A DNA stretch of 64,000 nucleotides. Source: Pandoraea pnomenusa. GTDB lineage: Bacteria; Pseudomonadota; Gammaproteobacteria; Burkholderiales; Burkholderiaceae. The stretch is from assembly GCF_000767615.3 (NCBI RefSeq), contig NZ_CP009553.3, forward strand, positions 310,001 through 374,000, read 5' to 3'. A program made the position numbers and the translations under genes. The notes below the pieces were generated by a model. It saw only the letters and a program-made list of their open reading frames with translations. It was not told the DNA's origin and made no database searches. Shown piece after piece: positions 1 through 64,000 of the stretch. The first letter of the stretch is position 1. Each line of letters starts with the position of its first letter.

Positions 1-121
1 TATACTTGCACGCACCGCGCGTCACCCGGTCAGCCGGAACAACGCTTTGCTGCCGTAGAGCATGACCGTCTTGGCGCACTAAAGGGATAATGCCATCGAC
101 GCCCGAAACTTCGGAGATGCG

Positions 122-718
122 ATGGCCAAGTCGCTCCAGCTCTACACCTTGCATGTGCAATTGCAGTACATCAGACCGGCGATTTGGCGCCGGATCGAGG
201 TCGAAGGAACCGAGTCGCTGCGCAAGCTGCACCACATCCTGCAAGCCGCCTTCGGCTGGTCGGACGCCCATCGGCACGACTTCCTGATCGACGACGACAC
301 CTATGCTCAGCTCGACATTGATGCGGGCTTGGAGTTCATGGACCTGGACAGGACACTCGACGACCGGAAAGCCAAAGTGCATAAGGTGCTGCGACCGGGG
401 TCCCGCATGCTCTACCGATATGACTTCGGCGACGGCTGGGATCACGACATCGTGGTCGAGAAAATTGAGACCATTGACAGAGAACCCTGGGGTGTCGCTC
501 AGGTCATCGACGGCGCACGCGCCTGCCCGCCCGAGGACGTGGGAGGACCGCCCGGATACGAGGTCTTCCTCACCGCGCTACTTGACAACCCTGATGGCGA
601 AGAAGCCGACCATTACCGTAGCTGGGTTGGCCCTGGCTTCGACCCCGAACTGTTCGATATACGCGCGGCAAACGCTGCGCTAATGCGTATGACGTCCAAC
701 CGCTGGGGCAACCGATAA
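122..718 (+). CDS. pRiA4b ORF-3 family protein
   Basis: This 198-residue protein resembles the plasmid pRiA4b ORF-3 family (PF07929), whose molecular role is not established. The family features visible are the N-terminal 'IRPAIWRRIEV' strand, 'LHHILQAAFGWSDAHRHDF', the central 'YRYDFGDGWDHDIVVE' motif and the later 'CPPEDVGGPPGYE' motif. Length and domain extent fit a complete member. The ATG at 122 has a GGAG five bases upstream, which supports this start. The gene stands alone: no transposase or partner gene is visible beside it, and it lies about 580 bases before the tRNA-Tyr gene. Family members are often linked to mobile DNA, so acquisition by transfer is possible but not shown. Confidence 0.85.
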   Translation: MAKSLQLYTLHVQLQYIRPAIWRRIEVEGTESLRKLHHILQAAFGWSDAHRHDFLIDDDTYAQLDIDAGLEFMDLDRTLDDRKAKVHKVLRPGSRMLYRYDFGDGWDHDIVVEKIETIDREPWGVAQVIDGARACPPEDVGGPPGYEVFLTALLDNPDGEEADHYRSWVGPGFDPELFDIRAANAALMRMTSNRWGNR

Positions 719-1257
719 TGCCGTCAAGACCGCACTGACGAGGCGCTTGCCGTTGTGCGCTCGGATGCTGGCGTATATGGTGGTGTGATGACGTCCAATG
801 GAGGGTTCGTTACTCATCCCCCGTCGACCCGCGCCTCATTTTATGGAGAGCCGCCCGATTTCCGCGATGCGGGCATCTGTGCTGGAACGTGTGACGTATT
901 CCAAAAATCGCGATGCATTTGGTTCTGCAGGGGGGGGCGAACTCGAGAAGTGGCGCGCGGGCGGGGAGGGGCGTCCGTCACGTATCCACTCGGGGTACCC
1001 AAAGCCAAACTGTAAGTTGGATGCGTGGTGTATCCCTCCCCTCGGTCAGTCGGCGTTTCTCAGCGTCCCCCGTGGACATCGCCATGCGCGATTCCCGCAA
1101 ACGCACGAAGGGGGTCTTGAGTGGTGCTGCCGCGTATTACGCCGCGGATGTTCCACACGCGGCTTCGCACATTCCATAAAATCAATGACTTATCGAATTT
1201 ATCAGGAATTTGGGGGCTCACTGGCACAAAATCTGCGTAATCATCGCGTGGAAGGTG
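719..1257. other. Intergenic region, no gene seen
   Basis: This gap between the pRiA4b-type gene and the tRNA promoter holds no open frame with a recognisable product or good ribosome-binding site. I see no IS ends, no tRNA-like fold and no convincing terminator. Its only supported function is to lead into the promoter just downstream. Confidence 0.5.
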
Positions 1258-1286
1258 TTGACAAGGCGGGGGGACATCTCCATAAT
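1258..1286 (+). promoter_or_regulatory. Sigma-70 promoter of the tRNA-tuf operon
   Basis: A perfect -35 box TTGACA (1258-1263) is followed by a 17-base spacer and a CATAAT -10 box (1281-1286). The predicted start falls at about 1292, just ahead of the mature tRNA-Tyr end at 1301. This is the expected position for a stable-RNA promoter driving Tyr-Gly-Thr tRNAs and tuf. Confidence 0.8.
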
Positions 1287-1300
1287 TGCAAATTCTCTGC

Positions 1301-1386
1301 GGAGGGGTGCCCGAGTGGCTAAAGGGGGCAGACTGTAAATCTGTTGGCTTACGCCTACGTTGGTTCGAATCCAACCTCCTCCACCA
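1301..1386 (+). tRNA. tRNA-Tyr (GTA anticodon)
   Basis: This 86-base class II tRNA has a long variable arm. The acceptor stem GGAGGGG pairs with CTCCTCC, the T arm is GTTGG-TTCGAAT-CCAAC, and CCA is encoded. The anticodon loop around 'CTGTAAA' gives a GTA anticodon. It is the first gene of the Tyr-Gly-Thr-tuf operon, the same order as the E. coli tufB locus. Confidence 0.96.
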
Positions 1387-1459
1387 GAATGCGGAAGTAA
1401 TAAGCGCCGGAAGATGAGTCTCCGGCGCTTGTTACCAAGAGGCGAGAGTCAGAATCCAA

Positions 1460-1533
1460 GCGGGTGTAGCTCAATGGTAGAGCAGAAGCCTTCCAAGCTT
1501 ATGACGAGGGTTCGATTCCCTTCACCCGCTCCA
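1460..1533 (+). tRNA. tRNA-Gly (TCC anticodon)
   Basis: The acceptor stem GCGGGTG pairs with CACCCGC, the discriminator is T, and CCA is encoded. The anticodon within 'CTTCCAA' is TCC. D and T arms (AGGG-TTCGATT-CCCT) are intact. Co-transcribed with the flanking tRNA-Tyr and tRNA-Thr. Confidence 0.96.
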
Positions 1534-1561
1534 GGTGACGCGCAGTAGATGTAAAGGATTC

Positions 1562-1636
<75 letters not shown>

Positions 1637-1708
1637 CAAGATAGTGTGAAGCGCGGCAATCAACATGCCGAGCAACCTCGGCAATAGATAACCCGTTAGG
1701 AGTCGGAA

Positions 1709-2899
<1,191 letters not shown>

Positions 2900-2926
2900 G
2901 CCGGTACCTTAACGGTCCGCGCTTAC

Positions 2927-2963
2927 GGGGTCAGCTTTTGGCGGCTGGCCCCTCTGCTGTTTT
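2927..2963 (+). terminator. Weak terminator or processing hairpin after tuf
   Basis: A 9-bp stem, GGGGTCAGC (2927-2935) with GCTGGCCCC (2944-2952), contains one G-T pair. It is followed by a mixed T-rich stretch that runs directly into tRNA-Trp. It could terminate part of the tuf transcripts or guide cleavage before the tRNA. The poor T tract makes strong termination doubtful. Confidence 0.5.
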
Positions 2964-3039
2964 AGGGGTATAGCTCAACTGGCAGAGCGTCGGTCTCCAA
3001 AACCGAAGGTTGGGGGTTCGATTCCCTCTGCCCCTGCCA
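2964..3039 (+). tRNA. tRNA-Trp (CCA anticodon)
   Basis: The acceptor stem AGGGGTA pairs with TGCCCCT, discriminator G is followed by encoded CCA, and the anticodon loop 'CTCCAAA' gives CCA. The T arm GGGGG-TTCGATT-CCCTC is intact. It sits 22 bases ahead of secE, the usual order in this group (tuf, trnW, secE, nusG). Confidence 0.96.
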
Positions 3040-3061
3040 AACAACTGTCTGCAAGCTGGAA

Positions 3062-3442
3062 ATGGCGAATTCTCCCGTAGAAACTGTACGTACGACTGGC
3101 GACAAGCTGCTGCTGGCTCTGGCCGGAGTGCTCGTCATTGCAGGCGTCGTGGCGTTCTACGCGCTGGAGCAACAGGCGCTGTATGTGCGCGTTGCTGCCA
3201 TCGTCGTCGTTCTGGCCATCGCGGCAGGTGTTGCATTGGCATCGCAAACTGGCAAAGGCTTCCTGGCTTTTGCCAAGGATGCGTATCGGGAAGTGGGTAA
3301 GGTCGTTTGGCCGACCCGTAAAGAGGCCGCCCAAACGACCGCGATCGTCTTCGCGTTCGTCATTGTCATGGCGCTGTATCTCTGGATCAGCGACAAGACG
3401 ATCGAGTGGGCGGTATTCTCTTTGATTCTTGGCTGGAAGTGA
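3062..3442 (+). CDS. secE: Preprotein translocase subunit SecE
   Basis: SecE clamps SecY in the Sec translocon of the inner membrane. The 126-residue protein has three hydrophobic segments (about 18-37, 42-60 and 91-112), the long E. coli-like form. The conserved SecE signature '[18 protein letters not shown]' lies just before the last, essential membrane helix. The gene follows tRNA-Trp by 22 bases and ends one base before nusG, so the two are co-transcribed. Its partner secY is encoded in the same window at 58488. Confidence 0.96.
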
Positions 3443-3443
3443 T

Positions 3444-4001
3444 ATGTCTGATACCGGGGCTGCACCGAGTAAGAAGCGCTGGTACGTCGTTCATGCGTAT
3501 TCCGGCATGGAAAAGAGCGTAGCCAAGGCGTTGAAAGAGCGCGTTGTGCGCGAGGGTATGGAAGACTACTTCGGCGAGATTCTCGTTCCGACCGAAGAAG
3601 TTGTTGAAATCAAAGGTGGCCACAAGTCGGTCACCGAGCGTCGTTTCTTCCCCGGCTATGTGCTGTGCGAGATGGAAATGACGGACGACACCTGGCATTT
3701 GGTGAAGAACACGCCGAAAGTCACGGGTTTCGTTGGCGGCACGGGTAATCGTCCGATTCCGATCCGTAAGGAAGAGGTCGACGCGATCATGTCGCAAATC
3801 AAGGACGGGGTGGAAAAGCCGCGTCCCAAGACGTTGTTCGAAGTGGGCGAGCTGGTTCGAGTCAAGGATGGTCCTTTCACGGACTTCAACGGCTCAGTCG
3901 AAGAAGTGAACTACGAAAAATCCCGCCTCCGTGTGTCCGTCACTATTTTCGGACGAGCGACTCCGGTAGAACTGGAGTTCGGACAGGTCGAAAAGATCTA
4001 A
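3444..4001 (+). CDS. nusG: Transcription termination/antitermination factor NusG
   Basis: NusG binds RNA polymerase through its NGN domain and Rho or ribosomal S10 through its C-terminal KOW domain. The 185-residue product begins '[21 protein letters not shown]', with the NGN motif '[12 protein letters not shown]' near residue 70 and the KOW segment '[19 protein letters not shown]' near 130. I chose ATG 3444, one base after the secE stop region, over an in-frame TTG at 3429 inside secE, because it gives the normal family N-terminus. A terminator follows at 4011. Confidence 0.97.
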
Positions 4002-4010
4002 GAATAAAAT

Positions 4011-4038
4011 GCGCCGGCGCGACGTCCGGCGCGTTTTT
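4011..4038 (+). terminator. Rho-independent terminator after nusG
   Basis: The stem GCGCCGG (4011-4017) pairs with CCGGCGC (4026-4032) around an 8-base loop and is followed by TTTTT (4034-4038). It separates secE-nusG from rplK. Some read-through is likely, as in other species. Confidence 0.8.
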
Positions 4039-4146
4039 GCGTTTGGTGACAACCGTCGCCGAGGAGCGCCAGTAACCGAATTCCCGGTGAAAACGCGCTA
4101 TGACTCAACCCCGAATATGCGCCACATATTCGCTCCGGAGTAAACC

Positions 4147-4578
4147 ATGGCAAAGAAAATCATCGGCTTTATCAAGCTGCAGATTCCTGCAGGTAAAGCC
4201 AACCCGTCGCCCCCCGTGGGCCCGGCCCTGGGTCAGCGCGGCCTGAACATCATGGAGTTCTGCAAGGCGTTCAACGCCCAGACGCAGAGCCTCGAGCCGG
4301 GTCTGCCGATTCCGGTGGTGATCACCGCTTTCGCAGACAAGAGCTTCACGTTCGTCCTGAAGACCCCGCCGGCAACGGTGCTGATCAAGAAGGCTGCCAA
4401 CCTGCAAAAGGGTTCGAGCAAGCCGCACACCGACAAGGTGGGCAAGATCACCCGCGCACAAGCGGAAGAAATCGCGAAGACCAAGATGCCTGACCTTACC
4501 GCCTCCGATCTGGACGCCGCGGTTCGCACCATCGCTGGCAGCGCACGTTCGATGGGCATCACGGTGGAGGGTCTGTAA
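4147..4578 (+). CDS. rplK: 50S ribosomal protein L11
   Basis: L11 binds 23S rRNA at the GTPase-associated centre and is needed for stringent-response signalling by RelA. The 143 residues show the N-terminal proline-rich '[20 protein letters not shown]' segment and the C-terminal rRNA-binding domain ending '[12 protein letters not shown]'. The length is normal. Its stop codon overlaps the rplA start (TAATG at 4576-4580), indicating translational coupling of L11 and L1. In E. coli L1 represses this message, but I did not identify the L1 target here. Confidence 0.98.
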
Positions 4579-5273
4579 TGGCTAAGATCTCGAAGCGTCA
4601 ACAAGCACTGGCCGCAAAGGTCGATCGCAACAAGCTGTACCCGGTCGGCGACGCTCTGGCCCTGGTCAAGGAATGCGCAAGCGCCAAGTTCGACGAGTCG
4701 ATCGACGTCGCCGTGCAACTGGGCGTGGATGCGAAGAAGTCGGACCAGGTGGTTCGTGGTTCGGTGGTTCTGCCCGCCGGTACCGGCAAGTCGGTTCGCG
4801 TCGCTGTTTTCGCCCAGGGCGAAAAGGCCGAGCAAGCCAAGGCCGCCGGTGCTGAAATCGTCGGTATGGAAGACCTCGCCGAGCAGATCAAGGCCGGCAA
4901 CATGGACTTCGACATCGTGATCGCTTCGCCGGACACGATGCGTATCGTCGGTACGCTGGGTCAGATCCTCGGCCCGCGCGGCCTGATGCCGAACCCGAAG
5001 GTCGGCACGGTCACCCCGGACGTGGCCACGGCAGTGAAGAACGCCAAGGCCGGTCAGGTCCAGTTCCGCGTCGACAAGGCCGGTATCATCCACGCGACCA
5101 TCGGCCGCGCTTCGTTCGAACCGACCGCGCTTCAACAGAACCTGTCGGCTCTGCTGGAAGCCCTGACGAAGGCCAAGCCGGCTTCGAGCAAGGGTGTCTA
5201 CCTGCGCAAGATCGCCCTGTCGAGCACGATGGGCGTTGGCGTGCGCGTGGACCAGGCCAGCCTCTCGGCCTAA
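4578..5273 (+). CDS. rplA: 50S ribosomal protein L1
   Basis: L1 forms the mobile L1 stalk that helps release E-site tRNA, and in enterobacteria it represses translation of rplK-rplA. The 231-residue protein has the expected two-domain sequence with '[18 protein letters not shown]' near the hinge and '[18 protein letters not shown]' further on. It starts on the A of the overlapping TAATG with rplK. A 321-base leader then precedes rplJ. Confidence 0.98.
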
Positions 5274-5594
5274 GCAACAGTATCGCAATCGCAGGGTGAT
5301 GGCGTCCCCTGCGATGGCTGGGATCCATCGGATCGACAGCCGGTAGCAAAAGACTTTGGGCGGAAGCGGTTTCTTTGGAAAGCGCTTCCGGTTATCAAAG
5401 ACCGTTGGCGGGAATGGGCAAGTCCTGACGCTCCCTTAATACGCCAGCCAACGCAGATGGCGAACCCGAACAAGTTATGCAGTCACACCGCCGTGTCCGG
5501 GAAACCGGGCGCGGAGGTAGAAACTCCAGACATGTCGGTAAGCCGTTAGTGGAACGGCGTCACCATGAGGTGATGTCAATTTTGGAGGTTAACC
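5274..5594 (+). promoter_or_regulatory. rplJ-rplL leader (probable L10 autoregulatory leader)
   Basis: This 321-base non-coding stretch between rplA and rplJ is in the position of the L10(L12)4-binding leader known from E. coli and other bacteria. It has several short complementary segments and ends with a strong TGGAGG ribosome-binding site at 5583-5588 before the GTG start. I see no open frame in it. Assignment rests mainly on position, because I could not fold it against the covariance model. Confidence 0.6.
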
Positions 5595-6092
5595 GTGGCA
5601 CTTAATCTTGATGATAAGAAAGCCGTCGTGGCTGAAGTATCGGCGCAGGTCGCCGGCGCTTCGACCATCGTTGTGGCTGAATATCGCGGAATCACGGTTG
5701 GCGATCTGACGAAGCTTCGCGCCAATGCGCGTCAGCAAGGCGTCTACCTGCGCGTTCTGAAGAACACGCTGGCTCGCCGCGCGGTGGAAAACACCCCGTT
5801 TGCTGATCTGGCTGAGCAGATGACCGGTCCTCTGATCTACGGTATCTCGACGGATCCCGTAGCCGCTGCGAAAGTCCTGAACGACTTTTCGAAGGGCAAC
5901 GACAAGTTGATCTTGAAGGCCGGCTCGTACGACGGCAAGGTGATGGACAAGGCAGGCGTGCAAGCGCTGGCCTCGATCCCGAGCCGCGACGAACTGCTCG
6001 CGAAGTTGCTGGGTGTCATGCAAGCGCCGGTTTCCGGCTTTGCTCGCGTCCTGGCTGCCGTGGCAGAGAAGAAGCAAGCGGAAGCTGCTTAA
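5595..6092 (+). CDS. rplJ: 50S ribosomal protein L10
   Basis: L10 anchors the L7/L12 dimers on the ribosomal stalk. The 165-residue protein starts '[19 protein letters not shown]' from a GTG codon seven bases after a GGAGG box. It contains the rRNA-binding N-terminal domain ('[18 protein letters not shown]', 'NTLARRAVE') and a C-terminal helix for L12 binding. It lies 60 bases ahead of rplL. L10 in complex with L12 is the known repressor of this mRNA in other bacteria. Confidence 0.97.
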
Positions 6093-6152
6093 GTCTCTCC
6101 CCGGTTACACGATCGCTGACTTCGGTCCGAACACAATCTAGGAGTTTTACAA

Positions 6153-6530
6153 ATGGCAATCACGAAAGACGAAATCATCGAAGCCGTAGGCGCGATGTCG
6201 GTTATGGAACTGAACGACCTTGTCAAGGCGTTCGAAGAGAAGTTCGGCGTGTCGGCAGCTGCCCTGGCAGTGGCTGGCCCGGCTGGCGCTGGCGGCGGTG
6301 CTGCTGCTGCTGAAGAGCAAACCGAATTCAACGTCATCCTGGCGGAAGTCGGTGCGAACAAGGTCGGCGTCATCAAGGCCGTCCGCGAAATCACCGGCCT
6401 GGGCCTGAAGGAAGCCAAGGACCTGGTCGATGGCGCTCCGAAGGCTGTCAAGGAAGGCGTCGACAAGGCTGCCGCCGACGAAGCCAAGAAGAAGCTGGAA
6501 GAAGCCGGCGCCAAGGTCGAAGTCAAGTAA
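6153..6530 (+). CDS. rplL: 50S ribosomal protein L7/L12
   Basis: L7/L12 is the multicopy stalk protein that recruits translation GTPases. The 125-residue sequence has the N-terminal dimerisation helices, an Ala/Gly-rich hinge (about residues 38-55) and the conserved C-terminal domain with '[28 protein letters not shown]'-type helices. The ribosome-binding site AGGAG precedes the ATG. An attenuator-like hairpin follows 21 bases after the stop, as expected for a gene needed in excess over the RNA polymerase subunits downstream. Confidence 0.97.
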
Positions 6531-6551
6531 TTCGACTCTGCGCGTAGGGAA

Positions 6552-6581
6552 GGCTGGCGACGAAATGTCGTCAGCCTTTTT
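6552..6581 (+). terminator. rplL-rpoB attenuator
   Basis: The stem GGCTGGCGAC (6552-6561) pairs with GTCGTCAGCC (6567-6576) around a 5-base loop, with one G-T pair, and TTTTT follows (6577-6581). The position matches the partial terminator that lowers rpoBC expression relative to ribosomal protein genes in E. coli. Confidence 0.8.
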
Positions 6582-7027
6582 GTGCTTTCTGGAGATGCAA
6601 AACCCGCAAGGCGGGCGCAGATTTCGAAAGCCGGTGCCATTCGGCGCCAAGTCATTGAAAGCAAAGTCATTTCGCCGCAGCTAGCGCGACCCGCGCCGTT
6701 TCAAACGGCCGTTCCGTGAGCGCCGGATGCAAGCGCCGGGCCGGTTCGAGGCAGCGCCAAAATGACTGAGAGGCCAAAGAAAAGATCGTGCGGGCGCGCT
6801 GCCGGCGACGATTTTCTCTTTGTCTTCTGAAGCGACTGCAGAAGGCAAGTTTGGTCGGGCGACGGGCAACACAGGCATCCGTCGCCGTCAGCCAGCGGTT
6901 GGTAGCGGCCAACCACCAAGCTCGTTGCTCCGCGGCAAGCCCGCCGTGGGGAACGTCTGGTCTCAGTCGATGAACACCCGTTGTCGATGCCTGCCGTCGT
7001 CGCCAGCGTAGTGATTCGGAGATCGTA
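6582..7027 (+). other. rplL-rpoB spacer with processing hairpin
   Basis: This long spacer before rpoB contains no credible gene. It holds the extended hairpin annotated at 6776-6821. The final GGAG-containing stretch 'CGGAGATCGTA' supplies the rpoB ribosome-binding site. I see no consensus sigma-70 promoter in it. Confidence 0.5.
6776..6821 (+). promoter_or_regulatory. Long stem-loop, candidate RNase III processing site
   Basis: AAAGAAAAGATCGT (6776-6789) pairs with ACGATTTTCTCTTT (6808-6821): 14 positions with one mismatch and one G-T pair, around an 18-base GC-rich loop. There is no T tract, so it is not a terminator. E. coli has an RNase III cleavage hairpin in the same rplL-rpoB spacer, which suggests the same role here. 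Confidence 0.6.
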
Positions 7028-11134
<4,107 letters not shown>

Positions 11135-11161
11135 TCGCGTTCAGGCAAATAGGAGAAAGCA

Positions 11162-14100
11162 ATGAAAGCTTTGCTCGATCTATTCAAGCAAGTCCAACAG
11201 GACGAACAGTTCGAAGCGATCAAGATCGGTCTGGCCTCGCCGGACAAGATCCGCTCGTGGTCGTTCGGCGAAGTGAAGAAGCCGGAGACGATCAACTACC
11301 GGACGTTCAAGCCCGAGCGCGACGGCCTGTTCTGCGCAAAGATCTTCGGTCCGATCAAGGACTACGAATGCCTTTGCGGCAAGTACAAGCGCCTGAAGCA
11401 CCGTGGCGTGATCTGTGAGAAGTGCGGCGTGGAAGTCACGCTGGCGAAGGTGCGCCGCGAGCGCATGGGCCACATCGAACTGGCCTCGCCGGTCGCGCAC
11501 ATCTGGTTCCTGAAGTCGCTGCCGTCGCGTCTGGGCATGGTGCTCGACATGACGCTGCGCGACATCGAGCGCGTGTTGTACTTCGAAGCGTACGTGGTCA
11601 TCGACCCGGGCATGACGCCGCTCAAGAAGAACCAGATCATGACCGAGGAGGATTACTACAACAAGGTCGAGGAATACGGCGACGAGTTCCGTGCCGAGAT
11701 GGGCGCGGAAGGCGTGCGTGAGCTGCTGCGCGAGATCAAGATCGACGAGCAGGTGGAACACCTGCGCGCCGAGCTGCAGGCCACGGGGTCGGAAGCCAAG
11801 ATCAAGAAGTACGCCAAGCGCCTGAAGGTGCTCGAGGCCTTCCAGCGTTCGGGCATCAAGCCCGAGTGGATGGTGCTCGAAGTGCTGCCGGTGCTGCCGC
11901 CCGAGCTGCGCCCGCTGGTGCCGCTCGACGGTGGCCGCTTCGCGACCTCGGACCTGAACGATCTGTATCGCCGCGTCATCAACCGTAACAACCGTCTGAA
12001 GCGTCTGCTCGAGCTCAAGGCCCCGGACATCATCGTGCGCAACGAAAAGCGCATGCTGCAGGAATCGGTGGACTCGCTGCTCGACAACGGTCGTCGCGGC
12101 AAGGCGATGACCGGTGCGAACAAGCGCCCGCTCAAGTCGCTGGCCGACATGATCAAGGGTAAGAGCGGTCGTTTCCGTCAGAACCTGCTGGGTAAGCGCG
12201 TGGACTACTCGGGCCGTTCGGTGATTACCGTGGGCCCGACGCTCAAGCTGCATCAGTGCGGCCTGCCCAAGCTGATGGCGCTCGAACTCTTCAAGCCGTT
12301 CATCTTCCACAAGCTGGAAGTGATGGGCGTGGCCACGACCATCAAGGCCGCGAAGAAGGAAGTCGAGAACCAGACGCCGGTGGTGTGGGACATCCTCGAA
12401 GAGGTGATCCGCGAGCATCCGATCATGCTGAACCGCGCACCGACGCTGCACCGCCTGGGTATTCAGGCGTTCGAGCCGGTGCTGATCGAAGGCAAGGCCA
12501 TCCAGCTGCACCCGCTGGTCTGCGCGGCGTTCAACGCCGACTTCGACGGTGACCAGATGGCCGTTCACGTGCCGCTGTCGCTCGAAGCGCAGATGGAAGC
12601 CCGTACCCTGATGCTGGCCTCGAACAACGTGTTGTTCCCGGCCAACGGCGATCCGTCGATCGTGCCGTCGCAGGATATCGTGCTGGGCCTGTACTACGCG
12701 ACCCGCGAGAAGATCAACGGCCGCGGCGAAGGCCTGTCGTTCGTCGACGTCTCGGAAGTGCTGCGTGCGTACGACAACAAGGAAGTCGAACTGGCTTCGC
12801 GCGTGAACGTGCGTATCACGGAGTACACGGTCGACGCGGAAACCGGCGAGAAGACGCCGAAGATCACGCTGTACCCGACGACCGTCGGCCGCGCGATCCT
12901 GTCGGAAATCCTGCCGCCGGGCCTGCCGTTCTCGGTGCTGAACAAGTCGCTCAAGAAGAAGGAAATCTCGAAGCTGATCAACACGGCGTTCCGTCGTTGC
13001 GGTCTGCGCGAGACGGTGATCTTCGTCGACAAGCTGATGCAGTCGGGCTTCCGTCTGGCAACGCGCGCCGGTATCTCGATCTGCGTCGACGACATGCTCG
13101 TGCCGACGAAGAAGGAAGAGCTGATCAGCGAAGCGTCGAAGAAGGTCAAGGAATACGACCGTCAGTACATGTCGGGTCTGGTCACGGCGCAAGAGCGTTA
13201 CAACAACGTCGTGGACATCTGGGGCGCGACCGGTGACGCGGTGGGCAAGGCGATGATGGAGCAGCTCTCGAAGGAGCCGACCGTCGATCGCGATGGCAAC
13301 ACCGTCGATCAGGAATCGTTCAACTCGATTTACATGATGGCCGACTCCGGCGCTCGCGGTTCGAGCGCCCAGATTCGCCAGCTCGCGGGGATGCGTGGCC
13401 TGATGGCCAAGCCGGACGGCTCGATCATCGAGACGCCGATTACCGCGAACTTCCGCGAAGGCCTGAACGTGCTGCAGTACTTCATCTCGACCCACGGTGC
13501 ACGTAAGGGTCTGGCCGATACGGCACTGAAGACGGCAAACTCGGGTTACCTGACGCGTCGTCTGGTCGATGTGACGCAGGATCTGGTCGTGGTCGAGGAC
13601 GATTGCGGCACGAGCAACGGCGTGGCGATGAAGGCGCTGGTCGAGGGCGGTGAAGTGGTCGAAGCCCTGCGCGACCGTATCCTGGGTCGTGTGGCCGCAG
13701 CCGACGTCGTGAATCCGGAAACGCAGGAAACGGTGTACGAAGCGGGCACGCTGCTCGACGAAGACGTCGTCGACATGATCGAAACGCTGGGCGTGGACGA
13801 AGTGCGCGTGCGCACGCCGCTCACCTGCGATACGCGCTTCGGTCTGTGCGCCGCCTGCTATGGCCGCGATCTGGGCCGTGGTACGCGCGTGAACGTCGGT
13901 GAAGCCGTCGGCGTGATCGCGGCACAGTCGATCGGTGAGCCGGGCACGCAGCTGACGATGCGTACGTTCCACATCGGTGGTGCGGCGTCGCGTGCGGCGG
14001 TGGCCTCGTCGATCGAAGCCAAGTCGAACGGTACGGTGCGTTTCACGGCGACCATGCGTTACGTGACGAACGGCCGTGGCGAGCAGATCGCGATTTCGCG

Positions 14101-15373
14101 TTCGGGCGAAATCCTGATCACGGACGATCATGGCCGTGAGCGCGAGCGTCACAAGGTGCCGTATGGCGCCACGCTGCTGCAACTGGACGGTGCTCAGGTC
14201 AAGGCCGGTGCCCAGCTGGGTACGTGGGATCCGCTGACGCGCCCGATCATTACCGAACACGGCGGTTACGCCAAGTTCGAGAACGTCGAGGAAGGTGTCA
14301 CGGTTGCCAAGCAGATCGACGATGTGACGGGTCTGTCCACGCTGGTCGTGATCGATCCGAAGCGTCGTGGTCCGGCGTCGAAGAACGTGCGTCCGCAGGT
14401 CAAGCTGCTCGACGAGAATGGTGTGGAAGTGAAGATCCCGGGTACCGATCACGCGGTGACGATCGGCTTCCAGGTGGGCGCACTGATCACCATCAAGGAC
14501 GGTCAGCAAGTGCCGGTGGGTGAAGTGCTCGCACGTATCCCGACGGAAGCGCAGAAGACCCGCGATATTACCGGGGGTCTGCCGCGTGTGGCCGAACTGT
14601 TCGAAGCGCGTGCACCGAAGGACGCCGGCATTCTGGCCGAAGTCACGGGTACCACGTCGTTCGGCAAGGACACGAAGGGCAAGCAGCGTCTGGTCATTAC
14701 CGACCTCGACGGCAACCAGCACGAATTCCTGATTCCGAAGGAAAAGCAGGTGCTGGTGCACGACGGCCAGGTGGTGAACAAGGGCGAAATGATCGTGGAC
14801 GGTCCGGCCGATCCGCACGACATCCTGCGTCTGCAGGGTATCGAGGCGCTGTCGCGTTACATCGTTGACGAAGTGCAGGACGTGTACCGCTTGCAGGGTG
14901 TGAAGATCAACGACAAGCACATCGAGGTGATCGTTCGCCAGATGCTGCGTCGTGTGCAGATCACCGACAACGGCGATACGCGCTTCATCATCGGCGAACA
15001 GGTCGAGCGCTCGGACATGCTGTACGAGAACGACGCCATGATCGCCGAAGGCAAGCGTCCGGCGCAGTACGAGAACGTGCTGCTGGGTATTACGAAGGCG
15101 TCGCTGTCGACGGACTCGTTCATCTCGGCGGCGTCGTTCCAGGAAACGACGCGCGTGCTGACCGAAGCCGCCATCATGGGCAAGAAGGACGACCTGCGTG
15201 GCTTGAAGGAAAACGTCATCGTCGGCCGTCTGATTCCGGCAGGTACGGGTCTGGCGTATCACAAGGCCCGCAAGGCCCGCGAGACGTCGGACCGCGAGCG
15301 TCACGACCAGATCGCTCTGGAAGAGGCGTTTGCGCCGATGCCGAATTCGGTGGAAGCCCCGACGGCCGAGTAA
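11162..15373 (+). CDS. rpoC: DNA-directed RNA polymerase subunit beta'
   Basis: The 1403-residue beta-prime subunit carries the active-site motif '[12 protein letters not shown]' with the three Asp residues that bind catalytic magnesium. The N-terminal zinc ribbon cysteines appear in '[20 protein letters not shown]', and a second zinc site lies near '[17 protein letters not shown]'. The trigger-loop region '[16 protein letters not shown]' is intact. Length is normal for betaproteobacteria. It is the last gene of the rif operon; a strong terminator follows 66 bases after the stop, and the accessory block begins there. Confidence 0.98.
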
Positions 15374-15439
15374 TCGGCTGTGGGCGGCGCCCGCGCGAGC
15401 GGGTGCTGCCGCCGGATCGCCGGATCGTCAGCAAATTGA

Positions 15440-15481
15440 CCCCCAGGGGTTGGACAGTCGTCCGACCCCTGGGGGTTTTTT
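15440..15481 (+). terminator. Strong rho-independent terminator after rpoC
   Basis: A 16-bp stem pairs 15440-15455 (CCCCCAGGGGTTGGAC) with 15460-15475 around a 4-base loop, with a single G-T pair, followed by TTTTTT. This is the strongest terminator in the window and closes the rif operon. Confidence 0.95.
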
Positions 15482-15848
15482 ATTGCGCGCACGCCACGGC
15501 GCACCCGAGCGAATTCACATCGCGTTCCGAATCCGCCGATTCCCAAGGCGTCGCGGAGACGCTTCCCGGGCGGTTGTGTGGCCGGCCCGCGAGCGAGCCG
15601 TTGCGCCATTTCCTCCTTATCGTTGCGGCGCGGGCCTGTCGGCCCGACCCGCCGGCCGGCGCGTGCCTCGGCGCGTCCCGGCGACATTCGTCAACTTTTC
15701 ATCATGACTCGTGATCGGTGCCGGGGGATTCTCCCCCCGAAGTCGCCGAGGTAACAGGACGCGTTCGCCAGCGAGCTCGATGCAGGCCCGATCGACAGCA
15801 TCGACAAGCGAACTGCGATGTTGATGTCCGAGCTTGATGGAGAGAATG
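15482..15848. other. Upstream region of the adhesin gene
   Basis: This gap between the rpoC terminator and the adhesin start contains no credible gene. A small GC hairpin (GGGGGA/TCCCCC) lies near 15723-15737. I see no consensus promoter, although the adhesin promoter should lie here. A GGAGAG ribosome-binding site at 15839-15844 serves the ATG at 15849. Confidence 0.4.
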
Positions 15849-18131
15849 ATGCACAAGACTTATCGTCTCGTTTTCAGTCGCAGGACAGGCACTTGGGTTG
15901 CTGTCGCGGAGATTTGCACGGGGCAGGGCAAGGCAGGCAGGTCGAGGTGCGGTGCGGCATTGAAGCGGGCGAGTGTGCTGCTGTGCGGGGGGGCGGCGCT
16001 TTGTCTGGCGTCATTGTGCAATCCCGCTTTCGCGGGCTTCAGCGATGGAGGGGGCACGGGTTGCCCCAGTCAATACACTTTCAAGATGATGATCGCCTAC
16101 GGCACGGACGCGATCGCCGGGCAAGGGGAGGGGTGCTCCGGTTGGAATGTGCATGAGGCGCCCGTGGCGATTGGCGCCTACTCAATCGCCACGGCGAACT
16201 TCGATACCGCGCTGGGCGCCTATGCCGCGGCCGGCGAGAAAGGGAAGAATGACAAGTGGAACACCGCGATCGGCACACACGCATTCGCCAGCCATGCCGG
16301 CACGGGGCTCGGCGCGAGTACCAGAGCCGTTGGTGATTTTTCCGCCGCTGTCGGCCATTGGGCGCAAGCGGAAGCGGAGCAGTCCCTCGCACTGGGGTAT
16401 CAGTCGAAGGCCACGTCCAAGTGGTCTGTGGCGCTTGGCGCGCATTCGACGACATCCGACCCGGCAGGCACAAAGGGCGTTGACATCAATGGCGTGGCCT
16501 ACACCTTCGCGGGCGTCTCGCCGGAAGGAACGGTAAGCGTCGGAACGCCAGACTATTCGCGCACGATTACCAACGTCGCTGCCGGCAGAATCAATGAGAC
16601 AAGTCTCGACGCCATCAACGGTTCGCAATTGAGCGCAACCAATCGCGCGCTCTCGGAGGTCAATACCGATCTGTCGACATTCAAGATCCGAATGTCCTCA
16701 GGCCAAACTGCGGCCGAGCTGAATATTGTTTCGCTCTCATCGGGTATCAACTCCCTGTCGACGGCAGTACGCCCGGCAATCGTCGCCTTCGAAAACACCG
16801 TGCACTACGACGACGCGGCGCGTCAAAGCGTGACGCTTGGCGATGCCGTCGTGAGACATCCCGTTTTGGTGCGCAACGTTGCCGATGCGCAGGACGGTAC
16901 CGACGCCGTCAATTTGCGGCAGCTCCTGAACACGAACGGTACTGTCCGTTCGTTATCGACCGGCGTCGATTTGCTGGCACAGAACATGAGTTCGCTGTCC
17001 ACCGGCCTGAACACGGCGATGGGGCTGGCGACCGACCTTGAAAGGATGGCGCGGTACGACGACGATACTCACGAAAAGCTCACGTTGGGTCGCACGCAAT
17101 CCGCGAGGGCCGTGAAACTGACCAATGTGGCAGACGGGATGGAGCCGAGCGACGCGGTCACCACCCGGCAGTTGAAGCTCACCGACGGACGTGTGGCGTC
17201 GCTGTCCACCGGCGCGGATTCGCTCTCGAGTGGCATGAGTGCCCTGTTCACTGGGGTGAGCGAGCTGTCGAGCGGACTGAGCACGATCGGCGCGCTGGCC
17301 GGTCAGGCCCGAGGTGCGGTGCTCTACGACGACGATTCGCAGGCGTCGGTCACGCTCGGTCATCTGCTGTCTCTCACGCCGGTCAAGCTGACCAACGTGG
17401 CCGACGGCGTCGACGCGAGCGACGCGGTGACGGTCGGGCAGTTGAGTGTGACCACCAAAAGCGTGAGATCGCTCTCGACGAGCACGGCGCTCCTGACCAC
17501 GGGAATGAGTTCACTGTCCACGGGAATGGGCAAGATCAGCGCGCTGGTCTCGGATATGAGCAATGTCGTGCATTACGACGACGACGATCAGGAGTCGGTC
17601 ACGTTCGGTAATCTGCTCTCGATGAAGCCGGTGACGCTGACCAACGTGGCGGACGGCACCGGGCTGAGCGACGCGGTGACCGTGCGGCAATTGAGTCAGA
17701 CCAACAGCCATGTAAACTCGCTCTCGTCAGGGGCCGCCGCGACGACAAAAAAGATTGGTTCGCTCTCGACCGGACTCAGGAAGATGGTTGCCTTGACGGC
17801 GGGCATCGAAACGTCCGTACAGTACGACGACGACACGCAGGAATCGGTGACGTTCGGGAATCTGGTATCGACGAAGCCGGTGATATTGGCCAATGTTGCG
17901 GAAGGCGTGAATCCGACGGATGCGGTCAACATGCGCCAGATGAGCGCGACGAACCGTAACGTCGGATTGCTGTCGACCGGCATGGCGGCCTTGTCCAGGC
18001 ATGTGAGTTCGCTCTCGACGGGACTGAGCGACATCGCGGAGCTGCAGGGCGACGTACTCGATGTCGTGAAGTACGACAACGCCATACATTCGTCGGTGAC
18101 GCTGGGGGAAGAGTCTCCAAGGGCGCGGTGA
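15849..18131 (+). CDS. Trimeric autotransporter adhesin, 5' part (frameshifted)
   Basis: This is the N-terminal part of a YadA/Hia-type (type Vc) surface adhesin. It begins with an extended signal peptide region, 'MHKTYRLVFSRRTGTWVAVA', then a hydrophobic core and an AFA cleavage site near residue 62. YadA head repeats follow ('ALGAYAAAG', 'AIGTHAFA', 'AAVGHWAQA', 'LALGYQSKA'), then a neck ('GSQLSATN'). After that come repeated modules of the type YDD-x-VTLG-x-KPVKLTNVADG-x-DAVTxxQL-x-SLSTG. The frame ends at a premature TGA at 18129-18131. The same repeat pattern continues in another frame, so the product would lack its membrane anchor. The start at 15849 is preferred over TTG 15834 and ATGs 15837 and 15846 because it gives the canonical ESPR and the best spacing to GGAGAG. 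Confidence 0.85.
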   Translation: MHKTYRLVFSRRTGTWVAVAEICTGQGKAGRSRCGAALKRASVLLCGGAALCLASLCNPAFAGFSDGGGTGCPSQYTFKMMIAYGTDAIAGQGEGCSGWNVHEAPVAIGAYSIATANFDTALGAYAAAGEKGKNDKWNTAIGTHAFASHAGTGLGASTRAVGDFSAAVGHWAQAEAEQSLALGYQSKATSKWSVALGAHSTTSDPAGTKGVDINGVAYTFAGVSPEGTVSVGTPDYSRTITNVAAGRINETSLDAINGSQLSATNRALSEVNTDLSTFKIRMSSGQTAAELNIVSLSSGINSLSTAVRPAIVAFENTVHYDDAARQSVTLGDAVVRHPVLVRNVADAQDGTDAVNLRQLLNTNGTVRSLSTGVDLLAQNMSSLSTGLNTAMGLATDLERMARYDDDTHEKLTLGRTQSARAVKLTNVADGMEPSDAVTTRQLKLTDGRVASLSTGADSLSSGMSALFTGVSELSSGLSTIGALAGQARGAVLYDDDSQASVTLGHLLSLTPVKLTNVADGVDASDAVTVGQLSVTTKSVRSLSTSTALLTTGMSSLSTGMGKISALVSDMSNVVHYDDDDQESVTFGNLLSMKPVTLTNVADGTGLSDAVTVRQLSQTNSHVNSLSSGAAATTKKIGSLSTGLRKMVALTAGIETSVQYDDDTQESVTFGNLVSTKPVILANVAEGVNPTDAVNMRQMSATNRNVGLLSTGMAALSRHVSSLSTGLSDIAELQGDVLDVVKYDNAIHSSVTLGEESPRAR
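18104..18131 (+). other. Frameshift site in the adhesin gene
   Basis: A GGGGG run (18104-18108) sits in a conserved 'VTLGG' repeat position. With one extra G the frame reads VTLGGRVSKGAVKLTNVADA, matching every other repeat, and joins the two open frames into one protein of about 2862 residues. As given, the frame instead reads LGEESPRAR and stops. The missing base could lie anywhere between 18104 and about 18127, but the G run is the natural place. Confidence 0.85.
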
Positions 18132-21100
18132 AACTCACCAACGTGGCCGACGCGGAAAGGGAGAACGACGCCGTCAACTTCGGTCAGTTGAGTGCCGCCA
18201 CTCGCGATGTGACCTCGTTGTCCAGCGGCTTGAGCACGACGCAGAGCAATCTGGCGTTGCTGTCGAGCGGGGCGCAGCATGCGATCACGTACGACGATAC
18301 GACACGCGAGCTGGCGACGCTGGGCGGCGTCGGGGCGAAGCCGGTGAAGCTGACCAATCTTGCTGACGGCGAGAGCGTCACCGATGCCGTCACCTTCGGG
18401 CAATTGAGGGCGACGAAAAGTCACGTCGCATCCGTCGCGAGCCATCTCGACAGCCGCGTCGGTTCGCTATCGACGGGCATGGCGACACTCGCCGACGGTG
18501 CATTGACGCTTGCGGAGAGTCTGACGTCGCTATCGACCAGTTTCGACAGCCACGCCGGTTCGGTCTCGACCGGACTGAGCACGACGAACAGCCACATCGC
18601 ATCGCTCACGAGGGACCTCGACGGGCGCGTCAGCTCACTCTCGTCGGGGGTGGCGACACTTGCGGACGGTGCATTGACGCTTGCGGAGAGTCTGACGTCG
18701 CTCTCGACCAGTTTCGACAGCCACGCCGGTTCGGTCTCGACCGGACTGAGCACGACGAACAGCCACATCGCATCGCTCACGAGGGACCTCGACGGGCGCG
18801 TCAGCTCACTCTCGTCGGGGGTGGCGACACTTGCGGACGGTGCATTGACGCTTGCGGAAAGTCTGACGTCGCTCTCAACCAGTTTCGACAGCCATGCCGG
18901 TTCGGTCTCGACCGGACTGAGCACGACAAACAGCCACATCGCATCGCTCGCGAGCGATCTCGACGGGCGCGTCGTTTCGCTGTCGACCAGCTTCGAAAGC
19001 CATGCCGTTTCGCTGTCGACAGGCGCGGTGACGCTCGCGGAGAGTTTGACGTCGCTCTCGACCAGTTTTGACAGTCACGCGAGTTCGCTGTCGACCGGAT
19101 TGAGCACGATGAGCAGCAATCTGGCGTTGTTGTCGGGTGGGATTCAGCACGCCATCACGTACGACGACGAGACACGTGAGCGCGCAACGCTGGGCGGTGC
19201 GCAGGCGAAGCCGGTGAAGCTGACCAATCTTGCCGACGGCGAGAGCACCACCGACGCGGTGACCTTCGGACAATTGAGCGCGACGAACAGTCACATTGCG
19301 TCGGTCGCGAGCGATCTCGAAGGGCGTGTCGTTTCGCTGTCGACAGGCGCGGCGACGTTTGCGGAGGGCGTGACGTCACTGTCGACCAGCTTCGAAAGCC
19401 ATGCCGTTTCGCTGTCGACAGGCGCGGTGACGCTCGCGGAGAGTTTGACGTCGCTCTCGACCAGCTTCGATAGTCATGCGAGTTCGCTCTCGACGGGGGC
19501 GGTGACGCTGGCCGAAAGCATGACGTCGCTCTCGACCAGTTTTGACAGTCACGCGAGTTCGTTGTCGACCGGATTGAGCACGATGAGCAGCAATCTGGCG
19601 TTGTTGTCGGGTGGGATCGGGCACGCCATCACATACGACGACGAGACGCGCGAGCGTGCAACGCTGGGCGGTGCGCAGGCGAAGCCGGTGAAGCTGACCA
19701 ATCTTGCCGACGGCGAGAGCACGACCGACGCGGTGACTTTCGGACAATTGAGTGCGGCGAAAAGTGAGATCGCATCAGCCGCGAGCGATCTCGATGGGCG
19801 CGTCGGTTCGCTCTCGTCGGGGGTGGCGACACTTGCTGATGGCGCATTGACGCTTGCGGAGAGTCTGACGTCACTCTCGACCAGTTTTGACAGTCACGCG
19901 AGTTCGCTGTCGACGGGTGCAGCGACGCTGGCGGAAAGCATGACGTCGCTCTCGACCAGTTTTGACAGTCATGCGAGTTCGCTGTCGACCGGATTGAGCA
20001 CGATGAGCAGCAATCTGGCGTTGTTGTCGGGTGGGATCGAGCACGCCATCACGTACGACGACGGGACACGTGAGCGCGCAACGCTGGGCGGCGCGCAGGC
20101 GAAGCCGGTGAAGCTGACCAACCTTGCGGACGGCGAGAGCACCACCGACGCGGTGACCTTCGGGCAGCTGAGCACGACAAACAGCCACATTACGTCGCTC
20201 ACGGGCAATCTCGTCAGCCACGTCGATTCGCTCTCGACGGGCGTGTTATCGCTTGCGCAAGGCCTGACGTCGCTCTCGACGGGCTTTGAAAACAGGGCAC
20301 TCTCGCTCTCGACCAGCGTTGAGACCCACGCCGGCTCGCTGTCGTCGGGATTGAGCACGATGGAAAGCAATCTGGCCCTGTTGTCGAGCGGAATGCCGCA
20401 TACCATCACATACGACGATACGACACGCGAGCGCGTGACGCTGGGCGGTGCGCAGGCGAAGCCGGTGAAGCTGACCAATCTTGCCGACGGCGAGAACACG
20501 ACCGACGCGGTGACCTTCGGGCAACTGAGCACGACAAACAGCCACATTACGTCGCTCACGGGCAATCTCGTCAGCCACGTCGATTCGCTCTCGACGGGCG
20601 TGGTATCGCTTGCGCAAGGCCTGACGTCGCTCTCGACGGGCTTTGAAAACCGGGCACTCTCGCTCTCGACCAGCGTTGAGACCCACGCCGGCTCGCTGTC
20701 GTCGGGATTGAGCACGATGGAAAGCAATCTGGCCCTGTTGTCGAGCGGAATGCCGCATACCATCACATACGACGATACGACACGCGAGCGCGTGACGCTG
20801 GGCGGTGCGCAGGCGAAGCCGGTGAAGTTGACCAATCTTGCCGACGGCGAGAACACGACCGACGCGGTGACCTTCGGGCAACTGAGCACGACAAATAGCC
20901 ACATTACGTCGCTCACAGGCAATCTCGTCAGCAATGTCGATTCGCTCTCGACGGGTGCGATGGCGCTCACGGAAGGGCTGACGTCACTCTCCGCCGGCCT
21001 CAGCCAGATGGCCGAGCTGGCGAGCGCCACCGAAAACTTTGTGCAGTTCGATGACGAGCGGCGATTGAAGGTGACCCTGGGCGGCAGGCGGGCGACCAAG

Positions 21101-24100
21101 CCCGTGTCACTGTCCAATGTGGCCGACGGCACGAAAGCGACCGATGCCGTCACGGTCAGGCAATTGAGCGTGACAAACAGTAACGTCATGCAAATGTCCA
21201 CGGGCATGGCCAACTTCGAGGCCAACGTTGCTTCGCTTTCCACGGGGGTGAGCGAGATTGACAGCACGGTCGACGTGCTGGTCTCGGAGATCGCGGTCGC
21301 CGTGCAGTACGACAATGCGGCGAAGACCAAGCTTCGGCTCGGCGGCCTGTCGAAAACCCCGGTGTCGCTTGGCAACGTGGCCGAGGGCCTCCGGCCGAAT
21401 GACGCGGTGAACGTAGCGCAGCTCGGCGCCACGAACAGTAATGTGGCGTCGCTCTCGACCGGGCTGGCCAGCCTTATCGTGCCTTCGGTCCAGTTGCGTT
21501 CCGGCAAGGGGCGCAAACACAGGACGTTTATCCTCGGCGGCGTACCCACCACGGGTGAGAACAACGCGGATGGACCGGTGACACTGACCAATGTCGCCGA
21601 TGGCTTCAATCCCGATGACGTGGCTTCCTACCGGCAATTGGTCGCGACCAACAGCAATGTCGGCAGTCTGTCGACCGGCATGATCGCGGTCGGTGCGCGC
21701 GTCGATTCGCTTTCGACCGGCCTGGGCCACATTCAGCAAAGCGTTGGGGCGATCGAAACTGGCGCCGTGCTGTACGACGACACGACGCATGCCACGCTGA
21801 CGCTCGGCGGCACTACGGCGAAGCCTTCGGTGCGAATTCTCAACGTTGCCGACGGCGTCGAAGCCAGCGACGCCGTGAACTTCCGTCAGCTGAGTGACGT
21901 AAATGACCAGTCGGCGTCGCAAATCGCACTTGTCGATGACCACGTCGCGCAGTTCTCGGCGACTGTCGACGCCCATCTGGATTCGCTGTCGACCGGACTC
22001 AGGGCCCTGGCCTCCCTGTCGAGCGGCACCGGCAGCGGCGTGGTGTACGACGGCGACCGGCGCGACAAGGTGACGTTCGGCGATTCGGGCGTGGCGCCGG
22101 TCGCGCTGACCAATGTCGCCGACGGCGCACACCGGTTCGATGCCGTCAACTTCGGTCAGTTGAGCACGACCAACAACAACGTCCTGCAGCTCTCCACGGG
22201 CATGACAGCGTTCGAGGACAGTCTGGGATCGCTCACCTCGGCGTTGGGCTCGGTCGACGGGACCGTCGAGAAGCTCGTCTCCGAGGCGGCGGTCGCGGTG
22301 CAGTACGACACGCCGAACCGCACCAAACTCCGGCTCGGCGGTCTGACCAAGACCCCCGTGCTGGTGGCCAACGTTGCTGCCGGCGTGGCCCCTACCGACG
22401 CCGTCAACGCCGGTCAGCTCGCGGCGACCAACAGCGACGTGGCGTCGCTGTCGACAGGTCTGGCCGGGCTCATCACGCCCGACACCGCATTGCGCAGCGG
22501 CCACGACGTCCGGCACCCGAAGCTGCTGCTGGGCGGACGCGCCGCGCTGCACAGCGACGGCTCCCCCGCGCCGGTCACGCTCGATAACGTGGCCGATGGG
22601 GAACACGCGGGAGAGGCGGTCAACTTCGGCCAACTGAGTGCGACCAACAGCCACATGGGATCGATCTCGACGAGCATCGACAGGCAGGTAGGCTCGCTTT
22701 CGACCGGATTGCGCAAGATCGAGAAGCTCGCGGGCGAGGCGGACAATGGCGTGTTCTACGACGACGCATCGCATTCGACACTCACCCTCGGCGACACCGT
22801 GACCGCCAAACCAGTCACGTTGACCAACCTGGCCGACGGCGCGAAGCCGAGCGACGCCGTGACGTTCCGGCAACTGAGTGCGACCAACCGCAGCGTGGAT
22901 GCGCTCTCGACCGGGTTGCTCGCCACGCACGAGCACATGCGCTCGCTCTCGACCGGGATGACCCGGGCCGAGAAGCGCCTCACGACGCTGGAATCGAACT
23001 CCGACGACTATGTCGGCTACGACGGCCAGGCGCGCGACACGCTCACGCTCGGCGATACGGTGTCGCGGCGCGCCGTGCGAGTCCGCAACGTGGCCGATGG
23101 CGTGGAGGCGGGCGATGCAGTCAACGTCGCCCAGTTGAGTCAGACCAATCGCAACGTGGGATCGCTCTCGACGGGACTGGACCTCTCGCGGCGCGCGCTG
23201 ACGTCGCTGGCGAGCGATGTGGAGCACAGCGCGCGCTATGACGACGCGTCGCGCTCGCAACTGACCCTTGGCGGCACCGGGGCGACAGCCCCAGTGACCC
23301 TGACCAATCTGGCCGACGGTAAGCGTCCGGCCGACGCCGTCAACTATGGGCAACTGAGCGAGACCAACAGCCACGTGAGTTCACTGTCGACGGGACTGAG
23401 CAAGCTCGCTTCGATGTCGCCGTCGGGCAGTCAGGCGGTGCGGTACGACGATCCGATGCATGCGCGCGTGACGCTCGGTGGGGCGGATGCGCACAGTGGC
23501 GTCGTGCTCGGCAATCTCGCCGCCGGTGTTGCAGGGACTGACGCCGTCAACGTGAGCCAGTTGCAGGCGACGGACAGCCGCGTCACGTCGCTCTCGACCG
23601 CCGCGTCGACCGGCATCAGCGACGCGCTCAGCGCGGTGAGTCGGCTGGCGTCGCGCCTGGGCGAGGGCACGGAGGCGTCGTCGTCCCCGGTCGCGCCGGG
23701 CGAGGCTGGGGTGCCTGCGGTGCCGGTGGAGTCGATGGTCAAGGCATCGACCCGCCGGATGCTCGGTGCGCCCGCGCCGCAGCCTGCGCCGGCGAGCGTG
23801 TCGTACGTCGGGGTGAACGACAATGGCGCGCCGAAGGGCAACCTGCGCGGGGAGGGCGCTTCGGGCAAGCGTGCGACGGCCATCGGCATCGACGCCGCCG
23901 CAAGCGGCGAAAGCAGCGTCGCGCTCGGGGAAAGCGCGAAGGCTTCAGGGATGAATGCCACCGCCATCGGTCACGCGGCGGCCGCGACGCAGGCCGGGGC
24001 CGTCGCCCTGGGCGAGGGCGCCATGGCCTCGGGTGCGAATGCCGTCGCGATCGGCGCCAACGCCGTCGCGTCGGAGCCGGGGACGGTCTCCATCGGGGCG

Positions 24101-24436
24101 CCGGGCACCGAGCGGCGGCTGACCCACCTGGCCCCGGGCCGGCGACCGACCGATGCGGCAACCGTGGGACAACTCGCAGGCATGCAGGCGGGCATCGATC
24201 AGGTCGCCAAGCGCGCCTATTCGGGAATCGCGGCCGCCACGGCGCTCGCGATGATTCCGGAAGTGGACCCGGGAAAGCGCGTTGCGTTGGGCGTGGGCAC
24301 CGCGACTTTCCAGGGGCGGGCGGCGACCTCGATCGGCGCTTCGGTACGCTTTACCGACAATCTGAAGGCCCGGCTCGGCGTGGGAATCAGCGGTCAGGGC
24401 AATACCTACGCTGCCGGTGTCTCATATCAATGGTGA
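18128..24436 (+). CDS. Trimeric autotransporter adhesin, 3' part with YadA anchor
   Basis: This 2102-residue open frame continues the adhesin. Its apparent GTG start lies mid-repeat and it has no signal peptide, so it is the displaced remainder of the gene at 15849, not a separate protein. It contains many stalk modules (KPVKLTNLADGES-type necks alternating with SLSTG-rich coiled-coil segments). A second head-like stretch, 'ATAIGIDAAASGESSVALGE' and following repeats, lies about residues 1915-1995. The last about 85 residues are a YadA anchor domain ('IDQVAKRAYSGIAAATALAM' through the terminal 'GVSYQW') that would form the 12-stranded trimeric pore. It ends 58 bases from the convergent TonB receptor gene. 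Confidence 0.85.
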   Translation: MKLTNVADAERENDAVNFGQLSAATRDVTSLSSGLSTTQSNLALLSSGAQHAITYDDTTRELATLGGVGAKPVKLTNLADGESVTDAVTFGQLRATKSHVASVASHLDSRVGSLSTGMATLADGALTLAESLTSLSTSFDSHAGSVSTGLSTTNSHIASLTRDLDGRVSSLSSGVATLADGALTLAESLTSLSTSFDSHAGSVSTGLSTTNSHIASLTRDLDGRVSSLSSGVATLADGALTLAESLTSLSTSFDSHAGSVSTGLSTTNSHIASLASDLDGRVVSLSTSFESHAVSLSTGAVTLAESLTSLSTSFDSHASSLSTGLSTMSSNLALLSGGIQHAITYDDETRERATLGGAQAKPVKLTNLADGESTTDAVTFGQLSATNSHIASVASDLEGRVVSLSTGAATFAEGVTSLSTSFESHAVSLSTGAVTLAESLTSLSTSFDSHASSLSTGAVTLAESMTSLSTSFDSHASSLSTGLSTMSSNLALLSGGIGHAITYDDETRERATLGGAQAKPVKLTNLADGESTTDAVTFGQLSAAKSEIASAASDLDGRVGSLSSGVATLADGALTLAESLTSLSTSFDSHASSLSTGAATLAESMTSLSTSFDSHASSLSTGLSTMSSNLALLSGGIEHAITYDDGTRERATLGGAQAKPVKLTNLADGESTTDAVTFGQLSTTNSHITSLTGNLVSHVDSLSTGVLSLAQGLTSLSTGFENRALSLSTSVETHAGSLSSGLSTMESNLALLSSGMPHTITYDDTTRERVTLGGAQAKPVKLTNLADGENTTDAVTFGQLSTTNSHITSLTGNLVSHVDSLSTGVVSLAQGLTSLSTGFENRALSLSTSVETHAGSLSSGLSTMESNLALLSSGMPHTITYDDTTRERVTLGGAQAKPVKLTNLADGENTTDAVTFGQLSTTNSHITSLTGNLVSNVDSLSTGAMALTEGLTSLSAGLSQMAELASATENFVQFDDERRLKVTLGGRRATKPVSLSNVADGTKATDAVTVRQLSVTNSNVMQMSTGMANFEANVASLSTGVSEIDSTVDVLVSEIAVAVQYDNAAKTKLRLGGLSKTPVSLGNVAEGLRPNDAVNVAQLGATNSNVASLSTGLASLIVPSVQLRSGKGRKHRTFILGGVPTTGENNADGPVTLTNVADGFNPDDVASYRQLVATNSNVGSLSTGMIAVGARVDSLSTGLGHIQQSVGAIETGAVLYDDTTHATLTLGGTTAKPSVRILNVADGVEASDAVNFRQLSDVNDQSASQIALVDDHVAQFSATVDAHLDSLSTGLRALASLSSGTGSGVVYDGDRRDKVTFGDSGVAPVALTNVADGAHRFDAVNFGQLSTTNNNVLQLSTGMTAFEDSLGSLTSALGSVDGTVEKLVSEAAVAVQYDTPNRTKLRLGGLTKTPVLVANVAAGVAPTDAVNAGQLAATNSDVASLSTGLAGLITPDTALRSGHDVRHPKLLLGGRAALHSDGSPAPVTLDNVADGEHAGEAVNFGQLSATNSHMGSISTSIDRQVGSLSTGLRKIEKLAGEADNGVFYDDASHSTLTLGDTVTAKPVTLTNLADGAKPSDAVTFRQLSATNRSVDALSTGLLATHEHMRSLSTGMTRAEKRLTTLESNSDDYVGYDGQARDTLTLGDTVSRRAVRVRNVADGVEAGDAVNVAQLSQTNRNVGSLSTGLDLSRRALTSLASDVEHSARYDDASRSQLTLGGTGATAPVTLTNLADGKRPADAVNYGQLSETNSHVSSLSTGLSKLASMSPSGSQAVRYDDPMHARVTLGGADAHSGVVLGNLAAGVAGTDAVNVSQLQATDSRVTSLSTAASTGISDALSAVSRLASRLGEGTEASSSPVAPGEAGVPAVPVESMVKASTRRMLGAPAPQPAPASVSYVGVNDNGAPKGNLRGEGASGKRATAIGIDAAASGESSVALGESAKASGMNATAIGHAAAATQAGAVALGEGAMASGANAVAIGANAVASEPGTVSIGAPGTERRLTHLAPGRRPTDAATVGQLAGMQAGIDQVAKRAYSGIAAATALAMIPEVDPGKRVALGVGTATFQGRAATSIGASVRFTDNLKARLGVGISGQGNTYAAGVSYQW
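18461..18973 (+). repeat. Three tandem 171-bp (57-residue) repeats
   Basis: Three near-identical units start at 18461, 18632 and 18803. Each encodes a block with 'ATLADGALTLAESLTSLSTS' followed by a SHAGSVSTGLSTTNSHIASL-type segment. The spacing is exactly 171 bases, so copy changes would keep the frame. Differences between units are few single-base changes, which points to recent duplication. Confidence 0.9.
18990..20170 (+). repeat. Variant stalk repeats of the adhesin
   Basis: Three longer related blocks carry 'SLSTGLSTMSSNLALLSGG', 'HAITYDD', 'ERATLGGAQAKPVKLTNLAD' and 'GESTTDAVTFGQLS' around 19090, 19565 and 19985. They are separated by variable numbers of the LAES(L/M)TSLSTSFDSHASSLSTG unit. 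DNA identity between blocks is high. This is the least stable part of the gene for assembly. Confidence 0.8.
20181..20894 (+). repeat. Two 357-bp (119-residue) tandem repeats plus a partial third
   Basis: Units start at 20181 and 20538, and a third copy begins at 20895 and fades after about 20935. The two full copies differ by only a few bases (for example GTGTTATCG versus GTGGTATCG). The unit encodes a SLSTG-rich coil, a 'SNLALLSSGMPHTITYDDTT' segment and a LTNLADGENTTDAVTF neck. The length is a multiple of three. Confidence 0.9.
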
Positions 24437-24494
24437 CGTGCCGCTGCCAGCCGGCGGTCGTTGCCCGGCGCCGGCGAAATCCCGGCGGCGGCGC

Positions 24495-26669
24495 TCAGAA
24501 TCCGAAGTGCCCCTGCACGTAGACCATGCGCGGCGCACCGACCATGATGCCGCCGTTCTGGTCGGTGTTGCGCGTGTAGAAGCGCTTGTCGAACACGTTG
24601 TTCACGCCCACCGTCACGTCGGCATTCTTGTAGAACGGCAGCTTGTACATCGCTTGCAGGTTCCAGGTGCGATAGCCGGGCACCTTGCCGTTCATGCCGT
24701 CGGCGGAGGGCGCCTCGGTGTTCGCCAGATCCGAGTACTGCGAGCTCTGATGCGTGGTCGAGACGTTGAATGTCCATTGGCCGACGGTGTAACGCGCGCC
24801 CAGCGTATCGGTGAAGCGCGAGTAGAACGGCACGTCGAGGCCGGCGGTCGCGCCCGACTTCTGGATGGCGCGCACGTACGTGAAGTTGGCGTAGAGGTTC
24901 AGGCCGCGCAGGGCGCTGTCGCGATCGAACGTGTAGTCGACGGCGGTTTCGACACCGTCGTGGTTCGTCGCGCCGATGTTCTGGAACGTGGCCGGGCTCA
25001 CGCCGGGCACCTGCAGAATCTGGTTGTCGAACTTCATCTTGAACGCTGTCAGTTCGGCCTTCCAGCGCGCGTCCGTCCAGCGCGTGCCGATTTCATACGT
25101 GCGCGCCACTTCCGGCTGCAGCGGGTTCGATGCCGACATCGAATTGAGCTGCGTGTTCTGCACCGGACCGAATGACGTGCTGTAGTCGGCGAAGATCGTC
25201 CATGCGCTGTTGACCAGATACGACAGATTGACCGACGGCAGCGGCTTGTTGTTGTCGGTACGGTAAGTGGCCCCCGAGGTCTTGTCCACCCGCTGCGAGC
25301 GGATCATTTCGTAACGCACACCCGGCGTGAAGCGCCAGTTGCCCCAGGCCATGCGGTCGTCCAGGTAGAAGGCGTTGGCGCTCGTGTAGTTGTAGAACGT
25401 TTGCGTGGCGGTATTGCGCCCGGTCGCGAGGTTCGTGCTCCAGCTGTTGTCGTCGCCGCGTTCGCGAATGAAGCGGTAGCCCACGGTCACGTCGTGCGCG
25501 GTCGGGCCGACGAACAGGCGCTGCGTGAAGCGCGGCTCGACGCCGAACGTCTGGTAATTGCGCGGCTGGTGCATGAGCGTGAGCGACGACGTGGGGCTGG
25601 TCAGCGTACTCTGGCGATAGCTCTCGTTGTAGAACGTGCGGATCTCGAACTCCTGCGTCTCGGAGATCGTGTTCAGATAGCCGAAGTCGAGGCCGGTGCG
25701 GTTGCCGCTCCAGTAGTCGTTCGGCCGCGTGTTCTGGAACGGGTCGGCGTCGTATTGCGCGGCGGTCAGTCCGCCGGGCGTCCTCGACTTGGCGTCGAAG
25801 TACGAAACCTTGCCGTACACCTGCTGGCTCGGCGTGATGTCGTAGCGCCATTTCAACGCCAGATCGTTCACGTGCTCGTCGCTGCCCTTGCGCCAGTCGC
25901 GCCCCGCCATGCCCGAATACAGCAGCGCGAGGCCCAGGCCGTTGTCCATCTGCGTGCCCAGGAATACGCCGTACTGCGTGTTGGCGCCGCCGCCGGAGGT
26001 GTACATGTTCTGACGTACGGTCGCATCGGCGCTCAGCCCCGGCTTGTTGGGGATCGAGCGCGTCTTGAAGTTGATCACGCCGCCCACGTTCTGCGGGCCG
26101 TAGCGCACGGCGCCGCCGCTGCGCACCACGTCGATGCTCTCGATGTTGAAAAGGCTCACCGGCGCGAACGACAGCTGCGGCTGACCGTAAGGGGCGACGG
26201 CGAGCGGAATGCCGTCGAGCAGTACGGTCGAGCGCGGCGAGAAGCGCCCGGTCAGGCCGCGCACGCCAATGTTCAGGGAGATCGCGCTGCCGGCAGTGCT
26301 GGAATTGTCGGTGGACTGCACGCCGGGAATGCGCCGCATCACGTCGCCGATGCTCGCGGCACCCGAGGCCTCGATGTCCTGCTTCTTCACGACCGTGCGC
26401 GCGCCAGGGAACGTCTTGGCGCTGTTGTCCAGTCCGGTGCCGAGCCAGTCGCCCGACACGTTCACCGCGCCGAGTTCGACGTCGGCCTTCGCTTCGGGGG
26501 CGCTGGCCGGGACACCCGCGGCGCTGGCCGGTTGCGCATGCGCCGTGCCGGGCGTACCCACGAGCAGCGCGGCGGCGCCGGCGAGCAACGTGAGGGCGCC
26601 GAGGGCACCGCGGGAAGCATGAGCAGCGTGGGATGCTTGGGAAGCACGGCGACTTGCGGACATCTTCAT
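24495..26669 (-). CDS. TonB-dependent outer-membrane receptor, FecA-like
   Basis: This 724-residue outer-membrane receptor would import an iron chelate using TonB energy. It has a signal peptide (hydrophobic 'GALGALTLLAGAAALLVGTP', cleavage after AHA or AQA), then a plug domain. Plug motifs include 'DVMRRIPGVQSTDNSS', 'NIGVRGLTGRFSPRSTVLLDG' and 'VRYGPQNVGGVINFKTRSIP', which most resemble FecA-type siderophore receptors. A 22-strand barrel region follows, ending in a C-terminal Phe (YVQGHFGF), typical of outer-membrane proteins. No fecI/fecR, siderophore synthesis or ABC transporter genes lie beside it. A Fur-box-like site lies about 130 bases upstream. The ligand cannot be told from sequence. 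Confidence 0.9.
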   Translation of the reverse strand: MKMSASRRASQASHAAHASRGALGALTLLAGAAALLVGTPGTAHAQPASAAGVPASAPEAKADVELGAVNVSGDWLGTGLDNSAKTFPGARTVVKKQDIEASGAASIGDVMRRIPGVQSTDNSSTAGSAISLNIGVRGLTGRFSPRSTVLLDGIPLAVAPYGQPQLSFAPVSLFNIESIDVVRSGGAVRYGPQNVGGVINFKTRSIPNKPGLSADATVRQNMYTSGGGANTQYGVFLGTQMDNGLGLALLYSGMAGRDWRKGSDEHVNDLALKWRYDITPSQQVYGKVSYFDAKSRTPGGLTAAQYDADPFQNTRPNDYWSGNRTGLDFGYLNTISETQEFEIRTFYNESYRQSTLTSPTSSLTLMHQPRNYQTFGVEPRFTQRLFVGPTAHDVTVGYRFIRERGDDNSWSTNLATGRNTATQTFYNYTSANAFYLDDRMAWGNWRFTPGVRYEMIRSQRVDKTSGATYRTDNNKPLPSVNLSYLVNSAWTIFADYSTSFGPVQNTQLNSMSASNPLQPEVARTYEIGTRWTDARWKAELTAFKMKFDNQILQVPGVSPATFQNIGATNHDGVETAVDYTFDRDSALRGLNLYANFTYVRAIQKSGATAGLDVPFYSRFTDTLGARYTVGQWTFNVSTTHQSSQYSDLANTEAPSADGMNGKVPGYRTWNLQAMYKLPFYKNADVTVGVNNVFDKRFYTRNTDQNGGIMVGAPRMVYVQGHFGF

Positions 26670-26800
26670 CGTTGACCTTCGTGACTGCGAGAGTGTGTGG
26701 AGCGCGGCCGCAGGCGCAAGCCATGGGCCACGGCGTCAGATTTTGGGTTCGGGCGGCCTGCGCGGCCTGTAATGCCATGTAATAAAGCGAGGCGAATTAT

Positions 26801-26820
26801 AAATGCAAATCACTCTCATT
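26801..26820 (-). promoter_or_regulatory. Fur-box-like operator of the TonB receptor
   Basis: Read on the minus strand this is AATGAGAGTGATTTGCATTT, close to the 19-bp Fur consensus built of GATAAT-like hexamers and to iron boxes of other betaproteobacteria. It lies about 130 bases upstream of the receptor start, in the expected promoter position. Iron-dependent repression is inferred. Confidence 0.65.
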
Positions 26821-26888
26821 TCTGCCTTGTGTTCTCAACGGATGATTGAGCGTGGCGGCCAAGCGACATGTCGCGGGCCGGATCCGAT

Positions 26889-26928
26889 GGAATGCGACGG
26901 AATGCGACGTAATGCGACGGAATGCCGG
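26889..26928. repeat. Four 10-bp tandem repeats upstream of hpaH
   Basis: Units GGAATGCGAC (26889, 26899), GTAATGCGAC (26909) and GGAATGCCGG (26919) follow head to tail at a period of one DNA turn. They lie between the Fur-box-like site and the hpa operator. Function unknown; phased protein binding is one possibility. Confidence 0.7.
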
Positions 26929-27081
26929 ACGGGCCATCGGTGGGGGAGTGGCGGCGAACAGGCGGCACATCGGCCGAAGGGGGGCGGTCGGGGCGTGCGG
27001 CACCGCGTACGCTCCGGCGGGTCGCCGAGGGCCGCTACGGCGCCAGTTGCCGCCCGCGATGGCGGATTATCCAGTTTTGCT

Positions 27082-27109
27082 AATCAATCGCCCAGAATCG
27101 ATTGATTGT
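27082..27109 (+). promoter_or_regulatory. Candidate LysR operator upstream of hpaH
   Basis: AATCAATCG (27082-27090) and CGATTGATT (27099-27107) form a perfect 9-bp inverted repeat with an 8-base spacer. The overlapping 18 bases 27092-27109 recur exactly, inverted, at 36244-36261 beside the LysR gene. The site lies 87 bases before the hpaH start, a normal place for a LysR-type activator site. Confidence 0.75.
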
Positions 27110-27195
27110 GGATGAAGCGGCGCGGCCGCAAGAATAGAGGCTGACTACGGACAAGACGCGTCGCCCGCGCCGGGCGGCGCCATGGAGACAACGCG

Positions 27196-28005
27196 ATGCC
27201 CAGGCTCGACGCCTCGACTCACCAGGCCCTCGCCCGCGAGCTGCACGAGGCCGAGCGCACCCGCACGCCGGTGATGCAATTTTCCCGTCGCTACCCCGAG
27301 ATGACCATCGCCGACAGCTACGCGATCGCGCAGGCTTGGCTGGCGCTGAAGTTCGCGCAGGGGCGGCGGACGATCGGCCACAAGATCGGGCTGACCTCGC
27401 GCGCCATGCAGGTGGCGGCGCAGATCACCGAACCCGATCACGGCACGCTGCTCGACGACATGCTCGTGGCCGACGGCGCCACGCTCGAGGCGTCGCGCTT
27501 CATCGTGCCGCGTCTCGAAGTGGAGCTGGCGTTCATTCTGGCCAAGCCGCTCAAGGGCCCGGGCGTGACACTCTTCGACGTGCTCGACGCCACCGCGTGG
27601 GTCACGCCCGCGCTGGAGCTGATCGATGGCCGCATCGAGCTGTTCGATCGCGAGACGAAAGCGCCGCGCAAAGTGTTCGACACGATTGCCGACAACGCCG
27701 CGAATGCCGCCGTGATCCTGGGCGGACGCCCGGTGAAGCCGGACGCCATCGACCTGCGATGGGCGGGCGCGCTGCTCTATCGCAACGGCGTGATCGAAGA
27801 GTCGGGGCTGAGCGCGGCGGTGCTCAATCATCCCGGTAACGGCATCGCCTGGCTGGCCAACAAGCTGGGCGCCTTCGACGAAGGCCTGCAGGCCGGCGAG
27901 ATCGTGCTCGCGGGCTCGTTCACGCGACCGGTGGCCTGCGTCGCCGGTGACGTCTTCCATGCCGACTACGGCCCGCTCGGCGCGATCGGCGTGCGCTTCG
28001 TCTGA
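27196..28005 (+). CDS. hpaH: 2-oxo-hept-4-ene-1,7-dioate hydratase
   Basis: HpaH adds water to 2-oxo-hept-4-ene-1,7-dioate in the homoprotocatechuate (4-hydroxyphenylacetate) meta-cleavage pathway. The 269-residue protein shows the hydratase family pattern (MhpD/HpaH group): '[12 protein letters not shown]', '[13 protein letters not shown]', '[14 protein letters not shown]' with the acidic metal ligands, and a C-terminal '[22 protein letters not shown]'-type region. A GGAGA box precedes the ATG by seven bases. It is the first gene of the hpaHIEDG operon, and its product is the substrate of the HpaI aldolase encoded next. Confidence 0.93.
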
Positions 28006-28070
28006 GCCTGCGCGTCTGCACCGGCTTGTTCCCCCACGTCTTCCCGTCACCTCTCACGGAGCCCGACGAC

Positions 28071-28853
28071 ATGAAAACGCCTCCGAATCCCTTCAAGCAG
28101 GCCCTCGCCCGCGGCGAGCGCCAGATCGGCCTGTGGATGGGACTCGCCACGCCCTACGCCGCGGAGCTCTGCGCGGGCAGCGGCTTCGACTGGCTGGTGA
28201 TCGACGGCGAACACGCGCCCAACGACCTTCGCACCATGCTCGCGACGTTGCAGGCGATGGCGCCTTACCCTTCGCATCCGGTGGTGCGCCTGCCGCACGG
28301 CGATGCCACGCTCATCAAGCAGGTGCTGGAGATCGGCGCGACGACGCTGCTCGTGCCGATGGTCGAGTCGGCGCAAATGGCGCGCGCCCTCGTGAGCGCC
28401 ACGCGCTATCCGCCGCACGGCGTTCGCGGCGTGGGCAGCGGTCTGGCGCGCTCGTCGCGCTGGAACCGCTATGAGGATTATCTGCACGCGGCGAACGACA
28501 CCACGTGCCTGCTCGTGCAGGTGGAGACGGCCGACGCGCTTGCGCAGGTGGATGCCATCGCCGCGGTGGACGGCGTGGACGGCGTGTTCATCGGCCCGGC
28601 CGATCTTGCCGCGTCGATGGGATATCTCGGTCAGGCCACGCACCCCGAGGTGCGCAAGGCCATCGAGGACGGCGTCTCGCGCATCCGCCGCGCTGGCAAG
28701 GCGGCAGGCATTCTATGCGTCGACGAGACGCTGGCGCGCCATTACCTCGATGCAGGCGTGACCTTCATGGCCGTCGGCATCGACACGACCCTGCTCGCGA
28801 GCGCCAGTCGCGCGCTGGCCATGAAATTCGCCCCCGGCTCGCGCGGCGACTGA
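28071..28853 (+). CDS. hpaI: 4-hydroxy-2-oxoheptanedioate aldolase
   Basis: HpaI is a class II, metal-dependent aldolase that splits 4-hydroxy-2-oxoheptanedioate into pyruvate and succinic semialdehyde, the last step of the pathway. The 260 residues show HpcH/HpaI family motifs: '[20 protein letters not shown]', '[13 protein letters not shown]', 'VVRLPHGD', 'VQVETADAL' with the metal-binding Glu, and '[14 protein letters not shown]'. The ATG at 28071 after an ACGGAG-like box gives the usual N-terminus; an upstream in-frame start at 28026 lacks a better site. It lies 65 bases after hpaH. Confidence 0.94.
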
Positions 28854-28923
28854 GCGTATCGCCATTGTCCTTCGGGCGCGCGACCGCGGTGCGCGCCTCG
28901 CCCCCTTCCCAACGAGAGATGGC

Positions 28924-30399
28924 ATGAGTGCTTCCCGTATTGACGTCGCCGGCGTATCCGTGTCGCCGGACCACTATATCGATGGCCGCCGCGTGGCGTC
29001 CGACGACACGTTCGCCTGCGTTTCCCCGATCGACCAGCGCCATCTCGGCGACATCTCGAGCGGCGCTCAGGCGCATGTCGATGCGGCGGTGACGTCGGCC
29101 TCGCTGGCGTTTCCCGCATGGGCGGCGCTCGGGGCCGAGGGACGACTGCCGTTCCTTCGGCGCTTTGCCGAGGCGATCGGTCGCCGCGCCGACGCGTTCG
29201 CCACGCTCGAGAGCCATGATGCCGGCGTGTTGCGCTCGCGCATGGCGCATGGCGTCGTGCCGCGCGCCATGCAGAACATTGCGTGGTTCGCCGAGCATGC
29301 GCTGTCGTTGCAGGACCGGACGATCGACACGCCGCAGGCCCGCCATTGGGTGCGCCACGATCCGGCGGGTGTCGTTGCCGTGATCACGCCGTGGAATTCG
29401 CCGCTGCTGCTCGCGACGTGGAAGATCGGTCCGGCCCTGGCGGCAGGCAACACCGTCGTGCTGAAGGCGCCCGAATGGGCGCCGCTCACGTCGTCGCTGC
29501 TTGCCGACTGTGCGCAGGAGGCGGGATTGCCCCCGGGCGTGTTCAACCTGTTGCAGGGCGCGGGCGCGCTGACTGGCGCGGCGCTCGTGAGCGATGCCCG
29601 GCTGGCGCGCATCTCCTTCACGGGCTCGGTCGCCACCGCGAAATGGATCGCGAAGACGGCGGCGGAGAATCTCGTGCCGTGCAGCCTGGAACTTGGCGGA
29701 AAGTCGGCGTTCATCGTGCTGGCGGACGCCGATCTCGATGCGGCGGCCGCGACGGCCGCACTGATGTATCGCAATGCCGGACAGGTGTGCCTGGCCGGCA
29801 CGCGGCTGCTGGTTCACGCCGACATCGCGCCGGCCTTCATCGAGAAATTGCGCCAGATCGTCGAGCGTCTGGTGGTGGGCGATCCGCGCGACGCCACGAC
29901 CGAAGTCGGGCCAATCATCCACATGCGGCAACTGGAGCGCGTGCAGGGCTTCGTCGAACGGGCCGTCGCGGGCGGCGCGCGGGTACTGTGGGGCGGCGCG
30001 CGGCACCCCTACGGCGAACAGTACTTCGCACCGACGCTGCTCACCGATCTGCATCAGCAGGACGAGATCGTGCAGCAGGAAGTGTTCGGGCCCGTGCTCA
30101 CCCTGCAGACCTTCGCCAGCGACGATGAGGTGGTCGACATGGCCAACGGCACCGATTACGGCCTGGGCGGCGTGTGCTACGGCGAAGAGGCACACGCCAT
30201 GGCGATCGCGCAACGCGTGCGCACGGGCTTCATCTGGATCAACAGCTTCGGCATTCGCGATCTGGCCGCGCCGTTCGGCGGCATCAAGCGTTCGGGCATC
30301 GGCCGCGAAGGGGGGGACTGGAGCTTCGAATTCTTCTGCGACGTGAAGGACGTCGTAGTGCCCAGGCAACCGTTCAAGGCGAGCTTCAGCCATCGCTGA
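28924..30399 (+). CDS. hpaE: 5-carboxymethyl-2-hydroxymuconate semialdehyde dehydrogenase
   Basis: HpaE oxidises the ring-cleavage semialdehyde to 5-carboxymethyl-2-hydroxymuconate with NAD. The 491-residue protein is a complete aldehyde dehydrogenase: 'ITPWNSP' with Asn158, the cofactor Lys181 in 'VVLKAPEW', 'FTGSVATAKWI', the general base Glu256 in 'LELGGKSAF', and the nucleophile Cys289 in 'NAGQVCLAGTR'. The C-terminal 'PFGGIKRSGIGREGG' is intact. Family assignment is certain; the substrate is inferred from the flanking hpa genes. Confidence 0.93.
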   Translation: MSASRIDVAGVSVSPDHYIDGRRVASDDTFACVSPIDQRHLGDISSGAQAHVDAAVTSASLAFPAWAALGAEGRLPFLRRFAEAIGRRADAFATLESHDAGVLRSRMAHGVVPRAMQNIAWFAEHALSLQDRTIDTPQARHWVRHDPAGVVAVITPWNSPLLLATWKIGPALAAGNTVVLKAPEWAPLTSSLLADCAQEAGLPPGVFNLLQGAGALTGAALVSDARLARISFTGSVATAKWIAKTAAENLVPCSLELGGKSAFIVLADADLDAAAATAALMYRNAGQVCLAGTRLLVHADIAPAFIEKLRQIVERLVVGDPRDATTEVGPIIHMRQLERVQGFVERAVAGGARVLWGGARHPYGEQYFAPTLLTDLHQQDEIVQQEVFGPVLTLQTFASDDEVVDMANGTDYGLGGVCYGEEAHAMAIAQRVRTGFIWINSFGIRDLAAPFGGIKRSGIGREGGDWSFEFFCDVKDVVVPRQPFKASFSHR

Positions 30400-30440
30400 G
30401 CGCCGCACACGACAAGACAACGAGACGAGAGGAGAGCAGC

Positions 30441-31304
30441 ATGGGACAGATCGTCGGCGCGGCGCTGGTGTCGCACCACCCCGGCCTGATGCAGTGTGAG
30501 GAATTCCGCGTGTTGCAGGGCGCGGGGGCGGATTCGGACCTGATTGCCGGGTACGCGCGTGTGCGCGAGCGTATCGTGGCGGCGCGCCCGGACGTCATCG
30601 TGATCTTCGATTCGCACTGGTTCACCACGGGCTATCACCTGATCGACGGCGGCGCGCATTACGCCGGCATGTACATCTCCGACGAGATGCCGTGGTACCT
30701 GCATGGCGTGCCTTACGACTATCGCGGCCATCCGGAGCTGGCGCTGACCGTGGAGGCCGTCGCCCGCGAGCGCGGGGTGCGTGCGCGCGCGGTGCAGCAC
30801 CCGGACCTGCCGCGCCATTACCCGACGATCAACGTGATCAGGCAGATGCGTCTGGACGCCTGGCCGATCGTCACCGTGAGTTCGTGCCAGAACTGCGAGA
30901 CGCAGCACTTCCTGCAATCGGGCGAGGTGATCGGCGAAGCCATTCGCCGCAGCCCGCTGCGGGTGGTGATGCTTGCCTCGGGCGCGCTGAGCCACAGGTT
31001 CAACGGCATCGACTGGAAACCGAATCATCCGCGCATTTTTCACGAAAGCAACGTGTCGCGTCCGGAGAACATCGAGAGCGACAAGCGCGCAATCGCCGCA
31101 ATGCGCGAGGGACGCCATGACCGGATTCTCGCCGATTGGGACGAGGACTACCGCAAGCGCCCGTGGGAGGCGCACGGCGCGCACTATCTCCAGATGGTCG
31201 GGGCGCTGGGCGGGGAGGCCTGCCGCAGCGCCGGTACGGTGCTCTCCGACTACGAGAACGCGCGCGGCACGGGCAACGTGCACATCTGGTTCGACACCAT
31301 CTGA
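30441..31304 (+). CDS. hpaD: 3,4-dihydroxyphenylacetate 2,3-dioxygenase (class III extradiol)
   Basis: HpaD opens the ring of homoprotocatechuate between C2 and C3. The 287-residue protein belongs to the LigB-type class III extradiol dioxygenases: the N-terminal 'GAALVSHHPGLM' and 'IVIFDSHWFTTGYH' carry likely iron-ligand and catalytic His residues, and 'MLASGALSHRFNG' lies in the C-terminal half. The ATG at 30441 follows a GAGGAGAG box. It lies 41 bases after hpaE and 11 before hpaG, so it is co-transcribed. Another catecholic substrate is possible, but the set of neighbours favours homoprotocatechuate. Confidence 0.92.
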   Translation: MGQIVGAALVSHHPGLMQCEEFRVLQGAGADSDLIAGYARVRERIVAARPDVIVIFDSHWFTTGYHLIDGGAHYAGMYISDEMPWYLHGVPYDYRGHPELALTVEAVARERGVRARAVQHPDLPRHYPTINVIRQMRLDAWPIVTVSSCQNCETQHFLQSGEVIGEAIRRSPLRVVMLASGALSHRFNGIDWKPNHPRIFHESNVSRPENIESDKRAIAAMREGRHDRILADWDEDYRKRPWEAHGAHYLQMVGALGGEACRSAGTVLSDYENARGTGNVHIWFDTI

Positions 31305-31315
31305 CGAGGCCATCC

Positions 31316-32266
31316 ATGGATTTCGAATTTCCGTTGCGTGAGTTACCTGCCGTGATGCGGGGGCCGCGCGTCGAGCGCCGACGCGTGCTGCTGGGCGGGA
31401 GCGCCTTCTGGGGCACCCTGATCGAGGACGGCGCGCAGCACGGACTTCTGCGGCTCGACGACGGGCGCATCGTCGACCCGCAGACGGTCGCGCACCTGCC
31501 GCCGGTGGACCCCTCGAAAATCATCGCCGTGCATATCTCCTATCGCTCGCGTAGCATGGAGACGCGCAACAAGCCCAGGCCGACCGACACCCCGACGTAT
31601 TTCACCAAGCCGCCGACTTCGCTCAACGGGCACGGCGGGCAGATTCTCAAACCGGCGGACTGTCGCTATCTGAATTACGAAGGCGAGTACGCCGTGGTGA
31701 TCGGGCGCACGTGCCGCAATGTGTTGCCCGACGAGGCATGGGACTACATCGAGGGATTCTGTCCGGCGCTCGACATGGGGCTGCAAGACTTCCGCGACAC
31801 GGACCAGGGCTCGATGCTGCGGGTCAAGGGCGCGGATACGCTGCTGCCCATCGGACCGGGCATCGTGCGTGGCGTGAACCTGTTCGAGCAGACGTTGCGC
31901 ACCTATCGCAACGGTCGGGTGGTGCAGGAGGCGCACATCGGCGACGAGACGATCTGGGGGCCGCATTACGTGATCGCGGACATTGCGCGGCACATCACGC
32001 TGGTGCCCGGCGACGTGATCCTGATGGGCACGCCGTGCCACTCGCGCTCGGTGGATGCGGGCGACCTCGTGGAATGCGAGATCACCGGACTGGGACGCCT
32101 CTCGGGGGCCGTGGTCCGGATCGAGGCGCCGCGCGCGGCGGCGCTGGGAGTGGGGCACGCGCCGGGCGACAGCCCCGAAGTGCGCCGCGTGGCGCTGGGA
32201 TTCGACGAGCGGGTGCCGGAGCGGTTCAAGGAAAACTACCGGCTTGCCGCGAGGCAGCCGGGGTGA
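31316..32266 (+). CDS. hpaG: Fumarylacetoacetate hydrolase family protein, HpaG-like
   Basis: The 316-residue protein has a single FAH domain: 'IIAVHISYRSRSMETRNKP', 'DTPTYFTKPPTSLNGHGG', 'LNYEGEYAVVIGRTCRNV' with the metal-binding Glu pair, 'GFCPALDMGLQDFRDTDQGS' and 'GDVILMGTPCHS'. In the 4-hydroxyphenylacetate pathway HpaG decarboxylates and isomerises the product of HpaF. E. coli HpaG is a duplicated two-domain protein of about 430 residues, so this single-domain form may do one step or act as an oligomer. The ATG is 11 bases from the hpaD stop. Confidence 0.88.
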   Translation: MDFEFPLRELPAVMRGPRVERRRVLLGGSAFWGTLIEDGAQHGLLRLDDGRIVDPQTVAHLPPVDPSKIIAVHISYRSRSMETRNKPRPTDTPTYFTKPPTSLNGHGGQILKPADCRYLNYEGEYAVVIGRTCRNVLPDEAWDYIEGFCPALDMGLQDFRDTDQGSMLRVKGADTLLPIGPGIVRGVNLFEQTLRTYRNGRVVQEAHIGDETIWGPHYVIADIARHITLVPGDVILMGTPCHSRSVDAGDLVECEITGLGRLSGAVVRIEAPRAAALGVGHAPGDSPEVRRVALGFDERVPERFKENYRLAARQPG

Positions 32267-32329
32267 GGCGAGCGGCGCGAACGGAATGCGCGGCGCCACG
32301 GGAATGCATCAAAAGACAGGAGTGAACGG

Positions 32330-33319
32330 ATGAAGGTGACGATCATTGGCGCGGGCGCCATTGGCGGCTTGCTCGGCACGAAGCTCGCCGCCGCGGGCGA
32401 GGCGCAGGTCAGCGCGCTGGCGCGCGGCGCGACACTGGCGGCGCTGCGCGAGCGCGGCTGGCGGGTGAAACAGGGCGACGCGCTGACCGCCGCGCCGGTG
32501 GCAGCCGCGCACGCGCTCGACGATGCCGCGAAGCTCGGCGTGCAGGATCTGGTGATCATCGCGGTCAAGGGGCCCGCGCTCGCGCAGGTCGCCGCGTCGA
32601 TGGCGCCGCTCATCGGAACGCAGACCATGGTGCTGCCGGCGATGAATGGCGTGCCGTGGTGGTTCTGCCACGGGGTGGCGCCGTTCGGCGACGCACCCCT
32701 TGCCAGCGTGGATCCGGACGGGGCGATCGGTGCTGCCATTCCGATGGCGAGCGTGATCGGCTGCGTGGTGCACGCGAGCGCGGCAACGCCCGAGCCGGGG
32801 CTGGTCGATCACAGGATGGGGCGCGGGCTCATCGTCGGCGAGCCGGGTGGCGGCACCAGCGAGCGTGTGCAGCGCCTGGCCGGCGTGCTCGCGCGCGCAG
32901 GTTTCGAAGTGAAAGCCTCGGAGAACGTGCGGCTCGATATCTGGTACAAGCTTTGGGGCAACCTCACGATGAACCCCGTGTCTGCCATCACCGGCGCCAC
33001 GATCGACCGGCTGCTGGACGACCCGCTCGTGCGCGCATTCTGCTCGTCGGCCATGCGCGAGGCGGCGGCGATCGGCGCGAAGATCGGCTGCGTCATCGAC
33101 CAATCGCCGGAAGATCGTCACGAAGTGACGGCCAAACTCGGCGCATTCAAGACGTCGATGCTGCAGGACGTGGAAGCGCATCGTCCCATCGAACTCGACG
33201 CCCTGGTGAGCGTGGTGCGCGAAATCGGCGAGCGTGTGAACGTGGCGACACCGAACATCGATGCGCTGCTCGGTCTCACGCGCCTGTTCGGGCGCGTGCA
33301 CGGGTTGTACCCGCAGTGA
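32330..33319 (+). CDS. 2-dehydropantoate 2-reductase (PanE/ApbA) family protein
   Basis: This 329-residue NAD(P)H-dependent reductase begins with the Rossmann motif 'MKVTIIGAGAIGGLLGTKLA'. It carries the PanE/ApbA core ('DLVIIAVKGPALAQV', 'PAMNGVPWWF', 'KLWGNLTMNPVSAITGAT') and a C-terminal catalytic domain with 'RHEVTAKLGAFKTSMLQDVE'. Ketopantoate reduction serves pantothenate synthesis, but the gene is last in a catabolic operon. A 2-oxo acid of the pathway or a related acid may therefore be its substrate (inference). It follows hpaG by 63 bases with an AGGAGTG box and ends before a strong terminator. Confidence 0.85.
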   Translation: MKVTIIGAGAIGGLLGTKLAAAGEAQVSALARGATLAALRERGWRVKQGDALTAAPVAAAHALDDAAKLGVQDLVIIAVKGPALAQVAASMAPLIGTQTMVLPAMNGVPWWFCHGVAPFGDAPLASVDPDGAIGAAIPMASVIGCVVHASAATPEPGLVDHRMGRGLIVGEPGGGTSERVQRLAGVLARAGFEVKASENVRLDIWYKLWGNLTMNPVSAITGATIDRLLDDPLVRAFCSSAMREAAAIGAKIGCVIDQSPEDRHEVTAKLGAFKTSMLQDVEAHRPIELDALVSVVREIGERVNVATPNIDALLGLTRLFGRVHGLYPQ

Positions 33320-33358
33320 GCGTTTCGCCGGATCGCACCGCATCCGGCGCATCGAAAA

Positions 33359-33390
33359 CAAGGGGCGCCTCGGCGCCCCTTGTGCTTTTT
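33359..33390 (+). terminator. Terminator of the hpa operon
   Basis: CAAGGGGCGCC (33359-33369) pairs perfectly with GGCGCCCCTTG (33372-33382), then TGCTTTTT. It closes hpaHIEDG-panE before the convergent transporter gene. Confidence 0.9.
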
Positions 33391-33470
33391 CGACACGGAC
33401 TGCGATCGATCGGCCTGGACATCCCATGACCCGACGAACCACTGGCCTGACGGTTCTGCCGCTGCCGGCA

Positions 33471-33510
33471 CATCGCTGCATTTCGCGGCATATCGCGGCA
33501 TATCGCGGCA
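33471..33510. repeat. Four 10-bp tandem repeats downstream of the hpa operon
   Basis: Units CATCGCTGCA, TTTCGCGGCA, TATCGCGGCA and TATCGCGGCA run head to tail at 33471-33510. They lie between the hpa terminator and the stop codon of the convergent MFS gene. Same period and copy number as the array at 26889, but another sequence. Function unknown. Confidence 0.7.
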
Positions 33511-33522
33511 TCGCCCGACGCC

Positions 33523-34809
33523 TCAGCGCACGCCCGTGTGTCGGTACACCTGACTCAGCGCGATCAGACCCGCGGCGGCGGCGGCCATCATGTAGAAGCT
33601 CGGAGCGAGCTTGCTGCCCGTCGCATCGATCAGCCACGTCAAAATGAACGGCGCGAAGCCGCCGAAGCATGTCACCGACAGGTTGTACGAGAGGGAGAGA
33701 CCCGTCGTGCGCGTCTTCACCGGGAAGATCTCCGAGGCCAGCGCCGGCAGCGGGGCGAAATACATCGTCATCAGCACGCCGAGCAACGTCTGGAGCGCAA
33801 GCATCACGCCGAAGCCGGGATACGTGGAGAGCACCCAGAACATCGGCCAGATCAGGACCAGCAACGCGCCCGCGGCAATCATCATTGGCCTGGCGCGGCC
33901 CACCCGGTCCGACCATGCCCCCACCCACGGCGAGAGCAGCATCTGCACGATGCCGGTCGCGACCGTCGCCGCGAACGCGACCGACGCCGGCAGTCCCAAC
34001 TGCTTGATCGCGTACGTCGGCATGTAGAGCACGAGGTAAGTCGAGACGGTGGCGACGACCACCGCGCCAACGGCCAGCAGCAAGCGCATCTTCTGATGGC
34101 CCAGCGTGTCGCGCAGCGGCGTCTCGGTCGGCTCGGCTTCCAGGAACTCGGGCGTCTCGCTCACGTGCCGCCGAATGTAGTACGCCACCGGGCCGATCAG
34201 CAGGCCGAACAGGAACGGCACGCGCCAGCCCCAGCTCTGCATCTGCTCGGGCGACAGCGTGCTCGTGAGCACGGCGCCGAAGCCCGCGGCGAGCAGCGTC
34301 GTCAGCCCCTGGCTGGCCACCTGAAAGCTCGCGAAGAAGCCGCGCCGCTGCGGAGCGTGCTCGGCCAGGAACGCGGTCGCGCTGCCGAACTCGCCGCCCG
34401 CCGAGAATCCCTGGATCATTCGCGCCAGCACGATGCCCACGGGCGCGAGCAGGCCGATCGTCTCGTACGTCGGCATGAACGCGATGATCGCCGTGCCGAC
34501 CATCATCAGCAAGATGGTGAGCGTGAGCGCTTCGCGGCGTCCCCGGCGATCCGCATATACGCCGATCACGATGGCGCCGAGCGGTCGCATGAAGAACGAC
34601 ACGCCGAACGTGCCCAGTGTGAGCAGCAACGAGGTCGTGTCGTCGTGCGTGGGGAAGAACAGCTTCGCGATCGTGACCGCGAAGAAGCCGTACACCACGA
34701 GGTCGAACCATTCGAGCGCGTTGCCGATGGACGCGGATATGACCGCTCGCCAGGGGTGCGAAGCGGTGTTGGCGCCGATGGGGGTATCGGCGGCAGTGGC
34801 AGTCGTCAT
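33523..34809 (-). CDS. MFS transporter, metabolite:H+ symporter type
   Basis: This 428-residue inner-membrane protein has about 12 hydrophobic segments and the signatures of the MHS (ProP/KgtP/citrate) group: 'ISASIGNALEWFDLVVYGFF' at the N-terminus, 'GVYADRRGRREAL' in the first loop, 'MIQGFSAGGEFGSATAFLAE' and 'SDRVGRARPMM' in the second half. It would import an organic acid with protons. I place the start at ATG 34809, just after a GGAGAG box, instead of the upstream in-frame codon at 34863. It lies 88 bases after the aminotransferase gene on the same strand. A substrate such as an aromatic acid is inferred from context only. Confidence 0.88.
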   Translation of the reverse strand: MTTATAADTPIGANTASHPWRAVISASIGNALEWFDLVVYGFFAVTIAKLFFPTHDDTTSLLLTLGTFGVSFFMRPLGAIVIGVYADRRGRREALTLTILLMMVGTAIIAFMPTYETIGLLAPVGIVLARMIQGFSAGGEFGSATAFLAEHAPQRRGFFASFQVASQGLTTLLAAGFGAVLTSTLSPEQMQSWGWRVPFLFGLLIGPVAYYIRRHVSETPEFLEAEPTETPLRDTLGHQKMRLLLAVGAVVVATVSTYLVLYMPTYAIKQLGLPASVAFAATVATGIVQMLLSPWVGAWSDRVGRARPMMIAAGALLVLIWPMFWVLSTYPGFGVMLALQTLLGVLMTMYFAPLPALASEIFPVKTRTTGLSLSYNLSVTCFGGFAPFILTWLIDATGSKLAPSFYMMAAAAAGLIALSQVYRHTGVR

Positions 34810-34897
34810 GTTCTCTCCAGTCATTGTTATGTTGCGGGCATGCTTATGCTTCTCCGGAGGCATGCGCTCCGTGATCCGTTGGCGGCCTGTGCGAGGC

Positions 34898-36097
34898 TCA
34901 GTCGTTCGTCAGCACCCGCGCGATGGCTTGCGCCACCGTGTCGACGTTGCGCGTGTTCAGCCCCGCCACGCACATGCGCCCGGAGCGCAGCAGGTAGACA
35001 CCGTGCGTTTCGCGCAAGGCGTCGGCCTGCGCGGCGCTCAGTCCCGTGTAGGTGAACATGCCGCGCTGCGCGAGATAGCGAGAGAGCTTCTCGCCGCTCA
35101 CGTGGGGCGCGAGACGTGCATGAATCTGCGCGCGCATCGTGGCAATGCGGGTGCGCATGCCGTCGAGTTCGTCTTCCCACGCGCGACGCAACGTGGGGGT
35201 CGTGAGCACCTGCGCGACGAGTCGCGCACCATGAGTGGGCGGGTTGCTGTAGTTCGCGCGCACGGTGCCCGTGAGCTGTCCGAACACGCGCGATGCGTCA
35301 TCCGCCGTGGCGCACACGACCGACAACGCGCCGCATCGCTCGCCGTACAGCGAGAAATTCTTCGAGAACGAGTTGGCGACGACCGTCGGCACGCCCGCCT
35401 CGGTCAGGGTGCGCACGGCGAATGCATCGGCGTCCAGACCGTCGCCGAAGCCCTGGTAGGCCATGTCGACGAAGGCGATCAGGCCGCGCGACTGTAATAC
35501 CGGTGCCAGCGTGCGCCATTGCGCCTGCGTGAGGTCGACCCCGGTGGGGTTGTGGCAGCAGGCGTGGAGCAGCACGATGCTGCGCGAGGGCAGGGCCGCG
35601 ATCGTCTCGAGCATGGCGTCGAAGCGCAGGCCGCCGGTGGCATCGTCGTAGTACGGGTACGACTGCACCGCAAAGCCGGCGCTCTCGAAGACCACGCGAT
35701 GGTTGTCCCAGCTCGGATCGCTGATCCAGATGCCGCTGTCCGGGAAGTAGCGCCGCAGGAAGTCGGCCCCCACCCGCAGCGCACCGCCGCCGCCCAGGGT
35801 CTGCAGTGTGGCGATGCGCCGCTCGCGCCGCGCGGCGCTGTCGTCGCCGAAGACGAGCGCCTGCACCGCGTCGCGATAGGCCTGCGTGCCCGCCATCGGC
35901 AGATACGGACGTGGGCCGATGTCGGCGAGCACGGATGCCTCCGCTTCGCGGACCGCCTGCATGACCGGCAGGCGGCCGGCATCGTCGAAATAAATGCCGA
36001 TGGACAGATTGACCTTGTGCTGGCGGGGATCCTGTCCGAAGGCTTCGTTCAGGCCGAGGATCGGATCGCCGGGATAGGCGTCGACGTGGGAAAACAT
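34898..36097 (-). CDS. tyrB: Aromatic amino acid aminotransferase (TyrB/AspC family)
   Basis: This 399-residue class I PLP aminotransferase has the aspartate/aromatic subgroup pattern. It starts 'MFSHVDAYPGDPILGLNEAF', with 'YLPMAGTQAYRDAVQALVFG', 'HACCHNPTGVDLT' (Asn183), 'VDMAYQGFGDG' (Asp211) and PLP-binding Lys246 in 'NSFSKNFSLYGERCG' with Arg254. The start at 36097 gives the normal length; an in-frame extension to 36247 overlaps the putative operator and is unlikely. It is divergent from the LysR gene and followed by the transporter gene. It could convert tyrosine to 4-hydroxyphenylpyruvate, feeding aromatic catabolism, but AspC-like activity cannot be excluded. Confidence 0.92.
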   Translation of the reverse strand: MFSHVDAYPGDPILGLNEAFGQDPRQHKVNLSIGIYFDDAGRLPVMQAVREAEASVLADIGPRPYLPMAGTQAYRDAVQALVFGDDSAARRERRIATLQTLGGGGALRVGADFLRRYFPDSGIWISDPSWDNHRVVFESAGFAVQSYPYYDDATGGLRFDAMLETIAALPSRSIVLLHACCHNPTGVDLTQAQWRTLAPVLQSRGLIAFVDMAYQGFGDGLDADAFAVRTLTEAGVPTVVANSFSKNFSLYGERCGALSVVCATADDASRVFGQLTGTVRANYSNPPTHGARLVAQVLTTPTLRRAWEDELDGMRTRIATMRAQIHARLAPHVSGEKLSRYLAQRGMFTYTGLSAAQADALRETHGVYLLRSGRMCVAGLNTRNVDTVAQAIARVLTND

Positions 36098-36213
36098 GCG
36101 GGGTTTCGCTCCTTGCCGCCCGGTCCGCCGAGTTCGGCATACCGCGCGGACATAAAGGGGGGGCAGGGGCCGGAGGGCGCCGGGAGACCGACGATCCGGT
36201 ACGGAATTTTGAA

Positions 36214-36261
36214 AATCGATTGTGGGCGACGGCCCTTTACGGAACAATCAATCGATTCTGG
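36214..36261. promoter_or_regulatory. Candidate LysR operator in the lysR-tyrB divergent region
   Basis: AATCGATTGT (36214-36223) faces ACAATCAATCGATTCTGG (36244-36261), an interrupted inverted repeat. The second arm is identical over 18 bases, inverted, to 27092-27109 before hpaH. It lies 36 bases from the LysR start and about 150 from the aminotransferase start, so it could serve both. Confidence 0.75.
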
Positions 36262-36296
36262 TCCATTCGTAAGCCGAACTTGATAATCGACCCGTC

Positions 36297-37229
36297 ATGC
36301 CCCTGACCCGCGTAACGCTCCGGCAGTTCGAAGCCCTGGTGGCCATCGCCGAGCTGCACAGTTTTGCCGAAGCCGGCCATCGCATGGGCCTCACGTCGTC
36401 CGCCGTGAGTCAGCTCGTCGCGGAACTGGAATCGGTGCTGGGCTTTCGTATCTTCGATCGCACGACACGTCGCGTGGCGCTGTCGAGCGCCGGGCGCGAC
36501 TTCCTCGCCTCGGCCGAATCGGTGCTGCGGCATGTCCAGGCCGCCGAGAAGACGGCCGATGACCTGCGCAATCGCGCGGCGGGTATCGTGCGCGTGGGCG
36601 CGCCGCTGGTCATCGCGAGCATGGCGCTGCCGTCGGCGATTCGCGAGTACGCGCAAACGCGCCCGAAGGTCGTGGTGCGCGTGGTCGACACCCCCGTCGA
36701 TGGACTCATCGATCGCGTGGCCAACGGCGATCTGGATCTCGCCATCGGCCCGAATCGTTCGACGGGGACGCAGGTGGCCGGCGCGCCCGCGTTCGACAGC
36801 CCGTGGGTGCTGTGGTGTACGCCGGACCACCCGCTGGCACGGCGTCGTCGCGTGCGATGGACCGATCTGCGAGACACGCCGCTCGTTGCCGCCGGGCGCG
36901 ACCACGAGCGCAGCGTTGCGCAGATGCGGCTGTCCGCGCCGCCCGACGCGCGCATCACGCCCATCGACGTCGTCGACAACGTGACGACGGCGCTCGGCGT
37001 GGCGGCACAGGGACTGGCCGCCACGCTCACGCCAGGCTACGTGGCGGCGCTCGCGCATTCGTTCGGCCTCGTCATGCGGCGGGTCGTGTCGCCGGAGACG
37101 ATTCGCCAGGTCTGCGTGTACCGGCCGCTCTCGCGCGCGGCGTCGCCGGCGGCCGAAGGATTCGCACAGTTCCTGATGGAATGGCTGCCTCAGTGGAACG
37201 CGCGGGTCATGGCGTCGCAGCAAGTGTGA
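36297..37229 (+). CDS. LysR-type transcriptional regulator
   Basis: This 310-residue regulator has an N-terminal winged HTH (about residues 6-65: 'LRQFEALVAIAELHSFAEAG', 'SSAVSQLVAELESVLGFRIF', 'DRTTRRVALSSAGRDFLASA'), a linker helix and a periplasmic-binding-like effector domain from about residue 95. It is divergent from tyrB-MFS. The identical 18-bp site here and upstream of hpaH suggests that it controls both transcription units, with a pathway acid as co-inducer (inference). Close homologues regulate many different catabolic genes, so the effector is open. Confidence 0.92.
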   Translation: MPLTRVTLRQFEALVAIAELHSFAEAGHRMGLTSSAVSQLVAELESVLGFRIFDRTTRRVALSSAGRDFLASAESVLRHVQAAEKTADDLRNRAAGIVRVGAPLVIASMALPSAIREYAQTRPKVVVRVVDTPVDGLIDRVANGDLDLAIGPNRSTGTQVAGAPAFDSPWVLWCTPDHPLARRRRVRWTDLRDTPLVAAGRDHERSVAQMRLSAPPDARITPIDVVDNVTTALGVAAQGLAATLTPGYVAALAHSFGLVMRRVVSPETIRQVCVYRPLSRAASPAAEGFAQFLMEWLPQWNARVMASQQV

Positions 37230-37247
37230 GACTGGCGCGGCGGGCGA

Positions 37248-37709
37248 TCAGCGTCGCCTGCTGTCGGGCGTCGGCATGGCCGCCAGATCTTCGCTCAATT
37301 GCGCACGCAGCGTGGCAATGGCCGCCGTGGTGTCGGCCGGCTTGAGTTCCTCTCGCGCGATGGCTTCGCGCAGGTGATGGCGCAGTATCGGATCGTGCGT
37401 TTGGCCGAGTGTTTCGCGATAGAACGGCAGGACGTTCTCCGGATGACCGCCTGCGCGGTACAGGTGCGCAATTTCCTCGATGGTGCGGATGGCCGCGAAG
37501 GCAGGGCCACCGAAGCGCCCACCCATACCCGGCGGCGGGGGCGGCTGGTCGCGCAATCCCCGCGTGCCATGCGGGTCCTGAACCGGGCGCGGCGCCATGG
37601 GGGCGTCGGCGCGCGCGTCGGCGGCGGGGGCGGCGCCGGCCGACGTCGCGAACGTCAAAGCCAGCATCAGGGCAAGCGCGCCCGAGGCACGGCGCAAGGT
37701 GATCGTCAT
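37248..37709 (-). CDS. Small secreted protein of unknown function
   Basis: This 153-residue product begins with a clear signal peptide, 'MTITLRRASGALALMLALTF' with an AGA/A cleavage region near residue 28. A Pro/Gly-rich linker ('DQPPPPPGMGGRFGGP') and a helical, charged C-terminal half ('IRTIEEIAHLYRAGGHPENV' and on) follow. I do not recognise a family. ATG 37709 is chosen because it gives the signal peptide; the open frame extends further upstream without a better start. It lies tail-to-tail with the LysR gene and divergent from the DUF302 gene. Confidence 0.75.
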   Translation of the reverse strand: MTITLRRASGALALMLALTFATSAGAAPAADARADAPMAPRPVQDPHGTRGLRDQPPPPPGMGGRFGGPAFAAIRTIEEIAHLYRAGGHPENVLPFYRETLGQTHDPILRHHLREAIAREELKPADTTAAIATLRAQLSEDLAAMPTPDSRRR

Positions 37710-37849
37710 GATATGGACTCCGTAATGAAATCGCGTTCGCTGGAACGTCGAACGTCGGCGCCAAGCGTAACGTGCAGGCAGGTAGTCGCCGCCGCCCCGT
37801 AACGACGTGTAAGGTAAGGCATGTCCGAGTCGATCGCAGGAGTTCGCCC

Positions 37850-38266
37850 ATGACAACCGATACCTCACCGTACGTGCATCCCGCCACCCTTACTTCATGG
37901 CAAAGTCCGGTGGACTTCTACGCCACGCTCACACGCGTGATGGACGCCCTCCGGGCCCATGACATGACGATCTTTGCCGACATCGATCAGAGCGCAGCCG
38001 CTGCGTCGGTCGGACAGACGTTGCGTCCGACGCGTCTGGTCCTCTTCGGGAATCCCAAGGGCGGCACGCCGGTCATGAGTGCCAATCCGCATGCCGGGAT
38101 CGAGCTGCCGCTCAAGGTCATGGTGTGGGCGGCGGCGCCCGATGACGTGCGCGTCGATTTCCTGAATCCGGGCCCGTTGCTGAGTGCACTTTACGGCATC
38201 GATTCGGCGCAGACGGCAGGTTTCGGCGCGGTCGCCAGGATACTCGAGGCGGCGCTCGCCGCCTGA
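37850..38266 (+). CDS. DUF302 domain protein
   Basis: This 138-residue protein matches the DUF302 pattern: 'FYATLTRVMDALRAHDMTIF', 'ADIDQSAAAASVG', 'LRPTRLVLFGNPKGGTPVM' and 'IELPLKVMVWAAAPDDVRV'. The family is widespread, structurally characterised and of unclear function, with proposals of ligand binding or stress roles. The ATG follows an AGGAG box by seven bases. No signal peptide is seen, so a cytoplasmic location is likely. It is a single gene, not obviously in an operon with the dienelactone hydrolase 281 bases downstream. Confidence 0.85.
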   Translation: MTTDTSPYVHPATLTSWQSPVDFYATLTRVMDALRAHDMTIFADIDQSAAAASVGQTLRPTRLVLFGNPKGGTPVMSANPHAGIELPLKVMVWAAAPDDVRVDFLNPGPLLSALYGIDSAQTAGFGAVARILEAALAA

Positions 38267-38547
38267 GCCCCGGCATGCCCCACGTGGCGGTTCGGTTGTT
38301 GAAACGCGCCGTCGGGCCGAGTGGGGCGGTCAGGCCCCCGTCGCAGGCGCGACGGTGCGGCGCAGGCGCCGGATGTCGGCGCCACCCCCTGTACGGCGGG
38401 CGTTGGCGCGCGCTGTGCGCCGACACGAAAATCCCTATACTGATTCGGCCTCTCCGTGCGCGCGCACGCGGCAATCCCGCCCCGGCTTCCCGGGGCGCCG
38501 CGATCGGCGCGCGGGCAATCCCCCCTTTTTTTGATGGAGCAACTTCC

Positions 38548-39258
38548 GTGTCGAACAGTCAATGGATCCGTGTCGAAACCGTGGACGGCAGTTTCGATGC
38601 CTATCTGGCATTGCCGCCGACGGGCAAGACGACCAACGCCCCGGGCATCGTGCTGGTACAGGAAATCTTCGGCGTGAACGAGCATATTCGCGGTGTCGCC
38701 GATCAATATGCGATGGACGGCTACGTCGTACTCGCACCGGACGTCTTCTGGCGTGACGCCCCCCGCGTCGAACTCGGCTATGCGGGCGACGACATGGCGC
38801 GCGCGCTGGAACTGCGCAAGTCGGTCGACGTCGAGAAGACCGTCAGGGACGTCGAGGCGACGGTCAAGGCGCTGCGCGGCAAGCTCGACGCCGGCGCCAA
38901 GGTCGCCGCCGTGGGCTACTGCTTCGGCGGTCTGGTGTCGTATCTGAGCGCCGCGCGCGGGCTCGTGGACGCGGCCGTGCCATATTACGGCGGCGGCATT
39001 CACAACTATCTGGCCGAGGCGCCCAACCTGAACGTGCCGGTGCAGTTCCACTACGGCGCGCTCGACAGCCACATCACGCCGGACATCGTGAAGCAGGTGA
39101 GCGAGGCGGTGAAGTCGCGTCCGAACACGGAGGTGTTCGTGTATCCCGGCGCCGACCACGGCTTCAACTGCTGGGCACGCGGCGCGTATCATCAGCCTTC
39201 GGCGGTGCTGGCGCACGGCCGTGCGCTGGAGTTCCTGGCCAAAGCGCTGGCGCGTTGA
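38548..39258 (+). CDS. Dienelactone hydrolase family protein
   Basis: This 236-residue alpha/beta hydrolase has the dienelactone hydrolase triad: Cys125 in 'GYCFGG', Asp173 in 'YGALDSHITP' and His204 in 'GADHGFNC', plus Glu39 in 'VLVQEIFGVNEHIRG' that primes the Cys. Such enzymes hydrolyse dienelactones in chlorocatechol breakdown, but many relatives act on other esters, and no chlorocatechol genes are nearby. The GTG at 38548 with GGAG nine bases upstream gives the standard N-terminus. A perfect hairpin terminator follows. Confidence 0.92.
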   Translation: MSNSQWIRVETVDGSFDAYLALPPTGKTTNAPGIVLVQEIFGVNEHIRGVADQYAMDGYVVLAPDVFWRDAPRVELGYAGDDMARALELRKSVDVEKTVRDVEATVKALRGKLDAGAKVAAVGYCFGGLVSYLSAARGLVDAAVPYYGGGIHNYLAEAPNLNVPVQFHYGALDSHITPDIVKQVSEAVKSRPNTEVFVYPGADHGFNCWARGAYHQPSAVLAHGRALEFLAKALAR

Positions 39259-39324
39259 GCGATGCGGTGTTCCGGCCTGCGGCCCGCTCATCAGGCCAGG
39301 CCGATGACACCCGTTCAATGACAG

Positions 39325-39354
39325 GAAGCCCGCTTCGGCGGGCTTCTTCGTTTC
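39325..39354 (+). terminator. Terminator after the dienelactone hydrolase gene
   Basis: GAAGCCCGC (39325-39333) pairs perfectly with GCGGGCTTC (39338-39346) around a TTCG tetraloop, then TTCGTTT. Lies 66 bases after the stop. Confidence 0.85.
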
Positions 39355-39417
39355 AGGCGCGATGCGGCGAGGGGCGGACGATTGGGCGCATCCGACCGAC
39401 GCTTGCGCCGATTCGCT

Positions 39418-39445
39418 AAAAAAGCCCGTCGCCGGAGCGACGGGC
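39418..39445 (-). terminator. Terminator of the DUF4148 gene
   Basis: Read on the minus strand, GCCCGTCGC pairs with GCGACGGGC around a 4-base loop and is followed by TTTTTT (complement of A-run 39418-39423). It lies downstream of the minus-strand gene at 39614. The rest of 39259-39613 holds nothing recognisable. Confidence 0.85.
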
Positions 39446-39613
39446 AAAGTCCTGTGCGTCGAACCACCACGCACAGCGACAGGAGTCTGAGGCCGTGAAT
39501 CGCAAGCGGCCGGAATTCAGACGGATAGCGCGGGCTGCGCCTCGCGCGTCGTTATGCGCAGAACGCGCGCCGCGCCGCCACCTCGCATGAGGTCGGCGGC
39601 GCGGCGGGTTACA

Positions 39614-39922
39614 TTACGAACCGAAGTAGGTCGTGCCGGCGCGTTGCTGGCCACCGACCGAACCCATCGCAATCGGGCTGCCGGCCGAGACCGGCTGTGC
39701 GCTGGGGGCCGCCTTCGGGTACACGGCGTCGTGCTGCACCACGAGACCGGCCCGTTGTGCCTGTACCAGCTCGTCGCGAACCTGGGCGCGACTTAGCACG
39801 GTCGTTTGCGGCACCCAGGCAAATTCCGACGGACCGTCGAAGGCGTCGCTGGCGAAGGCGGAACCGGCCGAGACGGCAAGCATGGCGGAAACGAGAGCCG
39901 AAGCAATAAGCGTGCGTTGCAT
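39614..39922 (-). CDS. DUF4148 domain secreted protein
   Basis: This 102-residue protein has a signal peptide ('MQRTLIASALVSAMLAVSAG', cleavage after FAS or AFA). The short DUF4148 motif 'LSRAQVRDELVQAQRAGLV', with the 'YPKAAPSA' element, follows. Such proteins are small, periplasmic, of unknown role and abundant in Burkholderiaceae, which fits the taxonomic guess. An AGGAG box precedes the ATG. It is a single gene with its own terminator. Confidence 0.85.
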   Translation of the reverse strand: MQRTLIASALVSAMLAVSAGSAFASDAFDGPSEFAWVPQTTVLSRAQVRDELVQAQRAGLVVQHDAVYPKAAPSAQPVSAGSPIAMGSVGGQQRAGTTYFGS

Positions 39923-40077
39923 GATGTTTTCTCCTGTCTTTTGAAAGGGGCGATGTGTTATTCATCGTCGACAATTGAAGTCTATTGATGCACGCACTAA
40001 CGATAAAGGCGACTTATTGCAAGCCACTCTTGTGTATTCGGAAACAATCGATCAAGCGCTTCCGAGGAGACGTCCCG

Positions 40078-40476
40078 ATGCTCTATCTGTGGATCAAGGC
40101 CGTACATCTCATCGCCGTCATCACGTTCATCGCCGGGATGGTGACGATGGCGTTGGGCGGACGCCTGGCGCAGCCCGAATGGCGCCGAATCGCACGCCGT
40201 GCGGATTACGGGCTGGCGTCGCCGGCGCTGATCGTGGTGTGGATCAGCGGCCCGGTGCTGGCCGTCATGGCGAACTGGTGGAGCGCGCCGTGGTTCATGG
40301 CGAAGCTGGTGTTCGTGCTGATCATCTCGGCGCTGCATGGACGGTTGTCGGCCACGCTGCGGCGGCTCGAACGAGACGGCGCAGCCACGTCGCCGCCGCT
40401 GTTCCGCCGTGCATTGCCCGTGGTCTGGGTGTCGATGGCGATCATCGTGGCGCTCGTCATCGTCAAGCCGTTCTGA
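40078..40476 (+). CDS. CopD-like integral membrane protein
   Basis: This 132-residue protein has about four hydrophobic helices. It begins 'MLYLWIKAVHLIAVITFIAG' with an early His, the pattern of the CopD/HemJ superfamily of small membrane proteins, and later has 'WFMAKLVFVLIISALHGRLS'. Roles in copper uptake or haem redox steps are known for relatives, but nothing here decides between them. The start ATG is seven bases after a GAGGAG box. The AraC-type gene follows on the same strand. Confidence 0.75.
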   Translation: MLYLWIKAVHLIAVITFIAGMVTMALGGRLAQPEWRRIARRADYGLASPALIVVWISGPVLAVMANWWSAPWFMAKLVFVLIISALHGRLSATLRRLERDGAATSPPLFRRALPVVWVSMAIIVALVIVKPF

Positions 40477-40603
40477 GCGTTTCGAGACGTATCGCGCGGG
40501 GATGATCCGGAAGGTACCCGGCTTGGTCTCCGGGCCCGCCGGTGTTACGCTGGCGACATCGCCAAAAACGTCCCAAAACTACGTCTTTCAAGGCCTGGTG
40601 CCG

Positions 40604-41395
40604 ATGCCGATCACTAGTGCGGTACCCCTGGCGTTTCAGGGCACTGACCGCCCCGTCGGCGCGCTGGCGAAGGATTACCCGGATGGGCATGTCGTGCGCC
40701 CGCACAGTCATCGGCGCGCGCAACTGATGTACGCGAGCGCCGGCATTCTCGAAGTGCGCACAGACGCATCGTTCTGGGTCATTCCGCCACAACGCGCGTT
40801 ATGGATTCCGAGGGATGTCACGCATGAAGTGCGCATGCGGGGCAAGGTCGAAATGCGCACTATTTACGTCGACGTGGATCGATGCGGATTCCGCGCACCC
40901 GAAGCGCCGGTCTTGATTCGCGTGTCCGCACTGCTGCGGGAGCTGATCCTGCGCGCGATGACGCTTGGTGAGAACTGGTCGCCCGACGGTCGTGACGGCC
41001 TGGTCATGGCGCTGCTGCTCGAGGAGATCGAGTGGAAGAGCGATTCGCCACTGCACCTCCAGGTGCCTCGCGATGCGCGGTTGCGCAAGATCTTCGATAC
41101 TTACCTGAGTATGCCGGCCGACCCGCGCAGCCTCCAGGACTGGGCGGTCGAGGTCGGCGCGTCGAGCCGCACGCTGGAGCGCCGGTTCATGACGGAGTTC
41201 GGTTTGCCGTTCCGGGAGTGGCGTCAGCACATGCGCCTGCTCGGTGCGCTGCCATTGCTGGGGGCCGGACGGCCCATCACCCAGGTGGCGCTCGAAGTCG
41301 GTTATGAAACGCCGAGCGCCTTCTCCACCATGTTCCGCCGCTTCATGGGCGTGACGCCAAGCGACTACCTGACGCGCGTCCGCGACCCGGACTGA
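40604..41395 (+). CDS. AraC family regulator with cupin sensor domain
   Basis: This regulator of 263 residues has an N-terminal cupin-like domain ('GHVVRPHSHRRAQLMYASAG', 'VIPPQRALWIPRDVTHEV'). Two C-terminal HTH motifs follow ('LQDWAVEVGASSRTLERRFM', and 'ITQVALEVGYETPSAFSTMF' with 'RRFMGVTPSDY'). ATG 40604 gives the usual family length; ATG 40502, 34 codons upstream in frame, is an alternative. The 3' end overlaps the opposite-strand HAD gene by 53 bases. The target genes are not evident. Confidence 0.88.
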   Translation: MPITSAVPLAFQGTDRPVGALAKDYPDGHVVRPHSHRRAQLMYASAGILEVRTDASFWVIPPQRALWIPRDVTHEVRMRGKVEMRTIYVDVDRCGFRAPEAPVLIRVSALLRELILRAMTLGENWSPDGRDGLVMALLLEEIEWKSDSPLHLQVPRDARLRKIFDTYLSMPADPRSLQDWAVEVGASSRTLERRFMTEFGLPFREWRQHMRLLGALPLLGAGRPITQVALEVGYETPSAFSTMFRRFMGVTPSDYLTRVRDPD

Positions 41396-42065
41396 GCCAG
41401 TGCATGGCGTCCCACATGTCGTCGTAGACGGGCACGCCCTCGGCGTAGAGCGGCGAGCGCGCGCGCTTCGAGCCAATACCGACGAAGTCGATGCCGAGCG
41501 CTCGCGCCACCTTCAGATCCCACAGGCCGTCGCCAATCGATACGATGGCGCGCGGCTGCGTGATGCCGTAGCCCACCTGCGCCCGTTTGATCGCCTCGGC
41601 GACGAGCTGCTCGCGCGAGCTGTATTCGGACGCCGTGATGAGCATCGCGTCGGTGTAGTCGATGGCGACAGAGCGCAGCTTGCGATGGCTCACCTGCCGG
41701 ATGCCACCCGTGGCGAAAACCACGCCCCAGCGCGAGCGATGCGCGGCTTCGACGAACGCGCGCGCGCCGGGAATTTCCGCCAGCCCGTGGGCATTGAGCA
41801 GCGCTGTGAAGCGTTCGTCGATCTCGTGCTCGAAGCGCGCCAGATCGTGCGGTTGCGGCAGGGCGCGACCATGCTCGGCATGGGCGTGAATCAGAATGCC
41901 GGTATCGGTGTGATGGGGGTAGCTGCCCCAGTCGGTGTTCAGATCCTCGAATTCCAGCGACTCCATGGCGCCGAGCAGCGCACGCTGATGGATGCGCACC
42001 GAATCGGTCAGAGTGCCATCGACATCGAGCACCAGAATGCTGTCTTTTTCGAAACTCGCCTGCAT
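41343..42065 (-). CDS. HAD superfamily hydrolase
   Basis: This 240-residue phosphatase-like protein has the HAD motifs: 'LVLDVDGTLTDS' with nucleophile Asp14 and Asp16, 'VVFATGGIRQ' (motif II), a Lys in 'QLVAEAIKRAQ' (motif III), and 'SIGDGLWDLKVA' (motif IV). The insertion before motif II suggests a phosphoglycolate-phosphatase-like cap. Substrate unknown. Its last 53 bases overlap the end of the AraC gene on the other strand. The C-terminal 'GRGRASGSRLASRP' tail is encoded by that overlap and may be dispensable. Confidence 0.85.
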   Translation of the reverse strand: MQASFEKDSILVLDVDGTLTDSVRIHQRALLGAMESLEFEDLNTDWGSYPHHTDTGILIHAHAEHGRALPQPHDLARFEHEIDERFTALLNAHGLAEIPGARAFVEAAHRSRWGVVFATGGIRQVSHRKLRSVAIDYTDAMLITASEYSSREQLVAEAIKRAQVGYGITQPRAIVSIGDGLWDLKVARALGIDFVGIGSKRARSPLYAEGVPVYDDMWDAMHWLSPGRGRASGSRLASRP

Positions 42066-42434
42066 GGCTGTTAGTGGACTCGTGTCAGGTGCGGGGGCGG
42101 CCGCCGAATTTTGGGAGTGTACGAATTCGCCGCAACGAATAAAACGCGTCGGGTGACATCGGATACGCCGGATGCGACAGACCGCCCTGCAGGATTTGAT
42201 AGCTTGATCTCGATCATGCCTGAAGACGGGCCCAAAGCCATCCCGGACATGCGATATGCCGCATACGTTACCCGAAACGCGGGCGCGCTTGCGAGAGGCG
42301 TTGCCGGTCGATCCGGATGAACGCGGCGGGGCGTCTCTCAGCCCGGTCGGCGCAGGTTCGCGGTGGCGCGGTCAGTGCGGTCATGGCGGCAAACCCGCCG
42401 GGAGGCGGCGACCGGTATCGCACCCGGTGTTTCG
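42066..42434. other. Intergenic region, no gene seen
   Basis: These 369 bases between the HAD and MocR genes hold no open frame with recognisable features. Promoter elements for the HAD gene must lie here, but I see no clear consensus. No terminator is obvious for the MocR gene. Confidence 0.4.
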
Positions 42435-43829
42435 TCAGACGACCGCCGCGCGCAGGCTCGGCGGCGCTTCGTGCAACAGGGCCCGCAGGCGCATGAGCGC
42501 GCTGCCCAGACGCTCGGGATCGCGCACGCCGCCGAGCGAGATCCGGATGGCATTGGGACCGTCGGGCAACAGGCAGAAGGCGTCGGCCGGCGTTACCGCC
42601 AGCCCTTCGGCGCGCGCGGCGACTGTCAGCTCGCGCGCGGTCCACGCCGCGGGCAGGGTATGCCATCGATGAATGCCGTGCGCCGGCGCGCTCGCGGCGT
42701 CGCCGAGAATTTCCGCAGCGATCGCCTGGCGCTGGGCGGCGGCTTCCTTCACGCCCTCGAGAATGCGGTCGGCCATGCCGTTGTGAATCCACTGCGTCGC
42801 GAGCCCCGTCATCAACGGAGGCGCCATCAGGGCAAAGGAGTGCAGGGTATTGAGAAAGACGTCGCGATGGCGGGCGTCTGCCAGCCGGAGGTAAGCGGTG
42901 CGCAACCCCGGCGTGAGGCATTTCGACAGCGTGGCCACGTAGTGCACGCGATGCGGTGCGAGACGCGCGAGCGGCGCCGGCGCACCGGGCGCAAGTCGCC
43001 AGTAGGGGTCGTCTTCGATGAACGTCAGGTCGAGGGCCTCTGCCACGTCGAGCAACTCGCGCCGGCGGCGCTCCGGCATGGTGCGGGCCGTCGGGTTCTG
43101 CAACGTCGGGTTCAGATAGACGAGCCGGGCGCCATGCCCGCGCGCCGCCTCGCGCAAAGCGTCAGGCAGCATGCCGTGGTCGTCGGTCGCCACGCCGGCG
43201 AGCCGGCGGCCGAGCGAATGCGCCGCGCCGCGCAAGCCCGGATAGACGATCGGCTCGCACAACACGGTGTCGTCGCGCGCCGTGGTGGCCAGCAGCAGCG
43301 CCGCGAGCGTGGCCTGGGCGCCCGGGCAGACAAGGACGTCCGAAGGCGCCAGCGTGCCCAACATCGGGGCGAGCCACAGCGCGCCAGCCTGGCGGTCCGC
43401 CATGCCGCCTTCGCCCAGTTGATACGCCATGAGCATCGAAGCGTCGGTGTGACGCAGCACCTCGTCGATGCCCTTTTGCAACATCTCGCCGAGAAACAGG
43501 CCGATCGGCGCGGGCGGAATGTTCATTCCCAGATCGAGCACCTGGTCGATCGCGATGCGCGGGGTGCTCACGAAGGTGCCCAGCGGACCACGTCCCTCGA
43601 TGGCATGACGGTCGCGCGCCCGGTTGTAGGCGCGCGTGACCGTGGTGAAATCGATGCCGAGCCACGACGCGAGTTCCCGCTGCGCCGGTAACCGGTCGCC
43701 CGGCCGCAGGCGACCGTCGGCCACGGACTGCTCGATGAAGCTGGCCAGACGCAGGTAGCGAGGCCCCTTTCCCGTGCTCAAAGCGGGTTTCCAGAAGGTG
43801 GCGCGCAGGGTGTCGTGAGAGGCGTCCAT
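42435..43829 (-). CDS. MocR/PdxR-type GntR regulator with aminotransferase domain
   Basis: This 464-residue fusion has an N-terminal GntR winged HTH (about residues 20-90: 'LASFIEQSVADGRLRPGDRL', 'PAQRELASWLGIDFTTVTRA') joined to a class I aminotransferase-like domain. The PLP site is in 'VATLSKCLTPGLRTAYLRLA'; 'YLNPTLQNPTARTMPERRR' and 'FIEDDPYWRLAPG' also fit. MocR proteins usually sense PLP or an amino acid adduct and control a neighbouring gene. Here the next gene is the str operon with a strong promoter of its own, so the target is unclear. The start at 43829 gives the conserved N-terminus. Confidence 0.9.
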   Translation of the reverse strand: MDASHDTLRATFWKPALSTGKGPRYLRLASFIEQSVADGRLRPGDRLPAQRELASWLGIDFTTVTRAYNRARDRHAIEGRGPLGTFVSTPRIAIDQVLDLGMNIPPAPIGLFLGEMLQKGIDEVLRHTDASMLMAYQLGEGGMADRQAGALWLAPMLGTLAPSDVLVCPGAQATLAALLLATTARDDTVLCEPIVYPGLRGAAHSLGRRLAGVATDDHGMLPDALREAARGHGARLVYLNPTLQNPTARTMPERRRRELLDVAEALDLTFIEDDPYWRLAPGAPAPLARLAPHRVHYVATLSKCLTPGLRTAYLRLADARHRDVFLNTLHSFALMAPPLMTGLATQWIHNGMADRILEGVKEAAAQRQAIAAEILGDAASAPAHGIHRWHTLPAAWTARELTVAARAEGLAVTPADAFCLLPDGPNAIRISLGGVRDPERLGSALMRLRALLHEAPPSLRAAVV

Positions 43830-44055
43830 GGCGATGTCCGGCTTATGTATGGAGAAAATTGTGAAAATTTCCGATGCGTGAAGTGTAGTTTGCATACATG
43901 CGGGTCGCAAGGCTTGCATTCGCGAGAGCTGACCGCATCTCGTGACGGGGCCGGGGCGGCCCATGTATCGCCGCGGCGTTGCGGGTCCTGCCGGCAGGGG
44001 TATCAAGAGCCGTTAACAATCAACGACTTACGAAGCGATTCCCTGGGCTATTGCA
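43830..44055. other. Upstream region of the str operon and MocR gene
   Basis: This spacer separates the divergent MocR gene and the str promoter. It contains several AT-rich stretches but no gene that I can support. MocR operators often lie in such places, but I could not identify direct repeats with confidence. Confidence 0.4.
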
Positions 44056-44084
44056 TTGACACTTGCAATGGTCCCATGTATAGT
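44056..44084 (+). promoter_or_regulatory. Sigma-70 promoter of the str operon
   Basis: TTGACA (44056-44061), a 17-base spacer and TATAGT (44079-44084) make a near-consensus promoter. The predicted start is about 44091, leaving an untranslated leader of about 158 bases before rpsL. Confidence 0.88.
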
Positions 44085-44248
44085 CGCAGGCTCCGGTTTT
44101 TCCGGCGGTATGCGCGTGTCCAATGCAAAGTGCTTATGCATCAAGGGTTTGGATGCGGGTAATCCGCAAGGGTGATCGGAGATTTGCAGTGAAGTTGCAT
44201 GGAGGTCCGCCTTGGCTTTCATGCTTTTGACACATTTAGGAAATCACA

Positions 44249-44623
44249 ATGCCAACGATTAACCAATTGGTCCGCAAGCCGCGCACCTCTGCTCAGATCA
44301 AGAGCAAGAGCCCGGCCCTGCAGGACTGCCCGCAGCGTCGCGGCGTGTGCACCCGTGTGTACACCACGACGCCGAAGAAGCCGAACTCCGCACTGCGTAA
44401 GGTTGCCAAGGTGCGCCTGACGAACGGTTTCGAAGTCATCTCGTACATCGGCGGTGAAGGCCACAACCTGCAGGAACACTCGGTCGTGCTGATCCGCGGC
44501 GGTCGTGTGAAGGACTTGCCGGGTGTGCGTTACCACATGGTGCGCGGTAGCCTCGACACGCAAGGCGTCAAGGACCGTAAGCAGGCCCGTTCGAAGTACG
44601 GCGCGAAGCGTCCGAAGGCCTAA
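44249..44623 (+). CDS. rpsL: 30S ribosomal protein S12
   Basis: S12 sits at the decoding centre and affects accuracy. The 124-residue sequence is complete. Lys43 (in '[19 protein letters not shown]') and Lys88 (in '[15 protein letters not shown]') are wild type, so no streptomycin-resistance substitution is present at these positions; Asp89, the usual methylthiolation site, is present. It is the first gene of the str operon, 158 bases or so after the promoter, and rpsG follows after a 126-base gap. Confidence 0.98.
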
Positions 44624-44749
44624 GCGGCTGAGCGGATATACGTTCGGTGATGGTGGTACATCGTCACTGAGTAAGTGGTCACTCGGCCAGGTGCTGGCTA
44701 GTAGGTGGCCTGGAGCGAAGCTCCAACTGAATCAATCAAGGAAGAAATC

Positions 44750-45220
44750 ATGCCGCGTCGTCGCGAAGTCCCCAAGCGCGAAGTGTTGCCCGATCCGAAG
44801 TTCGGCAACGTTGAAGTCGCTAAATTCATGAACGTGCTCATGCTTGCCGGCAAGAAGTCGGTTGCGGAGCGCATCGTTTATGGTGCTTTCGAGCAGATCC
44901 AAACCAAGGCGGGCAAGGATCCGCTGGAAGTCTTCAACACCGCTCTCGGCAACGTGAAGCCGGTGGTTGAAGTCAAGAGCCGCCGCGTTGGCGGTGCAAA
45001 CTATCAGGTTCCGGTCGAAGTGCGTCCGTCGCGTCGTATGGCATTGGCGATGCGTTGGTTGCGTGAGGCCGCGAAAAAGCGTAGCGAGAAGTCGATGGCC
45101 CTGCGCCTGGCAGGTGAGCTGATCGAGGCCTCGGAAGGCCGTGGCGGCGCCATGAAGAAGCGTGACGAAGTTCACCGCATGGCCGAAGCCAACAAGGCAT
45201 TCTCGCACTTCCGCTTCTGA
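44750..45220 (+). CDS. rpsG: 30S ribosomal protein S7
   Basis: S7 nucleates assembly of the 30S head and in E. coli represses the str mRNA. The 156-residue protein begins '[20 protein letters not shown]' and keeps the family pattern through '[20 protein letters not shown]' to '[15 protein letters not shown]'. ATG 44750 after AAGGAAG is the conserved start; an upstream in-frame codon at 44705 is rejected. The 126-base rpsL-rpsG spacer is where the S7 target lies in E. coli. Confidence 0.98.
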
Positions 45221-45337
45221 CGCTGGCAAGCAGTACCTAGAGCAGAAACCGGGGCGGGTGCGCATGAGAAATTGCGCCTCGCCCGTTTGTGTTAGTAGCC
45301 CCCTCAAAAATGGCGGCTACATTGAAAGAGGCTTAAA

Positions 45338-47440
<2,103 letters not shown>

Positions 47441-47451
47441 TTGAATTGTCA

Positions 47452-47478
47452 GGTGTCTGCATCGGGTGATGCAGCACC
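47452..47478 (+). promoter_or_regulatory. Hairpin in the fusA-tuf spacer
   Basis: GGTG-T-CTGCATC (47452-47463) pairs with GATGCAG-CACC (47468-47478): 11 bp with one bulged T and a GGGT loop. No T run follows, so it is not a terminator. It may mark an RNA processing or stability site ahead of tuf. Confidence 0.5.
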
Positions 47479-47523
47479 TTACGCATTGTTTAAATCGTCT
47501 ATTCAGTATCTGAGGATTCGGAA

Positions 47524-48732
<1,209 letters not shown>

Positions 48733-48748
48733 TTCGCGGATTCGATGG

Positions 48749-48776
48749 AACGGGCGCCGGTTCGCCGGCGCCTGTT
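48749..48776 (+). terminator. Attenuator-like hairpin between tuf and rpsJ
   Basis: GGCGCCGG (48753-48760) pairs with CCGGCGCC (48765-48772) around TTCG; outer bases extend the stem to about 12 bp with one G-T pair. Only a short TGTTT follows, so termination is probably partial. Confidence 0.6.
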
Positions 48777-48851
48777 TCAGAAATGTCTGTTTGCTCTTTG
48801 TGATGTACCCGGCACCCGAACGAGGGCTGCCACGCTCTTTGGAGAATTTCC

Positions 48852-49163
48852 ATGCAGAACCAGAAGATCCGCATTCGCCTGAAGGCTTTCGACTACCGCC
48901 TGATCGACCAGTCGGCCGCCGAAATCGTTGAGACCGCCAAGCGCACCGGCGCCATCGTCAAGGGCCCGGTGCCCCTGCCGACGCGCATCGAGCGTTTCGA
49001 CATCCTGCGTTCGCCGCACGTCAACAAGACGTCGCGCGACCAGCTCGAGATCCGCACGCACCAGCGCCTGATGGACATCGTCGATCCGACCGACAAGACG
49101 GTCGATGCGCTGATGAAGCTCGACCTGCCGGCTGGCGTCGACGTCGAAATCAAGCTGCAGTAA
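48852..49163 (+). CDS. rpsJ: 30S ribosomal protein S10
   Basis: S10 (NusE) is part of the 30S head and also binds NusB and NusG in antitermination. The 103 residues begin '[20 protein letters not shown]' and contain '[20 protein letters not shown]' and '[20 protein letters not shown]'. It follows tuf by 119 bases, and unlike E. coli it is cut off from rplC by a strong terminator (49188) and a new promoter (49242). Confidence 0.98.
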
Positions 49164-49187
49164 GGCTTGCGAGCGACTTTGCTCTTG

Positions 49188-49222
49188 AAAGCCCCGCCAA
49201 TGCTGAACCGGCGGGGCTTTTG
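49188..49222 (+). terminator. Rho-independent terminator after rpsJ
   Basis: AAAGCCCCGCC (49188-49198) pairs perfectly with GGCGGGGCTTT (49210-49220), followed by TTGTTA. It ends the str transcript after rpsJ. Confidence 0.9.
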
Positions 49223-49241
49223 TTATGCGATTTAGCAACAC

Positions 49242-49270
49242 TTGTCAAGCGATAAAGGCTCGTCTATAAT
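49242..49270 (+). promoter_or_regulatory. Promoter of the S10 operon body (rplC onward)
   Basis: TTGTCA (49242-49247), a 17-base spacer and a perfect TATAAT (49265-49270). Predicted start near 49277, about 92 bases before rplC. This leader is a possible site for L4 control. Confidence 0.87.
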
Positions 49271-49368
49271 GTCGGGCTCAAGTGTAGTTTTGAAAAGATG
49301 GCCCACGTCCGTGGACCATCCTTTTGTCATTTAGCCCCGGCCAATCGCAGTCGGGAATGGAGAAAATC

Positions 49369-50025
49369 ATGAGCCTTGGCCTTGCCGGTCGCAAGGTTGG
49401 CATGACGCGTATTTTCACGGAAGACGGTGATTCGATCCCCGTTACCGTGATCGACGTGTCTAACAACCGTGTGACGCAAATCAAGACGGATGAAACGGAC
49501 GGCTACACCGCCGTTCAAGTCACTTTCGGTAAGCGTCGCGCCACGCGCGTGACCAAAGCCGCCGCTGGCCACTTCGCGAAAGCGGGTGTCGAAGCCGGTG
49601 AAATCCTCAAAGAGTTCCGCGTTGACGCCGCCAAAGCTGCAGAGCTGAAGGTGGGCGACGTTGTGAGCACCGATCTGTTCCAGGTGGGCCAGAAGGTCGA
49701 CGTGCAAGGCGTGTCGATCGGTAAGGGCTACGCCGGTACCATCAAGCGTTACAACTTCGGTTCGGGCCGCGCATCGCACGGTAACTCGCGTTCGCACAAC
49801 GTTCCGGGTTCGATCGGTATGGCGCAGGATCCGGGTCGTGTGTTCCCGGGTAAGCGCATGACGGGTCACCTGGGTGACGTTACGACCACGGTGCAGAATC
49901 TCGTGATCGCGCGTATTGACGCTGAACGTGGCCTGATCTTCGTGAAGGGTGCCATTCCTGGCGCCAACGAAGGCAAGGTTTTCGTGACCTCGGCTGTCAA
50001 GGCCAAACTCGCGAAGGGAGCGTAA
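49369..50025 (+). CDS. rplC: 50S ribosomal protein L3
   Basis: L3 initiates 50S assembly near the peptidyl transferase centre. The 218-residue product begins '[20 protein letters not shown]' and includes the long central loop '[20 protein letters not shown]' with the Gln (in '[15 protein letters not shown]') methylated in E. coli. ATG 49369 after GGAGAAA is the conserved start; an in-frame codon 45 bases upstream is rejected. Stop and next start are two bases apart (rplD 50028). Confidence 0.97.
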
Positions 50026-50027
50026 CA

Positions 50028-50648
50028 ATGGAACTGAAGCTCCTGAATGAGCAAGGTCAGGAAGGCGCTGCTGTCAACGCGTCGGACGTCGTGTTCGGCC
50101 GTGACTACAACGAAGCGCTGATCCATCAGGTCGTGGTGGCTTACCAAGCCAACGCCCGTAGCGGCAATCGTGCGCAGAAAGACCGTGAACAGGTCAAGCA
50201 CACGACGAAGAAGCCGTGGCGTCAGAAGGGTACGGGCCGTGCTCGTGCCGGTATGTCGTCGAGCCCGCTGTGGCGCGGCGGTGGCCGTATCTTCCCGAAT
50301 TCGCCGGAAGAGAACTTCACCCACAAGGTCAACAAGAAGATGTACCGCGCCGGTGTGTGCTCGATTCTGTCGCAGCTCGCCCGTGAAGGTCGTCTGTCGG
50401 TCGTCGAGGACATCAAGCTGGATGCTCCGAAGACCAAACTGCTCGCTGAAAAGATCAAGGCCATGGGTCTTGAGTCGGTGCTGCTGATCACGGATAGCGT
50501 GGACGAGAACCTGTTCCTGGCCTCGCGCAATCTGGCTCACGTTGCCGTCACCGAGCCGCGTTTCGCCGACCCGCTGTCGCTCATCTACTTCAAGAAGGTG
50601 CTGCTGACGAAGGGCGCGATCGCCAAGATTGAGGAGATGCTGTCATGA
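50028..50648 (+). CDS. rplD: 50S ribosomal protein L4
   Basis: L4 lines the nascent-peptide exit tunnel and in E. coli also regulates the S10 operon. The 206-residue protein shows the tunnel-loop pattern '[20 protein letters not shown]' and '[20 protein letters not shown]'. Its end overlaps the rplW start by four bases (ATGA at 50645), a sign of translational coupling. Confidence 0.97.
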
Positions 50649-50959
50649 GCGACGTGCGTAAAAACGACCATCGTCTGTACCAGGTCCTGCTCGCGCCGGT
50701 GATCTCCGAAAAGGCGACGCTGGTGGCTGACAAGAATGAACAAGTGGTGTTCCAAGTTGCACGCGACGCGAACAAGCAAGAAGTGAAGGCTGCGGTTGAG
50801 CTTCTCTTCAAGGTTGAAGTCGAGTCGGTGCAGATCCTGAACCGCAAGGGCAAGCAAAAGCGCTTTGGCCGCTTCATGGGTCGTCGCGACCACGAGAAGA
50901 AGGCCTACGTCAGCCTGAAGCCGGGTCAGGAAATCAATTTTGAAGCGGAGGCCAAGTAA
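50645..50959 (+). CDS. rplW: 50S ribosomal protein L23
   Basis: L23 sits at the tunnel exit and is the docking site for trigger factor and SRP. The 104 residues include '[20 protein letters not shown]', '[20 protein letters not shown]' and '[20 protein letters not shown]'. Begins inside the stop of rplD and ends two bases before rplB. Confidence 0.97.
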
Positions 50960-50961
50960 TC

Positions 50962-51792
50962 ATGGCACTCGTCAAAACGAAACCGACGTCGCCGGGCCGC
51001 CGTTCGCTGGTCAAGGTCGTCAACAAGGATCTGCACAAGGGCAAGCCGTTCGCCCCGCTGCTCGATACCAAGAGCAAGACCGCTGGCCGTAACAACAACG
51101 GTCACATCACCACCCGTCACATGGGTGGCGGTCACAAGCAGCACTACCGTATCGTCGATTTCCGTCGCAACAAGGACGGCATCACGGCGAAGGTCGAGCG
51201 CCTGGAATACGATCCGAACCGCAGCGCGAACATCGCACTGTTGTGCTACGCCGACGGCGAGCGTCGTTACATTCTTGCACCGAAGGGCATGACCGTCGGC
51301 CAGCAAGTGGTGAGCGGCTCGGAAGCGCCGATCAAGGCTGGCAACACGCTGCCGATCCGCAACATTCCGGTCGGTACGACGATTCACGGCATCGAACTGC
51401 AGCCGGGCAAGGGTGCGCAGATCGCGCGCGCTGCCGGTACGTCCGCAATGCTGCTGGCTCGCGAAGGCACGTACGCTCAAGTGCGTCTGCGTTCGGGTGA
51501 AGTCCGTCGCGTGCACATCGAGTGCCGCGCCACCATCGGTGAAGTCGGCAACGAAGAGCACAGCCTGCGCCAACTGGGCAAGGCCGGTGCGAAGCGTTGG
51601 CGCGGTATTCGCCCGACCGTTCGCGGTGTGGCGATGAACCCGGTGGATCACCCGCACGGTGGTGGTGAAGGTCGTACGGCTGCTGGTCGTCATCCGGTCA
51701 GCCCGTGGGGTCAGCATACCAAGGGTAAGCGTACCCGCTCGACCAAGCGCACCGACAGCATGATCGTTCAGCGTCGCGGCAAGAAGCGTTAA
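50962..51792 (+). CDS. rplB: 50S ribosomal protein L2
   Basis: L2 is a primary 23S rRNA-binding protein required for peptidyl transferase activity. The 276-residue protein has '[20 protein letters not shown]' near the N-terminus and the highly conserved '[20 protein letters not shown]' loop with the essential His. Length is normal for the family. Thirteen bases separate it from rpsS. Confidence 0.98.
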
Positions 51793-51805
51793 TTGGAGCT
51801 AGCAA

Positions 51806-52081
51806 ATGACTCGTTCTGTTAAAAAAGGTCCGTTTTGCGACGCTCATCTGCTGAAGAAAGTGGAAGCGGCAGCTGCATCGCGTGACAAGAAGCCGATCAA
51901 GACCTGGTCGCGTCGTTCGACCGTCCTGCCCGATTTCATCGGCCTGACGATCGCTGTGCACAATGGCCGTCAACACGTGCCGGTGTACGTGACGGAAAAC
52001 ATGGTCGGCCACAAGCTGGGTGAGTTCGCGCTCACCCGTACCTTCAAGGGCCATGCGGCCGACAAGAAGGCGAAGAAATAA
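51806..52081 (+). CDS. rpsS: 30S ribosomal protein S19
   Basis: S19 forms a complex with S13 in the 30S head near the A-site tRNA. The 91 residues contain '[20 protein letters not shown]', '[20 protein letters not shown]' and '[20 protein letters not shown]', all typical. Ten bases separate it from rplV. Confidence 0.98.
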
Positions 52082-52091
52082 GGGGCCGATC

Positions 52092-52421
52092 ATGGAAGTG
52101 AAAGCAATTCATCGCGGTGCCCGTATCTCGGCGCAGAAGACGCGTCTGGTCGCTGACCAGATCCGCGGCCTGCCGCTGGAGCGTGCGCTCAATGTCCTGA
52201 CCTTCTCGCCGAAGAAGGCCGCGGTCATCATCAAGAAGGTGCTGGAGTCGGCAATCGCCAACGCCGAGCACAACGAAGGTGCTGACATCGACGAACTGCG
52301 CGTCAAGGGCATTTACGTCGACAAGGCGACCTCGCTCAAGCGTTTCACCGCGCGCGCCAAGGGCCGTGGTAATCGCATCGAGAAGCAAACCTGTCACATC
52401 ACTGTGACGCTGGGCAACTAA
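52092..52421 (+). CDS. rplV: 50S ribosomal protein L22
   Basis: L22 contributes a beta-hairpin to the exit tunnel. The 109-residue protein starts '[20 protein letters not shown]' and ends in the hairpin-bearing '[20 protein letters not shown]' region; no deletion of the macrolide-linked loop is seen. ATG 52092 is the family start; the frame is open further upstream within rpsS. Nine bases precede rpsC. Confidence 0.97.
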
Positions 52422-52430
52422 GGGGTCACG

Positions 52431-53234
52431 ATGGGACAGAAAATTCATCCGACTGGCTTCCGTCTGGCTGTCAGCCGTAACTGGGCTTCGCGTTGGTACG
52501 CCAACAACCAGAATTTCGCGCAAATGCTGAAGGAAGACATCGGCGTTCGCGAATATCTGAAGAAGAAGCTGAAGAACGCTTCGGTCGGCCGCGTGGTCAT
52601 CGAACGTCCGGCCAAGAATGCCCGCATCACGATTTTCAGCTCGCGTCCGGGCGTTGTGATCGGCAAGAAGGGCGAGGACATCGAGATCCTCAAGGCTGAG
52701 CTGCAGAAGCGCATGGGCGTGCCCGTGCACGTGAACATCGAGGAAATCCGCAAGCCGGAAACCGATGCGCAGCTGATCGCCGATTCGATCGCTCAGCAGC
52801 TCGAGCGCCGTATCATGTTCCGTCGCGCAATGAAGCGTGCGATGCAGAACGCGATGCGTCTGGGTGCCCAGGGCATCAAGATCATGAGCGCCGGCCGTCT
52901 GAACGGCATCGAAATCGCCCGTACCGAGTGGTATCGCGAAGGCCGTGTGCCCCTGCACACCCTGCGCGCCGACATCGACTACGCAACCTCGGAAGCGAAG
53001 ACGACCTACGGCATCATCGGTATCAAGGTGTGGGTGTACAAGGGTGACACGCTGGGCCGCAACGACGCTCCGGTGGCTGAAGAGCCGGCGGAAGAAAAGC
53101 GTCCGCGCCGCAACGCGCGTCCGGGCGACCGCCGCCCCCGTCGTGACGATGCTGGCGACAAGGCCGGCGCGAAGCGCGGTGGTGCACGCCGCCCGGCTGG
53201 CAAGCCTGAAGGCGACGCCAAGACTGGAGAATAA
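52431..53234 (+). CDS. rpsC: 30S ribosomal protein S3
   Basis: S3 lines the mRNA entry channel and has a KH domain ('[20 protein letters not shown]', about residues 64-83). The 267-residue protein is longer than the 233 of E. coli because of a C-terminal tail of about 50 residues rich in Arg, Lys, Asp, Gly and Pro ('[20 protein letters not shown]' and on). The core ends in '[14 protein letters not shown]'. The tail is likely disordered and may bind RNA; its role is not known. It ends two bases before rplP. Confidence 0.97.
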
Positions 53235-53236
53235 TC

Positions 53237-53653
53237 ATGCTGCAACCGAAACGCAGAAAGTATCGCAAAGAGCAGAAGGGCCGTAACACTGGCGTCGCCA
53301 CCCGTGGCAACGAAGTGTCGTTCGGCGAATTCGGCCTGAAGGCGGTCGGTCGTGGTCGTCTGACGGCTCGTCAAATCGAAGCCGCGCGTCGCGCCATGAC
53401 TCGCCACATCAAGCGCGGTGGCCGTATCTGGATCCGTATCTTCCCGGACAAGCCGATCTCGCAAAAGCCGGCAGAAGTGCGTATGGGTAACGGTAAGGGT
53501 AACCCGGAGTACTACGTCGCCGAGATTCAACCGGGCAAGATGCTGTACGAAATGGACGGTGTGGATGAAGCGCTGGCGCGCGAGGCGTTCCGCCTGGCCG
53601 CAGCCAAGCTGCCGATTCAGACGACGTTCTTCGTGCGTCGCCTTGGCGCCTGA
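53237..53653 (+). CDS. rplP: 50S ribosomal protein L16
   Basis: L16 organises the A site of the 50S subunit. The 138-residue protein has '[20 protein letters not shown]' at the N-terminus, the conserved '[20 protein letters not shown]' helix-turn and '[20 protein letters not shown]' with the Arg region hydroxylated in E. coli. It is followed by rpmC after 14 bases. Confidence 0.98.
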
Positions 53654-53667
53654 AGGGAGAATTTGAA

Positions 53668-53862
53668 ATGAAAGCATCCGAACTTCGTGCCAAGGATGTC
53701 GACGGCCTGAACAAGGAACTGTCGGATCTGTTGAAGGCCCAATTCGGTCTTCGCATGCAAGCGGGCACCCAACAGCTGAGCAACACCAGCCAGCTGAAGA
53801 AGGTGCGCAAGGACATCGCGCGTGTGCGTACCGTGTTGACTGAGAAGGCGAGCCAGAAATGA
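53668..53862 (+). CDS. rpmC: 50S ribosomal protein L29
   Basis: L29 is a small helical protein at the tunnel exit. The 64 residues ('[20 protein letters not shown]' and on, with '[20 protein letters not shown]') match the family and length. The ATG follows GGAGAA. Its stop overlaps the rpsQ start by four bases (ATGA at 53859), so the two are translationally coupled. Confidence 0.97.
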
Positions 53863-54131
53863 ACGATACCGCTAAGACCTCGCTGAAGCGTACCCTGGTG
53901 GGTAAGGTTGTCAGCGACAAGATGGACAAGACGGTTACCGTGCTGGTCGAGCGTCAAATGAAGCACCCGCTCTACGGCAAGTACATCGTGCGTTCGAAGA
54001 AGTACCACGCGCACGACGAGACCAACCAGTACAAGGAAGGCGATACGGTCGAGATTCAAGAATCCCGTCCGCTGTCGAAGACCAAGGCCTGGACGGTTTC
54101 CCGTCTCGTGGAAGCTGCCCGCATCATCTAA
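53859..54131 (+). CDS. rpsQ: 30S ribosomal protein S17
   Basis: S17 binds 16S rRNA early in assembly. The 90-residue protein has '[20 protein letters not shown]' and the OB-fold strand pattern '[20 protein letters not shown]'. It is the last gene of the S10 transcription unit here; a 265-base gap with a new promoter follows. Confidence 0.97.
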
Positions 54132-54155
54132 GGCACGCTGAAGCGAAGGCTTGAC

Positions 54156-54193
54156 TTGCAAGTCCGGAATTATCATTGTATAATTCCGGACTT
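54156..54193 (+). promoter_or_regulatory. spc operon promoter embedded in a perfect palindrome
   Basis: TTGCAA (54156-54161), a 17-base spacer and TATAAT (54179-54184) form a promoter. A perfect 14-bp inverted repeat, AAGTCCGGAATTAT (54160-54173) and its complement (54180-54193) with a 6-base gap, covers the spacer and -10 box, and TT follows. The repeat could be an operator or double as a terminator for rpsQ transcripts. Confidence 0.75.
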
Positions 54194-54396
54194 TCCGCTT
54201 CTTTCGCCAAAACCGGTCTTTGGTTTCGCAAGGAAGTGGATGGCTTCCGAGGCCGATTCGTATCCTCTGCGAGTCTGGTTGAGGTAGCAAAGTTGTCCAC
54301 TTTTGAACGACTCAACCCAAACGGCACCCTTTGGTGCTGACGGGGACCAAGACTGACCGACATGTATGTGTCGGATTAAGTTGGGAAGATAACACC

Positions 54397-54765
54397 ATGA
54401 TTCAAACTGAAACCCGGCTCGAAGTAGCCGACAACACCGGTGCGCGCGAAGTGATGTGCATCAAGGTGCTGGGCGGCTCCAAGCGTCGCTACGCCGGCAT
54501 TGGCGACATCATCAAGGTCAGCGTGAAGGATGCTGCCCCGCGTGGTCGCGTCAAGAAGGGCGAAATCTACAACGCAGTGGTCGTGCGCACCGCCAAGGGC
54601 GTGCGTCGCCAGGACGGCTCGCTGGTCAAATTCGACGGCAACGCCGCCGTGCTGCTCAACACCAAGCTCGAGCCGATCGGCACCCGTATCTTCGGGCCGG
54701 TTACGCGTGAACTGCGTACCGAACGCTTCATGAAGATCGTGTCGCTGGCCCCGGAAGTGCTGTAA
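54397..54765 (+). CDS. rplN: 50S ribosomal protein L14
   Basis: L14 lies at the subunit interface and binds the silencing factor RsfS. The 122 residues begin '[20 protein letters not shown]' and include '[20 protein letters not shown]' and '[13 protein letters not shown]'. ATG 54397 gives the family start; the open frame upstream to 54331 is non-coding leader. It is the first gene of the spc operon, about 205 bases after the predicted transcription start. Confidence 0.98.
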
Positions 54766-54776
54766 GGAGCCGACAC

Positions 54777-55085
54777 ATGAACAAGATTCGCAAGGGTGAC
54801 CAGGTCATCGTGCTGACGGGTAAGGACAAGGCCAAGCGTGGCACGGTCCTGGCCGTTGATGGCGACAAGTTGGTCGTCGAGGGCGTGAACGTTGCCAAGA
54901 AGCACGTCAAGCCGAACCCGATGAAGGGCACGCAAGGTGGCGTGGTCGACAAGACGATGCCGATCCACGTTTCGAACGTGGCGCTGGTGGATGCCAATGG
55001 CAAGCCGTCGCGCGTGGGCATCAAGGTCGAAGACGGCAAGAAGGTCCGCTTCCTCAAGACGACCGGCGCGGTCGTCGGTGCCTAA
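54777..55085 (+). CDS. rplX: 50S ribosomal protein L24
   Basis: L24 is an assembly initiator with a KOW motif ('[20 protein letters not shown]', residues 3-22). The 102-residue length is normal, and '[20 protein letters not shown]' is the usual central segment. It lies 11 bases after rplN and 19 before rplE. Confidence 0.97.
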
Positions 55086-55104
55086 GTCGCAGGGAGTATA
55101 GATA

Positions 55105-55644
55105 ATGGCCCGTTTGCAAGAATTCTATAAGGACAAGATTGTCGCCGAGCTCACGAAGCAGTTCGGTTACAAGTCTGTCATGGAAGTGCCGCGCATCACC
55201 AAGATCACCCTGAACATGGGCCTTGGTCAAGCCGTCGCCGACAAGAAGATCATTGAGCACGCCGTTGGCGACCTGACGAAGATCGCCGGCCAGAAGCCGG
55301 TGGTGACGAAGGCTCGCAAGGCTATCGCCGGTTTCAAGATCCGCGAGGGTTATCCGATCGGTACGATGGTGACGCTGCGTGGTGAGCGTATGTTCGAATT
55401 CCTGGATCGTTTCATCACCGTGGCCCTGCCGCGCGTGCGTGACTTCCGTGGTATTTCGGGCCGTGCGTTCGATGGTCGTGGCAACTACAACATCGGTGTG
55501 AAAGAGCAGATCATTTTCCCCGAAATCGAGTACGACAAAATCGACGCGCTGCGTGGTCTGAACATCAGCATCACCACGACCGCGAAGACTGACGAAGAAG
55601 CCAAGGCTCTTCTGTCGGCGTTCAAATTCCCGTTCCGTAACTGA
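55105..55644 (+). CDS. rplE: 50S ribosomal protein L5
   Basis: L5 binds 5S rRNA and contacts the 30S head. The 179-residue protein has '[20 protein letters not shown]', '[20 protein letters not shown]' and '[20 protein letters not shown]'. Seven bases separate it from rpsN. Confidence 0.98.
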
Positions 55645-55651
55645 GGTAATC

Positions 55652-55957
55652 GTGGCTAAACTGGCACTTATCGAACGCGAAAAGAAGCGCGCCCGTCTGG
55701 CAGCGAAGTACGCTGACAAGCGTGCTGCCCTCAAAGCGATCATCGAAGACACCAGCAAGTCGGAAGACGAGCGTTATGAAGCACGCCTGGCGCTGCAACA
55801 GCTGCCGCGTAACGCCAACCCGACCCGTCAACGCAATCGTTGCGATCTGACCGGCCGTCCGCGCGGTACCTTCCGCAAATTCGGCCTGGCCCGTAACAAG
55901 ATCCGTGAAATCGCCTTCCGTGGCGAAATCCCGGGCGTGACCAAAGCAAGCTGGTAA
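55652..55957 (+). CDS. rpsN: 30S ribosomal protein S14 (zinc-free long form)
   Basis: S14 sits in the 30S head. The 101-residue protein is the long, zinc-free (C-minus) form: the C-terminal core '[20 protein letters not shown]' has only one of the four zinc cysteines. It starts with GTG at 55652 after GAGGTAAT. Thirteen bases precede rpsH. Confidence 0.97.
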
Positions 55958-55970
55958 TAGGAGAAGCACC

Positions 55971-56366
55971 ATGAGCATGAGCGATCCTATCGCCGATATG
56001 CTGACTCGCATCCGCAACGCTCAGATGGTTGAGAAGGCATCGGTGAAGATGCCCTCGTCCAAGCTGAAGGTCTCGATCGCCAAGGTCCTCAAGGACGAAG
56101 GCTACATCGAAGACTTCGCGGTTGAAGCAGAAGAAACCAAGCCGGTGCTGAACATTGCACTGAAGTACTACGCTGGCCGTCCCGTGATCGAGCGCCTCGA
56201 GCGTGTGTCGCGTCCGGGTCTGCGTGTGTACAAGAGCCGCAACGACATTCCGCAGGTCATGAACGGCCTCGGCGTTGCAATCGTCTCGACCCCGAAGGGC
56301 GTGATGACCGATCGCAAGGCACGCGCCACCGGCGTGGGCGGCGAAGTCATCTGCTACGTCGCCTAA
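55971..56366 (+). CDS. rpsH: 30S ribosomal protein S8
   Basis: S8 binds the central domain of 16S rRNA and in E. coli represses the spc operon. The 131-residue protein starts '[20 protein letters not shown]' and ends with the RNA-binding '[20 protein letters not shown]' and 'GGEVICYVA'. AGGAG lies seven bases upstream. In E. coli its mRNA target is near rplE; I did not verify one here. Confidence 0.98.
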
Positions 56367-56381
56367 CCGAGGAGAGTTGAA

Positions 56382-56915
56382 ATGTCTCGAGTAGGTAAGA
56401 GTCCCATTGCGCTGCCGAAGGGCGTTGAAGCAACGCTGGCTGGCAATGTGCTGACGGTCAAGGGTGCCCTGGGTTCGCTGACCCGCGGCGTGAACGCCCT
56501 CGTGAACGTCAAGATCGAAGACGGCACCATCACCTTCGCCCCGGCCGACGAAAGCCGCGAAGCGAATGCGCTGTACGGTACCGAACGTGCACTGGTCAAC
56601 AATATGGTGACCGGTGTGAGCAAGGGTTTCGAAAAGAAGCTGCAACTCGTTGGCGTGGGTTACCGTGCCAAGGCTGAGGGTAACAACCTGAAGCTCGAGC
56701 TGGGTTTCTCGCACGATGTCGTGCATGCCATGCCGGAAGGCGTGAAGGCAGAGACCCCGACGCAGACGGAGATCATCATCAAGGGCGTTGATAAGCAACG
56801 CATCGGACAAGTGGCTGCGGAAGTTCGCGGTTACCGTCCGCCCGAGCCCTACAAGGGTAAGGGCGTCCGCTATGCGGACGAGGTGGTGATCCTCAAGGAA
56901 ACCAAGAAGAAGTAA
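56382..56915 (+). CDS. rplF: 50S ribosomal protein L6
   Basis: L6 lies near the GTPase centre. The 177-residue protein has the duplicated fold with '[20 protein letters not shown]' and '[20 protein letters not shown]', and the conserved C-terminal '[20 protein letters not shown]'. Followed after 11 bases by rplR. Confidence 0.98.
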
Positions 56916-56926
56916 GGGTGCGAAAC

Positions 56927-57292
56927 ATGGACAAGAAACAATCTCGTGTGCGCCGCGCTCGCCAGACTCGTATCAAGCTGGCAGCTCAGAAGGTGCATCG
57001 CCTTTCCGTGCATCGCACCAACGTGCACATTTACGCGCAAGTTTTTTCGGAAGACGGCACGCAAGTGCTCGCCAGCGCTTCGACGCTGGAAGCCGAAGTG
57101 CGCAAGGAACTGGGCGACAAGGAAGGCAAGGGTGGCAACGCTGCTGCTGCCGCGCTGATCGGCCGTCGTATCGCCGAGAAGGCGAAGGCTGCCGGCATCG
57201 AAAGCGTGGCTTTCGACCGCTCGGGCTTCCGCTATCACGGTCGCGTCAAGGCTCTCGCCGACGCTGCCCGTGAAGCCGGCCTCAAGTTCTAA
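56927..57292 (+). CDS. rplR: 50S ribosomal protein L18
   Basis: L18 binds 5S rRNA with L5. The 121-residue product from ATG 56927 begins '[20 protein letters not shown]' and ends '[21 protein letters not shown]'-like. The ATG is preceded by AAGGGT; an in-frame upstream codon at 56918 is less likely. Thirteen bases separate it from rpsE. Confidence 0.96.
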
Positions 57293-57305
57293 GTAAGGAT
57301 CCGTC

Positions 57306-57824
57306 ATGGCAAAGATGCAAGCGAAAGTTCAGGCTGACGAACGCGACGACGGCCTTCGCGAGAAGATGATCGCGGTCAACCGTGTCACGAAGGTTGTGAA
57401 GGGTGGCCGTATTCTCGGTTTTGCCGCGTTGACCGTGGTTGGTGACGGCGATGGCCGCATCGGCATGGGCAAGGGCAAGGCGAAGGAAGTCCCGGTTGCC
57501 GTTCAAAAGGCAATGGAACAAGCCCGCCGCAACATGTTCAAGGTGCCCCTGAAGAACGGCACCCTGCAACACAACGTTCTCGGCCAGCATGGCGCCTCGC
57601 GCGTCCTGATGTCGCCGGCGAAGGACGGTACCGGCGTGATCGCCGGTGGTCCGATGCGCGCGGTGTTCGAGGTGATGGGCGTGACCAACGTGGTGACGAA
57701 GAGCCTTGGCTCGACGAACCCGTACAACCTGGTCCGCGCCACGCTCGACGGCCTGAAGAAACAATCGACTCCTGCTGACATCGCCGCCAAGCGTGGCAAG
57801 TCGGTGGAAGAGATCCTCGGCTAA
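57306..57824 (+). CDS. rpsE: 30S ribosomal protein S5
   Basis: S5 lines the mRNA entry channel and affects accuracy. The 172 residues show '[20 protein letters not shown]', the dsRNA-binding-like domain '[20 protein letters not shown]' and '[20 protein letters not shown]'. No spectinomycin-type deletion is seen in the 'KVVKGGR' loop. rpmD follows after 11 bases. Confidence 0.98.
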
Positions 57825-57835
57825 GGGTGATCAAT

Positions 57836-58018
57836 ATGTCGCAGCAAACTGTGAAAGTTAAGCTGGTCAAGAGCCTGATCGGCACGCGCGAAGACCATCG
57901 CGCGACCGTGAAGGGTCTGGGCCTGCGTCGCCTCAATTCGGTCAGCGAGTTGCAGGATACGCCCGCTGTGCGGGGCATGATCAACAAGGTCTCGTACCTT
58001 GTGAAGATCGTCGACTGA
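57836..58018 (+). CDS. rpmD: 50S ribosomal protein L30
   Basis: This 60-residue L30 starts '[20 protein letters not shown]' and has the family core '[20 protein letters not shown]'. ATG 57836 is preferred over an in-frame ATG at 57827 because spacing to AAGGGTGA is better and the length then matches the family. Eleven bases precede rplO. Confidence 0.96.
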
Positions 58019-58029
58019 GCGAGGGCAAC

Positions 58030-58464
58030 ATGGAATTGAATTCGATTAAGCCGGCAGAAGGCGCCAAGCACGCCAAGCGCCGCGTTGGCCGTGGCATCGG
58101 TTCGGGTCTGGGTAAAACCGCCGGCCGTGGTCACAAGGGTCAGAAGTCGCGTTCGGGCGGCTTCCACAAGGTGGGCTTCGAAGGCGGTCAAATGCCGCTG
58201 CAACGTCGTCTGCCGAAGCGTGGCTTCAAGTCGCTGACGCGTCGTTTCGTGGGCGAAGTTCGCCTGTCGGACCTGAACAACCTGCCGGTCGATGAAATCG
58301 ATCTGCTCGTTCTGAAGCAGGCCGGTCTGGTGAGCGAGCTGTCGCTGTCGGCCAAGATCATCGCCTCCGGCGAGATCACCCGCAAGGTCGTTGTGAAGGG
58401 TCTGGGCGTCACCAAAGGTGCGCTCACTGCCATTCAAGCGGCCGGCGGTTCGGTCGCAGAGTAA
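58030..58464 (+). CDS. rplO: 50S ribosomal protein L15
   Basis: L15 is a late assembly protein with a long basic N-terminal arm ('[20 protein letters not shown]', '[20 protein letters not shown]') and a globular domain ending '[16 protein letters not shown]'. The 144-residue length is normal. It lies 23 bases before secY. Confidence 0.97.
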
Positions 58465-58487
58465 GTTAGGACACCCCGGAGCCAGCA

Positions 58488-59825
58488 TTGGCCAAGTCTC
58501 CTAATCTCGCTAAGCCTGGTACGCAGGGCCCGAAGTATGCGGATCTGCGTCGGCGGCTGGTTTTCCTGCTGCTGGCGCTGATTGTCTACCGTATTGGTGC
58601 GCATATCCCGGTGCCGGGCATCGACCCCGATCAGCTGGCGCAGTTGTTCCAGCGCCAGTCGGGCGGGATCCTGGGCATGTTCAACATGTTCTCGGGCGGT
58701 GCGTTGTCGCGTTTCACGATCTTCGCGCTCGGGATCATGCCGTACATCTCGGCGTCGATCATCATGCAGCTGCTGGCGATGGTCTCGCCGCAGTTGGAAG
58801 CATTGCGTAAGGAAGGCCAGGCCGGACAGCGCAAGATCACGCAGTACACCCGGTATTTCACGGTGGTGCTCGCGCTCTTCCAGGCAGCGGCGATCGCGGT
58901 GACGTTGGAAAGCGAGCCGGGGCTCGTCGTCGATCCGGGCATGCTGTTCCGCCTGACGACGGTGATCACGCTCGTGACCGGCACGATGTTCCTGATGTGG
59001 CTGGGTGAGCAAATCACCGAACGCGGGCTCGGTAACGGTATCTCGATCATCATCTTTGGTGGTATCGCGGCCGGTTTGCCGAACGCAGTGGGTGGTTTGT
59101 TCGAGCTCGTCAGCACCGGTTCGATCGGCCCGTTCTCGGCGATCGTGATCTGTGCCCTCGTGGTGCTCGTGACGTTCTTCGTCGTGTTCGTCGAACGTGG
59201 TCAGCGCAAGATCCTTGTGAACTACGCCAAGCGTCAGGTCGGCAACAAGGTGTACGGTGGTCAGGCTTCGCACCTGCCGCTCAAGCTGAACATGGCAGGC
59301 GTGATTCCGCCGATTTTCGCGTCGTCGATCATCCTGTTCCCGGCAACGATCGCGAATTGGTTCGGTGCGGGTGACAACGCGCGCTGGCTCAAGGACATCG
59401 CGGCAAAGTTGTCGCCGGGTCAGCCGATCTACGTGATGCTCTACGCACTGGCGATCGTGTTCTTCTGCTTCTTCTACACCGCTCTGGTGTTCAACAGCAA
59501 GGAGACCGCCGATAACCTGAAGAAGAGCGGCGCGTTCGTTCCGGGTATTCGTCCGGGCGACCAGACGGCGCGGTATATCGACAAGATCCTGACGCGCCTT
59601 ACGCTGGCCGGCGCGGCATACGTCACCCTGGTGTGTTTGCTGCCTGAGTTTCTGGTGTTGCGTTGGAATGTCCCGTTCTACTTCGGTGGGACCTCACTGC
59701 TGATTATCGTGGTGGTGACGATGGACTTCATGGCGCAAGTGCAGTCGTATGTGATGTCGCAACAGTATGAGTCGCTGCTCCGCAAGGCGAATTTCAAGGG
59801 CGGCAATAACATGACGCTTCGCTGA
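58488..59825 (+). CDS. secY: Preprotein translocase subunit SecY
   Basis: SecY forms the protein-conducting channel of the inner membrane with SecE and SecG. The 445-residue protein has ten hydrophobic helices, the plug-region motif '[20 protein letters not shown]' and signatures '[20 protein letters not shown]' and '[20 protein letters not shown]'. The cytoplasmic loop '[18 protein letters not shown]' is typical. It starts with TTG (58488), after ACCCCGGAG, and lies in the spc operon ahead of infA. Confidence 0.98.
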
Positions 59826-59834
59826 TCCGGGATC

Positions 59835-60053
59835 ATGTCGAAAGACGACGTTATTCAAATGCAGGGTGAGGTCCTTGAAAACCTCCCCAATGCCACCTTC
59901 CGGGTAAAGCTGGAAAATGGCCATGTAGTACTCGGACATATTTCCGGCAAGATGCGGATGCATTACATCCGCATTCTGCCCGGGGATAAGGTGACGGTAG
60001 AGTTGACGCCCTACGATCTGTCGCGTGCGCGGATCGTCTTCCGGGCGAAGTGA
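59835..60053 (+). CDS. infA: Translation initiation factor IF-1
   Basis: IF-1 binds the 30S A site during initiation. The 72-residue OB-fold protein has '[20 protein letters not shown]', '[20 protein letters not shown]' and '[20 protein letters not shown]', the standard pattern. The location between secY and rpmJ is common in betaproteobacteria, whereas in E. coli infA is elsewhere. A second infA copy may exist outside the window. Confidence 0.97.
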
Positions 60054-60072
60054 TTAGAGAGAGGGAATTGTC

Positions 60073-60189
60073 ATGAAAGTTTTGGCATCTGTTAAGTGCA
60101 TCTGCCGCAATTGCAAGTTTGTGAAGCGCAAAGGCGTGCTGCGTGTGATCTGCAGTTCGGATCCGCGTCACAAGCAACGTCAGGGCTAA
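60073..60189 (+). CDS. rpmJ: 50S ribosomal protein L36
   Basis: This 38-residue protein starts '[20 protein letters not shown]' and ends '[14 protein letters not shown]'. Cys11, Cys14, Cys27 and His33 form the zinc site of the zinc-containing form. ATG 60073 follows GAGGGAATT. Located between infA and rpsM in the spc-alpha junction. Confidence 0.96.
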
Positions 60190-60224
60190 TCGGCCTTTAA
60201 CGCTATTTAGTTGGGGAATTACGA

Positions 60225-60590
60225 ATGGCTCGTATCGCAGGGGTTAACATCCCGAACCACCAGCACACCGCAATCGGCCTGACGGCTATTTACGGTATCG
60301 GCCGTACGCGCGCTCGCCAGATTTGCGACGCCGCCGGCGTGGCTTACTCGAAGAAGGTCAATGACCTCGACGACGCCGATCTCGAAAAGCTGCGTGACCA
60401 AGTCGGCCAACTGACGGTCGAAGGCGACCTGCGCCGTGAAGTGACCATGAGCATCAAGCGCCTGATGGACCTGGGCTGCTATCGTGGTATGCGTCACCGC
60501 AAGGGCTTGCCGCTTCGCGGTCAGCGCACCCGTACCAATGCGCGTACCCGCAAGGGCCCGCGTAAGGCCGGCGTCTCGCTGAAGAAGTAA
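60225..60590 (+). CDS. rpsM: 30S ribosomal protein S13
   Basis: S13 contacts the 50S subunit through bridges and the P-site tRNA with its C-terminal tail. The 121 residues show '[20 protein letters not shown]' and the helix-two-turn-helix '[16 protein letters not shown]', then the basic tail '[20 protein letters not shown]'. It is the first gene of the alpha operon; in E. coli its leader is the S4 target, but only 35 bases separate it from rpmJ here, too few for that structure. Confidence 0.98.
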
Positions 60591-60607
60591 CCAGAGGATA
60601 GGAACTC

Positions 60608-61012
60608 ATGGCTAAGCAACAGAACAACGCCGCTTCGCAGCGCGTTCGCAAGAAGGTCAAGAAGAGCGTTGCCGAAGGCGTCGTGCACGTCCACGCTTCG
60701 TTCAACAACACCATCATCACGATCACCGATCGTCAGGGCAATGCGCTGGCATGGGCGACGTCGGGTGGCCAGGGCTTCAAGGGTTCGCGCAAGTCGACCC
60801 CGTTCGCTGCCCAGGTTGCTGCCGAGTCGGCTGGTCGCGTGGCACTGGAATACGGTGTGAAGAACCTCGAAGTTCGCATCAAGGGCCCGGGCCCGGGTCG
60901 CGAATCGGCGGTTCGTGCATTGAATGCGCTGGGTATCAAGATCACGGCCATCTCGGACGTGACGCCGGTCCCGCACAACGGCTGCCGCCCGCCGAAGCGT
61001 CGTCGTATCTAA
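60608..61012 (+). CDS. rpsK: 30S ribosomal protein S11
   Basis: S11 helps shape the 30S platform near the Shine-Dalgarno helix. The 134-residue protein includes '[20 protein letters not shown]', '[20 protein letters not shown]' and the C-terminal '[19 protein letters not shown]'. A 152-base gap with two strong hairpins follows before rpsD. Confidence 0.98.
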
Positions 61013-61032
61013 GACGCTTCAGAAAATCCTGC

Positions 61033-61112
61033 TATAATCGCGGGTTCGCGCACGGTCAAGGCCGTGCGCGTAGCAATTTCTAAGACCACCGTCCGGTACA
61101 TTGGTACCGGAC
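61033..61112 (+). promoter_or_regulatory. rpsK-rpsD spacer: TATAAT box and two hairpins
   Basis: A perfect TATAAT (61033-61038) has only a poor -35 upstream. Two perfect hairpins follow: CGCGCACGG/CCGTGCGCG (61047-61055, 61062-61070) and GTCCGGTAC/GTACCGGAC (61091-61099, 61104-61112), neither with a strong T tract. This could be a promoter plus an S4 autoregulatory leader; the role is inferred. Confidence 0.5.
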
Positions 61113-61164
61113 TTGCGTAGTGGGCAAAGTCCGCTGCGTCAGATTTTGAGAAAAAGGAACAACC

Positions 61165-61788
61165 GTGGCACGTTATATCGGCCCGAAGGCCAAACTCTCC
61201 CGCCGTGAAGGTACTGACCTCTTCCTGAAGAGCGCACGTCGCTCGCTCGCCGACAAGTGCAAGCTGGATAGCAAGCCGGGTCAGCATGGCCGCACCTCGG
61301 GTGCTCGCACGTCGGACTACGGCAACCAACTGCGCGAAAAGCAGAAGGTCAAGCGTATCTACGGCGTGCTTGAGCGTCAGTTCCGTCGTTATTTCGCGGA
61401 AGCCGACCGCGTCAAGGGCAACACGGGTGAAAACCTGCTGCAATTGCTCGAGTCGCGCCTGGACAACGTCGTGTACCGCATGGGCTTTGGCTCGACGCGC
61501 GCCGAAGCGCGCCAGCTGGTCGGCCACAAGGCGATCGTGCTGAATGGTGTTGTTGCCAACATCCCGTCGATCAAGGTCAAGGCCGGTGATGTGATCACCG
61601 TGCGTGAAAAGGCCAAGAAGCAAGTGCGTATTCAAGAAGCACTGTCGCTGGCTGAGCAAGTCGGTTTCCCGATCTGGGTTTCGGTTGACGCCAAGAAGAT
61701 GGAAGGCACTTTCAAGGCACTGCCGGAACGTAGCGATATCGCGGGCGACATCAACGAAAGCCTGATCGTCGAATTGTATTCGCGTTAA
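61165..61788 (+). CDS. rpsD: 30S ribosomal protein S4
   Basis: S4 is a primary 16S rRNA-binding protein and, in E. coli, represses the alpha operon. The 207-residue protein has '[20 protein letters not shown]' and the S4 RNA-binding domain '[20 protein letters not shown]' and '[20 protein letters not shown]'. It lacks the N-terminal zinc cysteines of some S4 proteins. Starts after AAAAAGGAACAACC. Confidence 0.98.
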
Positions 61789-61802
61789 TCCGTATGATGC
61801 TG

Positions 61803-61823
61803 ACGCGCCTCACGGCGCGTTTT
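61803..61823 (+). terminator. Attenuator between rpsD and rpoA
   Basis: ACGCGCC (61803-61809) pairs with GGCGCGT (61814-61820) around TCAC, followed by TTTT (61820-61823). It could lower rpoA expression relative to ribosomal protein genes. Confidence 0.65.
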
Positions 61824-61893
61824 GCGTTCCGTGCAGGTTGTCACCCATCAGCCTTATCGGTGTAACGAGCCGAGGGTATTGAAAAGGAAACCT

Positions 61894-62871
61894 ATGCAAA
61901 CCAGTTTGTTGAAGCCCAAGATCATTGCGGTTGAGCCGGTCGGCGAGCATCACGCCAAAGTCGTGATGGAGCCGTTCGAACGTGGCTATGGCCACACCTT
62001 GGGCAATGCGCTTCGCCGCGTGCTGTTGTCGTCGATGGTGGGCTACGCGCCGACCGAAGTGACGATCGCCGGCGTTGTGCACGAGTATTCCACCATGGAT
62101 GGTGTCGAGGAAGATGTCGTCAACTTCCTGCTGAACCTCAAGGGTGTCGTGTTCAAGCTGCATAACCGTGACGAAGTCACCGTTACGCTGCGCAAGGATG
62201 GTGAAGGTGTGGTGCGCGCTTCGGATATCGAAGTGCCGCATGATGTGGAACTCATCAACCCCGATCACGTGATCGCGCATCTGGCCAAGGGCGGCAAGCT
62301 CGACGTTCAGATCAAGATCGAGAAGGGTCGTGGTTATGTCCCGGGTAACGTTCGTCGTTATGGCGACGAGTCGGCCAAGGTGATCGGCCGCATCGTTCTC
62401 GATGCGTCGTTCTCGCCGGTCAAGCGTGTGAGCTATGCGGTCGAGTCGGCCCGTGTGGAACAGCGCACGGACCTGGACAAGCTTGTGATGAACATCGAGA
62501 CCAACGGTGTGGTGTCGCCGGAAGAAGCGATCCGTCAATCGGCCCGCATTCTGGTGGATCAACTGTCGGTGTTCGCTGCGCTGGAAGGCACGGAAGCCGC
62601 CAGCGAAGCGCCGTCGCGTGCGCCGCAGATCGATCCGATCCTGCTGCGTCCGGTGGACGATCTCGAGCTGACGGTGCGTTCGGCCAACTGCCTGAAGGCC
62701 GAAAACATCTACTACATCGGCGACCTGATCCAGCGTACCGAGAACGAATTGCTCAAGACCCCGAACCTGGGTCGCAAGTCGCTCAACGAAATCAAGGAAG
62801 TCCTTGCCTCGCGTGGTCTCACGCTGGGCATGAAGCTCGAAAACTGGCCGCCGGCCGGTCTCGAGAAGTAA
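61894..62871 (+). CDS. rpoA: DNA-directed RNA polymerase subunit alpha
   Basis: Alpha dimerises to assemble the polymerase and contacts UP elements and activators with its C-terminal domain. The 325-residue protein has the N-terminal '[20 protein letters not shown]' dimer motif and the C-terminal domain '[20 protein letters not shown]' with '[20 protein letters not shown]', which includes the Arg and Asn of the DNA-binding surface. ATG 61894 after AAAAGGAAA is the conserved start; an upstream in-frame codon at 61822 lies in the spacer. The spacer to rplQ has a short GC hairpin near 62885-62902. Confidence 0.98.
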
Positions 62872-63026
62872 GTTGTATCGACATGGCCGCCCCTGGGCGG
62901 CCGTGTTGCTACGTAAGTGCGGCGCGTCGGAAGATTCCGATACGGCCGATAGCGAAGGTACCGGCCCGCGGTGGTTGTCACCGATAGAAGAGCTTGGTCG
63001 AAAACTCTGTTTAAAGGAAAGTTGAA

Positions 63027-63419
63027 ATGCGTCACCGTCATGGTCTGCGTAAACTGAACCGTACCAGCAGCCACCGTCTGGCAATGCTGCGTAACATGTC
63101 GAACTCGCTGCTGCAACACGAAGCGATCAAGACCACGCTGCCGAAGGCCAAGGAACTGCGTAAGGTCGTCGAGCCCCTCATCACCCTCGGTAAGAAGGAC
63201 ACGGTTGCCAACCGTCGTCTGGCGTTCAACCGCCTGCGCGATCGCGAAATGGTCACGAAGCTGTTCAACGAACTCGGCCCGCGTTTTGCCAACCGTCCGG
63301 GCGGCTACCTGCGTATCCTGAAGATGGGTTTCCGCGTGGGTGACAACGCACCGATGGCTTTCGTCGAACTGCTGGATCGTCCGGAAGTCGACACGGAAGC
63401 GCCGGAAGTCGCTGAGTAA
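63027..63419 (+). CDS. rplQ: 50S ribosomal protein L17
   Basis: L17 lies at the tunnel exit surface. The 130-residue protein begins '[20 protein letters not shown]' and includes '[20 protein letters not shown]' and '[20 protein letters not shown]'. It is the last gene of the alpha operon and ends before a terminator. Confidence 0.98.
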
Positions 63420-63463
63420 GCGGTTCCCGCAACGGTCCGTTCAGGACTGTCAGCCGTAATAAG

Positions 63464-63490
63464 AAGCCAGGTCGTCGACCTGGCTTTTTT
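63464..63490 (+). terminator. Terminator of the alpha operon
   Basis: AAGCCAGGTC (63464-63473) pairs perfectly with GACCTGGCTT (63477-63486), followed by TTTTTT. It ends the ribosomal super-cluster. Confidence 0.92.
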
Positions 63491-63612
63491 GCTTTGAGGT
63501 GTTGTCCGAAGCCGGGATCGTCCGCTGCCTGAAAACAATGGGAGATTGCGCACGCTTCATGGCGTCGGTGTACAGTGAACAATCCTCACGCTTGAGCTGT
63601 CTATCGCACATC

Positions 63613-63945
63613 ATGGATGCCCTACTCATCGTCTTGACGACGTTTCCCGACGAGGCCAGCGCGGAAGCTGCCGTCGACGGCATGCTTGCCGCACGATTGG
63701 CCGCCTGCGTGCAGCAAATGGCGCCGGTGCGTTCGAGCTATCGCTGGCAAGGCAAGCGCGAGACGAGCGTAGAGGTGCCACTGATGATCAAAACGACTGC
63801 CGCGCGCTACAGTGCGCTTGAGCAATACATCAAGGAACACCACCCTTACGACGTACCCGAGATCGTCGCCTGGCCCGCCAGCGCGGCATTACCGGCATAT
63901 GCACGTTGGGTGGAGAGCGAGACGCGGGGAGAGTTGCATGTCTGA
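63613..63945 (+). CDS. cutA: Divalent-cation tolerance protein CutA
   Basis: CutA is a small, very stable trimeric PII-like protein with an unclear role in metal tolerance. The 110-residue product starts 'MDALLIVLTTFPDEASAEAA' and has 'LAARLAACVQQMAPVRSSYR' and 'VEVPLMIKTTAARYSALEQY' with the conserved C-terminal 'HPYDVPEIVAWPASAALPAY'. The ATG at 63613 gives the normal N-terminus. Its end overlaps by eight bases the start of a downstream frame that is probably dsbD, the usual neighbour. Confidence 0.95.
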   Translation: MDALLIVLTTFPDEASAEAAVDGMLAARLAACVQQMAPVRSSYRWQGKRETSVEVPLMIKTTAARYSALEQYIKEHHPYDVPEIVAWPASAALPAYARWVESETRGELHV

Positions 63946-64000
63946 GGTTTCGTCGGGGTTCGCCGCGGGGTTCAGTCGTGTTCGGCGCGACGCCAGAGGT
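63938..64000 (+). CDS. Start of a downstream gene, probably dsbD (partial)
   Basis: An ATG at 63938, inside the end of cutA in another frame, with GGGGAGAG upstream, opens a frame that runs off the window ('MSEVSSGFAAGFSRVRRDAR' so far). The position after cutA and the overlap suggest the thiol:disulfide interchange protein DsbD, as in many proteobacteria. The visible residues alone do not identify it. Confidence 0.4.
   Translation, partial: MSEVSSGFAAGFSRVRRDARG

Follow-up and report, generated by a model that had tools for sequence, protein, structure and literature searches.

A putative LysR-type operator shared by the hpaH and tyrB promoters of Pandoraea pnomenusa

An 18-bp sequence found in two promoter regions of Pandoraea pnomenusa raises the question of whether one LysR-type regulator controls both a ring cleavage operon and a nearby aminotransferase-transporter operon. 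Within the window (the whole 64,000-nucleotide stretch of DNA that was analyzed), ACAATCAATCGATTCTGG occurs exactly at 36244-36261 (+) and 27092-27109 (-), about 9 kb apart and in a promoter region each time, as a preliminary description of the locus had reported. The genes concerned are the following.

27196..28005, + strand: hpaH, first gene of the operon, 2-oxo-hept-4-ene-1,7-dioate hydratase (TIGR02312, 428.5 bits; cutoff, 351.5)
28026..33319, + strand: hpaI, hpaE-like, hpaD-like (~30441-31304), hpaG-like (~31436-32266), and panE-like (32330-33319) genes
33523..34863, - strand: MFS metabolite/H+ symporter, downstream of tyrB (TcuC-type model, 375.3 bits; cutoff, 445)
34898..36097, - strand: tyrB-like aromatic aminotransferase (NF006719, 571.6 bits; cutoff, 377)
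36297..37229, + strand: lysR, encoding the proposed binder of both operators (LysR-family NCBIfam models)

HpaH, HpaI, and the 2-dehydropantoate reductase subfamily scored above cutoff, while HpaE (479.7 bits; cutoff, 638.35), HpaD_Fe (128.1; 315.95), and the HpaG C-terminal model (159.3; 276.4) fell below their equivalog cutoffs. The best PDB relative of the hpaD product is 3,4-dihydroxyphenylacetate 2,3-dioxygenase (8iq8), and the MFS protein scored 373.5 bits against TIGR00883 (cutoff, 443.45). The lysR product matched 50 NCBIfam models; the 25 listed are all for LysR-type regulators, with none of these 25 over its cutoff. LysR-family models match along the protein, in keeping with the N-terminal winged helix-turn-helix and C-terminal substrate-binding domains expected of a LysR-type regulator. 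Its N-terminal 66 residues align with the corresponding residues of ten LysR relatives, and among the matches listed, at least 120 relatives carry PF00126 and PF03466. No PDB relative was retrieved by sequence at an E value of ≤1e-20. A plasmid search for LysR returned three relatives at 50 to 53%, with unusable annotation. At this locus, no hpaR lies beside the hpa cluster: hpaH through tyrB, eight genes in all, code for enzymes or transporters and are followed by lysR. An AraC-type gene (40337-41395) gave a weak HpaA match (25.1 bits; cutoff, 274.65).

The earlier view that chance would hardly produce an 18-base match in 64 kb proved too strong. Order-1 random sequences of the window's makeup contained a mean of 0.47 exact 18-mer repeats, with at least one in 12/30 sequences; since about 0.5 is expected per random 64 kb, such a repeat by itself carries little weight. 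Other exact 18-mer repeats are numerous in the window, almost all of them in an EF-Tu-like duplication or in a single ORF rich in repeats. No further match to the shared 18-mer was found in the window at up to three mismatches (expectation, 0.06), and no third exact copy exists in the 5,389,285-bp genome, in which 3-mismatch matches occur at four further places (one match for a reversed control pattern). Just upstream of the 18-mer, 20/30 bases are identical between the two sites; of 200,000 random window pairs, 10 did as well or better. What goes beyond chance is a longer element, its position in two promoters, and its conservation.

A 45-bp element common to both promoters has the 18-mer as its downstream half; it lies in the same orientation relative to hpaH and tyrB and ends in a -35-like TTGT, and its two copies align without gaps. 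The predicted operator is present at both promoters, with a length of about 45 bp, not 18.

27065..27109, + strand: putative LysR operator upstream of hpaH (upstream half GATTATC..AAT, 27065-27088; linker; 18-mer, 27092-27109)
36244..36288, - strand: putative LysR operator between tyrB and lysR, reading toward tyrB (upstream half, 36288-36265; 18-mer, 36261-36244)
27106..27135, + strand: putative hpaH promoter (-35 TTGTGG, 27106-27111; -10 AAGAAT, 27130-27135; spacer of 18 nt here)
36219..36247, - strand: putative tyrB promoter (-35 TTGTTC, 36247-36242; 17-nt spacer; -10 CACAAT, 36224-36219)
27082..27107, no strand assigned: inverted repeat AATCAATCG-N8-CGATTGATT (arms, 27082-27090 and 27099-27107)

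Each promoter carries a pair of conserved halves, of which the second ends with a -35-like box; the starts are predicted from weak boxes. Among 27 Pandoraea hpaH sites, AAGAAT stands at a 17-nt spacer in 25, reads AACAAT in genome L091, and is displaced by a single base in the window. TTGTTC-N17-CACAAT is present in 23/23 intact lysR-side sites. A consensus promoter scanner found no promoter in the hpaH region, so both hpaH boxes are weak, and none in the tyrB-lysR region. By reading, TTnnGCTTAnnAA fits the Pandoraea sites as a T-N11-A motif, the first T of which is absent in Variovorax sites and in most tyrB-linked outgroup sites.

The perfect 9-bp inverted repeat noted earlier at hpaH is real in the window but confined to it (1/27 hpaH sites). 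Its 8-bp arm occurs in 17/27 sites, and the lysR side has only a 5-bp arm, AATCG, in 5/23 intact sites; the repeat is not the most conserved feature of the operator, and we rejected it as an essential one. The second arm proposed on the lysR side, AATCGATTGT, does lie at 36214-36223 and probably overlaps the tyrB -10 box. Because of its overlap (36219-36223) with the conserved -10-like CACAAT, 17 nt from TTGTTC, it was rejected as a partner half-site; conservation beyond CACAAT makes a further LysR contact at 36214-36223 possible.

Taken together with the conservation described below, we consider it highly probable that the element is a LysR operator at both promoters and that LysR with an inducer activates hpaHIEDG-panE and tyrB-MFS. 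A LysR tetramer would occupy this 45-bp stretch at both promoters. One dimer would bind the upstream half, GATTATC.AGTT..GCTTA..AAT, as the regulatory site, centered near -65 (counted from a start inferred to lie ~7 nt after the -10 box); the other would bind the AATCGATTGATTGT half running into the -35 box as the activation site. The inducer, probably a hydroxyphenyl-acid intermediate, would then lead LysR to activate both operons. The lysR-side copy, which is separated from the lysR start codon by 8 bp, could also serve autoregulation. Such control would imply a physiological link between transamination, uptake, and ring cleavage.

A scan of close relatives, proposed earlier as a check, found the motif conserved at both the hpaH and lysR sites. 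In our sample of 32 Pandoraea genomes, 27 have a LysR orthologue (88 to 100%), and the same 27 have an hpaH orthologue with the element upstream (27/27; 0 to 4 mismatches to the hpaH consensus). Pairwise identity at hpaH is 0.95 and 0.97 for the two halves, 0.43 for the upstream flank, and 0.69 after the -35 box. The MFS gene lies between panE and lysR in 22/27 genomes, and all 22 that keep tyrB have the lysR-side element (0 to 2 mismatches to the consensus). The tree shows three separate losses of tyrB-MFS, affecting 5 genomes in which the lysR-side site has 4, 7, 8, or 9 mismatches or is not recognizable. After these losses, it is decayed or gone in 4/5 genomes, and the hpaH site is kept in 5/5, with 2 to 4 mismatches in a three-genome clade. 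This decay makes a strong need for autoregulation via the lysR-side site less likely. All five lysR-less genomes also lack the hpaH orthologue (three have a 62% paralogue); thus, co-occurrence inside the genus fails to single out LysR.

These data bear on an unlikely alternative, in which LysR controls the hpa operon only and the lysR-side copy serves autoregulation, touching tyrB-MFS by accident. Retention of the hpaH site in every genome, including those without tyrB-MFS, is in keeping with it, as are six non-Pandoraea loci in which LysR faces hpaH or hpaE. However, the lysR-side site follows the fate of tyrB-MFS (22/22 versus 4/5, as above), is positioned relative to the conserved tyrB-facing -35/-10 boxes as the other site is at hpaH, and belongs to a LysR subfamily that faces tyrB in 23 outgroup loci.

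The concern that the motif might recur at many unrelated genomic places was not borne out, with no other exact copy and no third profile match at an E value of ≤10 in the P. pnomenusa genome (150/1036 candidates scored). The two matches retrieved are the two operators, both in the training set; the hpaH match, at genome positions 337064-337110, is thus to a site on which the profile was trained. No profile match lies near the one HpaB-family gene found, megabases away. Elsewhere, an extra 2-mismatch 18-mer match in G009, G010, and G027, at the start of a 725-amino-acid ORF, lacks the upstream half and was rejected (score of -50.8 versus 76.3 to 89.6 for matrix members). Three genomes outside the genus (G040, G051, and G052) have 2-mismatch 18-mer matches. 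Weak profile matches occurred in G012, G018, G027, G289, and Herbaspirillum (E values, 0.09 to 0.8) and, for the Pandoraea-only profile, in G289, Herbaspirillum, and G002 (0.2 to 4.2).

A matrix built from Pandoraea sites alone was tested on 36 non-Pandoraea lysR loci. Its best match lay 3 to 9 nt from the lysR start in 36/36, each beating the best of 60 shuffles, with a divergent gene that varied (tyrB in 23, hpaH or hpaE in 6, and others in 7). In a genome-wide search with the Pandoraea-only profile, the operator ranked first in 3/5 outgroup genomes; Herbaspirillum gave another place, and a beta MAG gave nothing reaching an E value of 10. Because lysR alone of ten compared window genes is common to all 36 loci, LysR (36297-37229) is very probably the binder. 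It is therefore quite improbable that the element is bound by a different regulator, such as a repressor of the HpaR type or an unlinked global factor, with lysR merely adjoining one copy, even though the available text of PMC3053370 names HpaR as the hpa regulator of E. coli and, putatively, of Burkholderia xenovorans, and that of PMC12016517 shows another factor, BhbR2, at a TTGATT-type motif (TTGATT-N5-AATCAA). That the 18-bp match is a coincidence or a recent functionless copy can be dismissed despite the expected frequency of such repeats, chance being ruled out by conservation at hpaH (27/27, amid poorly conserved flanks) and at lysR (22/22 with tyrB) and by homologous positions in other genera. 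Control of both operons by one LysR, as first proposed, remains the best reading, since the element tracks the LysR subfamily in 36/36 loci and stands at both Pandoraea promoters; it is most likely a well-supported, ordinary kind of gene control.

CatR, CatM/BenM, ClcR, and BhbR1 are LysR-type regulators whose genes lie divergent to operons for aromatic catabolism. HpaR is a repressor of the MarR family. In the available text of PMC3053370, it controls the homoprotocatechuate meta-cleavage genes hpaGEDFHI in E. coli and, as proposed, in B. xenovorans LB400; the Pandoraea system differs in its linked regulator (LysR), its gene order (hpaHIEDG-panE), and its HpaE, HpaD, and HpaG scores below equivalog cutoffs. 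CatR/ClcR-type genes divergent from their operons are described in part of PMC6449761, the main text of which nowhere mentions "hpa," "homoprotocatechuate," or "Pandoraea." Unlike CatR-type operators, the Pandoraea operator is not of the AkACC-N5-GGTAT type, is present at two operons (one 9 kb away), and has homoprotocatechuate-type ring cleavage and an aminotransferase as targets. Its proposed layout is that of the published BhbR1 footprint, in which, per the available portion of PMC12016517, the 54 protected bp comprise a regulatory half upstream and a second half that overlaps the -35 box. HmgQ, predicted by comparative genomics for tyrosine (homogentisate) degradation in Azotobacter and Shewanellaceae (PMC5343134, as available), is similarly a LysR protein tied to aromatic amino acid breakdown; by description, rather than by sequence or motif, its hmg/hpd targets set it apart. 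Among the open-licence PMC papers that our searches listed, none concerned this LysR-hpa-tyrB regulon. For a homoprotocatechuate-type operon unlike the HpaR-controlled one, the element would supply a concrete, testable candidate operator and regulator, together with a link to a transaminase and a transporter.

In the LysR tree, hpa-linked LysRs lie at the base and those of Pandoraea beside tyrB-linked LysRs, which suggests that the regulon passed from hpa to tyrB. Pandoraea may plausibly, if somewhat doubtfully, represent a handover intermediate, in which the LysR of a divergent hpaH operon gained a tyrB operon at its own promoter and duplicate operators keep both, with a sister lineage (probably Paraburkholderia and kin) paired with tyrB-aldolase-panE. 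If so, a common inducer (an aryl-pyruvate or hydroxyphenyl acid) would explain how one sensor fits both operons, and one operator across three gene arrangements, with natural target losses, would make a clear case of a regulator changing targets. Identity does not settle operator ancestry: the 23 tyrB-linked outgroup sites resemble the Pandoraea tyrB consensus more closely (32 to 38/47) than the hpaH consensus (30 to 33), but the 6 hpa-linked sites show no clear preference. As for panE-like genes, some lineages have them in the hpa operon and others in the tyrB operon.

An exact 18-bp sequence (the 18-mer) had been described in two promoter regions of the window, and both copies were confirmed at the positions reported. 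A chance match of 18 bases in 64 kb had also been called very unlikely; because 30 order-1 random sequences of the window's make-up averaged 0.47 exact 18-mer repeats per 64 kb (at least one in 12/30), the repeat by itself is weak evidence. With the hpaH and tyrB regions aligned in the orientation of these genes, 20 of the 30 bases directly upstream of the 18-mer were also common to both, an agreement equalled by 10 of 200,000 random window pairs; downstream, only 9/30 agreed. Since agreement continues upstream of the 18-mer, the unit common to both promoters is about 45 bp, GATTATC-N-AGTT-N2-GCT-N-A-N2-AAT-N-G-N-CCAGAATCGATTGATTGT. The features concerned are:

27065-27109 (+), hpaH site of the element
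33523-34863 (-), MFS symporter gene
34898-36097 (-), tyrB, aromatic aminotransferase gene
36244-36288 (-), lysR-side site, between tyrB and lysR, read towards tyrB
36297-37229 (+), lysR

Scanned at ≤3 mismatches, the own genome holds the 2 exact copies and 4 places with 3 mismatches, not the many unrelated copies that the preliminary description had named as evidence against a shared operator.

The last bases of the element are TTGT. At hpaH sites, TTGTNN is followed after a 17-nt spacer by AAGAAT in 25/27 (one locus, L091, has AACAAT, and the window's arrangement is shifted one base further on). At the intact lysR-side sites, TTGTNN, a 17-nt spacer, and CACAAT occur in 23/23; the "second similar arm" once proposed at 36214-36223 overlaps this conserved -10-like CACAAT. 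A consensus promoter scanner detected no promoter in the hpaH or tyrB-lysR region, a silence that may be expected of weak, activator-dependent promoters. The layout predicted here from sequence agrees with that of a published LysR footprint, which covers 54 bp (-22 to -75) and places the regulatory site around -65 and the activation site across -35, as given in the available text of its report (PMC12016517). On the tyrB side (36201-36224, minus strand), conservation continues beyond the -10, most sites reading CACAATCGATTTTCAAAATTC, and covers more than promoter boxes require; this may reflect an additional contact or a leader element.

Both sites are conserved in close relatives. Among the 19 named loci found with LysR, 15 are from Pandoraea (88 to 94% identity). 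An LysR orthologue occurs in 27/32 genus genomes (own included), and the same 27 carry an hpaH orthologue (92 to 100%) with the 18-mer upstream at ≤1 mismatch in every case; the lysR-side site has 0 to 2 mismatches to consensus in the 22 genomes with tyrB. Mean pairwise identity among the 27 hpaH sites was 0.95 and 0.97 in the element halves, falling to 0.43 in the flank upstream and to 0.69 between -35 and -10, a stretch whose columns take in two -10 bases; among the 23 intact lysR-side sites, it was 0.96 and 0.97 in the halves versus 0.84 and 0.89 outside. The five genomes without LysR gave no 18-mer match at ≤2 mismatches, and three of them carry a 62% hpaH paralogue. Because LysR and this hpaH are missing together, co-occurrence within the genus alone does not prove LysR-site pairing. 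A second LysR, 49 to 52% identical to the window's, is present in ten Pandoraea genomes (G001, G007, G011, G013, G018, G020, G021, G024, G030, and G031).

Loss of tyrB-MFS provides a natural experiment. These genes are absent between panE and lysR in 5/27 genomes, and a tree built from five joined genes puts the losses at three points. Window-type tyrB was probably lost rather than moved, since the best remaining aminotransferases there are ≤71% identical (one kept at 69 to 71%). All five genomes keep the hpaH site. The lysR-side site departs from consensus at 4, 7, 8, and 9 positions in four of them, and in the fifth it can no longer be recognized. In the genome with 4 mismatches (G002), the 18-mer is still almost intact, consistent with recent loss. 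The clade of three decayed lysR-side sites drifts somewhat more everywhere, as its hpaH sites also have 2 to 4 mismatches. On balance, the lysR-side site appears to go with tyrB-MFS, and the hpaH site with retained LysR.

Three related Pandoraea genomes (G009, G010, and G027) have one extra 18-mer match with 2 mismatches, located where a 725-aa ORF begins; it was rejected as an element because the upstream half is missing and the matrix score is -50.8 (76.3 to 89.6 for members). Other genomes gave a few short profile matches (E = 0.09 to 0.8).

Outside the genus, a search of 398 family genomes (five candidates scored per genome, E ≤ 1e-105) found LysR in 59, comprising 27 Pandoraea and 32 others; with four named loci (Herbaspirillum L022, beta MAG L023, and Variovorax L024 and L025), the latter made a set of 36. 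The gene divergent from lysR is tyrB (68 to 70%) in 23/36, with a panE-like gene about 2.2 to 2.4 kb off; it is hpaH, or hpaE in L023, in 6/36; the remaining seven are L182 and six 55 to 58% LysRs, all six facing an MFS gene. A weight matrix built from Pandoraea sites alone placed its best match 3 to 9 nt from the lysR start in 36/36, each exceeding the best of 60 mononucleotide shuffles (scores, -20.1 in L023 to 44.5 in L184). Genome-wide, the Pandoraea-only profile ranked the site first in 3/5 outgroup genomes (G289, E = 3.3e-4; Variovorax G336, E = 0.001; G335, E = 0.036); the Herbaspirillum site was not first, and the beta MAG gave no match. An earlier profile, whose training set included Variovorax and G289 as well but not Herbaspirillum, ranked the Herbaspirillum site first (E = 0.29). 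Because divergent genes vary while lysR stays constant, LysR is the likely binder of the element, in line with the preliminary proposal that one LysR protein controls both operons. The six loci facing an MFS gene (L192-L197) carry a recognizable operator version 6 to 9 nt from the start codon, and the operator grammar may thus reach into the wider LysR subfamily.

In an IQ-TREE phylogeny of 42 LysRs (36 outgroup sequences plus 6 from the 27 Pandoraea genomes, with the root on the 55 to 58% group), hpa-linked LysRs branch first and do not form a single clade (AU p = 0.027), Pandoraea groups with the tyrB-linked LysRs plus L182 (support, 100/98), and a grouping of Pandoraea with hpa-linked LysRs was rejected (AU p = 0.004); both p values err somewhat on the optimistic side, the groups having been named after the first FastTree tree was seen and hpa-linked L168 lying on a long branch. 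The simplest reading would be that LysR was ancestrally paired with hpa and that Pandoraea represents a dual state and its sister lineage a tyrB state, on a sample of 42 LysRs versus 947 homologues at E ≤ 1e-90 among 8000 candidates scored. Among tyrB-linked genomes, the genome-wide scan for further sites covered G289, where the closest hpaE relative is 39% identical. A panE-like reductase gene lies within the hpa operon in Pandoraea (window 32330-33319), in Herbaspirillum (L022), and in L191, and beyond tyrB, about 2.2 to 3.4 kb from lysR, in 23 tyrB-linked loci (L167, L169-L181, L183-L190, and L108), preceded by a class II aldolase gene in the two inspected (L108 and L170). We speculate that its association by lineage with hpa or tyrB reflects common 2-oxo-acid chemistry.

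As for gene content, hpaH and hpaI score above NCBIfam cutoffs; the hpaE-, hpaD-, and hpaG-like genes match their models below equivalog cutoffs. The panE-like gene exceeds the cutoff of a 2-dehydropantoate reductase subfamily model and the tyrB-like aminotransferase that of NF006719, and the MFS protein, of metabolite/H+ symporter type, falls under its model cutoff. The closest PDB relative of the hpaD-like protein is 3,4-dihydroxyphenylacetate 2,3-dioxygenase (8iq8). The genome's single HpaB-family (PF03241) match, at 3,650,181, is megabases from the window, and an element profile search of the own genome found no match near it. An HpaX-like permease gene within the Herbaspirillum operon (327.5 bits; cutoff, 615.4) points to 4-hydroxyphenylacetate as a candidate substrate of the operon. 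Two more aromatic aminotransferase genes occur in the same genome (G000:C1:4691155-4692348, 70%, and 3469302-3470492, 52% identity to the window's tyrB). A FecA-like TonB-dependent receptor gene (24495-26669), divergent from hpaH, adjoins hpaH in 26/26 fetched Pandoraea stretches (L075-L100).

The mechanism would be textbook LysR control, with binding and direction of control predicted. In the available portion of one report, the hpa regulator is HpaR in E. coli and putatively in B. xenovorans LB400 (PMC3053370); the accessible part of another describes HmgQ, a LysR predicted to govern tyrosine breakdown in other bacteria (PMC5343134). The main text, as available, of a survey of aromatic regulation in 32 Betaproteobacteria names neither hpa, homoprotocatechuate, nor Pandoraea (PMC6449761). 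As far as literature searches reach, the regulon and its operator are undescribed.

Elsewhere in the window, a near-exact direct repeat (about 2260-2925 and 48075-48760) is probably the usual duplicated tuf gene, as its first copy lies in and just past an EF-Tu-like ORF (1709-2899). A 2102-aa ORF (18128-24436) contains many exact internal repeats, chiefly at about 18000-21000.
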